DNA from: Symbiodinium sp. CCMP2592
Lineage: Eukaryota > Sar > Dinophyceae > Suessiales > Symbiodiniaceae
Reading direction: 5' to 3'
Length of the DNA stretch: 64,000 nt
Assembly: GCA_905221615.1 (NCBI GenBank)
Contig: CAJNDT010001002.1
Span: 396,001-460,000 of the forward strand
Shown here: positions 1 through 64,000 of the stretch, in pieces
How the letters are laid out: each line of letters opens with the position of its first letter
Numbering within the stretch: the first letter of the stretch is position 1
The notes under the pieces: model-generated
The model's database searches: none
Seen by the model: only the letters and a program-made list of their open reading frames with translations
What the model was told of the DNA's origin: nothing
Position numbers and translations under genes: made by a program

Positions 1-3000
1 CGTCTCAAGGTCCAACGAAAAGCTGCTGCCTGGGTTGCTTACTCCTTTAAAATGGAGAATCTGAAAAAGGGTGCGGTGTGTAGGGTTTACGAGCCCCTGT
101 GAGAGCCCGGGTCCAACATCAGCTTCGAGAAATGGTTTAAGACACGGTGTGCAGCGCGGCCCCAGATCCCTGGTGACTTGCTATCCCTCTTTGATGTGGG
201 TTTAGACCCTCGCCGTGACCTGACACAGGGAGCTATAAGTGCACAAACTTGTAGCTTGTCTTCTCCAAGTCTGCGCACCCTGCCTAGCGAGTTGGGCCTA
301 GCAAGCAACCCGACACCCCTGAGTCCCATGCCCTAAAAGCCGGAATCCCGAAGCTGAAATTTTGTGCCCTCAAGCCCCAAACAAGAAGCCGAAGAGCCAC
401 CGAACTAATCCTCCTAGCTTCGAAGCCGTCGGCCCGAAGCGCGGCTCCAGGCCAAGATGATTCTCAGGCAAAAGGTCTCAGAATACCGGCCTCTTCGTGC
501 ATAATCGCGACTCGGCAGAACGGGTGCCTGGGCTAGCAGACCTAGTTGCCGTTGAAAGTCCCAGACCCTTGCTGCAGCAGGCTTCAACCCGAACAGCCAT
601 CTCAACCCTAAGCCCTATACATAAACCTTGAACCCTAGCCGAAACCAAAAACGGTATGATGTTTCCCGAAGTCGGCCTCACAATCTTCTTATTTTGTTAG
701 CAAAGTCACCCGGCTATTTTACGGTGCAGTGACTATACGAGCGCTATCATGCAAGGACGCGGCCGTTTCCCTGGTTTTGTGGACAGGCCTCGTGACGGCC
801 TTAGAAGGAGAGCCGCAGGGCTGGCCGAGGGCGCCCAAGGCTTCAAGCGGGCCAGCTCGACTCAAGCTGGACTCCTAAACCCCAAGCCATCCCAAGACAA
901 ACCTTAAACCTTAAGCGTTAGAGCCCTGGCAGTAAACGCAAAGGCTCTGACGTCCTAGAGCCAACCTGGGCCGACGGCTTTCGCAAGTGTTTCCCCACTG
1001 GGCCTGATGGAGCCGTCGTTGGCCCAAGTTTCCGAGCCCATGCGCGGTGCCGGAGCCCAGATGCGCAAAGCTATGCTTAAGCCTGCCCTTTGGCCTATCC
1101 ATCGCCGAACACATCTTCTTACACATCTGTCGATCGGTCTACACAAGCACTTAGGCACATACATGCGTGCATACATGCAGCATGAAGATGTCCGTACGTC
1201 CACACATCCACACATTGACTTGTGCAGAGGGGGGTCTCACATGTATATATGCTTTTGTGGCGAAGCACGCTCCGTTTTAATGGCATACCATTGCATAAGG
1301 TGTCATACGAAGATGGAGAAAGCGTCACGCAGCCATGAAGCGAAACAGCGGCTTGTAAGGGGGCGACATGCTCATAGAGAATGCCCAGGAGACTTGGCAG
1401 TCGTGTTCATGCCACGACTGATGGTGCATGCATGCTCCTAGTTGCATTTCACTCATCCGGAACTGTTTTCGAAACCCTAGGAAACTCGGGACCGGCTGGC
1501 AACGGAACGCCAAATTCTAAGAACCGTCAGCACAGTAAGCCTAAGTTTTGTTGCGGATGCGGGCTGCTGACAAGGCGCACCTGCGTAATCAGCGCAGCAG
1601 ATAGGTCCCGTGGCAGACCCGTGCGCGGGGCTCTTGAGAAGTGTCGTAGAGCAGCATCAGCCCAAGTACCAAAGCCAATCATGACAAGACACTCACCTCT
1701 CTGGGATGCCCATCGCACTCCTTGGAATCATGGCTGCCAGTGGATGCCACAAGCCCAGTATGTAATCATCGCGCCCTGATGCCACCAATCCAATGTAGCA
1801 ACCCGCGTAATCCATGAGCCCTGCGCTGGGGCATGTCCATGCCGGTCGAGGGTTCCAGCAGTGGAAGGGCCCCGGAGCGAGGCTACGGGCAGCCGAAGAC
1901 CTCAACAAGCGGAACCCCCCCAAAGAGCACTTTCGGGTTTAGGGTTAGGGCCCAGAACATCGAGCACAACTCTCCTGAAGAGGCTTTTTGGATTTGGGGT
2001 CTGGGCGTTGTGAGTTGTGTGCTTCACGTTCAATCTATCAAAAGCCAAAATCCCACGCCCCACGCCCACCAAACCCTATATCAAAAATACATCGAGCCCT
2101 GGAATCCTGCACGAACAAACTCTACAACCCGAGAACTGGACTCCTATACACAAAAAACCCACAAGCGAGATCTGAATTTTCCGTGATCATGATTCTGTTC
2201 ACCATTTTTATATGCAGACCCTGCTTGCCAAGCCTTGTCCAGCTGCAAGCGTCAAGAAAAGCAACCCTGAGCCCCAAAACCCTGCAAAAAGCGAGCCCTA
2301 AACCCCTTAAAGCCCCTTAAACTAAACCCCAGACCTGAAATCAGTGAGCCAGTCTGGAGGGCCTTCCCGGCCCTGCAACGCTAAGCAGTGGCCCCATGCC
2401 AAAGTCATCCGCGCTTGCAGAAAAGGTCCTGTGGTCTAGTATGTCAGATAAGCGACTGTTTTATATGCATGCGATGTAATGTACAGTAATGTCAATGCTT
2501 TAGGTGTGTCTGTGTGTGTGTGTGTGTATGTGTATATACTGTATATATACATGTAGAAATATCGGCATGTATGCATATGCATGTTATACCTATACGTTGA
2601 TATACACACAGATACACATGTGTAATGATATATGTATATATATATATATATGTATATGAATCGTTGCTATTTGGTTTGAGGGTTCAGAGCCTGTACAGAG
2701 TTGCACTATGTAGCCTGATGGTTCCATTCACTGTGTATTCGATGGTTGAAACTCTAAAACCCTCCAAGCGGACGCATCTCGTCCGAAGCCTAAAGCCCCA
2801 AGCCGCACTGCGCATTTGGCTGTTCTGCTGTCGTGTCTTTCGTATTGTTTCCAACGGAGATTTTTTTGATAATACATGAGCCTCCGTGCAGACCCCAGGT
2901 AATTTTTAACAAAGCTAGAAGAAAGCAGAGACCCAGTTTTCAGAAGCCTTCTTGTCAGGGTTTTTAGCGGGCTGCCTCTGGAGCCCACCGTTTGTGCCAG

Positions 3001-4752
3001 CCGCTCCCGGCGCATTGCACAGACGACTCCACCCTCGAAGATGAAGCCCTGAAGCCCTGAAGCCCGGAAGCCGAAACGTTAAACAGGAAATCCTCGCACT
3101 GCTGCGTCCAGGGTTAGCTCGGAGGGCTTTCATGGACGGCACATTGTAGAGACGAAGTGCCGGAAGAGAAGCCCAGCCGTCGCTCGGTTGCGGTGTTGGT
3201 TCCTGGTTTCTTCAACTTTGCCCCCTTACAAGTCTCTCGGACTTCAGGTTCTAGTTTCAAGCTTGCCACCTGAAATCCCCAATCGCCCCAAACCCCTTAT
3301 TCTTATTGAGTCTTATTCTTAGTGTTACCGTCCTGTTGGCAGATCTCGATCCTGCTAGCCTACAGCTGCTGGGGATGACGCATCTCGTTGTGGTTTGCAA
3401 GGTTTCTTTCAAGGTCGGTTTTGCCCAGTCGCTTGCAAGGAGCAAGCCGCCTGGGAGTTCCAGGCGATCCTGAGCTATGTATGGTTTTACTTGCATGATG
3501 CAGCGAAAACTCTGTGGGAATGTTGTATCACCCACCACTTGCCTCCCCTAGACAAGAGTCAAAGCCTGAACCCCGAGGACGCGCAGCAATGGAGCAGTGA
3601 AGCATCAGAATGACGCGCACAATGAGGCCCGTTCAGTGCACCTGCTTATGCATCGTCAACACTCTTTCTTCCCTGAACTCTTCCCTCACCCTAAGGCCCT
3701 AAACTTCCCTAAAGCGTTTCTTTGCCCAAGACCAATCGTCCCAAGTCCAACAGTAAAGCTCAGATCCGGGGCACATGAAACGACCAGGAAAAGCAACTGC
3801 CAAGCTCTTCCGGGGCTCGTCTTGCAGATGAAACGGTGAGTCAGACAAACACGAAAGCGAGAGGAGAAATGAAAAGCGACGGAGAGGTAGAGAGCGAGAC
3901 TGACACACGCGCACGCACACAGACGAAGAGAGCAGCTTGGTAGAATAAAGAAGTCGGAAGTGGTAGGGCGCGCACTTCCGTCTACGTTCTAGCATGCCTT
4001 GCAGTTCTCTGCATGCTGTCCTTGTGAGGATGGGAGTCTACAGAACCCTTCTCATTGCACTCGGACGGACCGTCAGCTCGCGCGCATAACTCGCAGTATC
4101 CATGCATTTCCGACGGTCGCTCACCACCACTCGCGACCTTCACTGCCGTAGTTCTTGCGAAAGCTTCTACCATGCGTATCCTCCTGCTACGGGAACTGGA
4201 TCGGCCGTGATTCTCAGCGGCAGGGACAGCCGGTAATAGCAGCAACGCCGGGAGTGTGCAGTAGGAGTGCAAAAATCGTCGTGGAGATGTCTCCTGAGCT
4301 GTTAATGGCGACTGGAAATTCCACCCGCTGTGGTGCTGGCAACGGCAGGGAATGTGATGGTACTGGTGGCAGTGGTTTTGCTAGCACTTAGCACTGACCG
4401 GTGAAAAGCAAGCAAAGAATAAGCCTGCAACAAAAGCAGCAACACCAAGAAACTGCACAGAGTGGGTGCTCTTTCGTGTTTGTAGGCTTCTTTTGCTTCT
4501 GACCGTCCAAGCGGTCGCAGCAGGCTACTTATGCAGCTGGTTTTTATTCCAACTCTTTCCTTTCGCCTGTGTCTATCACTGCTGTTCTTTTGAGAACGTT
4601 TGCGCTGCTGCTGCTGCTGCTGCTGCAGTGACTGTGGAGATTGGAACTGCTGCGTTTGTTCTAGTAACTTTCAGTGACACTGCCTCGTTTGCTATCGCAG
4701 CCTTTGCTGGACATACGTTGCAATCCCTCGCGGCTGACAGCTAACGGAGTCC

Positions 4753-4753
<1 letters not shown>

Positions 4754-4783
<30 letters not shown>
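4754..4783. repeat. (GA)n dinucleotide microsatellite
   Basis: About 15 perfect GA units, lying 130 bp downstream of a (CTG)n tract at 4606-4627. It has no coding significance. Confidence 0.95.
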
Positions 4784-4785
<2 letters not shown>

Positions 4786-6045
4786 TGCAATCCCCAGAAG
4801 ATCCCGAGTTGGACAGCTTTCAGGTGGCTTGGATGGGCGCTTTGGCCTGTGTTTCTCTTCCAAAATGCAGTGCCCTCAGTCGGCTCGCTACTATTACTAT
4901 CATTCTTTCATTCTCTACTAACCAAAGGTAAGTTGGGAGGTTCCAGCTGAGTTTGTCCCTGTGGTTCGCCAGGTCCAAGAGTCCAAGGTTCTTCGCGGCT
5001 ATCACGTTCGTCTTGAGGGATCTTGCGTGGCTTTGCTGGGTTGCGTCATTCTAGTTTCAGGCTCTTGAGTCCCCAGTTTACTCGGAAAAGCATCAACACA
5101 ACGAATTGCAGTTTATGCAGCTAGAGTATCTGCGCGATCCCGTTGCCAGTGCGTTCGGTCCCTAGCTTCCCAGATGACCGAGGAAGCGAAGAATCAACCA
5201 TAGGATCCTGTTGCGTTGCAGAGTCTTGTCATTAGTCTTGTTGGGTGCGCTTGATATCACAAACTGTTTGGTCAACTGCTGGACGTTGTTGAACCGAGGG
5301 CTTTATGTATTGGTGGATTGGGATGTCATCTGGACTCAACCCTAGACTGGGTAAGTGAACTTGTTGAGTGGTCGCAAACTTACAACAGACGAACCAGAAT
5401 CGCTGCAGACCTTGCCAGGCCTGTCCGAGTGTGAGCGCCAAAAAATCCAGAACCTCTACAAGGAGAAACCTGCCACAGGATTCCTTATTATGCATGTAGT
5501 GTTCAGCTTCCCAAGAACCCCTACTCTAATATTTTCGGCTCCTATATGAAACACTACACCCTGAACCCGAAGCCCTTGAAGATGCACTCTGCAAACCGTC
5601 ACGTATTTGTCAGGCTTCGGCTGCGACACCCAGTTCCACGGCCCTCGCCGAGGACTTCAGGGATCTGGGTTTTAGGGTATAGGGCTTGAGCAGGGACTGC
5701 AATGCACGATTCAGCTCCTGCTAAAAAAAAGGGTATAGGGCTTAAGGGTTGGGGGTGACTTTGCAAGTAAGCCGCGTCAACACTGCAGCAAACCAGCAAA
5801 GGCAACAATGACAATAGCACTGCGAGTGTCATCAACATTTCTGGAGCGCTGCAACCGGCAGTGTCAGTGCTGCTAGAATTTTCGTGCCACTTCCTATGCC
5901 TTCAGGCCTTAAGGCCGTAAAGCAAAAGCCAGCATATAGGGGCCTGAAGAGACAGTAGTAGTGTCAGTGTGTCAGGGTGCCACAGGGCTTTGTAAGGGTT
6001 TTATGAAAGTCTGAATACCTAGTGACTAGTCAGAGTAGAGTACCG

Positions 6046-6157
6046 ATATGGGGGTTTCCGAAGATAGGGGACCCTAATATAGTACCCTAAATAGTAGGAT
6101 CCTTATGTTAAGGACCCCCTAAATATGGTACACCCCTATTTGCGGAAACTCCCATAT
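6046..6157. repeat. Foldback (inverted-repeat) element, about 112 bp
   Basis: The left arm 6046-6070 and the right arm 6133-6157 are reverse complements at 22 of 25 positions. The centre contains a second, shorter inverted pair (CCTTA / TAAGG near 6102-6114) and partly symmetrical GTACC...GGTAC blocks. It looks like a short MITE or foldback element, although no clear target-site duplication was seen. The arms are perfect enough to form a cruciform or an RNA hairpin. Confidence 0.6.
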
Positions 6158-9100
6158 GATGAAATTCGAACAAACACCAGACCCAAAGTGGGGAAAGCAC
6201 GAACCTTGAAATCCACCAGTTTCCAGAGCCTGGAGGCTCGAGATTGCATGCTCCGAGGCGGTTTGGGGGCTCAGCTCCTATCCTTGTCAGGGAGTCGTGT
6301 GCCGTGTTTGGGGCTCCTGTTCCCAGAGCTCACGAGCCTTGTAAGTCCCGAAAGCATTGCAGTGGGGATTGGGGCCACCTGTCTGAACCAAGATGATTTG
6401 ATTGATGGTTCGCCAAGTTGTGGGAGCTTTAAAGCTTCTTGAAGCCGAAGAGCTCTGTGAAGTCGGCCCTAGGCAAACTCGACCTCTTCAAGGATGGGGG
6501 TGGCGGACATACTGCGAGGCCCTCCTCATGATTAGTCCATGGCTATCATTAGAGACTATAAGGTTTCGGCCTTAGCCCCACGGTTTCTCCGTCGAACGGC
6601 ACTCATCTTCAAGGTCGTGATCGTCGTCGTGCTCCCTAGGCGAATTACCAACGTCGCCGTCGTCATCGTCACTATCACCATCATCATGGTTGTTGTTGAA
6701 GGGCCCAGGCTCCGGGACTTTGAAAAATCCTCACGGCGAAATATGCTAGGAGCAAGCTTGGGCGATGCCCAGTGCTTCTTAGCCACAATGCAGTGATGCC
6801 TTAGACGCATGTAGCTTGTTCACTGACCTGTGGCTAAATCGGAACGGGCTTCCTGATAGGCTCCGATGACTCGCGAGATGACATCGTAAGCACTGGGTCC
6901 ATCAGTATGAATGTAGTCACACTCAGTTGCTATAGCATGCGCAGGAACATTGTTTCAAACACTTCGAGTGGGATGAGAACTAATCACGACTCGAGCGGCC
7001 GTGCTGATCACCTTGTTTGAGTCAATTGTATGCCTCCAGGGCCCCAGATGCGTTACCACACCAGATCACCCCAGGCTTCACCACCCTAAGCCCCAAACTT
7101 ACAACACCCTCAGCGACTCAATTCCTTCAACACCCGAGGCCCTGACTCTTTCCAAAAAAGAAACCCAGTAGCCGAAAGCCCAAGCTCTGACAGATGTCGG
7201 TTCACGCCTTGCCCGGCTCTGTCCACCGAGGCCTTGCAAGTGTCGTACAGGGTTAGCTTGGAGGTTTGAGGGCTCAGGGCTCAGGGGATTCTCAACAAGA
7301 GTGTAGAAGCCTGCATGACCCCAAACCTTATGCTAAAGAGATTGCCGAAATATTCCACCTCCCGGAATCTTCCGCTGCGGATTCCCGGCATTCCGGAAGC
7401 GGGCTTGCCGGAATCCTCATCGCTGTGGCCGCATAAAAACCCTGCATTGATCTTGAACAGCCCTTAACACCTTAGTTCAACCTTGAAGAACCCTTCAACG
7501 ACAGACGTAAACCTGCACGCCAACCCAGATCTTCTACAGCTGCGTTGCTCCGGAGTTGGCCAGCGAGGTCCGGGGCTGGCTTTTGTTTTGGGGGCAGGTT
7601 TAGGGCTTGTGACGCTCTAAGATGCAGGGTTGCAGGCTTTGAAAATGGTGTTTGACTATTGGCAGATTCCATGTGTACATCCCTAATTGGAGACGAAACC
7701 GTAGAGTCTTAAACGCAGCCCTTCCGGCTTAAAAAACTACACGCCTTGGCGCCAAGAACCGGAGAAGGCATGCTATTGTCAAGAATTCTTTGCCACACTT
7801 TTCGCGCTTGAGCTGAGGCCAGAGAGATCGCTGGTCCCTCAGTCCTTGGTCAGGGTCAGGGCTCACGGTGCGAGGGTAACGAGGTTTTCATGGAACTAAT
7901 CCCTAAATCCTAAGCCCAATGGGGGACCCTAAACTCAAGGAGAAAGTGTACCAGGCGACCCATACCTGGGCGGCTTGAAACTCCGAAAACCCAACCCAGA
8001 GATCGCACGCTGACGCATAGCATGAGTGTTGTAGACCCCAATCAAGCCCGGAACTCTACAAACGGTCACACAGCCCGGATTGAACTCTGAGCTCCCTTGA
8101 CCCGAAGCTAGCAGGGCTAGCGAGATTTCATAAAAAACCCAAACCATAGATCTGTACCTCATTATATGTGCCTAAAGCCACAAACATCCGCAAACCCGCT
8201 CAGCCCTCAACCTTGGGATAGTTTCTTTATGCGCTGGCTACTGCAGAATGTCATGTATGCGAACATGAATATGAATGATTACTTCGATGTTGATTACGAC
8301 TAAGGTAAGGCAATATCATGTAAGATCGTTGAACATGTCAGAAATTAACACAACATTGTCAACCACAAGATAACCTATTAACATATGATGTAGCCTGATC
8401 TGATGAAAAAGACTCCAGTATGAGTTAAGATAAGACAAGGCGAAGTAGAGTAACAGAGTCGAGTATCATAAAACATATGACATAATAGAACATGATCTAC
8501 AATAATATGTTATTCTGCTATACTATTGTATATTCAGTATAGGAATATCACAATGTAGTATGATATCATAGCACGGCAGAGAGGGGCAGGATGCTACAAT
8601 TTGGTCTGGACGTTTTGTTTGCAGCTCCCTGCTGGGAGTCTGAAAGCATCCCTGCCTTGAAAAGCCTCAGGTACTACCCCCGAAACCCTCTTCGATTTAT
8701 GAAGACCCCTATATTACATCAATCGGACCAGTTGTGTTGTTAGCCTCAAAAGTACAAGACGTGCTTGTCTCTTAGAGTCGCTGCCGCTGTTGGCAAGAGT
8801 TTTTTCGATTATCAGTGCGATAATGCTTCTCCAAATTTGAATGGTCGAGCGCCCTCAATGGGACATTGACGGGCATTGCGCACTAACCCTATCTGGAATT
8901 CCAGACCGTAAACAAAAACTGAAACCCTACAGGGACGTTGCCTGTACGGCCCTACGCCCTAAAACTCGAACCTTTGTCAGTTGGGCGGGTGGGAAAAAAC
9001 GCGAGCCCTCCGCCTCTCACGAACCCTGAACTTCTCTGAATCCTGAACCCTAGCCCGACTTCCTGAAACCCAGAGTAAAAGCCCGCTACACCCTAAGCTC

Positions 9101-9412
9101 CCCCAAGCCCGAAACCCTGAACGTCCAAGCCCCCAAACCCTGAAACCATTTAAAACCTGAATCGTATCAGCAATGCTGAGGCTCTGACGCCCGTGGCTTA
9201 GGGATGTTTGTGAGTCTAGGCTGTCATGATAAGGGATAAGGGTTTATGCAAAAGGGGCTTTTCAGGTTTCAGAGGGTTGTTTTGTTTGGTCAGAGGGTTG
9301 CATGAGGTTTATGATGCGGGCTGCAAGATGTTTCCAGCAGCCCCTGCCCAGCAAAGCCCGCGACTGCTTTCACGGGGAAGCACTTCCGGCACTTGCCTGC
9401 CGCAAGTCTCGA

Positions 9413-9616
9413 CACAGACAGACAGAAAGACAGATGCGACAGAGACAGAGACGAGGCCGGACACGGAGACAGACAGGGAGACAGACATCTAGACAGAGAA
9501 ACAGACAGCGAGACAGACAGAGACACAGACAGAGACACAGACCGAGAGACGGACAGAGACAAACAGAGAGACCGATAGGCGGACAGACAGACAGACAGAC
9601 AGGTAGACAGACAGAC
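9413..9616. repeat. GACA-rich tetranucleotide microsatellite
   Basis: About 200 bp of GACA/GAGACA units. Frames through it encode only Asp/Arg/Thr/Gln-rich or Ser/Leu/Val/Cys-rich low-complexity peptides, so it is not a gene. A second plus-strand GACA tract lies at 21858-22203, and a CTGT tract of opposite orientation lies at 49080-49450. Confidence 0.9.
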
Positions 9617-9619
9617 ATG

Positions 9620-12240
9620 CATTCACTAACTGCAGCAAAGCCATCCATAAAACCTGCGAAGCCCGCATCCGACCCTGTACTACAGCCTTGTTCTAATTAT
9701 TCAGGCCCCTATATTACATAAGGGCATACTGGCTGGTGGCTGGTGCTCACTCGGTAGGATTGTCTCGAGCCTTTCGGGAGGTTCTCCAAATTAGCTGCTT
9801 AACGCCGTGTGTCCTTTCTCTTCCACCGGGCCCATAACTTGGTCGCAGTGTGTAACTGCAGTGGTTGTCCGAGGCTGCACGTCCCCTGCAGCCATTGTGC
9901 ACAAGACAACGCTCCGGCCTCATGGACCATGAAGCTTTGGTGTTGACATCCTGTTGCTGGGTCCTCTTCTGTTTCGAGTATGATATTCCGCTTGGCCCGT
10001 TCCAAGCATGTGGGCATCCACACAAAACCTCGCATGCAAGGCGACGTTCAGGCTCGACGAATCCAGTTCAAAGTTGGTACTTACCCTTTTCATAGTGTGG
10101 CAGCTATGGGTAACCTTCAGGGCTTCGAATGGCCTCACTGACCCAGCTTTACAGTAAATTGAAGCATGGCACCAACACCGAACAGAAGCCAAAAGAAGTC
10201 ATAGTACTTGCCAGTCCTACGCACACCGTGGGGTCTGAACACAATCTCAATCGCTGGCTGCCGCCTGCACCGAGCGAGTTGACAAGCCCACACGGTTGTC
10301 ACGTTGCCTGCTTGGCTCCAGCCAGCTGCAAAGGGCGGCGGCGTTTGAAAGCATCCTTTTTGGTTTAGTGCCTCGGGCTCTGGGGCTTTGAAATGCCAGG
10401 CTACAGCAGACATCTGGGTTCTCAATTTTAAGGTCGGGGTTGAGGCTGGAGTAGGTCTGCTTTCGTTTGGGAGCATGGAGGGTGAGGTTGTGGACCTGTT
10501 GAAGAATACAGGTTTGACGCCTTGAGCCTCGGAGAGTTTTCGAAGCCCGTGACATGATCGCTGCCCGCGTCATTGGCCGACAGCACAGCTTCATGCGCCA
10601 TCAAGGCCGGGCCACCGTCAGTCTGCCTTCTTTAAGCTCGGAAAGGAATGCACAGCAGGTCCAGTAGCAAATGCAGTATCCAGGTATTTTGCGACTGAGT
10701 GGGTTGTCTGGGCTCTCCCAAGTTTTCAACAAGGCCGATAAAGCTGCTACAGCTACGTAGCAGCTACGTCGTCTACGTGCTTCAGGGGCGCTTTCTGGAG
10801 TCTTCCGGTTGAAGCTTAGGCTCAGGATGGCTCAGGTTTCCGGGTAAGCGAAGTCCTTGCAACGGGAAGGATGGAACTGAGCTTGTGGCAGCCCGCCTTT
10901 CCTTTCCAGACGTAAAGCGTGGCTGCCTATCGTGAAGATGCCGGACCGGAGACCTGATCCGCTGACTCCCGTCTCAAGCCGCCCTTTTCAGTGTCTTTTT
11001 CCGTGCTTCCCTCCGGCTTCTTGAGCTCTTCGGGTTCCCGGGTTCCCGGGCTCATGGTTTGTTTTTCCCCATGTGGTTGTTGCCCGGGCCAGCTTGCCGC
11101 GGCATGTATTTCAGAGCCCTGTAAACCCAAGGCTCTCAAGGCGCTGAAGCCCAAAGCCCCGAAGCCCCAAAGCTGTCGAATCTCAGTGATGAAGCCCTCT
11201 ACCCTGTAGGAACCTTCAACCCTAAAATTAGCATGACTGGAGCCTTGAAATCCTCAACTCCTCAATTAATGTCGACGCCTGATCAAAAACACACCTACAC
11301 TGGGGTCCTACTACCAAGGCTGGTACACCAGGTGTTTTTTTCAGGGGTTTACACCACCCAACTAATCAAAGAGTCTTGAAGACGAAGACCCCCAAGACTT
11401 GAAGCCCCACTGCTCATGCTTCGCATGCAGGCTCCCCCGTTTCAAGCCGGCGCACCAGTTCCAAGGCTTGGGGGAGCATTTCGGAGGTCTAGAACGCTGA
11501 GGGGGATATCCATCCGTAGAATACGTAAAGATCGTTCTAATTCTCTGGAAACTCCCATGGTCTCCCATGTATCGTTCTCTTAGGGCCAGGTCAGATCGCG
11601 GACCCTACCTGTAGGAATGTGGGGATGTAGGGTTCCTTAGTTATGAAACGCCCGAAATCCCCAAAGAGAGTAGGTCTTGCATGTGGGTTGCGGGTTCCGG
11701 GGAGAAGGAGCGGCAGGCAAAAGGGACTCCCGAGCCTTAATGAGCCTCGGGACACAAACGCCACAACCTGGCTTTCAAATCCAAAGTGGAGTAAAGCTTT
11801 GATGGCCAGGGTCTTAAGAAGCTTCGTGAGTGAGCACAACGCAGGAATTGTATTCAGTAGGTTCTGAGCATCTAGACCCTTGTTTCAGTCAACGCAGACC
11901 GCGAACCACATGCCTCGCCTGTTCTTTCCGAGTGTGAGCACCGAAACCTCCAAAGAAACGCCAAGGATGTACAGACATTGTGCTGCAGCTCCACGTTTTC
12001 CGCCGTCTGGCGCTTCCTGGAGATTCCCTGGTCCAGGCCGGGGCCTCGATCCCAAACCATCGAAGGTCAGGGTGCATCCGTCGGGGTCTACCCACAAGAT
12101 ACGGGAGAGCTGCAGCAGAGCAAAATAGGAGCACGTGGACGGTGGCTGCGTGACGACCACCTCCTTTGCGGTGGCTGTTGGTAGCCGAGACGCCCGATGA
12201 TTAGTAGCGAGATTGCCTTACATACTGTCCTTAGTTCAAC
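9620..12240. other. Intergenic, no gene recognised
   Basis: Several 60-115 residue frames overlap on both strands (for example 9799-10192 and 10135-10594), but none shows a domain or a better codon pattern than its antisense partner. A perfect 8-bp hairpin (GCTGCTAC/GTAGCAGC) lies at 10743-10764. One copy of the dispersed CCGAGTGTGAGC motif is at 11928. Confidence 0.55.
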
Positions 12241-12249
12241 GAAGAAGAC

Positions 12250-15200
12250 GAGCGGTTGTTGTTTTGCCTTCGGTTGGGACGGATTGCACCTTGAAGAGTT
12301 GGGTGTCTCCCATCAAAGCCTTGGCAGACTTAGTGGGCAGTTTTAGCGACTTTTCTTCGCAATGTCTTGGCGAAGGGAAGCACAGGAATGTCCAACAGGA
12401 GAACTGACACAGTGTGCTCTGCAAAAGGGGCGGCATGAAGGAAACTGAAGCCTTGACAAGCAGTTGTTGTTTTGCCTTGGCTTGGGACGGATTGCACCTT
12501 GAAGAGTTGGGTGTCTCCCATCAAAGCCTTGGCAGACTTAGTGGGCAGTTTTAGCGACTTTTCTTCGCTGTGTCCCGGCGAAGGAAAGCACAGGAATGTC
12601 CAACAGGAGAACTGACACAGTGTGCTCTCCAAAGGGGGCGGCATGAAGGAAACTGAAGCGTTGACAAACTGTTGTTGCCTTGCCTTGGCTTGGGACGGAT
12701 TGCACCTTGAAGAGTTGGGTGTCTCCCATCAAAGCCTTGGCAGACTTAGTGGGCAGTTTTAGCGACTTTTCTTCGCTATGTCTTGGCGAAGGGAAGCACA
12801 GGAATGTCCAACAGGAGAACTGACACAGTTTGCTCTGCAAAAGGGGCGGCATGAAGGAAACTGAAGCCTTGACAAGCAGTTGTTGGCTTGCCTTGGCTTG
12901 GGACGGATTGCACCTTGAAGAGTTGGGTGTCTCCCATCAAAGCCTTGGCAGACTCAGTGGGCAGTTTTAGCGACTTTTCTTCGCTATGTCTTGGCGAAGG
13001 GAAGCACAGGAATGTCCAACAGGAGAACTGACACAGTGTGCTCTGCAACGGGGGCGGCATGAAGGAAACTGAAGCGTTGACAAACTGTTGTTGCCTTGCC
13101 TTGGCTTGGGACGGATTGCACCTTGAAGAGTTGGGTGTCTCCCATCAAAGCCTTGGCAGACTCAGTGGGCAGTTTTAGCGACTTTTCTTCGCTATGTCTT
13201 GGCGAAGGGAAGCACAGGAATGTCCAACAGGAGAACTGACACAGTGTTCTCTGCAAAGGGGGCGGCATGAAGGAAAACTGAAGCGTTGACAAGCAGTTGT
13301 TGCCTTGCCTTGGCTTGGGACGGATTGCACCTTGAAGAGTTGGGTGTCTCCCATCAAAGCCTTGGCAGACTTAGCAGGGCAGTTTTAGCGACTTGTCTTC
13401 GCTGTGTGTCGGCGAAGGAAAGCACAGGAATGTCCAACAGGAGAACTGACACAGTGTGCTCTGCAACGGGGGCGGCATGAAGGAAACTGAAGCCTTGACA
13501 AGCAGTTGTTGCCTTGCCTTGGCTTGGGACGGATTGCACCTTGAAGAGTTGGGTGTCTCCCATCAAAGCCTTGGCAGACTTAGTGGGCAGTTTTAGCGAC
13601 TTTTCTTCGCTATGTCTTGGCGAAGGGAAGCACAGGAATGTCCAACAGGAGAACTGACACAGTGTGCTCTGCAAAGGGGGCGGCATGAAGGAAACTGAAG
13701 CGTTGACAAGCAGTTGTTGCCTTGCCTTGGCTTGGGACGGATTGCACCTTGAAGAGTTGGGTGTCTCCCATCAAAGCCTTGGCAGACTTAGCAGGGCAGT
13801 TTTAGCGACTTTTCTTCGCTATGTCTTGGCGAAGGGAAGCACAGGAATGTCCAACAGGAGAACTGACACAGTGTGCTCTGCAACGGGGGCGGCATGAAGG
13901 AAACTGAAGCGTTGACAAGCAGTTGTTGCCTTGCCTTGGCTTGGGACGGATTGCACCTTGAAGAGTTGGGTGTCTCCCATCAAAGCCTTGGCAGACTTAG
14001 TGGGCAGTTTTAGCGACTTTTCTTCGCTATGTGTTGGCGAAGGGAAGCACAGGAATGTCCAACAGGAGAACTGACACAGTGTGCTCTGCAACGGGGGCGG
14101 CATGAAGGAAACTGAAGCGTTGACAAGCAGTTGTTGCCTTGCCTTGGCTTGGGACGGATTGCACCTTGAAGAGTTGGGTGTCTCCCATCAAAGCCTTGGC
14201 AGACTTAGTGGGCAGTTTTAGCGACTTTTCTTCGCTATGTCTTGGCGAAGGAAAGCACAGGAATGTCCAACAGGAGAACTGACACAGTGTGCTCTGCAAA
14301 GGGGGCGGCATGAAGGAAACTGAAGCGTTGACAAACAGTTGTTGCCTTGCCTTGGCTTGGGACGGATTGCACCTTGAAGAGTTGGGTGTCTCCCATCAAA
14401 GCCTTGGGGCAGTTTTAGCGACTTTTCTTCGCTATGTCTTGGCGAAGCACAGGAATTCCAACAGGAGAACTGACACAGTAGGGGGCGGCATGAAGGAAAC
14501 TGAAGCGTTGACAAGCAGTTGTTGCCTTGCCTTGGCTTGGGACGGTCTTGGCGGCGAAGGGAAGCACAGGAATGTCCAACAAAGAGAACTTACACAGTGT
14601 TGCTCTGCAGACGAGGCGACTTTTCTTCGCTATGTCTCGGCGAAGGGAAGCACAGGAATGTCCAACAGGAGAACTTACACAGTGTGCTCTGCAACGAGGG
14701 CGGCATGAAGGAAACTGAAGCCTTGACAAGCAGTTGTTGCCTTGCCCCTTGAAGAGTTGGGTGTCTCCCATCAAAGCCTTGGCAGACTTAGTGGGCAGTT
14801 TTAGCGACTTTTCTTCGCTATGTCTTGGCGAAGGGAAGCACAGGAATGTCCAACAGGAGAACTGACACAGTGTGCTCTGCAACGGGGGCGGCATGAAGGA
14901 AACTGAAGCGTTGACAAGCAGTTGTTGCCTTGCCTTGGCTTGGGACGGATTGCACCTTGAAGAGTTGGGTGTTTCCCATCAAAGCCTTGGCAGACTCAGT
15001 GGGCAGTTTTAGCGACTTTTCTTCGCTATGTCTTGGCGAAGGGAAGCACAGAAATGTTCAACAGGAGAACTGACACAGTGTGCTCCGCAACGGGGGCGGC
15101 ATGAAGGAAACTGCAGCCTTGGCAAGCAGTCGTTGCCTTGCCTTGGCTTGGGACGGATTGCACCTTGAAGAGTTGGGTGTCTCCCATCAAAGCCTTGGCA

Positions 15201-16516
15201 GACTTAGTAGGGCAGTTTTAGCGACTTTTCTTCGCTATGTGTTGGCGAAGGAAAGCACCGGAATGTCCAACAGGAGAAGTGGCATAGTGTTCTCTGCAAA
15301 GGGGGTGGCATGAAGAAACTGAAGCTGAAGCGTTGACGAGCAGTTGTTGCTTTGCCTTGGCTTGGGACGGATTGCACCTTGAAGAGTTGGGTGTCTCCCA
15401 TCAAAGCCATGGCAGACTTCGTAGGGCAGTGTCAAGTTTTAGCGACTTTTCTTCGCTATGTCTCGGCGAAGGAAAGCACAGGAAAGTCCAACAGGAGAAC
15501 TGACACAGTGTGCTCTGTAAAGGGGGCGGCATGAAGGAAACTGAAGCGTTGACAAACTGTTGTTGCCTTGCCTTGGCTTGGGACGGATTGCACCTTGAAG
15601 AGTTGGGTGTCTCCCATCAAAGCCTTGGCAGACTTAGCAAGGCAGTTTTAGCGACTTTTCTTCGCTGTGTGTCGGCGAAGGAAAGCACAGGAATGTCCAA
15701 CAGGAGAAGTGGCATAGTGTTCTCTGCAAAGGGGGCGGCATGAAGGAAACTGAAGCGTTGACAAGCAGTTGTTGGCTTGCCTTGGCTTGGGACGGATTGC
15801 ACCTTGAAGAGTTGGGTGTCTCCCATCAAAGCCTTGGCAGACTTAGTGGGCAGTTTTAGCGACTTTTCTTCGCTGTGTCCCGGCGAAGGAAAGCACAGGA
15901 ATGTCCAACAGGAGAACTGACACAGTGTGCTCTCCAAAGGGGGCGGCATGAAGGAAACTGAAGCGTTGACAAACTGTTGTTGCCTTGCCTTGGCTTGGGA
16001 CGGATTGCACCTTGAAGAGTTGGGTGTCTCCCATCAAAGCCTTGGCAGACTTAGTAGGGCAGTTTTAGCGACTTTTCTTCGCTGTGTGTCGGCGAAGGGA
16101 AGCACAGGAATGTCCAACACGAGAAGTGGCATAGTGTTCTCTGCAAAGGGACGACACGACAAAATAGACCAGTGTTGACAAGCAGTTGTTGGTTTGCCTT
16201 GGTTTGGGACGGATTGCACCCTGAAGAGTTCGGTGTCTCCCATCAAAGCCATGGCAGACTTCGTAGGACAGTTCAATCGACTTTTCTTCGCTATGTCTCG
16301 GCGAAGGAAAGAACAGGAAAGTCCAACAGGAGAACTGGCATAGAGTGCTCTGAGAGGGTGCCGGCATTAAGGAAGCTGAAGCGTTGACCAGCAGTTGTTG
16401 CTTCGACTTGGCTTGGGACGGGTTGCACCTTAACGTGTCTCCCATCAAGGCCTTGGCAGTCTTAGTGGGGAGTTTTAGCGACTTTTCTTCGACATGTCTT
16501 GGCGAAGGAAAGCACA
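12250..16516. repeat. 208-bp tandem satellite array, about 20 units, with a hairpin in each unit
   Basis: The marker GAAGAGTT recurs at 12293, 12501 and 12709, giving an exact 208-bp period. Units continue to about 16516, with truncated copies near 14400-14750 and more diverged ones after about 15300 and at the right edge. Because 208 is not a multiple of three, each repeat shifts the frame, and the roughly 100-residue peptides encoded on either strand are therefore not genes. Every complete unit carries an 11-bp stem (for example 12350-12360 pairing with 12370-12380) with a 9-nt loop of variable sequence. Left and right array edges are more diverged than the centre, as expected for unequal exchange. 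Confidence 0.95.
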
Positions 16517-16519
16517 GAG

Positions 16520-19500
16520 ATTTCTGTGCGCAGAGAAGTGCAGAGCTAGCAACGCATGTGGGTATGCCTCGGCACGGGAGAAGGCTTCAGTCGGTTGATG
16601 CTGGTTGATGACTACCATTTGGCACACTCTGGCCGTGGCGGGTTGCTTATGGCAAGGTTGTCTTCCTGCTTGGCGCTGTCGATACAGCATCTTGGGCAGC
16701 ACCTGGAACCACAAGCGATGTGAGTGTATACACACACACACACATGCGCGTACTGTTGTTTGCAAACAAATTTGCATGCTTTGTGTATGTCGTAGTCGTA
16801 GTTTGTTATCTAGTGAATCTAGTCGATGCACTTGAGTGATTGGCCAAGAAGATGCAGTCACCCCACACGCTAATCAATCAAGCCCGAGCGGAAAATTAAG
16901 CCTTAACCCCAAGCCTTAAGCCCTCCATACTCTAAAACCTCAAAACTCGCGCAAGGCAGGCAAGCCTCCACAGCTTCACGACAACACAAGACTGGAGCGG
17001 CGAGCGAAGAGATCATAGATACGAAACCCCAAAAGCGACACCTTGTCCGAGAGTGAGCGCCGCAACTTAGGAAAGGACACTCCACGTTGCGGTGGCAGTC
17101 TTTGCCCCCGGGAGCCTCGATGTAGCCTCTATGGTGTAAAGGGGTCGGAATTGCGAATCATATCCCCTTATCATCCCTCTACCGTCAGTATACATTTCCC
17201 CAAAACCCTACTCGGGAAGGGTTACGATAAGGTACTGAGAGGGTACTTGTGTTACGGGTATGAGGTCTCGAGTTCGGGGGTTTGGCTTTGGTTTCAGTGC
17301 TTCAGAAGGGGAGTCGAACTTGTCTGACCGCCGTCAGGCTGGAGGGAAGGCCAGTGCTAACCCTGAGTTCTGATTCCTAAAGCCCCGGAACTTGGAACCC
17401 TACGTCATAACAACGTACGTGAACTCGTAAGACTGGTCCTGGATCCTACACTCCTTGTCCCCCAAATGGATAAGAACTTACTGTACGATTACTGTCTAGC
17501 TTAGGTGAAAAACTCATGGCGACCCCTGTAGATTTGTTTTCCCATGGGTTGCCCGAATTCCGAGCGCCAGATGTCTGTAAGTGCTCTGTAAGTAACTTAT
17601 CTAAAGCCTTTGGTGGCTCCCAAACGAACACTTGCCCTGAACCTGCCTGTGCTGGCAGAAGATTCCCAGCTTTCAACCCGAAACAAGGAGCCTGCTAGAA
17701 ACCCGCTCAGAATGATATCTCCATCCGAGTCCCAGTTGCCAAAACCCTATTGCAAGCATTAAATCCATTGCTGAACCCCGGAATTTCACAGAACTCTGCA
17801 ACCCGTTGAACTGAGAACACCCTGGCTGTGCCGAGCTCTCAGAACGCCCCAGAACGTCCCCTGCCGAGTCCGTATGTGAGAGCGTGCTATGGGGGCCTTA
17901 ATGCTTAGAATGGGGTTTTGGGGTCCATTTCTGCTATCGTTATGATAAGGAACCCCCAAAACAGCCTTAAACCCTATGAACCCCGAAACGGGATCGTGTT
18001 GTGTCTCAACTCAAACCCCAGCATTTGCAGTCTCACTCAACCTACCTCGAAGCATATGATGCCCCCCTGGATTCTCCGAGTGTGAGCACCGAAGCCACAC
18101 GAACTTCAAGCCAAGGACACGGCGAAGCTCTAAGTTCGATGTTAGAAGCCCGGGCCTCGGCGTGCAATGCATGCACCATCTGGGGCGTCCATACAAACTA
18201 TAATTGGGTTCTTATGCGGTTTCACAAGACTTTTCGCTGGTGTTGCACGGTGTCGTGTTAGAACAGCGATTGGGGGTTTCTTTATACTTGCATAAGAAGT
18301 GACCATGAGGGTAGCCCTTAGAAGCATGTTCTTCCGATGCCTTGAGTTGAGGGCGTAGAAACCTCAAACTGTGCTGTCTGGGGTTCAGGTTTAGCTCTTT
18401 CCTTCTAGTCGCAAGCGCTGCCACGACGCATTGGAGGAGCATGCCTCAACGTGTACTGCCGATGACGCTGCCCCTTGTGGGATTGGGACGAAAGTGTGAG
18501 GTTTATAGCTTGGATTGTCCGCAGATTGCTGAGATGCTTCTTTAAACGTGCCTCGCAAAGGTTCCCGAGCTCTTTCAGTGGCGTGCTGCCAGCAGCGGCT
18601 GCAAGGAGGTTTCCCTACAGGCCGAAGCCGTAAATCCACTGCTGAGGGAGCAAGTACCTCAAGCTACTCAGCTACTCGCAGCGAAGGTCTAGAACAAGAA
18701 TTGCTCACCGGCTTTGGACAAGGGAGACAAGCATGTAAGTGTGCTTGGACTGTCCCTTCGCAAGGTGTGCCGCAGATATGCAATCTCCGGTCTGTTACCG
18801 TCTCATGTTTGGTTCTAAGTGCAAGAGACTTGGCATGGATCCTGTCGGATTCTGAAGCATTTTGTTAGTTATGTGGAGACCTGCTCAATTTAAGAGCGAC
18901 GGGTTCCGTTGTTTCGACACCTGTTGTTGAAAGTTTGGCTTCATGCAGTTGTTTGTTTGTCCAGGGGTTGGGATGCGGCACCCTCAGGCGCTTTGTTGCG
19001 GCCTGGCGCGAATTCTGGGCGACTGTGAGCTGCAGAGTCCGACTGCCAGACGCCAGGTGAGACCGGCTTAAGCTTGAATGGCCCCTATGTTGTGCTACTT
19101 TAGGTAGAATCTGAAAACAGGTAGGATCCATTTTTCTCATGCCAATACGAGCCGGAGCGTTCTTAATCGGCGGGTTCCGACCCGGGGATTTTGAGTTCAG
19201 GGCTTGGGCCCTTTTCAGGATCTAGGTCTAGGGTGTGAGTGCAAGAGTATCAGTGAAGTCCCAGGCTTGGGTTTTTCGCTGGGCTGCACCGTGCTCCTTT
19301 CTTGAGAGCTCAGCTCCCAGTCCTAGAGCACTTCTGCGGCAGGGCACGAAAAGGCGCTGGGGGCCTCGAAGACAGAAGATGCAGTACCAAATCTTGAGAA
19401 CTCCAATCCCTGCTCCCCGGGAGATCTATTGGGGGTCGAGCGTGGTGTATAAGAAGCATCCTACTGCAGTGTTTGGGCTTAGGATTCAGATGTTCAGTTG

Positions 19501-20000
19501 ACGAAACGGATGATCCCTCATACAAGGCCGACAACCTAAAGTCTGAACACAAACCCTCAACTCAGGCCCCAAACCCTCGAAAGCTCAAGCCTTCTCCCCA
19601 AGCTCTCCAGTGTCACGTCCTTGCTTGCATTAGTTGCTAAGTCCGACGTCAGAGTAGTCGGAAGCTATTCGGAAGCAGCAGTTTTAGATAGCTCTACAGT
19701 AGAAGCCAAAAGTTGGAAACCCCATAGCCTCAATCCTTAAGAGTCATGTATAGGGAAACCCAGCACTATTTGGCCTTCATCCGGGTTCCAACTTTATGGG
19801 GTTTACTGTATTGGAACTGACTGAATGACAGTACCAGTGGTTTAGTTCGATGGTTTCGAGTCAGTCAAAGTTCCCGAAGCTTTAACACCCCCCGGCTTGA
19901 ACTCCTTTTTCCTTTGAAGCTAAGGGATTTAGTTTAGGTGTATCGAAACCACATACTTACTATAGATCCCTATTCTATTATCTTATATTATATTTGTATC
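16520..20000. other. Intergenic, no gene recognised
   Basis: There is a short (CA)n tract near 16730-16743, and dispersed CCGAGTGTGAGC-type motifs lie at 17047 and 18076. Minus-strand frames at 18212-18442 and 18391-18639 have a plausible protein-like composition but no domain and no supporting splice structure. The remainder is degenerate telomere-like heptamer sequence. Confidence 0.5.
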
Positions 20001-20008
20001 ATATATAT

Positions 20009-20044
<36 letters not shown>

Positions 20045-20064
20045 GTATACGCATACATATACAC

Positions 20065-20133
<69 letters not shown>

Positions 20134-20150
20134 TATATATATATATATAA
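20001..20150. repeat. (TACATA)n / (TA)n hexanucleotide array
   Basis: About 150 bp of near-perfect TACATA units ending in (TA)n. It encodes only Tyr/Ile/Thr or Tyr/Val low-complexity peptides in all frames. Confidence 0.95.
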
Positions 20151-20602
20151 TAGAGCGGCAGCCAGGCCCTGGCTGTCCTTGCAGGGCTGACGGCCGGCAA
20201 TGCGGCGGTGCCGCGGTGGTCGATGGTTCAACGGATTCACCGGGGGGGTTTGGTGGTTTTTTGAAGACTTTGTAGGTTAGGGCCTGGTTTGACAGACAAG
20301 GGTTTGTTTAGGATCTGAACGATTCTCTAAATTGGGCTTGCTGGCTGGTCCCCAAGGCTTAAAGTGATACAAGGAGTTTCGATCATGCCCGACTTGTCAG
20401 GGGGTGGGTTCAGGAAGCCTTGATTGAAGGGCCCTGAAGCTAAAACCAGGGTGTACTCGGAAGCCTGGGCCCTGTACTGTAGGTCCGGGAACCCCTTCAC
20501 CCTGGATCCTGGACCCGACACTGACAATCACTGACACCCCAAACTCCAAACCCTGAGCCCAAGATACAATGATCAGCAAAGGCCCCGAGCTCAACGGATG
20601 CT

Positions 20603-20740
20603 GTAGCTAACCGCACGAGCCCTCAGGCGTTGGACCTGAATCCATCCCAGCTTGCCCGCAGTATGAAGTATTCTAGCAACTTGTATGGCTTCTGCTGTTG
20701 GGGACACCCTCTCAAGAGGAAGACTGTCCTGATTGACCCT
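20603..20740 (-). CDS. Possible terminal exon of an unrecognised host gene
   Basis: This minus-strand stretch reads as a balanced peptide ending at a stop near 20600. Its residues are mixed charged and hydrophobic (for example PLERVSPTAEAIQVARILHT), unlike the Ser/Pro/Leu text of the surrounding DNA. A candidate AG acceptor precedes it. About 100 bp upstream on the same strand, 20853-21021 encodes a second protein-like stretch that is helical and charged and stops at a GTAGTA donor-like sequence. I could not find a donor/acceptor pair that keeps phase, so the gene model is unresolved. No family is recognised. The large plus-strand frame over it is extended only by the downstream CTAC array and is probably a shadow. 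Confidence 0.3.
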
Positions 20741-20852
20741 GCGCGGCAAGCTGTACGTGCCTAGACTAGACCCGGTGGTGGAAAACAGAAAGCAGCCCAA
20801 ACCCGAAGTGGCCACGAGTGCTCAGAGTCTTGCTTTCACACGGTGCATACTA

Positions 20853-21021
20853 CCCAAAGGCCCATTTCCGTCTCTTCTCGAAGCCTATCCAACTTCTCTT
20901 CAACCTTGCGGTTGTCTGAAGCTTTTTTTACCCCTGCAGTCCTGTGCAAAATGCTTTCCAACGCCTTTCCTACTTGCTCTTGGCCCTCGAAGTTCCTCGC
21001 AAGACCCTGAGCCCAGGCCAT
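20853..21021 (-). CDS. Possible exon encoding a charged helical segment
   Basis: The frame starts at an ATG at 21021 and encodes about 56 residues, including a charged stretch (KVEEKLDRLREETEMG) with coiled-coil character. It runs into a GTAGTATG donor-like sequence near 20852. It is paired tentatively with the terminal exon candidate at 20603-20740 on the same strand. No homologous family is recognised, and chance cannot be excluded because the phases of the two parts do not join with the splice sites I can see. Confidence 0.3.
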
Positions 21022-21249
21022 GGCACACGCAGAGGAGGCTCAAAAATCGGAGCTTGCTGCACATGTTGATCTTACGGTGTATGTGCGTGCATGTGGGTGC
21101 ATGTGTGCATCTGTGTGTGTGTGTGCGCATGCGGCATGTGCGTGTGTGCTACTGTGAATATCATCCTATGCGCCTCTTGTTCGCTTGTACATGCCTGTCT
21201 TACAGACATGCATACGCAACAAAATGTGTATGTATCCTGCCGGCCCACC

Positions 21250-22205
21250 CTACCGGTCTACCCACCTACCTGCCTACCCCCACCTACCAGCCGAGCTATC
21301 TTCCTGCCAACCCGCTCACCGCCTACCTACCTACCTTCCCCCCCTACCACCTGCCTACCACCGGCCCACCACCTATCTGCCCCCCACTTGCCTATCTGCC
21401 TCCCACCCGCCCACCTGCCTACCTGCCTACCTGCCTACCTTGCTGCCTGCCTACCTGCCTACTTGCCTGCCTGCCTCCTTACCTGCCTACTTGCCACCGC
21501 AAACGAAGAAACACAAAACTGACCGACCGACCAAGCAAACAAACAAGCCACGAAGCAAGCACACAAACGAAAGCCCACTCAAAGAACCACGCAAACACAC
21601 CCAAGCGAACAAGCAAGCACACAAACGCACACACCATCAAACAAACAAGCAAACAACACACACACACACACACAACACACACACGCAACAGCAGCAATAC
21701 AAGCAACAGGACAACACAAACAACCCCACAAAACAACACAACCATAACATAAGTAAAAAAACAATCCAAACAACAATGACCGACCGAACGAAAGACGGAA
21801 CGAACGAACACACATACAGCGGCACGCGCACACAAGTCATACATACGTACATGCGTACAGGCAGACAGACAGACAGACCGACGGACGGACAGACGCACAG
21901 ACAGACAGACAGACGGAGAGACTGAGAAACCTAGAGACACAGAGACGGAGAGAAGCAGAGACGGAAAGACGGAGAGACGGAGAGAGAGAGATGAGAGAGA
22001 CAGAGGCAGACAGAGACAGACCCAGAGAGACACAGACAGACAGACAGAGACAGACGAACCAACAGACGGACCGACGGAGAGACAGAGGCACAGGGACAAT
22101 GAGACAGGCAGAGGCAGACAGAAACAGAGAGAGCGAGAGAGAGAGAGAGAGAGACGGACAGATGTAGAGAGACAAAGACAGACAGACAGAGACAGACAGA
22201 CAGCT
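21250..22205. repeat. Compound CTAC/CTGC, CAAA/CACA and GACA/GAGA microsatellite
   Basis: Three adjoining low-complexity blocks on the plus strand are CTACCTGC-type (about 21250-21495), CAAACAAG/CACA-type (about 21530-21780) and GACA/GAGA-type (about 21858-22203). Long frames through them (Pro/Leu/Thr/Tyr on plus, Ser/Leu/Cys/Val on minus) are repeat translations and not genes. Confidence 0.9.
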
Positions 22206-24345
22206 CTGGGGATTACGATGTTACGCCATGGTTTCTGAAGCCGCCATACTAACCCTTGAAAGCCAGAGGCAAAAAACCGCGTTTGCCAGGCAAGCAAGCA
22301 GCTCCTCACGGACGCTCTGCCGTCCCTGCGCTGTGCAGGACTCTGTTGGGAGCCAGTTGCCTTTTGCAGTATTCTTTGCCACAGCTATTTTGGTGAAAAA
22401 TACGTATATGCACCAAAGAGAGCAACCCTACACTAAGCCATTCATCCGGCACATGCTTCACATGTTAGGGTTCTGGGGGATCAAGGCTGGTAGTGTCTTC
22501 TGAGACACCGACCAGTCTTCTGGCTTTTGCAGGACAAGTGAGGGAGCTTGTTATAGTGGGGGTCTACATGGTAGTTGTTCAACTCACAAGACCTGTCCAC
22601 AAAATAGCCATCGAAGGCACAGCGAGGCATAGCACGGCAGAGAATAGCCAAAGGGAAGTTGGGATAAGGAAGCGCGTTCCCAATGATACACTCTGAGCCG
22701 TAAGCCCTAACTAAGCCTAAGACCTAAGCCCTCACCTGTCCACCAGGATTGCTCTCAATGCTCCGGTTGGGGCGGTGGGGTGCAGCAGAGCAGATGACAG
22801 ACTTGCTCCAGGACGCTGATCAGGCCAGGGCCCTAAATTGAATCCTTGCAGCTTTCGAGCATTGCTCTCTGTAGGATCTTTGGATGTCTGTACGCACTGA
22901 TATAAACTGTAGGGGGCTTTCCATGACCTACTTCGTGAACCATGTTCACTATTAACTATGTTTCCAGTCAGAGTTCAGGCGTAGGAGTTGCGGCAAGTAG
23001 TCACGAAAAGGGCCTTGTCGGTGGAGCTATCGTTTCCTCATTACAGTTCTTCGTTTTTTGAATGGAGACTACCGATTGGCGGATCTGCATTCTATGTTGA
23101 ATTTTCCGAATCTGTTGTGCCTTTCGTTTCTGGCTCCTTTATGGTTGTTTATGTTGTCTTGCACTTTCGCTAGATGTGCTCTCTTCATGTTTACTCCTTG
23201 TTCACTTCCCTGCCTGCGCATTGCCATGTTGGCATACGTCTTCTGCGTTATTCAGCTTGTGCTGTACTTGTTTCTTGCACGCTTGCATTCATCGTGTTTT
23301 CTCCTGTGTCTGGCATGAAGTAATTACATGTACGAAGGAACACAGGAAACACAGGACAGTAATCAGCACTGCATCACGAGCAGATAGCCTCGTGGCGGTT
23401 TCAGACTCTGTCAAGCATGCCCTACTGTACAAACTGACTTGGCATCCAAACCTCCACCCCCAACCACCCCCAAAGCTCAAGCAAAGCTCCAACCTAGACC
23501 TTGCGAATCCTATAGTTCCGAAGATCACGGGGAGTGTTTCACATAGTTCTTGTGTATGATGCTGTTGAGAGTGGTCGCATTCAAGGCATTATGTCTTGTG
23601 TGCTTGGGTGAGTGTTGCAGTCAATGGTGCTGCAGAATTTGCCTGGCCTCTTGCTTCAGGGTACCCGGCAGTCGCAATGGGCCTGGATTCAAAAAAAAGT
23701 GTATTCGCCATGTGGGAGGCAGAATACACCCCTTTCGGGGTTTATCAGGTTACATCTAAAGTGATTGCCCCGAGTTGCGAGCACCGAAAGTGATTGTGCA
23801 TGAGCAATACATGCTAAGGCCTTGATCTGCCTACACTAGTCAGCGGCCTCTGTAACACCCATTTCTGTCAGGCGGTTTCGTCTAAGAGGTTTGCTCCGTG
23901 AGCCTGCCACAGGTCGTCCGGCTGACAGCTGAGAAGGCCTTGATGGAGATGGCCATGCGCAATGCTTCGGCAGCGCATCTGGGCAAAAAGTCTTGGGCTT
24001 CTACGATTCTACACGATGTGCAATCGGTTGCATTAAGGTTTGGGGTTCAGGATCAGGAGAAGCCCTGCACCCCCGTAAAACCCCAAGCCTTGCATCCCTA
24101 AGCACCTTACTCCCGAAAACTCTGCACCCTGGGCGTGCTATACTCCAACGTGCCCCCGATGACTCCCAGAAAAATCTCCCAGCCTGTGCACCGAAACGCC
24201 CAAACACTCAAGCTCAAAATCCTGGAGCTTGGAACCCTGAAAAAATGCAGAGAAGTAACACATCATAACGGCAACGACGACCAAGACTACTGCCGCTGCT
24301 ACTGCAAGCTTCTGCTATGCCACTCCCACTCCCACTTATACTGCT
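22206..24345. other. Intergenic, with one weak exon candidate
   Basis: Mostly featureless. The plus-strand frame at 23898-24050 encodes a protein-like stretch (AEKALMEMAMRNASAAHLGK) without a known domain and could be an isolated exon. A dispersed motif copy is at 23770. No other feature could be supported. Confidence 0.4.
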
Positions 24346-24350
24346 ACTAA

Positions 24351-24351
24351 G

Positions 24352-24426
<75 letters not shown>
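24351..24426. repeat. (TAC)n trinucleotide array
   Basis: About 25 perfect TAC units on the plus strand. Confidence 0.95.
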
Positions 24427-24429
24427 TTT

Positions 24430-25160
24430 TTCAATTGAACGCTGCGCGAGCGTGCTCTGCGCTTTGCGGGCGCCTTTGGTCCCGTGCACTCGTGAAACTG
24501 GTCATCTGCTAGCATTCATCGCTCATATTCCTCTCAGACTGCTCAGTTGAGTAAGACTGTACATCTATGGCTTCCTCCTCCGCCACCTTGTTGTGAACAG
24601 ACGCGTCCGTCTGTGCACCTGTCCCAGCAATTAGGTCGTACTTCGGGCGAAGCCGGCGCCTAGAGTATCCGTCTTGTGACGTCCCACACGGATTACTCAT
24701 GCTGGAGACAGAAGGCCGTAAGGATCACATGTGCGACGCTCATGCTCTTGGCTTTCCTCGGCTTGCATCCGTTATTCTGGGTAGGTTTCCTGCAGAGCTG
24801 AGTGAGTCAAACAGCCGACAGCTGACTGACCATATCGGCTCAGGCGAAGTGCAGTGTCCTGCATTTTGCCGTGGCTAGCGCGCTGCTCTACAGCTCCCGA
24901 AGAGATTTGCAAAAGCGTCGGAAGAGCACCGAATTCCCAGAGGCTGTGCCATACGGGATTTGAGGAGTCTGTGACATTTTCTAATTGCTCCCGTACTAAA
25001 ATGGGTGCTGAGCCTAAGCGCCCATATTGGGGCAAGAGCAATTCAGCACTAAGCTGGACTAAAAAGTGGCGCGCTAGGGAGCGGCATTCTCGCCGACGCT
25101 AAAAGTGATTGCAAGGCGTGCTGGGCCCTAGTCTGATCTTGAGTGAATCTAGCACTAGGA
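24430..25160. other. Intergenic, no gene recognised
   Basis: Short frames on both strands (for example minus 24509-24700, rather acidic) lack domains. The region precedes the short ORF at 25164. Confidence 0.45.
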
Positions 25161-25163
25161 GCC

Positions 25164-25340
25164 ATGTCCTTTAATGAGAGCGCGGCAGTCTTCAAGGCGC
25201 GAGCCAAAGACATTGGGGTGTCGGATGAGAGCATCGCGAAGCTTGAGGCGGAAGGGTTGACAACGATGGCAACTTTTGCCTTCTGTTATCATTTCAACCC
25301 GGCTGCGACAGATGCTTGTGCTCCGGGCTCTTGGCAGTAG
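25164..25340 (+). CDS. Truncated N-terminal ORF of a dinoflagellate-type family
   Basis: An ATG at 25164 in good context (gccATGtcc) opens a 58-residue frame: an Ala/Lys-rich helix, a VSDESIAKLEAEGL segment, then TTMATFAFCYHFNPAATD. The pattern of a short helix, 'Leu-x-x-x-Gly', then 'xxFAF...P...D' resembles the N-terminus of many dinoflagellate ORFs, often transposon-associated. That is my recollection, not a search result. The reading becomes non-family-like after AATDA and hits TAG at 25338. The break may be an intron start or a truncation. The LINE on the opposite strand begins (3' end) about 240 bp downstream, so insertion into this gene is one explanation. Confidence 0.45.
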   Translation: MSFNESAAVFKARAKDIGVSDESIAKLEAEGLTTMATFAFCYHFNPAATDACAPGSWQ

Positions 25341-25581
25341 CAGGCGAGGCAGTCATGACGGCCAAAGGGAGCTGGGGGGAAGCTGACTAAATAAAAAGAG
25401 CTGATTGGGAGGAGGGAAATTACAGAGTGTGCATGTCCGCGTGCACTCATGACACACTTGGCCTTGACGTGAGGCGGCCTGCGTTCAACATGAAATTGAC
25501 TACAGGCTTCTCACGCACGGGCGCCCTGCTTAGCCCTGAAGGCCGAGGTTGGGCCGGCATGCATCGCCTGAAGCGATGATG

Positions 25582-27021
25582 CTAACGAGTTCGTTGCAAG
25601 AAAAGCATGTAGACGTTTCGGGAAAGTGATTGAACCAAGGCCGCTGAGGCCCTCTCCGGAAGCTTGTAGTCGTCGCAAATCCACACCTGAGATCTCGTAT
25701 CCGCGGGGACCTCTGGCCAGAAGGCTCGGTAGTGCCCGGACGCTAGGGAGTCCCCAAAGTGGGCAACTCCTGCCAGGACTTGGTAGGATCGTTGGGCAGT
25801 GTGCTCGCTGGATGTCCACACGGACACCATGGCACGGCCGGTCCAGGCGCACGGCTGGGTATTCTTGACCCCGTCTTGCCATCTGCAAATCACAACAGCT
25901 AGGAGTTCTGGGGCCCATACCAGCGCTCGACTAAAAGTTTGCGATTCCCAGAGTCTTAGGCAGGCTTGGAGAGACAGAGGTCCCGTCGGAAGGGGAAGGA
26001 GAAGAGGACTGACTCCCACATCCGACTCCTCAACGATTCCCCCAGTACGACCCTGCCACTGAGTGTGCTGAAGGGATCCCATGGGCTTTTGCTGCAGATG
26101 GTGAAGAAATTCTGAGACATCGTGTTGCCTGCCATCCAGTCGCCAACCGGCAATGGCATGGCGAAATGCAAACAGGCCGAACAAGTTCAGAAGTCTAGGG
26201 GCGCACTCATCCCCGAGATGGGTTAAGACAGATTGAAAAGCACCCAGATCATACCCAAAGCTCGATACTTGATGCAAGGCCTGGAAGAGAGCGTTAGCGT
26301 AGCAGGAGTTTGCCGTGTTAGACAGTACGCGTTTGTGTAAGCCTGTAGGCTGTGGCTCTGTGTTCCTGGGGGCCTGCGTCACAGACTCCTGGTTCGAGTC
26401 TGTTGTAGGATGACGAGCTGTGCTCGACGAGTTGGAGGCTGTGCCATTCGACCTAGGTCTAAAAAAGCTGGCCAACGACTTAGTCTGAGGCTTGGGAGGC
26501 GGGGCGACGGGATCGACGTCCGCGTCAGGCTGCCCTCGCAGCCACTGCGTGCTTACCTGATAGAGCACCGGACACTGCTCCGGATGCAGTCTGCGGTCAT
26601 AGACCTTGTAGCCACAGAAGGGACATGAGTGGCCCTTGGCTAACTGGGGCGAGTAGCCCTGACAGATATTAACAGCCCGCCTGTGTAGGCGTGACCAGTC
26701 CTTAGGATGCGCCTGACGAAAGTGCGACTTGACTTTGGTGTGGTCAAAAGTCCAGAAGTCACACGTTAAGCACCGATGATTAAGGACCTTGGAATCCGCA
26801 GTCCTCGAGAGCTCCGCGATGCGGTGTTGTGGGAGCAGAGCAATGTCTTGTCTCAGCTGGAAGAGAGTCCTAATATCGGGATGGTTGGACTGTTTGTCTG
26901 CTTCTTTTAGTGAACGGAGCTTCTGAGGTTCCGGACATGCCCCCGAAAGCAAGTGGTCACGTAGGCCTTTCCATTGATGGAATTTACGCTTACATGCCGC
27001 ACATTGCGGCATCCCATCCAC
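25582..27021 (-). pseudogene. LINE C-terminal zinc fingers plus USP-like cysteine protease domain
   Basis: Several Cys/His zinc-binding motifs come first (CAACKRKF..., CLTCDFWTF...HFRQAHP, CPFCGYKV). A domain with the three hallmarks of ubiquitin-specific proteases follows: a Cys box NSCYANALFQAL (Cys codon at 26302-26304), a QQDAxEFL-like box as GRQHDVSEFLHHL, and a His box GDSLASGHYRAF (His codon at 25732-25734) followed by CDDYKLPERA. The likely catalytic Cys and His are both retained. USPs remove ubiquitin from proteins, so a LINE-borne one could protect element proteins from degradation or alter host chromatin, but that role is inference. The domain is short for a USP (about 230 residues). 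Confidence 0.8.
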
Positions 27022-29615
27022 AGCGTGGAAGGCACAAAGCGGTCAATGCTCGCCGGATGAACCCTCGACTTATGCAAATGTAGTCCATTTGCAGTCTCAA
27101 ATGAAGCCGCGCAGAGCGCGCACTCGTATGAGGTTACCGGATGTTCCTCGGGCTCAGGGAGTTGTGACAGGACCAACAGCTTATCTCGGATAACCTGCAG
27201 AACCGAGGGGTCTGTCGTGATGTCCGGGCTTTGCACTGCTCGTCGCTCCAGTTTGCGAAGCCGCTTCCTTAGCTTGGACTGCAGTGCGTGGACAGGGTCC
27301 TGGATGTTGTAGAGCTGGAAAAGATCCTTAGTGGTGATCCGAGTGGTGTGAGCCGGCAGGTTCAGCACCGATCGTACCTTGTAGGCGTGCCAGCTGCGAA
27401 GCTGTTTGGCCGACTCTTCGCTTAAACCGACGTCAGATAGGCCAGTCGTCAAGGTGCCCAGGACAGTACTCTGCCACACCTTAAGGCGCGACATGGTACT
27501 TGCATACCTGCGGTTGTAGACGAATTGGCGAACTTGATGCAACTTTTGCTTCGCCTCCCCCATCCGAAAATGCAGAGTCTGCAACTCGAAGTGGTTGTAG
27601 GAGATCATAACTCCTAAGTACTTGCTTGAGGAGACCCACTGGAAGGCAGGGAACGACTTGTTGGGCCCGATGCGCCACCCTCTGACTGGCTCTCCTTTGG
27701 GGTTGGTAATCCAGCAGCTGTGTTTGTTCATCACATTTTGTGCTTCTCTACCTGCCAGCTTTACCAAAATGACGCACTTGCCGATGTTGACTCTGAGTCG
27801 ATGTTTGCGGACCTCCTCCAACAGGGCAGCTATAAGTGCATGGATGGCCTTGAGGTCCTTCTCAGAACGAATAGTCCTATGAAGCGTCAGGTCATCGGCG
27901 TAGCCCGTTAAAAACTTCAGAACCTGTTCAGCACCGAACAGATCCACCAGAGACCGGAAGAGGTCACCTGTGAGGAACGAGAATAGGGTGGGAGCGAGCT
28001 TACATCCTTGTTTAATGCCTGCTGTGGTTTCGATAGAAGTGGAATCGCCTTGGGCATGTAAGACGTATCTGGATCCGTCATGGAGAGCTTGAACGAGGTG
28101 GACTGTGTCCTGATCGGCCCCCTCACGCTGAAGGAGACCGATAATCTCTTGGCGAGAGACTGTGTCAAACGCCTGGCTTAGGTCTAAAGCAAAGGTCAGA
28201 CCGCCTACTAGAGATGGCACCTGTGTGCCTTGCTGTATAGCATGTCTCGTAGGATGAGCCTGCTCCAACAAAGACCGAGCCTCCCGCAGATGGCACACGA
28301 CTCGTTCCAGCGCATCTGAAAGCCCACGACCAGGAAGGTAGGCAAACTGTGGCATGTGTTTTAGGAACGAGAGGGTCAGGGGTTGTAGCGCCTCTCTTGC
28401 CGCTCCAGCCAGTCCTTTAGCATCCGGTCTCAAAATGCCCAAAGGACGCAAGTTTGCTGGCTTGTCCGAAGGCTTGCCAGGTTTGGGGATTAGACACAGA
28501 TCTGCGTCGATGAGATCAGATTCTAGTCCATCCTCTACTTGTTTAGCAGCCACATGTCGGGAAAGGACCGGTGCAATGACGTCACTGCAAAGTCTCCAAA
28601 TGGCAGCAGGTGCAGCTCCGTCAGGCACAGCTTTGTTAGGCTTGATGGAATGAATGTGAGCGGCTAATTTGGATGACTCCAAAACCGGAAAAGCTCCAGT
28701 CATTGGCCTCAGCGGGAGGTGAGCCGCGAAAACCTGGTTCGCGTACTCCCTGAGTGCCGCAAGCTCCTGCGCTGGGCCTAGAAGATGTCCTGTGCTGTCC
28801 TTGAGCTGAGCCCGACGCGCCGGCTGCCAAGGCTGCAGCTTTTTAAGGGTTTGAAACGAAATATGTTGGTCGCCCTCCGCTATGCTGGCGTCAACTTCAG
28901 CTATGAAACCCGCTATTCTGTCCTTTTTTGCTTGCTTCACAGCTTGTCTGTGCGCAACTTGCGCCAGCTCCACCTCAGTTTCCGGTTGAGGGAGTGTGTT
29001 CAACCCAGGAGGCTGTGCCATTGGTTGATGAGGCTCGATCAGCTGTGCTGAGGGAGCTGTGTTGTCTGCCCTGCAAAGGGTCCTGGCCCTCCACATACGT
29101 CGAGTCTCGGATTCAAGCGGGATCAGTCGTCTTTTGGGGAGCTTGGGGAAGAAACGTTCTGCACCCTCCAGCAGCAGTGCATTCCAATCTGAAGGGTCCT
29201 GACAGGACTCCATTCTGGATGCTACCCAACTATGCAGTGCCTTGGCTGTGTCGTCCTCCTCACGGACTGCGGCCTGAAGAGCTAGGGAATCATAACGGCG
29301 TGTGCTTCCCTTGTGCGGTGGGAGTAACCAGTGGTGCTGGAGGGGGATTTCGGCCTTAATTGGGTAGTGCCCTCCCTTCTTCCAGCTACCCAACGGGCAG
29401 TCCGTCCAAGGGGCAGACCTTTTGGCCTTGCCTCCTGCAGTGGATTCCTTAGTAAGGACAAAATCGATTTGCGACTCCACGCCACCTTGAGCAAAGGTGG
29501 CAATGTTGTCACAGTGCCAGGTATTAACAACCTTAGCAGCAGGTTGGACAAGTGGGATTCGTCTGGACGATCCTCCGTGGGCTGCTTCACGTGTGTACCC
29601 ACCAATGGAGGACAC
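26907..29615 (-). pseudogene. LINE reverse transcriptase segment
   Basis: The frame opens with the last endonuclease motifs (SQIDFVLTK, GGHYPI) and then encodes a non-LTR reverse transcriptase. Visible parts are a fingers region with LCLIPKPGKP and NLRPLGIL, motif A with LDLSQAFDTV (near 28166-28200), motif B with GIKQGCKLAPTLFSF, and motif C GYADD at about 27891-27902, so the catalytic aspartates are present. Thumb and connection follow, then a C2H2-like finger (CALCAASF...HKSRVH). No RNase H domain was recognised. The frame terminates at 26907, after running about 115 bp beyond the point (near 27020) where homology moves to the next frame. Confidence 0.9.
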
Positions 29616-30406
29616 GAGCGCAGTGAGGTATTAAAGTCGCCTGCCACGACTAGAGAATCCCGCTTGGGCACCTGCTTGACCACCTTAGACATGACTGATA
29701 GTACATGAGCACGGTCGTCCTTGTTAGACTGGATGGACTTGGCCGAGGACCAAGCATGTTGATACACAGCCACAATGACCAGCCTAGTACCTGCCATGTC
29801 TGCCCGAGCTTCAAGGACCCTGCCTGGACTCCACTCCTTCCAGCGAAGGCTCTTGGCTGCAAACTTGAGTGAGAAGAGAATCATGACGCCATCCGCCCGG
29901 GTCGTGGATGGAGCCGCGTTCGGTTCCTGCCTAGTCTTGCGCTTCGCGCCCTGCTTCTGCTGGGCGCTACGTTTGGCAGACTCCGAGGCCGAAGAGATGC
30001 AATGTCAACCTGAAACACTGAACTCGCTAGTCTCCGTCCAGTGCGTCTCCTGCAGGATAAGGACGTCGCAGTGGTGGGAGGCTTCAGCCGCCAGCCACGT
30101 TTTTAGTTCTCCCCATTGCTGTTGACCTAGGTGCCCCGCGTTCCAAGAGACTACCCGAATGGATCTTTCTAGTCGTCCTGCCCTGCGGGAGGCTGTGCCA
30201 TGTGCAGGGGAGTCAGCAGTCTGTGACTGAAGCTCTCTTCGAGTCGGTGGGGGCCGCACCCCCAACTGGTTGACTAGGGTCGGTGTCAGAACCTGTCCGC
30301 GGTATGGTACGGGTCCGTCACTTCTGATTGTCCGTCTACATGCTGTCTTGAACGAATTCTTGCGAAGAGATGCAAAGTTTTGTGAGTGCACTGGTAGTTG
30401 CGCCAT
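29282..30406 (-). pseudogene. LINE APE-like endonuclease domain, interrupted by TGA and frameshift
   Basis: The N-terminal part has an Arg/Pro-rich leader, then RVVSWNAGHL and DVLILQETHW, the Asn- and Glu-bearing motifs of the EEP/APE fold. A TGA at 30005-30007 follows SEFSVSG, where LINE endonucleases usually have Trp. The same frame then continues through ADGVMILFS, VAVYQHAW and VVAGDFNT (catalytic Asp/Asn motif). The frame is lost near 29540, and the final endonuclease motifs (SQIDFVL and GGHYPI) are found in the overlapping frame 26907-29615. This domain nicks target DNA to prime reverse transcription in LINEs. The TGA is best explained as a TGG to TGA mutation, which would make this copy inactive unless read through. 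Confidence 0.85.
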
Positions 30407-30698
30407 CCGCTACTTTCGTCAAGAGACAGAAGCCTAATGACTCCCTCCACTGCGCGGAAGTGGAAACCCTACCGCCTACCCAGTGTTGCAATGTTTTAAA
30501 CAGAGTCTGGGCCCAGGAATTGGGACCTGGCGGCTCAAAGCAGCTCCTGTGAGAAAAGGGAGAGGACCATGGCGTAGAAGGAGGCACAAACCTTTACTGT
30601 TCAGAAAAGGGCCCGGTTGGGACCTCTAGCACAGCAGTTGCGCCCCAAGCCTGTTCGAAACCTCTCATTCAGCGCGGCCGCTTGAGCACTTGTGGCGG

Positions 30699-30754
<56 letters not shown>

Positions 30755-30812
30755 GCGACTGCGACTGCGACTGCGACTACGACTACGACTACGACTACGA
30801 CTACGACTACTG

Positions 30813-30843
<31 letters not shown>

Positions 30844-30916
30844 CACTACCACTACCACTACCACTACCACTACGACTACGACTACTACTACTACTACTAC
30901 TACTGCTACGACTACT
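30699..30916. repeat. (TAC)n/(GAC)n/(CAC)n trinucleotide array
   Basis: About 215 bp of plus-strand TAC units with runs changed to TGC, GAC or CAC. It lies about 110-290 bp outside the 5' end of the LINE. Frames through it are Tyr, Leu or Thr homopolymers on plus and Val or Ser homopolymers on minus, all artefacts of the repeat. Confidence 0.95.
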
Positions 30917-30919
30917 TGC

Positions 30920-31190
30920 CTGAGTGAGAACTGCGTAAAGTGTTCGAACTGCTGTGCAGCACCTTGTCTTTTGAACTGTCTTGACCCTGGGATTGAAGGC
31001 AGCTGAAACCTTTACCCGACCCATTGGGCTCACGCATTCTCCGTTCTTTCATCTCCCGCTGTAATGTAGATTATCGTATCCTGTTTGCTGGAGGAGTTGG
31101 GAAGTGTGAGCCCGTGGTAGCCTAAGTGACCTGTCGCCTGCAGTGCGGAATCGCAAGAGTCCGACAAGTGGGAGCCAAAACTACTACTAC

Positions 31191-31223
<33 letters not shown>

Positions 31224-34200
31224 TACGACTACTACTACTGCTACTGCTACTGCTGCGGCTTTCTACTAGCACGAGTACATTCTATCACTAGCTGCAGCTT
31301 TTTCAATCGAACCCTAATACTGGCAAGTACAAGGAGAGTAGATCACAAACCTAGACATGAAGGAGGATGGTAATTATCAAAACACAATGATACTAGCTGC
31401 CATGACAAGTAAGAAGAATGAAGTTTAGGATCAGAGCCGGAATATCCACGGTAGTGTCGGCAATGACAACCACAAGGGCGTTAGCGCAGTCCCGACTTGG
31501 TTTGATGAGGCAGGCCATCGGCCGGACCGTCGTCCAGATGCTGCGCAGCACACACGCGGCGGTGAGGCTACACTCGACCCGAGTGCTGGGTTGCTGCGCA
31601 TCTTGTCTATTTGGGTCTGGGATATTTCGGGGTTTTGAGTGGTGGTCTTCGTCTGGCCAGATGAGTTCGCACGCAGCTGCTCCTGAAATTGGCATTCGCC
31701 TTGATTTTCTATCCCTTGGATCTGAGCAGAGCCACCGACCCAGTCCGTCGGACTGCAAATTCTTCGAGGTCGTGAAGCAAGCAAGTGCAGGAGAAGGTCA
31801 AGGCTACGCAGAGGCACAAGCTTCCAGCATATCTTGGTGTTGGGAGGTATGTGGTGCCCGGCCAGGGAAGTTGAATATGGGGAAGACTGCGGTGGACATT
31901 GGCTTTTCGGTCTTGGCGATTAAATTCAATGTGAAAGGCGCAGCAGCATCAATATCAGCATCTCCACCAGTATCGTTCGCATCACCAGCACCAGCGCGTG
32001 AGCCGCCATGACCGCCACCACAACGCCACGATGACAAGCACAACCACGGCCACGGTGGTTGCCGTCGTCGTCCATCATCACCATCACCATCACCATGATC
32101 ATCATCATCCTAATCGCAACAGCCATCGCCTTGTTCAAAGCGATCGGAACCTAGCTAGCAAGATCAGCAAGCACATGTGGCGCCAATCAGGGTCGTGAAC
32201 GGAGGGCCATGACCACTTGCAAAATCCCTGCACATCTGCTTCGCCTGCATACAAGTTAGTGGATGTGTACAGCGCTATGGTTCTCAGAGTGTCGGGTGTT
32301 GGCTTTCGTGATGTTTGTTTTTTGTGCGGCAGCTCGGGTCTGGGTCGTTCCTTCGGGATGCAGACATAGCACAAACAACATACATCGAACTCTTCAAACC
32401 TGCGTGGAGGTTTGGCCCACGTCCATGTCGTAAAACTCTAAGCAGTCAGCCCCGCGCCTTAAACATGTGCGGAGAAACAAAGGGAAGGTGTAGAGTGTAA
32501 AGTGAACTGCTGTAGGTTACATGTGAGCCTCCGAGCAGCCAGCTTGTTTATCGGAGGCCCTGGTCTCAGCGATGACTTTGGGAAATCCTGAAGCTTGGGC
32601 ACGGGACCGGGACACTCGGTGCAATTCGGCGATGCTTGCTTCAGAAACGTCATTTGTGGAGCTGCGATGACCACTATTGCCACAGTTGTTGGGTGCCGTT
32701 TGTCGTCGAAGTCGAACTCGGCTTAGCCGTTCCTGTTGCCATTGGCAGATTCTTTCCTGAATGCCACTGCTCTGATTGAATTTTGGTCTCTGGTTGTTTG
32801 TCGATTTTTTTGATTTCCTGCCGTTGTGGCCATGGTTAACAACTCCCCATGACACATTGAAGGAGGTCCCGATTTATTGACGGAAATGGATCACGTGACA
32901 CGCCTGTCTTTGTCTGTTGCAGACTTGGCCAGACCCGTACCCTCTAAACACTTAAATTCCCTAATCTAAAACCCCAAACATCTAAATGCTAACTCCGAGA
33001 GCGTAAACCCCGAAAGTCTAAATCCTAACCCTGAAACCCCAACCCTCAAACCCTAAACTGTCAAAATGAAGCCGTGCCTGCGGTGTGCGAGTGCGCGAGT
33101 CGAAACCGTCTAAATCCCTTTTGGCATTTCTTCGGAACTTCTTGTTGGGACTTTGGGCCTTAAGGCTTTGCATCAGGGCCGAATCAATGACGGGGGGTGT
33201 TAGGTGGGTTCGAAGTTGAGGTTAAGGGTGTTCTTTTTTGGCAGGTCTTTGGGTTTAGGATTTCGGGGTCCGGGTTGGTAGGGTCTTTTCGTCCAATGAA
33301 AACTCCCACCTCAGTAGTCACGGAGATGGACACCTTCCGGGTTTGTTACAGGGATCTCCTTGCCTGCTGTTGCGACTCTTCGTTGTGATCGGGTTCAGTT
33401 TAGGGTTCAGGTCAGGGGCGATTATCTACTTACAGGAAGATTGCAGGTGCCCCTGTAACCGGTTGCGATCTAGCTATGTATTAGTATATGCAACAAGTAA
33501 AACTGTGCAAGCCTTCGGCCCTACGACAATGCCGCAGCCCTTTTTCCCTACAAGTCCCAATGAGGATGCCCAAAGAGGAATCCTAAAGCCGACTTTGACG
33601 AAACCACAACCAGATTCGAAGGTCAAAGCCGTACTGTGTTACATAGCCCTAAAGAATCCCCAGACCTCCAAAGCGAAGCCAAGACCAGGAAGAGTTGGCT
33701 GCCCGGTGTGCTGCTGTGGATGTGCTGCACCTGCTTGCTGCCCAGGCAGGTTTGGTCGTTTGGATTTGGTGGTTTTGGATAGTGTTGAATTTTGTTCCGC
33801 TGTGTTTGCTGTCTACGGGGTTTCAGGACCAGTGCTCCACATAAGGACTTTTGAGCAAGCATTCGAGCCTCCAGAGAGGGCGTGGCACTTCCATAACCAC
33901 AGGCATCAGTGATGGCAACGGGGCCTTTGGTGGGCTGGGCAACACACGGTTGGCATGCTGAGTGACAGTTTAGGCGGGAAGTCGGTGTCTCCTCATTTAT
34001 TTTGACTCTGCAAGGGGGTTTGGTACGTTCGTGCAACGGGAAAGCTAGACTGCGCCTCCAGCGAGTCCTCGAAAAACGTCGACCGCTTTGGGTAGCATGA
34101 GAGCTAGCTTGGAGTTCTGAAAATAGTTCAATACTGCCCTTGCCGATTCCCAAACTTGCGTCCCCTCCTCTGCTTGGGAGACTTGCGGCATTCCTCGAAG

Positions 34201-34800
34201 GGCCTGCAACAAAGGCTCCAATCACCGCCTGGCCCTGGCCTGCACAGCCTTGAGCCTTAAAGCCTCATACCCTAAACGACAAACCACTTAAGCCCACAAC
34301 ACCGCAGGAGTCGCAGAAGCAACTCTTGCAAGACCTCTTGGGTCGCGCTGCGACAGTGCTGGATGCTCCTGGGGATAATGCAGACCTGTGTTTAATGAAG
34401 CCACCTCTCTTCAGAAATAGCAGGTGGTGAGGAAAGGGGTTGGAATAGAGGTAGAGATGTATTTTGCCAGTGGGAACTGGGTCTATTCGCGAGCCGCTTT
34501 CCTCTAAGGCTTTCTTTCTGTTCAACCATATCGAACCCTGCAACTTGCGGCCCTGCACCCGTTCGTCCCAATTGTGACAGCAAATCCCGAAGAATACCAG
34601 GTGGGCCCCTCCAAAGGCACTTGGTCCAATCTGGCTGAGTTCCTGAAGGTGGTCGCCAGGATACATGTCGGGCTTCGAGAACTGCAAAAGCAAACAGAGT
34701 GAATGAGCGACCGAGACAGGGAGAGACAGATTCTTCGAGGGGTCCATCCATCTTGCATAATTATATCCCTTTACGGTGCCAGGGACGTGGATGAGGTTGG
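30920..34800. other. Intergenic, with a small TGC/TAC array and weak ORFs
   Basis: It contains a CTG/CTA array at about 31180-31258 and a CAT/CAC tract at about 32068-32108. Long frames exist on both strands over the same DNA at 31393-32011 and 33343-34225. Neither strand shows a domain, so they are not called as genes. Degenerate telomere-like heptamers are dense at 32940-33060. Confidence 0.45.
34430..34747 (-). CDS. Possible exon of an unrecognised gene
   Basis: The minus-strand frame from an ATG at 34747 (160 residues when read to 34265) has a balanced composition (for example AFGGAHLVFFGICCHNWDER and KKALEESGSRIDPVPTGKIH). A candidate CAG acceptor near 34682 precedes the best part. Two other minus frames over the same DNA are also open, which weakens the case. 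No family is recognised. If real, the exon probably ends before the heptamer-rich stretch at 34265-34400. Confidence 0.25.
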
Positions 34801-34979
34801 CCCACTTTCAGCTTCTCCTTGGCGGTAGCATTGCAGCCAGTCTTGGCTTACGACGGCTGCGGCTACTGCTCTGCGGCGACTAGTACGACTCGAACAACAT
34901 ACAAATCAGCAGCAAGATCGGTAACCGTAGCATTAGCAGTTTTAGTAGCAGAAGTACTAGAAGTGGCAGCAAATGCCGC

Positions 34980-36199
<1,220 letters not shown>

Positions 36200-36200
<1 letters not shown>

Positions 36201-37539
36201 GCCACTACGACGATTTCTTCTATGCCATCCCCCAGGTCGGCCCCCTGGTATCCGCAAGCTCAAAATCCGAACCCGCACCTTTGGCAGGAACCAGTCTGCC
36301 TGCGTCGTCGTTTGCGAGCGTCTGGCCAGCCCCAATCCGCTTGTGCAACGCGGCTTCAGCAAGCGGGTTGCCGCCGAAGACCTAGCCATACTTTCCTAAT
36401 GTGCCTGGATCCATGCCAGTCGTGTCGTCGGAGAGAAGAAAGCCTCCGAGACTAGTCGAGTCCTCGCTTCCGGCTGCGAGAACTCTTACAACAATTTTCC
36501 GACAGCCCTAATCCTCTGTCCGAGTGTGAGCGCCGAAACCTCAACTCCAGACTTCAGCATGCAGGCATTCTACGGGCTCGACTCCAAACTGGAATCTCTC
36601 AAGATTCTGATAGGCTCCAAATAGAGATCCAACAAGCCCTTTGCAGTTAGTGGCAACCGGATCTAAACTACCCGACCACCAAACAGACGAACCTCGTAAC
36701 GACTTTATGACTCCCAATGAAGTCCCAGGCGCCGGGCTGCTTTGGGTATCCTGCCCCTGGTCTTCCATGGCACAGCGGCAGAGACGGCGGAGACAACACA
36801 GGTCCCACGATGTTTTCGATTGTCTGGGGCAGGGTTTAGGTGTGGGTGTGGGTGCGCTTCTGGGTGGGTGAGCATGTATATGTAGATGCACATGCACATC
36901 TGTACGCACATGTACATCTTCACATGAGCTTGCTTCACATGTGAATTCGATTGCATGTACGAGACGACCTAGACGACGTAATATACATGCACGTCCACAT
37001 CTGCCTCTACATACACATGCCCAGCATACACCTGCGCACCTACATATGCATAAACCGACACATGTGCATAGACATACATACATACAGGCCCGCGTACTCA
37101 TATACATGTGCACATTCAGCGCACGTACGTATTTCATTACACGCATATACCTAGGTGCGCATATACACACGCACAAGCGTTTTTAGGTAGGTGTACATAA
37201 AGACAGCCATTGTTCTGTGTACGTACATTGGGCTTGTTCTCGGTGCACGAACCCCTTAATTAATTAACTAACGCGAGGGAATGGACATGTGGAGTTGGCG
37301 ATCTTCAGCCATGAGGTTTCAGGGAACTTGAGATTGACTTGGTGTTGCAAGCTTGCGGAGAAAGCTGTAGATGCTCTTCCGAAGGAGTCTGTTACAATGT
37401 AGTGCCGGATAGTCACTCATTTGCGCGACCTGCGATTCTTGAGATGGTTCACACTGGGATGATACATATACATGTATATACGTATATATATATATATATA
37501 TATATATACATACATATGTGTGTTTATGCGTGTATGTGT

Positions 37540-37584
<45 letters not shown>

Positions 37585-39470
37585 TCTGTGTGTATGTATG
37601 TATGGCATCGCACATCAGATGCTCAGACGTGTCTGTGGCCTCGAGCCGATGACTTCTGAGTCTATGCTCCGCCTGATATCAAACTAAGAGGGCTTAGAGC
37701 TTGGGAGTTTCAGGTTTAGGGTCTGAGCGGGGCTTTGTTTTTGGGTAAAACCCTGGAGCAGAAAAGGTCCGGTTAACAATGCGAAAATACCTGCAAAGGC
37801 CGGGGTCCTTGAGTCATGGAGAGTTGACCTTTGACCTTTTTATGGGGCCCAAAGCCCAGGCCCTGCAGAGCTTGTCGTCTCACCAGAGCCCGGCGGTGAG
37901 GACGGCTGCCCTGGACGGCAGCTCAACTGAGGGGCTCAGATTTCATGAGGGGAGCTGGAGAGGGGTTTTCAGGGTGTAGGGTTCAGGATCTGCAGGTTCC
38001 AAGTAAGGATGTCACAGATTGACAGCTCTTTCTTGATTCCGGGGGCGGTGCTGAGCTGCCTTTCTGCGTTGGTGGAGTGATTTGTCGGGCGGATTCCGTT
38101 ATCGAAGGCGGTCTTAACCTGAGGCGGGGTTACATGTAGCAGAATCTTTGGTTGCATAGGCAACTTGTGTGGGTCTCCTTCGCAATTCAAACCCCATTGC
38201 GTTGCTGAAGCCGTCGTGAAGCTACTCAAAGCAGGAGTTAGAGTTAGAGTTACCGGGAAGTTGCTCTTGCTGAAGCCTGGAGCCCGTACAGTTGCGTTGC
38301 TCTCATGCATGTGCTCTCGCAATCTGGGCGGCGCACTCGGGACCAGAACCTTGAGGCCGACCTGCTTGCAGATGCACTTCTGGTTCGAATCCTAGTACCG
38401 TAGCACAACTTCGAACAGCATTAGTAGTAGTCGCGAAGACCTGGAGTATTAATACCTCGGGTTCAGCCGATTCAGGTTCCCAAAGGCAGGCGCCTGCACA
38501 ATGCAGACCCCCATGTTCCAAATACTCTGTCGTTTAAGGACTGCAAAGCAGTATAACGGCAGGATCCGGAGACTGTCATCCATGGCAAAGGAGGCGCACG
38601 CACCTCCATAAACAGATCGATCTCAGACTTAGAAGTGACCGCATGAACCCTGAACCCCTCAACCGAAAGCCGTAACCCCAATGCCCCTGAGCCTGCCTTT
38701 GGTTAGTAGGGAATGGAAGAATGGTAGTAATCCCAAGGTAAGCTGAGCCCCACGAGGCTTCGCAGCCCTAGCGCCCCGGGACGGCGCCTTGCGCAGCGGC
38801 GCACTGCAAGCTGCCGGCGCAGTGACTCGGCGGAATGGCAAACACAGAGCCATGCTGAAGTAGTCGGGTTAAGGGTTGGTCAACATACCAAGCCCTGCCC
38901 TCTGTGTTGTTACGGGAGACCTTGAATTTTCGGGTGAAGGTGGATGAGTTGGTCGCTGGGAACGGGAAGATTTGAACAACAGCAGTGATGCAACGCTGGA
39001 AGGCTCTTTGCGATAGCGATGGTCGAGTCTGCGCACAGGCGGCAGGCATGGTGCCCTTGCTGATGACCCGCAGCTTGGCACAGGGGTAACCACGGCGGGC
39101 ACGAGGAGTGTCCGAAACCCTGAAGCCTGTAAAACCTACCCCCCCAACCTTGAATGATTGAATCCTCAACCCCAGGCCTGTTTTTTCAACCCCAAACCCG
39201 CAATCCTTCTCTTTGAGTCTTTTTGAATTAGGCCGGGGCCATCCCGAGACAGTCACGGCAGCTCTGAGGAGCTTGGCGGTGCCCCGGAGCCTTGCTTAGT
39301 TTCAGGGTTGTCTTTTTTGATGGCGGGTACTTGCGGAATTTGCAGCACACAGGCGGCTGTGTCTACCCACGCCTCCAATGCTTAAGCCATCTTGCAGTGT
39401 CTCATTGGCCCTACATCCAAGTTGAGCTGTTGGCAAAGCAACGATAACACTGAGAGGGTTCCCAGATTAG
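36200..39470. other. Intergenic with TA/TG microsatellites
   Basis: A (TA)n followed by (TG)n tract lies at about 37478-37600. TGTA/CATA-rich sequence is at 36870-37180. A dispersed motif copy is at 36520. Frames of up to 210 residues on the minus strand (36541-37176) run through the CATA-rich sequence and are probably chance. Confidence 0.5.
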
Positions 39471-39479
39471 TATACCATG

Positions 39480-40890
39480 CATATGCGTGTATACATGGAT
39501 GGCGGGATGGATGGAGGGATGGATGTATGGATGGCCGGATGTACCTGTTTATTTATCTATGTATCTGTGTACGTGAGTGTCTTTCTGCCTGGCTGACTGG
39601 CTGGCCCGTCTGGCTGCCTCTCTGTATGTATACAATATACATGCATGCATGTGTTTTGCATTAATGTAATCAGTGCATTTGTCGCAGTGTAATGTAAGAT
39701 TAGCTTATATAATGTACGTAGGTATGCATGCATGCGCGTATGTAATGTAAGGTAATGTATTGTAATGTAAGTAAGGAAGTGCACATTTGTTTGTATGCAT
39801 GTGTCTGTGTGTGCATGGATGCATGTATATATGTATATATATATATATGGGAAAGCGGGAGCCAAAATATGGGAAAGCTGTTTTTGAAAGACATACAAGC
39901 ATTTGTAAAGATAACGCCACACAGCATCAACTGCATATGCAAATCTTACACGAATACCTTTTCCAAACACACAGAGCAAAGTTTTCCGTCTAATAATTGC
40001 GAGAGTCGACAGAATTAGGGCAGACCGGAAGCTTAAACCCGGAAGCTGAAGAAGCAGTGACCTCCTTGGCCAATCCCCCTCAACTCACCCGGCCTCGGCG
40101 ATCTGATTTGGGGATAGTTAGATGGTGCTGGAGGGCTAGGTTAGTCAAGTGTTTCTGCTTGTAACTTTGTCTCCGCACGTTGTGCAGAAGCTGGTCTCAG
40201 CTGATATCCACACCCAAGAGCCATCTTGCTGGCCCGCCTGCGGGACAGGGAACACCAATCCTTGACTAAAAGCCTGGTTGCAAAAGCGCCAGCGCAGTTT
40301 CGCCTTGGCCGCCCCCCTGTTATGTCCACAGGCGCCCAAGGCGCACAACCGCCGAGTCGGTGCAGAGGTGGGCGGTCAGCTTAGGTTTAGGGCTTCCTGT
40401 GGACATTCAGGGTTTCGGGACCAGAAGGTGCGCTTTTTGGATCGGATTGACGGGAGTCACGCCGCCTCACCGGACCTTGGAACTTAGGGGAGTTGGCATC
40501 GAGTCACCACCGAAACTCGGCTCCTTGACGAGATATGGCCCGCCTCAGAATTCAGGTGCAAATACCTCCGGTAAACATGGCAGGCTTACTATGGCCCGAC
40601 AGCGGCTGTACCTTACACACTAGATCCGGTAGCTTCAAGCTTGAATCCTCAGTGTCAGAGATCGAAGAATTGAAATCGACGGGAGTTGTTGTCGTCGTCG
40701 TTGCCGTCATAGTCACGCATCACCACTGCAAAATAGCGACGTCTACAACGACAAACAATGCAGTTGCAGCAGCAAAAGCCACAGCAACCACCCGAAGATA
40801 AAGAATAATGAGAGTACCGAGAGGAGGCACGAAAGACCAGTAATAACACTGACTATAAAAAGCAAGAACACGACCAAGCACATCGCCATC
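39480..40890. other. Intergenic with GGAT and TGTA microsatellite patches
   Basis: GGAT/GGGAT units occur at about 39495-39540, TAATG/TGTAA-rich DNA at 39660-39780 and (TA)n at 39830-39848. No gene is supported. Confidence 0.5.
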
Positions 40891-40918
40891 ATCATCATCA
40901 TCATCATCATCATGATCA
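40886..40918. repeat. (CAT)n trinucleotide microsatellite
   Basis: About 10 CAT units on the plus strand, encoding His or Asp runs depending on strand. Confidence 0.9.
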
Positions 40919-41099
40919 TGAACAACAATAGAGGCAGCAGTTCCACCAGTGGCGCTACCAGCATCTGCAACCAAGTCAAAAAGCGCGAGCGTGAGCAGAG
41001 CAGAGAAGTTAAACGTAGTACAGTAATACACCCTCAAACCTCTACTCCCTTCTTTTGCTTTCGTATACTTATCCTACGGACCCGAAGCCTCGGAAGAGC

Positions 41100-41570
41100 C
41101 ATAGGGATTTCGCACCTCCTCGCTCCTTCTTAATTAAACTTACATATGTGTCGTATTGTCAGTATTCTTGCAATCTTATAGCTGTTGTGTTCTTGTTCTT
41201 AGTAGACCCAGCTATTCGTCCGAGCCTGTGTTTTCAAGTTCTCATATCGACAGCCACAGAAGGTCTTGGCACAAGTCGCCGCCCAGGACGGCACGATCTG
41301 GCCAAGCGGTTTAGGGCGTATGGTCCTTGTGTTGAGAGTTTCAGGATGCACAGGTTCTGTGAGGGCTCAAACATCACCAATTCCTACGCCCTGAGCTTTT
41401 GGACATGCTCTGAGCCCAGGGCTTCAGGCCGCTCCCAGGCAAAGGCACACGTCCATGGAGCTTTGCGCTGCTTTGATTTGCAAACCTTCTCTGTCCCTAG
41501 ACGGCTTGTCCCTGGCAAAGACGTCGAGAAGTCCCCACATAAATCAGGGATCCCTGTGCATCCTCTCTGA
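41100..41570 (+). CDS. Weak candidate ORF, unrecognised
   Basis: A plus-strand frame without a convincing ATG is open for about 170 codons, ending at TGA 41568-41570. It has a hydrophobic segment near its start (LIAVVFLFLV) and a mixed-composition C-terminal part. No domain is recognised and no splice structure is proven. It may be chance or an exon. Confidence 0.2.
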   Translation, partial: HRDFAPPRSFLIKLTYVSYCQYSCNLIAVVFLFLVDPAIRPSLCFQVLISTATEGLGTSRRPGRHDLAKRFRAYGPCVESFRMHRFCEGSNITNSYALSFWTCSEPRASGRSQAKAHVHGALRCFDLQTFSVPRRLVPGKDVEKSPHKSGIPVHPL

Positions 41571-42190
41571 TGCCTGCTTGAGAGGATGACCACTGCGTGA
41601 CGAGATCCCTAGGCGGGTAGCCTTCCAGACCGATTTCCGTAGCAAGGGCTTAGCGTTGACATGAGGATTGCAGGCGCAAAAAGGCTTCAGGGCCACGTCC
41701 TAGCTGATTACACCAACGGCCGTGAAGGAAGCTAGACTTCTCAATGTATTGTAGTCTGGGCGCCGCTTTCCATCGATTTGGCACGGCTTGGCTTTGCTTT
41801 AGCAATTCAAGATTCAAGGCTTAGCATCAGCCCGCACCATGAACAACAGCAGCAGCGACAGCAGCATCGCCAACTGTGTTTCACGTTAGCACTATGTCGA
41901 TTGTCAATCGTGTCTTTTGTTCGGGCTGTTCGTAGCGTCACTATCATAGTCTTTATTGCACTTGTACCTGCTCTTGTTCTAGGCAATTCTCTTCTGCATC
42001 TGCATTCGTGGCATTTCGCAGCAAGGATGGTTCATTGTGTTGGTGGCCTTGTTGTCTCTCTGACGTGGAAGTCTCCAAAAATTAGGGGCGCGAAAAGTAA
42101 ATGCTGAGCCAACCGTGAACCCCCTCTCGGCACCCCTTCTCAAAACAAGCCCTGCACGTTCAGTGGGTGGTGGGGTAGTTTTGTATAGGT

Positions 42191-42942
42191 ATGTACAGGG
42201 TTTGGCATGTTTTGGAACGGAGAAGAAGCTTTCTTAGGAGGTTTGGTATCGAATTTACAGTTACAGTGTGCTGCTCTTGTGACGGTGATGATCCTTATGA
42301 GGCAGAAGGAGATGATGATGGCGATGACGACGATGGTGATAATGATGCGAAGGGTGACAGCAGTCATGATGATGCTGATGAAGACCATGATGATGAGGAT
42401 TGCTTGGACAATGACGGGATGGGCCTGTTCATGCGGATGGAGACGACACACGTTCCTAGGCCCGCTTCCCCGCCACCCACCCCGGAACGGAAACAGCAAG
42501 CTGCTCAATGTGCAAGACAGAAAGCATGAATCAGCCACGCAACTCTAATCTAAGTCGTGTTGCCTCGCCTGATCTGGTCGAGCTGCGACTGCCAAAAAAA
42601 AGGCGCCACACGAAGCAGACGACCAAGGCTCCCACAAGTTTTCGCATAGAAGGAGAGAGACCGGAAAGAAGACGCACTCTTCGGGGCAGCCCGGGGCATT
42701 TGGTCCAGGCCAAACGAACTCAGCAGGAAACTCGCAGCCCGAAGCAGGCCTCCGGCTGGAAGACCAGGATGCCGGCGTCCGGAGTGCAGCAGGCAGGTCC
42801 ATTTAGGTTCAGGACCATCCCCATCATTGTTACTGGTATCTTCCTGGCTTTTTCCTTATCACTTTCGTTTCAGACGCAACGCCAATCACTCTCTTTGCTT
42901 GTCTTATACTTGTTATCGCAAGGTCCGCAACGACGACCATAA
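42191..42942 (+). CDS. Two overlapping weak ORFs: acidic repeat-coded, then basic with one membrane segment
   Basis: The frame 42191-42529 contains an Asp/Glu-rich run made by a GAT/GAC-rich tract (about 42283-42415) and ends PPTPERKQQAAQ. A second frame, 42508-42942, starts with an ATG and encodes a strongly basic region (residues about 25-85) followed by a hydrophobic stretch (IPIIVTGIFLAFSLSLSF) that could be a membrane segment. No family is recognised. The acidic run is probably a microsatellite translation, and both ORFs may be chance. Confidence 0.2.
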
Positions 42943-43033
42943 ACCCGATGCTGTGAGTCCAGAAACCCTCTGTGTAACAGCCGGAGCCACGTGGAACACC
43001 AGACCCGCAACTCAACCCTCATAAATGATTTAA

Positions 43034-43098
43034 AACCCTAAACCCTAAACCCTAAACCCTAAACCCTAAACCGTACAGTAAACCCTAAACCCTAAACT
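43034..43098. repeat. Interstitial telomeric tract (CCCTAAA)n
   Basis: Five or more perfect CCCTAAA units at about 43034-43071, a 9-bp interruption, then two more units to about 43097. CCCTAAA is the complement of TTTAGGG, the telomere repeat of plants, dinoflagellates and some other alveolates. Many degenerate heptamers flank it. It could be a relic of chromosome fusion, a break healed by telomerase, or local slippage of the dispersed heptamer. Confidence 0.9.
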
Positions 43099-43099
43099 T

Positions 43100-44480
43100 G
43101 TATTTAAACCCTGAAGCTCCCGAAACTGCCCCGAAGTAACCTTCCAAACCCTCGCACATGTGGAGTATTAGGATCTTGAGGCTCAAGGTCTTTAGGTCTT
43201 ACGTGTACAGGCTTTCGGGTTTGAGGCTTCGGGGGGTGGTTCAGGGTGTGGCTTTGGTTCAGGGTGTGGCTTAGGGTTAATGTAGACCTCAGGCTACCTT
43301 AGGCAAGGGCCAAACGGTCTGGGCTGTGGTAAAGTTTCCGGCATGAGCAAGTGCAGGGCTTCGGCGTGTGAGAAACAGGCATTTGAAAGTGTGACTGCAA
43401 CAGGCTGGAGTTCACTTTTTGGCTGAGTGTTGGGGTTATGTAATCTTCGATAGATTGAAGCTGTAAACGCATGTTCTCAGCCTTGTCGGATGACATTCCC
43501 ATAGTTCAAGATTGAGCAGGTCGTGATATGCAGTACCGCGCAAGCTCCGGAACATTGGTTCCATCATGTTCGCGGCAGTTGCGGGCTAGTTGCGGGCATG
43601 TCAGAGCGGAGGTTGATTTTCGCAAACATGTTGCCTCTTGACTTGTACATCGTACGTACCTATAGGGCTTTGCCAACAGCACTGCACCCTAAAACCCTGA
43701 ACCCCAAATCGGAGGCACATGCTTAACTTCAAGCCCCGAGCCCTAAACGCTAAAACACGTAGACAGAGTCGGGCTCGCAACCCCAAACTCTGAAGTGCGC
43801 AGTCCAACCCTCAGGAAAAGGCCTGGCTGACTTGCTCGTCCTTTCGGACCGGAAGGATACCACGGGTTCCCGCACTGCACACCGAAAGCCCAATACTCCC
43901 TTACTGAATATCCCTTGTGTTGTACATAATGGATCTCGATTGTATTGTAAGGTGCATTGCTCGCATGGGGGCATGGGGTGAGTTCGAATCCTTCTCCGTC
44001 TGCCTCTCAAGACCTTCATACGATCCCTCTTATCATCCTTATCCTCAAACAGTGGGGAGATGAGGGGCTGCACAGATTTCAGGGTTTGCGCAGGGATTGT
44101 ACAAGTTCGTAGGGTCGTAGGTCAGACCTGGACGAATTAAAAGGGGTGGGGTTAGGTTGAGGAATCACGAGGTTGATGTGAGGGATGTTGTTTCAGGCTG
44201 TTGAGTTCGGCACAGGTTTCTTGAGTGGAGGGTTATGCGGAATTCTTCGTTTGGGCTTTGGAGTGAAGGATCTGCCATTGGAAGTTCGTGGCTCGGATGC
44301 TCGCACTTCAGCCCGCGAAATGTCACCCTGCACCCAGAGGAGCGTTTGAGCGCGTGAGACGCCTACATTTTGGGGGGCTTAGAGTTTCACTGATGTTGCT
44401 GTCGGTCATGGCAGTGAAGTTGGCAATGGTGAAGGTTCATGTAGAAGGGGAAGATGGCAGTGATGCGTTTGACGATGATT
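43100..44480. other. Intergenic, no gene recognised
   Basis: GGGTTT/GGTTCAGGGTGT-type sequence at 43200-43290 is heptamer-like on the opposite strand to the tract just upstream. No gene-like frame stands out. Confidence 0.5.
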
Positions 44481-44558
44481 GCTGCTGCTGCTGCTGCTGC
44501 GGATGATGGTATGATGATGATGATGATGACCGTGGTGATGGGGACGAACCAGCCTACC

Positions 44559-44876
44559 TTATGATGACAATCCGATTACAAAGGCAAGGGTGAGAATGTG
44601 ATAAGAGAAGCTAGGCAGAATAACATACGTGTTGACGATCCCACCAACCGATAAAGCAGTGTCGGCAAATCTGTACAAACGGGCTTGCAAGATTATGTTT
44701 TCGCACCAAAGTGCCAGGACTTCTCCAGTCCTCCACTTGGCCTGTGCCTTGATTTGATTGCGCCAAGCTATTGGCCTGCCAAAGATCGCTCCTTTCTGCC
44801 ACAATATATAGTAGTATAGTCTGATAGCAAGTTCCGTGTCGGGGAAAATTCCCCCTACCATCATTGTCCTCATTGC
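44559..44876 (-). CDS. Candidate ORF or exon with hydrophobic C-terminus
   Basis: From the ATG at 44876 (minus), about 105 residues of balanced composition run to TAA at 44559. Short markers are GGIFPDTELAIRLYYYILW, AWRNQIKAQAKWRTGEVLAL and a hydrophobic end (HILTLAFVIGL) that could be a membrane helix. A second minus frame over the same DNA is also open, so the choice of frame is uncertain. It lies directly downstream of another protein-like minus frame (44885-45211), and the two may be exons of one gene. No family is recognised. Confidence 0.35.
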   Translation of the reverse strand, partial: AMRTMMVGGIFPDTELAIRLYYYILWQKGAIFGRPIAWRNQIKAQAKWRTGEVLALWCENIILQARLYRFADTALSVGGIVNTYVILPSFSYHILTLAFVIGLSS

Positions 44877-44884
44877 TGCGGGCT

Positions 44885-45211
44885 TCAAGGCAAGAAGCGG
44901 TTCTGCGGATGGGGCACGCGTCGCTGGACGTCCGTCGCACAGCCGTGGAGGTCAGGGTGCCGCAAGGTTTTCAACATTGAAACCCGGTAAAAAGAGACTC
45001 CATAATCTAACAGCGATTGAAAGAGCTCTTCACCCCGTTGCTCCGACATCGGACAGCTTTGGTTCAGGTCCATAGTTCGCTCAAGTGCGCATCGCGCCCA
45101 AGATATCTTAAGACGCACGAGGCTCTGCGGAAACAAAGCAATCGGGGGCTTCAGTGTAGTTCGAACACCGAAACTGGCAACCCCCTGCTGGGGGTGGCGT
45201 TGAACTTTCAC
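44885..45211 (-). CDS. Candidate upstream ORF or exon, unrecognised
   Basis: This minus-strand frame of about 108 residues has a protein-like central part (SEQRGEELFQSLLDYGVSFY) and ends at TGA 44885, 9 bp before the ATG of the next frame on the same strand. Proximity and like composition suggest one transcription unit, spliced or frameshifted, but no acceptor/donor pair is proven and no domain is known. Confidence 0.3.
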   Translation of the reverse strand: MKVQRHPQQGVASFGVRTTLKPPIALFPQSLVRLKISWARCALERTMDLNQSCPMSEQRGEELFQSLLDYGVSFYRVSMLKTLRHPDLHGCATDVQRRVPHPQNRFLP

Positions 45212-45569
45212 CGGCGGTCACGGGTAGGGCGATACGTATGCTACTCAGAACACTGAGAATCCCAGTTGGTGCGTGTAGCCGGGCCGTAACCACCCGGCCG
45301 CTGGAGCCAGGCTTTGCGTCAGCTCTCCAAAAGCGAAGCAGCACGACCATGGGTTGCTTGGCCGCAGGTTTCCAGCAGTACCCGTGTGTTGTGTGTCCTG
45401 TGAATTTGACGTAGTATGCATCGGCATGTTAGCTGCATCCGTAGCTTAAGCATGCATTTTGCAGTAGTTGTGGTGGGTTTAGTTGGGACGGCAGTCAGCA
45501 GCGTCATCCTTCTTAGTGCTGGTTGTAGTGCTGTCGCAGCAGCTTTGAAACCCTTTTTGATATTGTAAT

Positions 45570-46330
45570 CATTACTACCACTACTACTACTACTACTACT
45601 CCTCCTCCTCCTGCTCCTGCTCCTGCTGCTGCTGCTGGCACTGTACTAGAACTAGTACTAGTACTAGTACTACGGTTGATGGAGGAAATCTTGCACCATC
45701 TGCCTAGTTGGGTGACACGACCCCTGAGCATAACCGCGCACCCCCTTTTCAACATTGAAGATGATGGATACCGAGGTGGTGCAAAAATTTTTGTCATTGG
45801 AACCCACGGCACTTCCGAGGATCACCGGTCAACGTTAAAAAGGGGGCGTGGGGTGTCTGCTTGGCTTAGCCACTTAAACTGGTGCAAGATTTCCTCCATC
45901 AAAAGTAGTACCAGTGCTAGTGCTAGTGCCAGTACTTCTAGTACTACTTACTAGACTACTAGGACTACTAGTAATACTAGTACTACTAGTACTACTAGTA
46001 CTACTTACTAGACTATTAGGACTACTAGTACTACTAGTACTACTAGTACTACTAATACTACTAGTACTACTAATACTACTAGTACTACTAGCACTACAAG
46101 TACTACAAATACTACCAGTACTACTTACTACCACTACTACTACTACTACTACGACGACTACTACTACTACTACTACTACTCCTGCTGCTGCTACTACTAC
46201 TACTACCACCACTACCACTACCACTACAACTGCCACTGCCACTGCCACCGCCACCGCCACTGCCACTGCCACTACCGCCACTGCTACTACTACTGGCCAC
46301 CACTATCCCTACCACTGCAACTGCAACTGA
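45570..46330. repeat. (CTA)n / (CTAGTA)n array interrupted by an inverted-repeat element
   Basis: CTA, CTC, CTG and palindromic CTAGTA units flank a unique 227-bp insert at 45676-45902. To the right, CTAGTACTACTAGTA-type higher-order units run to about 46120, then CTA, CCA and TGCCAC units to about 46330. Long frames here are homopolymeric artefacts. Confidence 0.95.
45676..45902. mobile_element. 227-bp MITE-like element with perfect 23-bp terminal inverted repeats
   Basis: 45676-45698 (beginning TTGATGGAGG) and 45880-45902 (ending CCTCCATCAA) are exact reverse complements over 23 bp. A second, subterminal pair also matches imperfectly (CCCCCTTTTCAAC at about 45748 against GTTAAAAAGGGGG at about 45834). 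The interior has no ORF, so it would be non-autonomous. It sits inside a CTAGTA microsatellite. No certain target-site duplication could be read because the flanks are repetitive. Confidence 0.7.
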
Positions 46331-46619
46331 CCACTACGACTACCACTACAACAGCTACAACAACTACAACTGCAACTGGTTCTGCTACGTCTACTCTACG
46401 ATTATCACTACGTACTACCAGCACTAACGCTACCGCTACAGCCCGACGGCTTCTTTCAACGTTTCCGGACATTTCTGCTTCTACGATTATTGTGATGCTG
46501 CTGTACTTGTAAGTCGGCATCACGGCATCATCGTCGCGCAGAGCGAGTAGGCCTCCTCGTCGTTGCCATCGTCGTTGTGGCCGTGTGGCCAGCACCACGG
46601 CCACATGGGGACGTGCAGC

Positions 46620-46837
46620 ATCAGTAGCAGAGGAGCACTAGCAGTAGTGCTGTAGCAGTAGGAGTAGCAGTAGCAGTAGGAGCCGCAGCAGCAGCAGCAG
46701 CCGCAGCAGCAGCAGCAGCAGGAGCAGTAGCGGCAGCCGTAGCCGTAGCCGTAGCGGTAGCCGGTAGCGGTAGCAGTAGAAGTAGCAGTAAAAGTACTGC
46801 AGTAGTAGTCGTGCTAATAGTAAGTAGTAGTAGCAGT

Positions 46838-46868
<31 letters not shown>

Positions 46869-47125
46869 GTAGCCGTAGCCGTAGTAGCAGTAGCAGTAGC
46901 AGTAGCAGTAGGAGTAGTAGTAGTAGTAGTAGCAGCAGCAGTAGCAGTAGCAGTAGCAGGAGCAGGAGCAGCGGTAGCGGTCGCGGTAGCGGTAGCAGTA
47001 GCCGCAGAAGTAGTAGCAGCAGTAGTAGTAGCAGCAGTAGCAGTAGCAGCAGCGCTAGCAGTAGCAGCCATAGAAGTAGCAGGAGCAGTAGTCGTCGTAG
47101 TAGCAGCAGTAGTAGTAAAAAGCGC
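46620..47125. repeat. (AGT/AGC)n trinucleotide array, orientation opposite to the preceding CTA array
   Basis: AGC, AGT and GTAGCC units occupy about 500 bp on the plus strand. They encode poly-Ser on plus and Thr/Ala on minus, so the frames are artefacts. They are the reverse-complement class of the CTA/CTG array ending at about 46330, so the two together form a degenerate inverted arrangement. Confidence 0.95.
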
Positions 47126-47485
47126 CATAGCGTATAGGATAATTTCTATATGTAAATATAGTTGAAGTACCTAGGGTCAGTGACTGGTTTGGCGGCAACA
47201 GCTACGGTGGCGGCGGTGCTGGTGGTAGTAGTGGGATCGTGTCTAGGTCTAGGCAGTGGTATGTAGTGGTAGTACGGAAACTTAAGTAACCATTCCGAAG
47301 TGCGGGGACAGGTAGTGGCGGCTCTTTGCGAATCCTGCGCTCACGAAAGCCTTTCCGTGCGCAGGAGGGGCGCCCAGACACAGGGTAAGCTTAGGCCGTA
47401 GGCAAGATGAAAGTTTGAGGGTTGAAGTTTGTTGCGGGTTGAACGGAAAGGGGCTCACTGTCTCTGCCTCCTCCCCATGCTAGTT

Positions 47486-47857
47486 CGCCGTGCTCTCCAT
47501 CACCGTTTTCTCCGGGGTTTGTTGGGCCGCCAAGCTGGAGGCATTCTCCTGATTGTCCTCTCTTCCGAGATGCTGCTTGATTCCCGATGCCTGCAGCACT
47601 TGAGTAAACCACGATACCTACACATCTCACACCCAGGCAAGCAGTTAATCGGAGCCTGAACCTCCCAACGAATGCCTCGCGTAGTGACTTCTTGTGTAAG
47701 CGTCACAAGATAAACCTCTGGTGCGGGAGCGAGCAGGTGAATCCGAGAGAGCATCTCCGGATCAGCGACGTTAAACAGGTGGCCAAGAAAGTTTTGAGAG
47801 GCAGACGAACTTTCGCGAGGTCTTTGGTTTTCCAGCACAACCCATGTCTTCAAGAAC
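47486..47857 (-). CDS. Candidate spliced exon(s), unrecognised
   Basis: On the minus strand a CAG acceptor (near 47858) is followed by a protein-like frame from 47853 down to about 47662. Its short markers are NFLGHLFNVADPEMLSRIHL and VYLVTLTQEVTTRGIRWEV. A GTGTGAG donor-like sequence lies near 47657. Below it, after a TGCAG acceptor-like site, another frame encodes a Gln/Glu-rich stretch ending in TAG near 47485. The intron phase could not be resolved by hand. No family is recognised. It may be a host gene fragment. Confidence 0.35.
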
Positions 47858-48597
47858 TGGAGACATGTTGAAGGAGAAGAATCCAGACGAGCAAACCCTG
47901 AGCAAGCCTCCTTGTTCGCTCACACTGGGCTGCGGCAGAGCAAATCTGCGGATTGCACGTTTGGGGCATTCTTGACCCGAGTATTGTGTGCCAAGGGTTC
48001 GAGACATGGATCGGCTCGTCACTAGTCCCTTCCAGCAAGCAGGTTTGTCGGGGTGTGCTGCACCTGACTTCGAAACGGAGCTTGATCTGCCGGGCCCGTG
48101 AGGACGGCTTTACAGGCCCTCCCCTGCGTCGCACGGCTCTCCGATGAGCAGGTCATAGCGAATCTCCAGGCTCGCGGACAAGGGCCGAGGGTGTAGTACA
48201 GCTTTTTGAAGATGGTTTTGGGCGTACAAGGTGGCGTCCGTCTTGGGACTGCTACTGTGTGTCTCCGACGGGCGGAAAGAACCAAGTCACGGGTAGACAT
48301 GTGAGATTTGGTATTTAGGTAAGGTGGTTGAGACGAGGCCTTAGCCATGCGTGTTCTTCGTCAATTGTCCCAAGCATGAGCAGTACCATCACCATCAGAA
48401 TCATAATCACCGTGACCGCTCGCAGCATGACCTACTGCCACCACCAGTTCCTTAGCAGACGGATCGAGATGTTGGGGACTTTGCAGAGTTCTTGCGTTCC
48501 AAAGCTTGTCGACTTGTAGGTCCACAGCCATGATTTGTGGACGGAGTTTGATTTCGGGGCTTTTGCGATTTACGAGTTTGTCTTCATTGTTTGGAGT

Positions 48598-48958
48598 TTA
48601 GGTTTGCCTTGACGCGCTGGGTCTGCTACTAGTCGAGCTCCAGCACTCCCACTGATTTACGACTCGCAGTCCCAGATGCTCCAACAGATGGCTCTTCCTG
48701 TTCACAGAACCCAATAACGAGGAAAATGCTTTACATGCGGTGATCCTGAATGTTGATCTCAGGCTTGTATGTAAATTCAAGGGGTGTAAGATATCCCGGC
48801 ACCAGTATATACTCCTTGCCGCAGAACTTCGCACACACCAAGATCATGTTAAGAAGGACTTGTAGCAGGGTTTGGTGATTCCGTACAGAGCCCGTTATGT
48901 CGATTTTGGATGTCCCTTTCGAGGCTAGTAAACAGATCCCCACATCGCCTGTAGCCAA
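48598..48958 (-). CDS. Candidate two-part ORF or exons, unrecognised
   Basis: The frame 48731-48958 (from an ATG at 48958) encodes 75 balanced residues with markers GDVGICLLASKGTSKIDITG and GKEYILVPGYLTPLEFTYKP. A second frame continues protein-like in 48598-48720 (SHLLEHLGLRVVNQWECW). A GTAAAG...ACAG segment between them could be a very short intron of about 38 nt, or the join could be a frameshift. Composition and order argue for real, once-coding sequence. No family is recognised. Confidence 0.35.
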
Positions 48959-49079
48959 GGAGTGTCTGGCAGATGAGGCCGGCGCGGGCGTGGGTCCAGC
49001 TTCCGAGTTGAGGGTCGGTCAGTGTGAGAGTAGGAACTACATTCTGATCGAACGGCTCCCTGAAGCTGCATTATATGCA

Positions 49080-49570
49080 TGCCAGTCTGTCTGTCCACCC
49101 GTCCGTCCGTATGTATGTGTATGTAGGTATGCAGGTATGTATATTGTGTTTACTGGTCTGATTGTCTGTCTGTCTTCCGTCCATATGTCTGTCCGTCTTT
49201 CTGTCTCGGTATGGTTTCCTCTTTGTATGTAGGTTTGTGTATCTGTCTAACTTGTCGGTCTGTCCGTCTGTCCATCCGTCCGTCCGTCCGTCTGTCTGTG
49301 GGTGTGCCTCTGCTTGTGTCGGTCGGTGAGTCTATCTGTCTGTCCGTTCATCGGTCTGCCTCTGCGTCTGTCATGTCCGACCTCCTGTCTGATATCTGTC
49401 TGTCTTCCTGTCTGTCGGTATGCGTGTGCTGATATCTGCCTGGCTGTCTTTCAGTCACTCAGTCAGAGTGCCTGCCTGCCGGCCTGCCTGTATGCATGTT
49501 ATGTTATGTTATGTGTGTATGTGTGTATGTATGTATGTATGTATGTATGTATGTATGTATGTATGATTGT
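49080..49570. repeat. CTGT/CCGT microsatellite followed by (TATG)n
   Basis: CTGTCTGTCCGT-type units run through 49085-49450 and a purer (TATG)n tract covers about 49500-49564. It ends about 50 bp before the left direct repeat of the Penelope-like element. Confidence 0.9.
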
Positions 49571-49619
49571 GTAGGTAACTACTAGTATGATGATAAGCCT
49601 ATGTCTATGCATATGTACA

Positions 49620-50012
49620 TGTTTGTGTTATTCTGCTGTACGTGCGACAAATCTGCACTTACATGTCCGCTTTCCTAATGGTTTCCTTTCTGAAGACTTT
49701 TGTCGCTGCATGCTTTGGCCTATGGAAACTCCTTGTTTTTCTTGCTTGCTTTTTTCATGGTTTTCTTTCTTTCTTTCTTTTCTGTCGTTTTTCTTTCAGT
49801 TTGCAGGGGGCGCGAGGTCCGGTGACAAAGCTCGCGCCAACGAAGCACTTTGTCACATGGACAGGTAAACGTACCGTTCCTGGGTGCAAGAGCACAGCTG
49901 GATTGGTCACATGCAAAACCATGATGATGATTTTCTCGGTTGTCCGAAACTTTTCACTTCACTTCACATGCTGAAACTTGGACATGTCTGCAGAACGCCT
50001 CCTCAGTTGTGT
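49620..50012 (+). repeat. Left pLTR-like direct repeat (393 bp)
   Basis: It matches 60545-60945 except for G/A at 49642, A/T at 49847 and an 8-bp insertion in the right copy after GTAAACGTACC. It contains a (TTTC)n pyrimidine tract ending in CAG (about 49762-49806), which looks like a splice acceptor. A CAG/GTAAAC donor-like junction is at 49864/49865 and a CTGCAG acceptor-like site ends at 49993. No start or end inverted repeats were seen. Confidence 0.95.
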
Positions 50013-50232
50013 TCGGCAAGAGCTCCCTCATGAGGGCCTTGTCGCTATTCGGCGAAGTTGCCGGCCCACCGGGGTTCTTGTTTTAGCAGCTTTGGAGATC
50101 ATTTCCGTTTCACAACATGTTCAAGTGGAGATCACTGAGTGGAAATCACACTTCCGGAAAGCAGAGTGGAGTGGCGTCCGGAGATCACTGACGATTGCAT
50201 ATGTTGTCATGTTTAGGCATTTTCTGGCTTGA
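49663..50232 (+). CDS. Putative ORF0 spanning the left repeat, joined by a predicted 129-nt intron
   Basis: The frame from ATG 49663 encodes a hydrophobic, Phe/Leu-rich stretch (from the TTTC tract) and then GARGPVTKLAPTKHFVTWT up to 49864. Removing 49865-49993 (GTAAAC...CTGCAG) joins it in phase to ERLLSCVRQELPHEG and continues to the stop at 50232, about 35 bp before ORF1. The 8-bp indel between the repeats falls inside this proposed intron, as expected if the flanks are coding. In the right copy the upstream codon 60567 is ATG where the left has GTG. The hydrophobic part may be a signal or membrane segment, or simply repeat-coded. The splicing is a prediction only, and unspliced translation from the in-frame ATG at 49984 is an alternative. 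Confidence 0.35.
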
Positions 50233-50266
50233 GACTCGCATTCAAGTGTTGCTCCTGCACCCTGCC

Positions 50267-51655
50267 ATGGATCGTGAGCGCTCCCCACGCCGTAACCCCT
50301 ACTGGAGCTCCTCCTTGCCTGCTTCGGTCCCACCTGCCCCTGTGAGTTGGCAAAATCCCACACCCCGTCCGGCCCCACCAGTGACTCGACCGACAGTGCT
50401 TCAGCCACAAAACCTTACATGGCAACCTAACCCACGGATCGCTCAGATTATGAACATGTCGCCGACCCCCCGCATCCCCGGTCTCCCTTCCCCACCTGCT
50501 GCAAACTCCCCTCGAGTTTTCGGCCCGATGCTACCTGCTGAGTTCTGCCAGAGTCCGAACTATTTGGACTCCCGCTGTATTGCAGGCTTGGACTTGGCTC
50601 GTTGGGTCAAGAAGACTGATTGGACAGTTCGAAAGCAGATTGACGGATGTCCAACCCACATGATACCGCTTCATTCGTTGCTCTATCAAGGCTGGAATTC
50701 GTATTGGGTACGTCATATTGCAGAAGGCAAGCCGACTTTCTTCGCAGGTTTCAAGTCGATTGGTGAAGTTGTATTTTGTCACGCACTGTTCGGAAAGTTG
50801 CGAGATGAAGAAGTCGACTTGGATGAGCTTGCTTCTATTGTGCTTGGTACCAATGATCCCGCTTCCGAGAGCAGTGGCTCGGATTCCAAGTCGCAGGCCA
50901 CACATTTGTTGGCGCAGAAGGTTGTTGACTACATGTTAGGTCTGTATCCTCAGGCCTCGGTTGACACGGAGAAGGCAGCCATGGCGAATCAGATTCAGAT
51001 TCTTCAACAACAACTTGCGAATTTCGAGAATGCCTCCCCTTCCCGCTCTTCTAATCAAGGCGTTGCAGATCAGAAAACTTTGCCGATTGAAGAAAGCCCC
51101 CCGGGACGTGTACCAGAGTCCGCACCCTCAGCTCAAAAAGTTCCTGATGGTGCAACCCGTCTTCTTCGTGGTCAGACTGGTGAGCCCAAAAGTAATCTCA
51201 TGCAGGCATTCCAGAAAGGAAAACCATCGGGGAGCCAGGCAGAACCGTTGAGCATTGAGAACGATGAAGTTGAGACCCAAGGTCGTAGCCCAGGAAATTC
51301 GAGCTCTGCTCCTCAGCCTGAGTATGGGACATCCTCGCATGTTGGACAAGTTGTGAAGATTGTTCTCACGGATCCATCCAAACGTCACTTCTTGAGTCGC
51401 AGCTGGAAAGCTTGCAAGTCGGACAAGGAAGTGTCGACATGGATTGAAGGCTTGAATTTGAGCAAAAACAATCGCCAGAAGCTTCAGACATGGACGGCTC
51501 ATGTGCAACGATGGCATGCGGACCTTCCTTCCAATGAGCAGGCCGAATTGGATCAGGTTGTTGCCAACTGGGGTGTGCCCATCCGTGATATTCCCAAGCT
51601 TAAGGCGAATTCCTTGCTGCGTATTCTTGCTGCCGGAACAATTCTTGTGGCTTGA
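50267..51655 (+). CDS. PLE ORF1, gag-like protein (462 aa)
   Basis: I chose the ATG at 50267 because of its context (gccATGg) and the basic start MDRERSPRR; the upstream frame looks non-coding. The protein has a Pro-rich N-terminus (residues about 10-90), then a globular part with Trp and His (ARWVKKTDWTVRKQ, YQGWNSYWVRHIAEGKP). A short coiled-coil-like helix follows (MANQIQILQQQLANFE), then a Gly/Ser/Pro/Gln linker and a second globular C-terminal part (LNLSKNNRQKLQTWTAHVQRW). No zinc knuckle is seen. No family is recognised; the position before the RT ORF and the charged/linker architecture suggest an RNA-binding or particle-forming role. It ends at TGA 51653-51655, directly in frame with ORF2. 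Confidence 0.75.
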   Translation: MDRERSPRRNPYWSSSLPASVPPAPVSWQNPTPRPAPPVTRPTVLQPQNLTWQPNPRIAQIMNMSPTPRIPGLPSPPAANSPRVFGPMLPAEFCQSPNYLDSRCIAGLDLARWVKKTDWTVRKQIDGCPTHMIPLHSLLYQGWNSYWVRHIAEGKPTFFAGFKSIGEVVFCHALFGKLRDEEVDLDELASIVLGTNDPASESSGSDSKSQATHLLAQKVVDYMLGLYPQASVDTEKAAMANQIQILQQQLANFENASPSRSSNQGVADQKTLPIEESPPGRVPESAPSAQKVPDGATRLLRGQTGEPKSNLMQAFQKGKPSGSQAEPLSIENDEVETQGRSPGNSSSAPQPEYGTSSHVGQVVKIVLTDPSKRHFLSRSWKACKSDKEVSTWIEGLNLSKNNRQKLQTWTAHVQRWHADLPSNEQAELDQVVANWGVPIRDIPKLKANSLLRILAAGTILVA

Positions 51656-51658
51656 CTA
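51653..51658 (+). promoter_or_regulatory. Candidate programmed UGA readthrough site between ORF1 and ORF2
   Basis: The stop TGA is followed immediately by CTA (TGA CTA CAG). UGA-CUA is a well-known leaky context in other eukaryotic and viral genes. The frame after it is the same as ORF1 and open for 950 codons, while the first in-frame ATG comes only at 51794. A readthrough product would be a gag-pol-like fusion of about 1,410 residues. Reinitiation, separate trans-spliced mRNAs or selenocysteine insertion are alternatives; no SECIS-like element was searched for reliably. Confidence 0.5.
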
Positions 51659-54505
51659 CAGGCCATATTGGATGCCAGAGACCTATATCGCAGTGGAAAT
51701 CCACCACAAGGTTGGTGGAAAAAGCACCGAAGTGAAGTGGATTTGCTTCGGAATGCTCATCTATTTTTCCAAGGTCTCTACGAGACACCCACCATGTTCG
51801 GACGACAATGGATGGACATTGTTATTTGGATTCGTGGAAAACTCCTTTTGCTTGCTTGTGAGTTCGGGCTTGTACAGTTGCCATTGACCTCTCAGCTTCG
51901 TTTAAAATGTTCCAGCTACACCTGGAAATTCTTTCAGACGCAGTCGGTGCTCTATTGCCGCATCTTTCTCCAGCCTGAGTTACAGAAATTCATGTATGTC
52001 GGATCATCATCCCAAACATTGGGCGACCGTGAGCGTACAAGATGGGGGAAATACCAACAGATCCGAGCGGGCAAGTCTGTATGTGGTGAACTCTCATTGT
52101 TCTGGCATTACCGACGGCGGAATTATCACATGGCCATTCCTTTGTTAATCATGCATGTCCCACAGGCCGACTGTCTGCATACAATTGAGCAGACGTTCAT
52201 CAACTTGCTCCAGCCACGCCTTAATGCTCCCTGGGTTCGTTCTCTTGTAAGGGCAAAACATGCACAGATTGCCAACTCCGATCCTGTCAGATGTGTTCGC
52301 AGATTTGTGACTTCGTGGAGAACTTTCCGACGTTTCCGACGTCGGAACGTCCAGCTTACTGGATTGACTCCATCGGTCTTTCGCTCAACACACATCGTTC
52401 AGAACATCGTATACAGCTATCAGATTCTGTTCGACTTAGCTTCTGACGGGTTGAAGTCCTTTCTTGCTCAAAAGTATTTGCGCAGCAACAGAGTTGACTC
52501 CGATTTTCTTCACAGACTATTTCGGATGGCCACTCATCTCGGTGACCCTTTCTATGAGACGATTTGCAGGTCCAGATTGAACACGGTGCTGCAATTTCGG
52601 CAGTTGAGGTGTCCAACCACATGCCGGCCCTTATCCACTCCGTTCTTGTTACCGGAAGCAGGCTTCAAACGCTTGGTTCGTGGCATGTTGGGAGATATTC
52701 TGGATGTTTCGTCAAATCGACTGCTACCGTACCACATTCCAGCGACCTCGCTTGTTGCAAAAAGCCACCCCAAAATCAGAGAGGTTTTGTTCTCGCACGA
52801 GCGAATCTTGCAGTTGTGGGACCCGCATGAGGAACCACAGAGGGCCGGTGTCACATGTTGTTGCTCCGAGCTTCTTCGACATCATCCACACTTGACTGTG
52901 GTTCAGGGTCACATTGCATCTTCTGCCACTTTGTTGTCTTTGCCGCATGACTTGACTCAGCTGGCTCAGTCCAGTTGCTCAAATCCGGTATTCATGACAG
53001 CCACAGATCATTGGAAGATGTTTCTTGATGACGTGAGACAGTGGATCGATCATCACGGCTTGGTGCATTATCCGACTATTGATATCCGATTTGTGTGGCA
53101 GAAGGCATGGAAGCTGCATTCACAGCATGTTGGAACACATTGGTCGGTTGATCAGGTTCGTGAGTTGAAAAAACGGACCAAAGGATTGGTGTGGCATGTC
53201 CGGGACCATGAAGGCTCTCATGCACATGTCTTCTGCCCGGTGAAGTATTGGATGATGCTTCAGAACACTTTTACTGCTGAATCCGTCTTCAAGCCACTGT
53301 CGCTAAACCCCTCAACGATTATGGTTCAGATGGAGCATGCAGTCCCACCTCGGATTCTTGAAGCATTCCCCTTTCGCTTTGGATCTCGCGGTGCCCGTGT
53401 GTCATGGGCTTATATTCTCCCCAAGTTCAAGAAAGAATGGAAAGGAGGCAGGCCAATCGTTACTTTTGCCTCTCACCCGGCTCGCCAGTTCTTGGTTGTG
53501 ATGGCGAAAGTCACAGAAATGCTTGTTGCTGAGGTGTGTCCTCACACCCGATCTTACAACGATGCAATCTTGCTTTGTCAGAACATACATGCTTTCTTTG
53601 AGAAGCGATGTCACAGTCCGGAGCACGACAGACAGAAAATTGCCATGCACAATCAAGACTTGTCAGGTTTCTTCGTGAGCATTCCGGGGGAGCGGTTCAT
53701 GATCACCTTTCGCATATTACTCTGTCGATTTTACGACGTCTCGGATGCTGGTCTTGATCATGCCTTGAAAGGCGTTGTGGTGACTGTGGACTTGGAAAAC
53801 AACTTGTCGGTTATGAAAACTATTCGCGGTCGACATTGTCTGTTGCATGACAAACGAGTTGCCGTTCCCATGGACCTATTCCTGGAGGCCGTACAGGTGT
53901 CGTTTAAGTTCAATCTATTTATGGTTGGTCAGCAGGCTATTCAACAAATTAGGGGTGCATTGATGGGAAGCCATTTCTCTCCGGCAGCCTGCCATGCCGT
54001 GGTGAGTTTATATGAGCACATGTACTTCGGTAAATGCTTGTTGGAGCCCTCTCGCTTGCCAACGTTTGGCCTTGTGGTTAGATACGTGGACAATCGGATG
54101 AGTTTGATTCTTGATCGCCAGGCCAGTTATGCGGCTGTACAAGCTTTCCTGCATCAAGATGTGTATATACCGCCCATTGTACTTGAGTATGAGGATGGGG
54201 ACCTCTTCTTAGGTTTTCATGTGGATACACAACAGCTACGAGTGCAATATGTGCAACCTACGGAGACTTGGAAGTTTTTACACTCCAATTCGGCTGCCAA
54301 CACACGGACGCTGTTAAGCAGCTTTCGATCCAGAGCCCACTTGATTGCACGTGCATCCTGGCCGTTGGAGCAACGTGAAGTCGATCTTGATCAGCTTTTG
54401 CAATCCTATGTGAAACAGGGATTCGATCCGTCAATGATGCATCCCATTCTGAAACGAGTCAGGCTACAGTTTAACAATCTTCGTGCTCGCTCGACTGCCG
54501 CGTAA
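51656..54505 (+). CDS. PLE ORF2: N-terminal GIY-YIG endonuclease plus Penelope-type reverse transcriptase
   Basis: Residues are counted from codon 51668. At about 92-190 lies a GIY-YIG nuclease: VLYC (94-97) for GIY, MYVG (109-112) for YIG, Arg121 after the L-x-x-R turn, Glu174 in HTIEQTF and Asn186 in PRLNAPW. A Cys/His/Arg-rich linker follows. The RT has a fingers motif with LPKFKKEW and GGRPIVTF, motif A NQDLSGFFVSIP with Asp664, motif B GALMGSHFSP with Met766, motif C RYVDNRM with Asp808-Asn809, motif D LFLGFHVD, and a PLE thumb ending (FRSRAHLIARASW, YVKQGFDPSMM). The DLxxxFxxIP, MGSxxSP and RYVDx signatures are typical of Penelope-like RTs. In canonical PLEs GIY-YIG is C-terminal; here the order is permuted, as in the Chlamys/Naiad-type clade. 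Motif C has Asn in the second Asp position. The first in-frame ATG is at 51794. Confidence 0.9.
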   Translation, partial: LQAILDARDLYRSGNPPQGWWKKHRSEVDLLRNAHLFFQGLYETPTMFGRQWMDIVIWIRGKLLLLACEFGLVQLPLTSQLRLKCSSYTWKFFQTQSVLYCRIFLQPELQKFMYVGSSSQTLGDRERTRWGKYQQIRAGKSVCGELSLFWHYRRRNYHMAIPLLIMHVPQADCLHTIEQTFINLLQPRLNAPWVRSLVRAKHAQIANSDPVRCVRRFVTSWRTFRRFRRRNVQLTGLTPSVFRSTHIVQNIVYSYQILFDLASDGLKSFLAQKYLRSNRVDSDFLHRLFRMATHLGDPFYETICRSRLNTVLQFRQLRCPTTCRPLSTPFLLPEAGFKRLVRGMLGDILDVSSNRLLPYHIPATSLVAKSHPKIREVLFSHERILQLWDPHEEPQRAGVTCCCSELLRHHPHLTVVQGHIASSATLLSLPHDLTQLAQSSCSNPVFMTATDHWKMFLDDVRQWIDHHGLVHYPTIDIRFVWQKAWKLHSQHVGTHWSVDQVRELKKRTKGLVWHVRDHEGSHAHVFCPVKYWMMLQNTFTAESVFKPLSLNPSTIMVQMEHAVPPRILEAFPFRFGSRGARVSWAYILPKFKKEWKGGRPIVTFASHPARQFLVVMAKVTEMLVAEVCPHTRSYNDAILLCQNIHAFFEKRCHSPEHDRQKIAMHNQDLSGFFVSIPGERFMITFRILLCRFYDVSDAGLDHALKGVVVTVDLENNLSVMKTIRGRHCLLHDKRVAVPMDLFLEAVQVSFKFNLFMVGQQAIQQIRGALMGSHFSPAACHAVVSLYEHMYFGKCLLEPSRLPTFGLVVRYVDNRMSLILDRQASYAAVQAFLHQDVYIPPIVLEYEDGDLFLGFHVDTQQLRVQYVQPTETWKFLHSNSAANTRTLLSSFRSRAHLIARASWPLEQREVDLDQLLQSYVKQGFDPSMMHPILKRVRLQFNNLRARSTAA

Positions 54506-54573
54506 ATAAGTCCTTGCATCCGATGCTTAGCTTTTGTGTCTTTCGCATTCTGTAGCACCCTGTGCACCTGACG

Positions 54574-56244
54574 ATGTCCACGGAAGACAGTCTCAATTTG
54601 TTTCCAAAGTCCTCGGGCCCTCCCGGCCCTGTCAGTGGCTCTGTGGAAATGTATATTCGAAGGAGGGTCGCTCAAGAGGTGAACCGAGCCCTTGCACCGC
54701 CCGACACACTTCCAGAATGGGCACGGCCTACCGGAAGCGCCTCTGGAGGCCGCCGAGCTCTTCCTGCTCCTCCTGCCCCTCCTTCTTCTTCATCGACTCC
54801 TTCGCTCCCCCAAGCAAATGTGGATGCCGCGATCCCCCGAGCTCCTCCTCCTTCGCCCTTTTTGACTCTCACTGAGCGTAGTGGATCTTCGGCTCAGTCT
54901 ATTCAGATTCACGATGAAGGTATGGCAAATAGGGTTATTGAAAGCCTGACCTCTGTTCGGTTGTTTGGCAATCGGGGCAATCGGGACGATCGTTCAAGGA
55001 GCCCGGTATTGAAGCCGTGCCCGCCTCTTCCAAGAAAGCGTCGCCAGCTTGCTGGTGATGAACGTATGCCTATTGAGGATAAGCCCTCATCTTCTGCCCA
55101 GCTTGCTATTGTTGATGCCAGTTTCGACAAGTATGCAGTTCCGGACGGACCGGAGATTCCAGCACCCTCGACCGAATGGGTGTGTGTTGAGCCCTCCTCC
55201 GGACCACCGATCTGGGTCCAGTTTCTGGAGCCTACAAAGTTGGACAGACCTGATGTTCAGCACTCGAAGTGGCCTCAGTTCTACACTATTCGGACTGTTG
55301 CCGGGATGAATGTTTGGAATTTCGATCCGACCGCTTCAGAGAAAGAGAAGAAAAAACAGTGGCACGAAGTTGAACGATTGTTGTTACACTACAGGACTGC
55401 GATCATGAAGGATGCCAATCGTATCAAAAGTGCCACGGAAATTGTTGTTCCAGTCCTTCCGACTGGACCCTACGATCTACAAGAAAGATGGATTGCCGCC
55501 ATTTTGGCGGGAGCCGACCATCATGCCAACTATTCTTGGTCGGATGCCCAGGATTATTTTGCCATGGGCCCGGATGCCAAAAAGCAGATTCAAAGTCTTG
55601 CTCGCATTCTGTCATCGGTGCCTCGCCTTCGTCCGTTCGTCCGAGAAGATCTTCAGGCCGGTCGTGGATCTTACTGGTTGTTCCCGGGTAACACGGACCC
55701 AGACACGGGACTTGCAGATGATGGTTCGCACGAAGCTCCGCAGGGAGTTTTCCTCATTTCGACAACGAAGCTTCCGGACGATCCTGCCACCTGCTTCGCG
55801 GTGCCCTTTGTTCACAATACAGTTCCTCAGGATCTGGCGTCGATCATTAATCAGGAAGTTGTGCGGCCATCATACTTTGATAGGGCGGATCGCACATGGG
55901 TCCCATCTACCGGCTTTTATGGCCGCATGTCTTGGCCGAAACCTGCTATTCGGCTTCCAAAGCTTGACGGATCTCAGCCGGAGCATTTGAGTGCTATGAG
56001 AAATTCGATGTCCGGAGCCCGGCACTTCGGAGGAAAGCAGGTTGATTCTCGCACATGTGCGGCGCTGGGATGGACCTTTGTGAGGCAACACGCTCATTTC
56101 AAGGCTGTTAACGCCTCCGATCAAACATTCGGGCATCTCGGCGATTTGATTCATGGCCAGGATGGTCGTTGGATGTTTCGTTCAAGTCGGAGTGTCCTAG
56201 CAGGCACTGCTGTCTTTTGGACATCGTGGGCACGTGATGCATAA
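54574..56244 (+). CDS. PLE ORF3, unrecognised 556-aa protein
   Basis: The start ATG 54574 lies 69 nt after the ORF2 stop. The N-terminal 180 residues are Pro/Ser-rich and disordered-looking with basic patches (PLPRKRRQLAGD) that could be a nuclear signal. Residues from about 200 are globular and aromatic-rich (TEWVCVEPSSGPPIWVQFLE, MNVWNFDP), followed by a charged helix (SEKEKKKQWHEVERLLLHYR). The C-terminal third has a region VHNTVPQDLASIINQ...STGFYGRMSW that vaguely recalls ADP-ribosyltransferase-like folds, but I do not claim the family. Codon use and strand match ORF1 and ORF2, so it belongs to the element. A structural or DNA-binding role is possible. The function is unknown. Confidence 0.75.
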   Translation: MSTEDSLNLFPKSSGPPGPVSGSVEMYIRRRVAQEVNRALAPPDTLPEWARPTGSASGGRRALPAPPAPPSSSSTPSLPQANVDAAIPRAPPPSPFLTLTERSGSSAQSIQIHDEGMANRVIESLTSVRLFGNRGNRDDRSRSPVLKPCPPLPRKRRQLAGDERMPIEDKPSSSAQLAIVDASFDKYAVPDGPEIPAPSTEWVCVEPSSGPPIWVQFLEPTKLDRPDVQHSKWPQFYTIRTVAGMNVWNFDPTASEKEKKKQWHEVERLLLHYRTAIMKDANRIKSATEIVVPVLPTGPYDLQERWIAAILAGADHHANYSWSDAQDYFAMGPDAKKQIQSLARILSSVPRLRPFVREDLQAGRGSYWLFPGNTDPDTGLADDGSHEAPQGVFLISTTKLPDDPATCFAVPFVHNTVPQDLASIINQEVVRPSYFDRADRTWVPSTGFYGRMSWPKPAIRLPKLDGSQPEHLSAMRNSMSGARHFGGKQVDSRTCAALGWTFVRQHAHFKAVNASDQTFGHLGDLIHGQDGRWMFRSSRSVLAGTAVFWTSWARDA

Positions 56245-56481
56245 GTGAATGTTTCTATTCCATGGTTTACTTCTGTCTTCGCTTGATTTCTTCCTACTTT
56301 CAGAGTGAATGAGATCAATCGCTTGCCCACATTCTGAGTGTTGCACTCCGCCGTGGACCGCATGCTTCAAAACCAAATAACATGGATGCTAGGGTTTGCA
56401 GCCTCATGTTGCCAGTGCATTGCAGTGTTCTTTGATTCGCCTTACATGTGACTGATGATTTTTGCTCAGTAACATGATAGC
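56245..56481 (+). other. Spacer between ORF3 and the oxygenase ORF
   Basis: This 237-bp plus-strand spacer has TTTC/CAG-type pyrimidine stretches near 56270-56300 and TTTTTGCTCAG just before the oxygenase ATG. Such sites could be trans- or cis-splice acceptors for separate mRNAs. No ORF was seen. Confidence 0.4.
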
Positions 56482-57563
56482 ATGCCGACCATAGACCGCA
56501 GCCCATTTGATGTAGATGCGGATGGATTTCATTTTCAGTCATTGGATGAACTGGCTGCACAATTATCTCATGTTCTTGATGGTATCCCCCGACGGATTTG
56601 GATGAATTACAGTCGGAAGAAGGTTCGATCTACAGACCAAATTCATGCAGATCAGCTCTTGCTTGGCTTGTATTCTGGGGTGCAGTCTCGAGGAAGGCTG
56701 CAATTTACAAAGAACACATTCCGATTCCCTGGACTTACAAAGTTGATCGTTCGAATGCTACATTGTTCTCCCCAATTCTCAGATTTGGCTGTCACAAGTA
56801 TTCAGATCAATCGCAATGTTCGGACTATTCCGCACAGAGATTCAAACAACCACGGCCCAAGTATTGGTTGGGCCATTGGAGATTGGACAGGTGGAGAATT
56901 ACTTGTCATGGATGATCGAGGTCGCACTTTAATACAGTTGTCGATTCCAATTGCACTGTTGCGTCCTATGGTGACCAGTTACAAGGCAGACTCTTGGATG
57001 TCAGACAACCATGCTGCTTTGATGGGAATGTGATTCATGCCACCATGCCCTTTGCTGGAAATCGCATCATGATGGTTCGTTTCTGTGTTAAGCAACATGT
57101 TCCAGTTTCACCCCATGCGTCGTGTCTTCCTTTTGCTCGTTTTCTTGGTCTCCGTGTTCCTGTCTGCTCCTCCCTTCCCTTGTCTGTCGCTTGTGGTTCT
57201 CTTTCCTCTTCCCCTCTTCTGCCTTTGTCTGCGTTTCCTTTCTTCTCGTCCGGTCTTTCCTCGTCTCCGGCGGTTCCTTCCTCTTCTTCTTCTTCTCCTT
57301 TGTCTGTTCCTCCTCGTCCGTCTGCTCGTCCCCCGCTGCTTCCCCTTTCTCCTGCTTCCTCTGTTGCTTCCCTGGTCTCTTCGTCTGCTTCTTTCGGTCT
57401 TCCCCCTGTGTCTTCCCTTCTCTCCCGTCCTTCCTCTTCGCGGTCTTGGTCCTGCTCCTCCTCTCTCTGGTCCTCTTGTTCTTCTTTCGTCGTGTCCCCC
57501 TCTGTTCTCGATGCCGACGCTTCAGATGAGCAATGTTCGGGTGACATGTCATGGGACGCATAA
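56482..57563 (+). CDS. 2-oxoglutarate/Fe(II) oxygenase-like protein, one frame break, Ser/Pro-rich tail
   Basis: Residues are numbered from ATG 56482. The iron-binding H-x-D is HRD (His118, Asp120) in TIPHRDSNNHGPS, followed by GGELLV. The distal His (57036-57038) is in FDGNVIHATMPFAGNR, with the 2OG-anchoring Arg at 57063-57065. H-x-D...H...R is the facial-triad signature of 2OG dioxygenases. The two halves lie in frames one base apart: frame 1 stops at 57033, and the homologous frame, reading YGDQLQGRLLDVRQP, continues to 57563. The crossing point is about 56905-56960. A 1-bp deletion, programmed -1 shift, small intron or sequencing error could explain it. No classical slippery heptamer was seen. 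The roughly 150-residue tail is Ser/Pro/Leu-rich on a pyrimidine-rich strand. Its substrate is unknown; such enzymes hydroxylate proteins or oxidise nucleic-acid bases. Confidence 0.7.
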
Positions 57564-57673
57564 AAAGACTTCCTTCGTGTATGCTTATTGTGCTCGCATC
57601 GGCTGTCATGCACTGTTTCCCACTTGATCTTGATACATGTGCTCAAGAGGTATGATCCACTACTCAATAGACA

Positions 57674-58291
57674 ATGACCATGTGCCAGTTTCTTGATGTT
57701 TGGAAGGAAGAGGCGCCCCGATACTGCATTTTCTCCTTTCTTATGGTATGCAGCAGTGTGCATGTCAGCACACAGAGATGTGACAATCCCGATTATTGTC
57801 GAAGTCAGCAATTCGCTCAGTGGCAAAGATGGTTGATACATGGGATGGGCCGATGTTTCCGAGCACACAATTACCATGGACTGTCCAATGATTCTGCCAC
57901 ATTCAATTTTACACACCTTCTTCCACGATGCAGCGAATCTTTTCTGTGCATTTCTATGCAGTGCCGCATTCTGACACTGCGACATATCAAGTTCCTGATG
58001 CGATTGCGAGTTTGCCATGGTTCTCGACTGAAGCCTTCTTGTACATACCAGCTCATGGGCATTGAGACATGTTGGTGCCAACTTCACCAAGTTACGTTTT
58101 CGGCGTGCGAGTTTCCTGCTCCGCATGTCAGAGTCATATAGGTTGCCGTGAGTTCAGAAAAATTGTCAGCCGATGTTCTATTACTTGTGCGCATGCGGGT
58201 GCAAGAATGTGAGTTTTGGCAGATGTTGGTTCAAGCTATTGAGCACCGCATCCAACGTATCAATGTCCGGCTCTTTGCTGAGCTGCAATGA
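57674..58291 (+). CDS. Weak ORF with an internal in-frame TAG
   Basis: The plus frame 57674-58141 (Cys/His/Arg-rich) ends at TAG 58139-58141, then continues in the same frame for 49 codons with a strongly protein-like text (ECEFWQMLVQAIEHRIQRI) to TGA 58289-58291. Another plus frame near 57931-58055 is also plausible (VPDAIASLPWFSTEAFLYI). I cannot decide which is coding. The 3' portion (58142-58291) is the most credible and overlaps the next ORF. The long minus-strand frame over this region (57035-58126) is antisense to the Ser/Pro tail and is not called. Confidence 0.3.
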
Positions 58292-58850
58292 CATAATCAG
58301 CAGTCTGGATGGAGAACAAGTCAAGGCTCTTTTTCAGATTTTGGGAGATCGCCGGCGGAGAGAAGTGCTTCTTTCTCATCTTCGACGCCGTATTCAGTAT
58401 GATGCTGATACCCTTGTTTCGCAACATCTCGGCACGTCCTCCCATTCTGCCTCTCTGACTCCCTCTCTGCCTTCTTTGTCTTCTCTTCTTGTTTCCTCTC
58501 CTCCTCCCCCTCCTCCCCCTCCTCCCCCTCCTCCTGTTTTTCCTCCTCCCCCTCCTGTTTCTTCTTCTGTTCCTGTTCGTTTTCCGTTTTCTCCGTCTCC
58601 TTCTCCTTTAGATGTTTCTCATGGAGCCGATTCGAGTGATGTTGCACCGACAATGACAGATGGATCCACTCTCTCCCCGACGGACCCTCATCAGCGTGAT
58701 GCATTACCTCGCCGACGGCAACAGAGTGGTACTGCTGCTCGAAGAAATAGATCCATGAGTGAATCGGAAGTTCGTGAGAGATCTCGTTCGCGGTCTAGAT
58801 CAAGATCAAGTACAACTGTTTCACCTGGTGGCTCTCGTCACGTTCGGTAA
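58263..58850 (+). CDS. Pro-rich, Arg/Ser-tailed protein of the PLE (195 aa)
   Basis: I chose the ATG at 58263 (MSGSLLSCNDIISSLDGEQV) because the upstream part of the frame is not protein-like. An N-terminal helical part (GEQVKALFQILGDRRRREVL) with a basic cluster is followed by a Ser/Pro region with proline runs (about residues 85-120). The C-terminus is RS-dipeptide-rich (ERSRSRSRSRSS), as in SR-type splicing or RNA-binding proteins. No folded domain is recognised. It could bind the element RNA or recruit nuclear factors. The Pro-rich part is coded by a TCC/CCT pyrimidine-rich strand, as in the oxygenase tail. Confidence 0.6.
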   Translation: MSGSLLSCNDIISSLDGEQVKALFQILGDRRRREVLLSHLRRRIQYDADTLVSQHLGTSSHSASLTPSLPSLSSLLVSSPPPPPPPPPPPPVFPPPPPVSSSVPVRFPFSPSPSPLDVSHGADSSDVAPTMTDGSTLSPTDPHQRDALPRRRQQSGTAARRNRSMSESEVRERSRSRSRSRSSTTVSPGGSRHVR

Positions 58851-58974
58851 GATTGCTGTCTGTGCTCGATAAAATTGATGCCCTGTGCCTGCTTGCAACC
58901 TTTTGTACGGTCAGTTTTGGTTGTGCATCCTGTTAGCATGAAGCTACGAAGTCTCTTACGGCTCAATTTGTAAG

Positions 58975-59313
58975 ATGAAGCGGACAGCAAGTATGGCGGC
59001 CCTTCCGGCCCCAGCTCCGATGGTCAGGATTCCAGTTGTTGTACCTCCAGATATATGCTCTGGCGGACGAGAGATGGGTTTTTGGCTATCGATCCCAACA
59101 GATTCTACAATTGATGACCTGAAGAAGAAGGTGTGCGATGAGCTCGCGGAACGCACGGGGATTCCACCTCGTTTGAACGCTTTCCAATTACGGCAATTCG
59201 GCCAACATTTGCCGTTTACATCATCGATTTCTCGAGTTGCTGCTTTTCCGCATACCACCCAGGCTGTTCATTTTGTGAGAACATGGCCACACGAATCAGT
59301 GTGGTGGACTTGA
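58975..59313 (+). CDS. Ubiquitin-like (beta-grasp) protein, 112 aa
   Basis: After a short Ala/Pro leader comes a strand (RIPVVVPPDI), a second strand (MGFWLSIPTDSTI) and a helix with the ubiquitin-like pattern TIDDLKKKVCDELAERTGIP. The stretch PPRLNAFQLRQFGQHL follows, resembling the ubiquitin 'GIPPxxQxLxFxGxxL' pattern. The C-terminus is WWT, with no Gly-Gly, so it is unlikely to be conjugated and more likely acts as an adaptor domain. The ATG at 58975 has a purine at -3. The gene is separated from its neighbours by about 125 and 160 bp on the same strand. Assignment is by pattern only, but the spacing of hydrophobic positions is good. Confidence 0.55.
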   Translation: MKRTASMAALPAPAPMVRIPVVVPPDICSGGREMGFWLSIPTDSTIDDLKKKVCDELAERTGIPPRLNAFQLRQFGQHLPFTSSISRVAAFPHTTQAVHFVRTWPHESVWWT

Positions 59314-59473
59314 GAAGTATGCTGGTCAACGGAGCAAATGTTGTGTCTTGTTCTGCGTGCTATTAAGCTTTCGATGCACTTGCATTCAAAAAGTTTGACC
59401 ATTTTCCACTGCAGGACGTTAGCCCGAACCTTCTCGTAGTGCTTCTGTGTGTTGTAGGAATCCCTCTGACGCC

Positions 59474-59964
59474 ATGTGGGAACTTACTGTTCTGACTGAT
59501 AAAGTGCTGACCTTCACCAGCACACGACGTCATATTATCTTCTTTTCACTTTTCCGCCATTAGATCCGCTTGAGACTTTGGATGTTACTTTACGCAGACA
59601 TGGATTCCATACGATGTATGATCTTGAGCAGTTCGTTACACAATGCAGAACAGAGGGTATGAATCTTCGTGCTGAAGTGTAGGAGTTCTTCATGCAAGGA
59701 CCCAGTGTATACACGCCGATCACTTGTGAAGCTCCAGCTTTACCTCACATTGTGGTGTTCGCGTCCGTATGCAAAGAATGGTATTATTCCATTATTCGAT
59801 TGGTTGGCGATCGTACCTTCTTCAATATTCAACAGCTTTGGCGTCTTGCCCAAGTACGCCATGCAACGGTGGAATGGATTCATCATTCCAATGAAGACCG
59901 ACTGCGTATTGGATCTGCTTTCATCGATGATCTCAATGTTCGTCGCATTGTCCACCCACTGTAA
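59474..59964 (+). CDS. Small ORF broken by a frameshift and an in-frame TAG
   Basis: ATG 59474 (gccATGtgg) opens 29 codons to a TAG at 59561-59563. One base back, the reading continues as PPLDPLETLDVTLRRHGFHT to TAG 59680-59682, and then in the same frame as EFFMQGPSVYTPITCEAP to TAA 59962-59964 (RIVHPL). The three segments have consistent composition and the same strand, so one ancestral protein of about 160 residues is likely, interrupted twice. The alternative is a separate 90-residue ORF starting at ATG 59692. No family is recognised. The second segment has a charged helix and the third has aromatic residues (KEWYYSII, TFFNIQQLW). Confidence 0.45.
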
Positions 59965-60115
59965 AGTGTAGGTATGACTCGGACCTGACTGGATGATGCG
60001 ACATAAGAGTATCTGCGGTGCTTTGTCATGCAGGTTCAGACATGTTGGTCCATGTACTGTCTTTTGCTGTGTTGCATTGCAGTGCTCAAGCTTATAGGTG
60101 TCTCAGTGACCAATC

Positions 60116-60466
60116 ATGTCGTCCAGTGGCCGTCGTACTCTTCGTTATGAACCAGGGTCGAGGCGAGCCAGCGATGACTATTTGGAAGATGTTGTACAAA
60201 CAGCAGCTGACGATGCCCTTGATAATCTACGTTCCAGTCATGTTCACCCGCAAGACCTCATTCGGTTGATGCTTCGCGTTGTCGAAATCCTACGCGATTC
60301 TCCGGAATTTCAACAAAGGACGTCACAATGCTCCGGAATTTGCTCTTACCCGGACTGTGGTCGTGTTTGTGCTCGAGCAGACGAAGGTCACAATCACTGC
60401 CGATGCTATTACCACCAGGTCAATGACCGCAATGAGCGAACGAGGAAGAAGCGTAGACTTGATTAG
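60116..60466 (+). CDS. Cys/His-rich basic protein of the PLE (116 aa)
   Basis: ATG 60116 opens a 116-residue frame. An N-terminal Arg/Ser patch is followed by an acidic/helical middle (SDDYLEDVVQTAADDALDNL) and a Cys/His cluster (CSGICSYPDCGRVC...HNHCRCYYHQ) able to bind zinc. The C-terminus is basic (ERTRKKRRLD) and resembles a nuclear localisation signal. The combination suggests a small nucleic-acid or chromatin-binding protein. It is the last ORF before the hairpin and the right direct repeat. The zinc-binding pattern is not a family I can name. Confidence 0.6.
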   Translation: MSSSGRRTLRYEPGSRRASDDYLEDVVQTAADDALDNLRSSHVHPQDLIRLMLRVVEILRDSPEFQQRTSQCSGICSYPDCGRVCARADEGHNHCRCYYHQVNDRNERTRKKRRLD

Positions 60467-60529
60467 GCGTTTTGCTGCTCTGATGACCGGGAACAGTCGC
60501 GATAAAAACGTGCATCCTGAGGCTTCTGT

Positions 60530-60543
60530 GCCCCTTCGGGGGC
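60530..60543 (+). promoter_or_regulatory. UUCG-capped GC hairpin immediately before the right direct repeat
   Basis: GCCCC-TTCG-GGGGC forms a 5-bp all-GC stem with an exceptionally stable tetraloop and ends one base before the repeat begins at 60545. It may be a 3'-end signal, an RT template-recognition structure or a processing site. It is not present at the equivalent point upstream of the left repeat. The function is inferred. Confidence 0.5.
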
Positions 60544-60544
60544 C

Positions 60545-60945
60545 TGTTTGTGTTATTCTGCTGTACATGCGACAAATCTGCACTTACATGTCCGCTTTCC
60601 TAATGGTTTCCTTTCTGAAGACTTTTGTCGCTGCATGCTTTGGCCTATGGAAACTCCTTGTTTTTCTTGCTTGCTTTTTTCATGGTTTTCTTTCTTTCTT
60701 TCTTTTCTGTCGTTTTTCTTTCAGTTTGCAGGGGGCGCGAGGTCCGGTGACAAAGCTCGCGCCAACGAAGCTCTTTGTCACATGGACAGGTAAACGTACC
60801 TGCGACCAGTTCCTGGGTGCAAGAGCACAGCTGGATTGGTCACATGCAAAACCATGATGATGATTTTCTCGGTTGTCCGAAACTTTTCACTTCACTTCAC
60901 ATGCTGAAACTTGGACATGTCTGCAGAACGCCTCCTCAGTTGTGT
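60545..60945 (+). repeat. Right pLTR-like direct repeat (401 bp)
   Basis: It is identical to the left copy 49620-50012 apart from two substitutions and an extra 8 bp (TGCGACCA). Right of it the sequence becomes unique at GCATGAGTT. Confidence 0.95.
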
Positions 60946-61600
60946 GCATGAGTTCTGTGTTTGGTTTCTTATATGTATATGAACCCAAGTGAAGCCGTTG
61001 TGAGCTCAGTATGAACGCGTCATGAACTCATGAGAAGTGAAGCCCAGATGCGCCCTGGACAAAATGTCAGATGAGTGGAAGTTGATGCCCGCTGGGATTG
61101 TGCTGACTCTGTTCTGGCATGGGCGAAGCCACGTCAGTGTATGGCGACAGCCATCGACGTTCAAGTCCCCAAAGCTTTTCGCTCCGAAGGTAATGTTCGT
61201 TTTGGCACACCTCCCCTTCATTTCTCGAGAACTTCGCTTGGAATTTCCAGAGTCTGTTTGTTCTGAAGCGACAGCGAGGCGTGGCAGCTGCGCCTTACTG
61301 CCCTCCAATCTATGGAAGAGCTGCTCCCTTCGGCTGCCCTTCGGTCGTCCACCTGTGGGATTTGGGGTGGTGCGTTCAGGTGACAGAGACCTAAGCCCTG
61401 AACTCGTTCTCCTCGTACCAGCCCGGAGAAGAAATTTGCCAAGGCAGAGGCCGACGGTCGGGAAGCGGAGCTTGAAGGCTTTTGGCATAGCACGCCGCTC
61501 GGCCGGTAATCGGAGCAGTGGTTTAAGATTTATCGGGCTGACGACCAAGGAACGATTGCTAGTTTGCCAGAGCTTGCACAGCAGTTGGGCGATAAGCATC
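60946..61600 (+). pseudogene. Possible remnant of a host gene, right flank of the retroelement
   Basis: Two protein-like stretches on the plus strand are found at about 61130-61250 and 61420-61600. The latter has KKFAKAEADGREAELEGFWH, a TAA, then SEQWFKIYRADDQGTIASLP in the same frame. The frames do not join and contain stops, so the sequence looks like unspliced or decayed coding DNA. No family is recognised. A minus-strand frame of 197 codons overlaps (61006-61599) and may be chance. Confidence 0.25.
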
Positions 61601-62214
61601 CCAGCACCACCACCACTGCCAACACTAGCAACCCTAGCAGTACCACTGCTATTGCGACGGCGGCTAATTGCTATCGCTGCTCGTGCTGGTCCTGCAGCAC
61701 CAGCACCAGCATCGGCACCGGCACCACCGGTACCACCACCAACACCACCTCCACCACCTCCACCGGCACTAGCACCACCTCCATCATTACCACCTCCAGC
61801 ACCACCACAATCACCATCCCCACGACCACCATTGACAGCACTATCATTAACACCACCACCATCAGCACCATCACTATTAACATCACCACCATCACTATTA
61901 ACATCACCACCATTAACACCCCCACCACCATTAACACCACCGACAACACCGCCACCACCATCAACACCACCACCATCAACACCGCCACCATCAACACCGT
62001 ACCACCACCACCGCCACCACTATCACCACCACCGTCAACACCACCACAACCACCATCATTACCGCCGTTATCACCACTTTTACCACCACCATTACCACCA
62101 GCATTGCCACCACCACCACCATCACCACCACCATCACCACCACCACCCCCCACCACCACGATAATGACTACGACGACGATGACGACGACGACCACAACAA
62201 CAACAACAACAACA

Positions 62215-62257
<43 letters not shown>

Positions 62258-62260
62258 ATT
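61600..62260. repeat. (CCA/ACC)n trinucleotide array
   Basis: CCACCATCA, AACACC and CACCAC units occupy about 560 bp from 61600 to about 62160, followed by (ACA)n and (CTA)n to about 62256. Frames are Pro/His/Thr on plus and Val/Gly on minus. These are repeat artefacts. Confidence 0.95.
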
Positions 62261-62346
62261 ACAACAACTACTGCTAAGTTACCACTACCGCCTACCACCA
62301 CCACCACCAACACCGCCACCACCACCACGACGATGACGGCGCCTAC

Positions 62347-62420
<74 letters not shown>

Positions 62421-62507
62421 CTAGTACTAGTACTAGTACTAGTACTAGTACTAGTACTAGTACTAGTACTAGTACTAGTACTAGTACTAGTACTGCTGCT
62501 ACTGCTA

Positions 62508-62553
<46 letters not shown>

Positions 62554-62557
62554 GCTG

Positions 62558-62590
<33 letters not shown>
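62347..62590. repeat. Palindromic trinucleotide tract: (TAG)n, (TACTAG)n, (CTA)n
   Basis: The tract begins with (TAG)n at 62348-62420, continues as the self-complementary hexamer (ACTAGT) repeated to about 62493, a short TGC/TAC block, then (CTA)n to about 62587. TAG and CTA are reverse complements, so the tract can fold into a hairpin of some 240 bp. Long frames are poly-Ser, poly-Leu or poly-Val artefacts. Confidence 0.95.
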
Positions 62591-62594
<4 letters not shown>

Positions 62595-62730
62595 TACCAC
62601 CGCGACTACCACCACCATGACGACCAAGACCACGACTACCACCGCGACCAGTACCACTCCCCACTGCCACTGCGGCTGCGACAACCACTTCACCACTGCC
62701 GCGACCACTACGTTCACCGTGGCACATCAT

Positions 62731-62955
62731 TCAAACTAACTTGCGGACCAACTTGTGGTCGGTGTAACGTGCGGAGCAAAGCATGGCTTGGCAGTTGGGG
62801 CAGAGGTCGAATCCTTTGTGAAAAGACTTAAAACTTGCCTTGCAGAGCACTGCATCAGTACACACCTTGTGCGAAACAGCACCGTTTGAATCGGTCGCTT
62901 GCTGCTGCTGCTGCTGCTGCTGCTCTGAACAACGGCCCTTGAAGTAGTTTTCCAT
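62731..62955 (-). CDS. Candidate Cys-paired ORF with a polyglutamine run
   Basis: From the ATG at 62955 (MENYFKGRC...) about 74 residues run to TGA 62731. A (CAG)n tract encodes about 8 Gln. The rest is protein-like, with cysteine pairs (C...C, then CTDAVLCKASF and CPNCQAMLC) that could form a zinc site, and a basic end (HKLVRKLV). It may be a terminal exon of a host gene or a TE-derived zinc-finger fragment. No family is recognised. Confidence 0.4.
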   Translation of the reverse strand: MENYFKGRCSEQQQQQQQQATDSNGAVSHKVCTDAVLCKASFKSFHKGFDLCPNCQAMLCSARYTDHKLVRKLV

Positions 62956-63305
62956 TCTGGGACAACGCTTTTGGTGAAGGGCTACCACCCAAGCCTGGTA
63001 CCACCCAAGCCTGCCTTACGGTTTAGTTGTGGATTCTCGTGCAGCTGTATCCATCTCAAGCTAATCAAACCTGAGTTGAGCTGTCCTGCCCCGCGGGTGT
63101 TTGCACATATTGTTTGAGCATCTTTGCAGATCTGCGACTTTTCATCTGTAAGCGATTCTGCAAGACGGGCAAGTTTATGCTTGTCGCCATGATGATGCTG
63201 ATGCCCTACTGGCCAAAGACGATACTGATTTCGATAAAGGTGCTGATGGTGTCTCGGTGTTGGTGATGGTGGCGCCGATGACCATCAGCACGGTCGCTGC
63301 CAGCG

Positions 63306-63953
63306 TCATGCTGCAACCAGTACTGTAGGTGTACCCACCGCGTTTACGATGGTATCGTTGTTCGATGCCGGGAAGAATACGACGACTGAACTGGCAAGAG
63401 CAGTCCTTAGATCCCGAGTCTTTAATCCCGATCCGGCCCCAAACCCTAAAACAACTAAAACCAAGAAGGGATTACAAACCCAATTCTCCTTGACATCATT
63501 CTGTGCGTCCTGAGGCTCCGCTGCCTCCAGGCAGCTACCGAGCCTCACGCCTGTGTGCGCCTCGGCGCGGTCCACGTCTTGGGCCGTGACTGGGCGGAGT
63601 ATTCTAGTCGACCGAAAAGGATGGGTTTCGGAGTAAGGTTCCTTGCTTTTTTGGGGTTGTAGATAAACAATTTGATAATGTACTATCGTTTTGAGATTGG
63701 ATATATGAAAACACTGAGTTCCAGGGCTTGTCTGCGGCTCGGCATCGCCGCATTGCGACAGCTCCACCAGATTCCCACAGCGACAATAGAATGTTAAGCT
63801 ATCTAATGTCACCCTGTCCCTAAACCCAAAAACGCCAAACATGCATCGCCAAATGGTTTTTATTTTGAGGGGGGAAGGGGGGGAAGGCCTTGTCTTGCAA
63901 ACGCACGGAGAACGACCTCTCGGAGATCCCCCATGTTCTTGTGCTCCAAACAT
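63306..63953 (-). CDS. Longest non-repeat, non-transposon ORF (215 aa), unrecognised
   Basis: From the ATG at 63953 a frame of 215 codons runs to a stop at 63306. Composition is mixed (for example YCRCGNLVELSQCGDAEPQT and HPFRSTRILRPVTAQDVDRAE) with a hydrophobic segment near residues 168-178 (FLVLVVLGFGAG). It crosses telomere-like heptamers at about 63440-63460, which argues against it being entirely real. No domain is recognised. Confidence 0.25.
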   Translation of the reverse strand: MFGAQEHGGSPRGRSPCVCKTRPSPPSPLKIKTIWRCMFGVFGFRDRVTLDSLTFYCRCGNLVELSQCGDAEPQTSPGTQCFHISNLKTIVHYQIVYLQPQKSKEPYSETHPFRSTRILRPVTAQDVDRAEAHTGVRLGSCLEAAEPQDAQNDVKENWVCNPFLVLVVLGFGAGSGLKTRDLRTALASSVVVFFPASNNDTIVNAVGTPTVLVAA

Positions 63954-64000
63954 GTGCTTGCGTACATGTAGTACTTATCTCAGACGATGTCTCCAGGGGT

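Follow-up and report, generated by a model that had tools for sequence, protein, structure and literature searches.

In the stretch of DNA analysed here (64,000 nucleotides, hereafter the window) we found an 11.3-kb feature that is very likely a single retrotransposon of the telomerase-related Penelope-like element (PLE) class, most similar to the lineage with an N-terminal endonuclease, and moving as a unit of nine ORFs. ORF2, which carries the reverse transcriptase (RT), and eight other ORFs are located on one strand and are enclosed by direct repeats (Table 1). This assignment draws on gene order in the copies read, repeat pairs specific to each copy, purifying selection, a modelled RT fold, and a head-to-tail pair of copies.

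Table 1. Features of the element in the window copy (dN/dS values with number of copies compared)
Feature	Position	Strand	Evidence
5' terminal direct repeat (pseudo-LTR)	49620..50012	+	repeat alignment
Leader, repeat to ORF1	50013..50266	+	homology starts ~50004 in C4135/C1169, 49988 in C2735
ORF1, 462 codons, Pro-rich N-terminus, conserved C-terminal region	50267..51655	+	dN/dS 0.09, 25 copies
UGA-CUA, in-frame stop between ORF1 and ORF2, putative readthrough site	51653..51658	+	conserved across loci
ORF2, 949 codons, first ATG 51794	51656..54505	+	dN/dS 0.071 from first ATG, 26 copies
Putative GIY-YIG endonuclease segment of ORF2	51923..52270	+	invariant active-site residues
RT motif C, YVDN in place of YxDD	54083..54094	+	sequence
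ORF3, 556 codons, no known domain, adjoins ORF2	54574..56244	+	dN/dS 0.084, 26 copies
ORF4, 2OG-Fe(II)-oxygenase-like N-terminal part, Ser/Pro-rich tail	56482..57563	+	dN/dS 0.23, 7 copies
ORF5, 155 codons, Cys-rich	57674..58141	+	dN/dS 0.14, 7 copies
ORF6, Pro-rich then Ser/Arg-rich	58263..58850	+	dN/dS 0.26, 7 copies
ORF7, 112 codons, ubiquitin-like resemblance by eye	58975..59313	+	dN/dS 0.15, 7 copies
ORF8, 163 codons in other copies	59474..59964	+	dN/dS 0.088, 7 copies
ORF9, 116 codons, Cys/His cluster, basic tail	60116..60466	+	dN/dS 0.22, 7 copies
GC-rich hairpin GCCCCTTCGGGGGC directly 5' of 3' repeat	60530..60543	+	sequence
3' terminal direct repeat (pseudo-LTR)	60545..60945	+	repeat alignment

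Element layout and repeats

Alignment of the terminal repeats showed 2 substitutions and one 8-bp indel, exactly as a previous reading of the sequence alone had reported. That reading had also counted at least six further ORFs on the strand of ORF2, and the comparison of copies yielded eight. Three long stop-to-stop frames (487, 949 and 562 aa) lie between the repeats on the same strand, together with several that are shorter. The hairpin GCCCCTTCGGGGGC also precedes the 3' repeat, in identical or near-identical form, in copies C201, C4135, C1169, C2735, C4875 and C686. The window copy lies in the interior of its contig, with ORF2 beginning 447,656 bases into 1.12 Mb. Its repeat pair is young, which agrees with the recent insertion proposed earlier, yet the copy is already damaged in two ORFs (ORF4 and ORF8). 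An Rfam scan of positions 49000-61500 (up to E 2) detected no hammerhead ribozyme, and the only match listed was a microsatellite. Some element ends adjoin microsatellite DNA.

Other copies of the element

Three of the five further copies retrieved whole were colinear with the window copy from repeat to repeat at 78-88% identity, the shared gene order that the sequence-only reading had named as a check. Each has its own flanks and its own near-identical repeat pair (433 bp at 100% in C4135, 446 bp at 100% in C1169, 370 bp at 98.4% in C2735). C4875 lacks the 5' part of the element, and C136 retains only approximately 50780-56246, that is RT and ORF3. Two copies are arranged head to tail, 11.2 kb apart (C686), and the element shows both the pseudo-LTRs and the tandem or partial-tandem arrangement of PLEs. 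ORF3 was found just downstream of ORF2 in 27 of 27 full-length RT matches, among the matches listed; the distance rule used for this missed C151, where the ORF3 match overlaps the ORF2 match by ~120 bases.

Tandem unidirectional genes are frequent in dinoflagellates, and multiple genes on one strand might accordingly represent a host gene cluster that includes an RT gene by chance and was amplified segmentally. We consider this barely credible, as the copies are spread over many contigs with differing flanks among those read, and the repeats are near-identical inside a copy and diverged between more distant copies. The latter pattern fits repeats that are remade at insertion.

Selection and co-divergence of the cargo

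Across copies, dN/dS was 0.07-0.26 for all nine ORFs and 0.37-1.3 for spacer controls (3-7 copies; six of seven spacers computed, with the leader before ORF1 left out). Values below 1 for the cargo had been proposed earlier as a check, and every cargo ORF showed them, with ORF4, ORF6 and ORF9 (0.22-0.26) closest to the spacers and not far under some of these (lowest 0.37). Cargo divergence tracked RT divergence with r = 0.93-0.99 (seven copies); the ORF1 distance correlation of 0.91 was kept out of this range, as its data include C4875, where almost no ORF1 is present. Natural selection appears to have kept about seven extra genes together with the RT.

In Adineta, PLEs are able to pick up host genes between their repeats and mobilise them (available text of PMC3846280), and C136 carries RT and ORF3 without the later cargo. 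Both observations would suit an ordinary PLE of ORF1 and ORF2 only, in which the ORFs downstream arrived as nested insertions or are host sequence captured passively. We regard such an origin as very improbable, given that independent copies agree in their cargo order, that every ORF has a dN/dS below 1 and that divergence is correlated with that of the RT. The same gene order, dN/dS and co-divergence support the composite element that had been proposed from the sequence.

Reverse transcriptase and putative endonuclease

ORF2 encodes, in this order, N-terminal GIY-YIG-type residues, a CxC motif and a telomerase/PLE-type RT. The modelled RT has a telomerase-like fold, and in the structure comparison its best matches were telomerases. 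This is the expected result for a PLE, in which the RT is sister to telomerase. The RYVDN of motif C is also present in distant relatives, and C401 and C403 of the CxC motif are invariant in 14 aligned sequences. Upstream of the RT, the residues Y, Y-x-G, R, E and N are invariant and in the right order in 7/7 sequences (window and six relatives). This segment had no significant profile match, its predicted model was unreliable, and no significant similarity emerged when its profile was compared with those of eight GIY-YIG frames from genomes. Of the GIY-YIG/RT architecture previously ascribed to ORF2, the RT is supported by structure comparison, and the N-terminal GIY-YIG nuclease is a putative one, read from its invariant active-site pattern. 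PDB-sequence searches with ORF2, ORF3 and ORF4 returned nothing convincing, and a Pfam scan of the nine ORFs (ORF8 as a 93-aa piece only) gave no match above cut-offs.

An in-frame stop between ORF1 and ORF2

ORF1 and ORF2 are in one frame, and their sole separator in all 26 loci examined is the UGA at which ORF1 stops (51653-51655 in the window). UGA is followed by CUA in 25 of the 26. The 26 loci are those, out of 30 cut out, with a match beginning at residue 1, and include the window. The common frame with the conserved UGA(-CUA) suggests a Gag-Pol-like readthrough of the stop. Dinoflagellates are known to trans-splice, and ORF2 could instead come from a trans-spliced mRNA of its own, translated from ATG 51794 or from a non-AUG codon; 6/26 loci have an ATG in frame before 51794. 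We consider a separate ORF2 mRNA possible but rather unlikely, since nothing but UGA lies between the two ORFs in their common frame, the codons preceding ATG 51794 look coding, and UGA-CUA, a known weak-termination context (available text of PMC4207609), is kept in 25/26 loci.

Predicted functions of the cargo ORFs

Homologues of ORF3 occur in Symbiodinium. ORF4 is broken into two frames in the window copy (56473-57033 and 56916-57563) and ORF8 is likewise interrupted; both are open in C201, C686, C4135 and C1169, with 363-403 aa for ORF4. ORF4 relatives show the pattern HxD, GG[ED]L, H, R, which agrees with the HxD...H...R residues of 2OG-Fe(II) oxygenases. In an alignment of 19 sequences D123 and R122 are invariant and H121 is found in 18 (P0041 differs), and the later H and R are conserved in the rows reaching them. 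ORF4 had no Pfam and no PDB-sequence match, and its predicted model (mean pLDDT 43.6) was too poor for a fold search. The oxygenase-like nature assigned to it earlier is retained at the level of the residue pattern. ORF7, previously described as ubiquitin-like, resembles ubiquitin-like domains by eye, and searches found no Pfam match and no meaningful PDB-sequence match. The SR/Pro-rich and the Cys/His basic protein of the same description are plain from the sequences of ORF6 and ORF9, the latter possibly binding zinc and nucleic acid. The ORF5 frame is 156 aa long in C201, C4135 and C1169 and 139 aa in C686.

A 16-mer of the spliced leader matched the window twice, each time with 3 mismatches, which is about chance level, and a spliced-leader relic was rejected. 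A leader 8-mer (<=1 mismatch) occurred four times in 1,225 bases of spacers versus 0.33 for scrambled motifs; it was picked after viewing the spacers, has 36 occurrences on the + strand across the window, and is a weak lead.

With its nine ORFs and an in-frame stop of the Gag-Pol kind the element has a virus-like look, and ORF1, ORF3 and ORF5, which have no known-family match above cut-off, could be structural. An integrated or former reverse-transcribing virus with a PLE-like polymerase and structural and accessory genes is nevertheless improbable. Pfam and NCBIfam scans found no capsid, envelope or packaging family, no relative was confirmed when IMG/VR was scanned with alignments of ORF2 and ORF4, and a transposable element would account for dispersed copies that have paired repeats, two of them in tandem.

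Comparison with known elements

PLEs with an N-terminal endonuclease (Chlamys/Naiad) were reportedly described by Craig et al. in 2021. They are compact elements in which a CxC motif links endonuclease and RT, and they have no hammerhead ribozyme. The present element is similar in its GIY-YIG-type residues before the RT with CxC between, its pseudo-LTRs and tandem copies, the microsatellite at some ends and the absence of a detected hammerhead. It differs in its nine ORFs, conserved in-frame UGA and length of 11.3 kb. Canonical Penelope/Poseidon elements share the pLTR-ORF-pLTR layout, tandem repeats and telomerase-related RT, but have a C-terminal endonuclease, one ORF and a hammerhead ribozyme (available text of PMC11167929).

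A single RT-bearing ORF in a compact element, the usual PLE condition, is not what we found with nine conserved ORFs in 11.3 kb; this condition is usual rather than defining, as the Terminons of bdelloid rotifers depart from it likewise. Terminons are giant PLE-class elements with accessory ORFs and head-to-tail arrays, and are the closest gene-rich analogues, as the sequence-only reading had suggested along with their different gene set. They are telomeric, reach 40 kb, are endonuclease-deficient (some with GIY-YIG-like nucleases as separate accessory functions), and have exonuclease, esterase and Rep functions as well as hammerhead motifs (available text of PMC6431247). In contrast, our element has nuclease-type residues fused before the RT, its window copy is inside a contig, and exonuclease, esterase and Rep were not recognised among its ORFs. 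Two ORFs separated by UGA are also found in Tca2, where a stop splits gag and pol, but Tca2 is an LTR element with an unrelated RT class (available text of PMC2194720).

Proposed mode of action

For a PLE moving as a nine-ORF unit, transcription would begin inside the repeat. ORF1 would be made alone, and ribosomes passing UGA-CUA would give an ORF1-endonuclease-RT fusion. The RT would copy element RNA at an endonuclease nick, at times in or near microsatellite DNA, and copying of a tandem or repeat-spanning template may regenerate the repeat at both ends. ORF3-ORF9 would be expressed from the same RNA, which dinoflagellate trans-splicing perhaps divides into one mRNA per gene. As these ORFs are maintained in step with the RT, they would serve the element itself, for example in RNP or particle formation, trafficking, or escape from host control.

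Implications

The enzyme that lysyl-hydroxylates eRF1 is a 2OG oxygenase. In a more speculative reading, which we think unlikely, a telomerase-lineage retroelement has gained a virus-like layout, with Gag-Pol-like ORF1-UGA-ORF2 readthrough and seven selected accessory genes, and is a particle-forming or otherwise semi-autonomous PLE. Element RNA or the translation machinery might then be targets of its 2OG-like oxygenase, which could even tune readthrough, because eRF1 lysyl hydroxylation is needed for optimal termination (available text of PMC3991326). If true, retrotransposons would have one more path by which to become virus-like agents.

Before the Chlamys elements of Ectocarpus, PLEs were stated to be unreported from stramenopiles, alveolates and rhizarians (available text of PMC12477816). 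In the literature searched, which lay mostly outside subscription journals and was available in part, we came across no PLE described from the genome of a dinoflagellate. The present element extends the PLE range to a probable alveolate host, an alga that is probably a dinoflagellate. PLEs and telomerase RTs have a common ancestry, and PLEs were regarded as compact until recently (available text of PMC6431247). A multigene PLE that is internally placed, has cargo under selection and conserves an in-frame stop would mean that complex gene sets evolve in PLEs too, and would provide a multi-copy system for asking what accessory genes give a retroelement.

Gene order and termini of the element

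The sequence-only reading had proposed a young Penelope-like element (PLE) with several frames on one strand within one pair of direct repeats. Aligning the two repeats gave exactly the 2 substitutions and one 8-bp indel claimed, and plus-strand frames of 487, 949 and 562 aa lay between them together with several short ones. Since the repeats are nearly identical, the window copy is a recent insertion. In this copy ORF4 is divided between two frames and ORF8 is interrupted; both are open in copies on contigs C201, C686, C4135 and C1169.

Features of the window
Feature	Position	Strand	Basis or description
5' direct repeat	49620-50012	+	repeat-pair alignment
3' direct repeat	60545-60945	+	repeat-pair alignment
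Spacers ahead of ORF5, ORF6, ORF7 and ORF9	57564-60115		
LINE-like retrotransposon	25582-30004	-	RT ORF matches RVT_1, E 4e-22
Tandem repeat	12247-16517		208-bp unit, about 20 copies; 417-bp higher-order period
Interstitial telomere-type sequence	43033-43097		AAACCCT repeat, about 9.6 units

We searched the 1.098-Gb assembly (window at C1002:396001-460000) for further copies. ORF2, the reverse transcriptase (RT) frame, gave at least 50 matches (48 of 1,152 candidates scored). Among the matches listed 27 were full-length (residues 1 to 944 or beyond), 24 of them without internal stop. The cargo frame ORF3 gave at least 82 matches (77 of 1,122 candidates scored) and, by coordinates, lay no more than 3 kb downstream, in the same orientation, of all 27 full-length ORF2 matches and of 46 of all 50 listed. 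Eighteen contigs among the matches listed showed ORF3 without a listed ORF2 match, for which scoring limits or truncated copies may be the cause. In three decayed ORF2 copies (C4479:470105-472948, C4806:941-3025 and C1324:472237-474507, with 6, 3 and 3 internal stops) every stop was TGA, a pattern that C-to-T change at CGA codons carrying methylation may have produced.

Whole spans were examined for five of the 26 full-length matches besides the window's, chosen among those listed with lower similarity. Three (C4135, C1169 and C2735) were colinear with the window element from repeat to repeat at 78-88% identity, bearing out the proposed gene order; the C4875 copy lacked its 5' part and the C136 copy retained only about 50780-56246 in window coordinates. 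ORF4-ORF9 were also present in the 3' half of C201 and on C686, there in the stretch between two ORF2 copies at a distance of 11,206 bp, which holds an element repeat as well.

The colinear copies had their own repeat pairs (C4135, 433 bp at 100%; C1169, 446 bp at 100%; C2735, 370 bp at 98.4%). The window repeat was alignable with these over only about 50-135 bases; every pair was thus made anew or homogenised when its copy inserted. C201 is a close relative, and its repeat resembled the window's. Outer flanks were unlike one another, and no clear target-site duplication was visible at the ends of the copies read. Simple repeats adjoined the C2735 copy on its left and the C201 copy on its right, in the window TGTA repeats came about 55 bases before the element's left end, and a GC-rich hairpin directly preceded the 3' repeat in all six other copies read there.

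Selection on the reading frames

Pairwise dN/dS was pooled over copies, and as the pairs are non-independent the following values are descriptive: 0.09 for ORF1 (25 copies), 0.071 for ORF2 and 0.084 for ORF3 (26 copies each), and, with seven copies each, 0.23 for ORF4, 0.14 for ORF5, 0.26 for ORF6, 0.15 for ORF7, 0.088 for ORF8 and 0.22 for ORF9. All cargo frames thus fell below 1 (0.084-0.26), as expected of a composite element. Shifted or antisense frames of ORF2-ORF9 gave 1.08-4.56 by the same measure. Because spacers gave 0.37-1.3, the contrast is smaller for frames at 0.22-0.26 than for frames at 0.07-0.15. ORF3-ORF9 distances correlated with ORF2 distances at 0.93-0.99 (seven copies).

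Possible readthrough from ORF1 into ORF2

ORF1 and ORF2 share one frame, separated by a single UGA that was retained in all 26 loci examined, 25 of them with UGA-CUA. In fungi as well as animals, UGA-CU(A) is a documented context of weak termination (PMC4207609). Judged from sequence, the 46 codons preceding the first ATG of ORF2 resemble coding sequence: their dN/dS was 0.23 (26 copies; shifted or antisense frames 0.68, 2.54 and 1.18), and the relative P0005 (41% identity) has an extension aligning with them. RNA downstream of the UGA folded somewhat better than shuffles (z -2.5), with weak covariation. Stop readthrough is rather likely to link the two frames, the rival being separate initiation of ORF2.

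Cargo proteins

Of the names proposed for the cargo, composition bore out SR/Pro-rich for ORF6 (Pro-rich, then Ser/Arg-rich) and Cys/His basic for ORF9 (Cys/His cluster, basic tail), while ubiquitin-like for ORF7 is a resemblance by eye only. The 2OG-Fe(II) oxygenase-like assignment of ORF4 agrees with HxD, GG[ED]L and later H and R kept in 18 related proteins, a pattern typical of that family, but the predicted structure reached a pLDDT of only 43.6. The spacers ahead of four cargo frames held near-matches to GGCTCAAG, with which the spliced leader of dinoflagellates ends at its 3' side; these were weak and picked after seeing the spacers.

The separate LINE-like element carries, after its RT and in an overlapping frame, a 486-aa ORF with a ubiquitin-specific-protease domain, which scored above the cut-off (UCH, PF00443, E 1.9e-7). 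It seems unusual for a retroelement to carry a deubiquitinase.

Relation to known elements

Layout and RT fit PLEs. Craig et al. 2021 reportedly described N-terminal-endonuclease PLEs, and the putative domain order here fits theirs. With 150 of 240 candidates scored, the genome also held at least 127 GIY-YIG frames. Five of them were read (L004-L008); they are Asn/Lys-rich and 173-257 aa long, and L004-L006, on three contigs, are nearly identical. By sequence they look like free-standing homing or virus-type endonucleases, unlike the PLE's own.

Among the papers listed by a literature search with most subscription papers outside its scope, no multigene PLE of such kind was noticed except Terminons. 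These are a precedent for gene-rich PLEs, described in PMC6431247 as endonuclease-deficient and telomeric, and by that description their gene set differs. Host genes captured between PLE repeats are reported from Adineta (PMC3846280). According to a 2025 paper (PMC12477816), no PLE had been reported in stramenopiles, alveolates or rhizarians until those of Ectocarpus.

Among outside proteins the only named matches were from Symbiodinium (4 of 17 for ORF2, 3 of 12 for ORF3), which makes a dinoflagellate of the Symbiodiniaceae the probable host. Equal longest-contig values for relatives of ORF3 and ORF4 (P0024 and P0029, 20,605) and for P0020 and P0044 (201,432) hint at linkage elsewhere. Since three Symbiodinium gene models (P0009, P0010 and P0012) each combine sequence of ORF2 with sequence of ORF3, at 40-77% identity, the ORF2-ORF3 linkage is older than the present genome.
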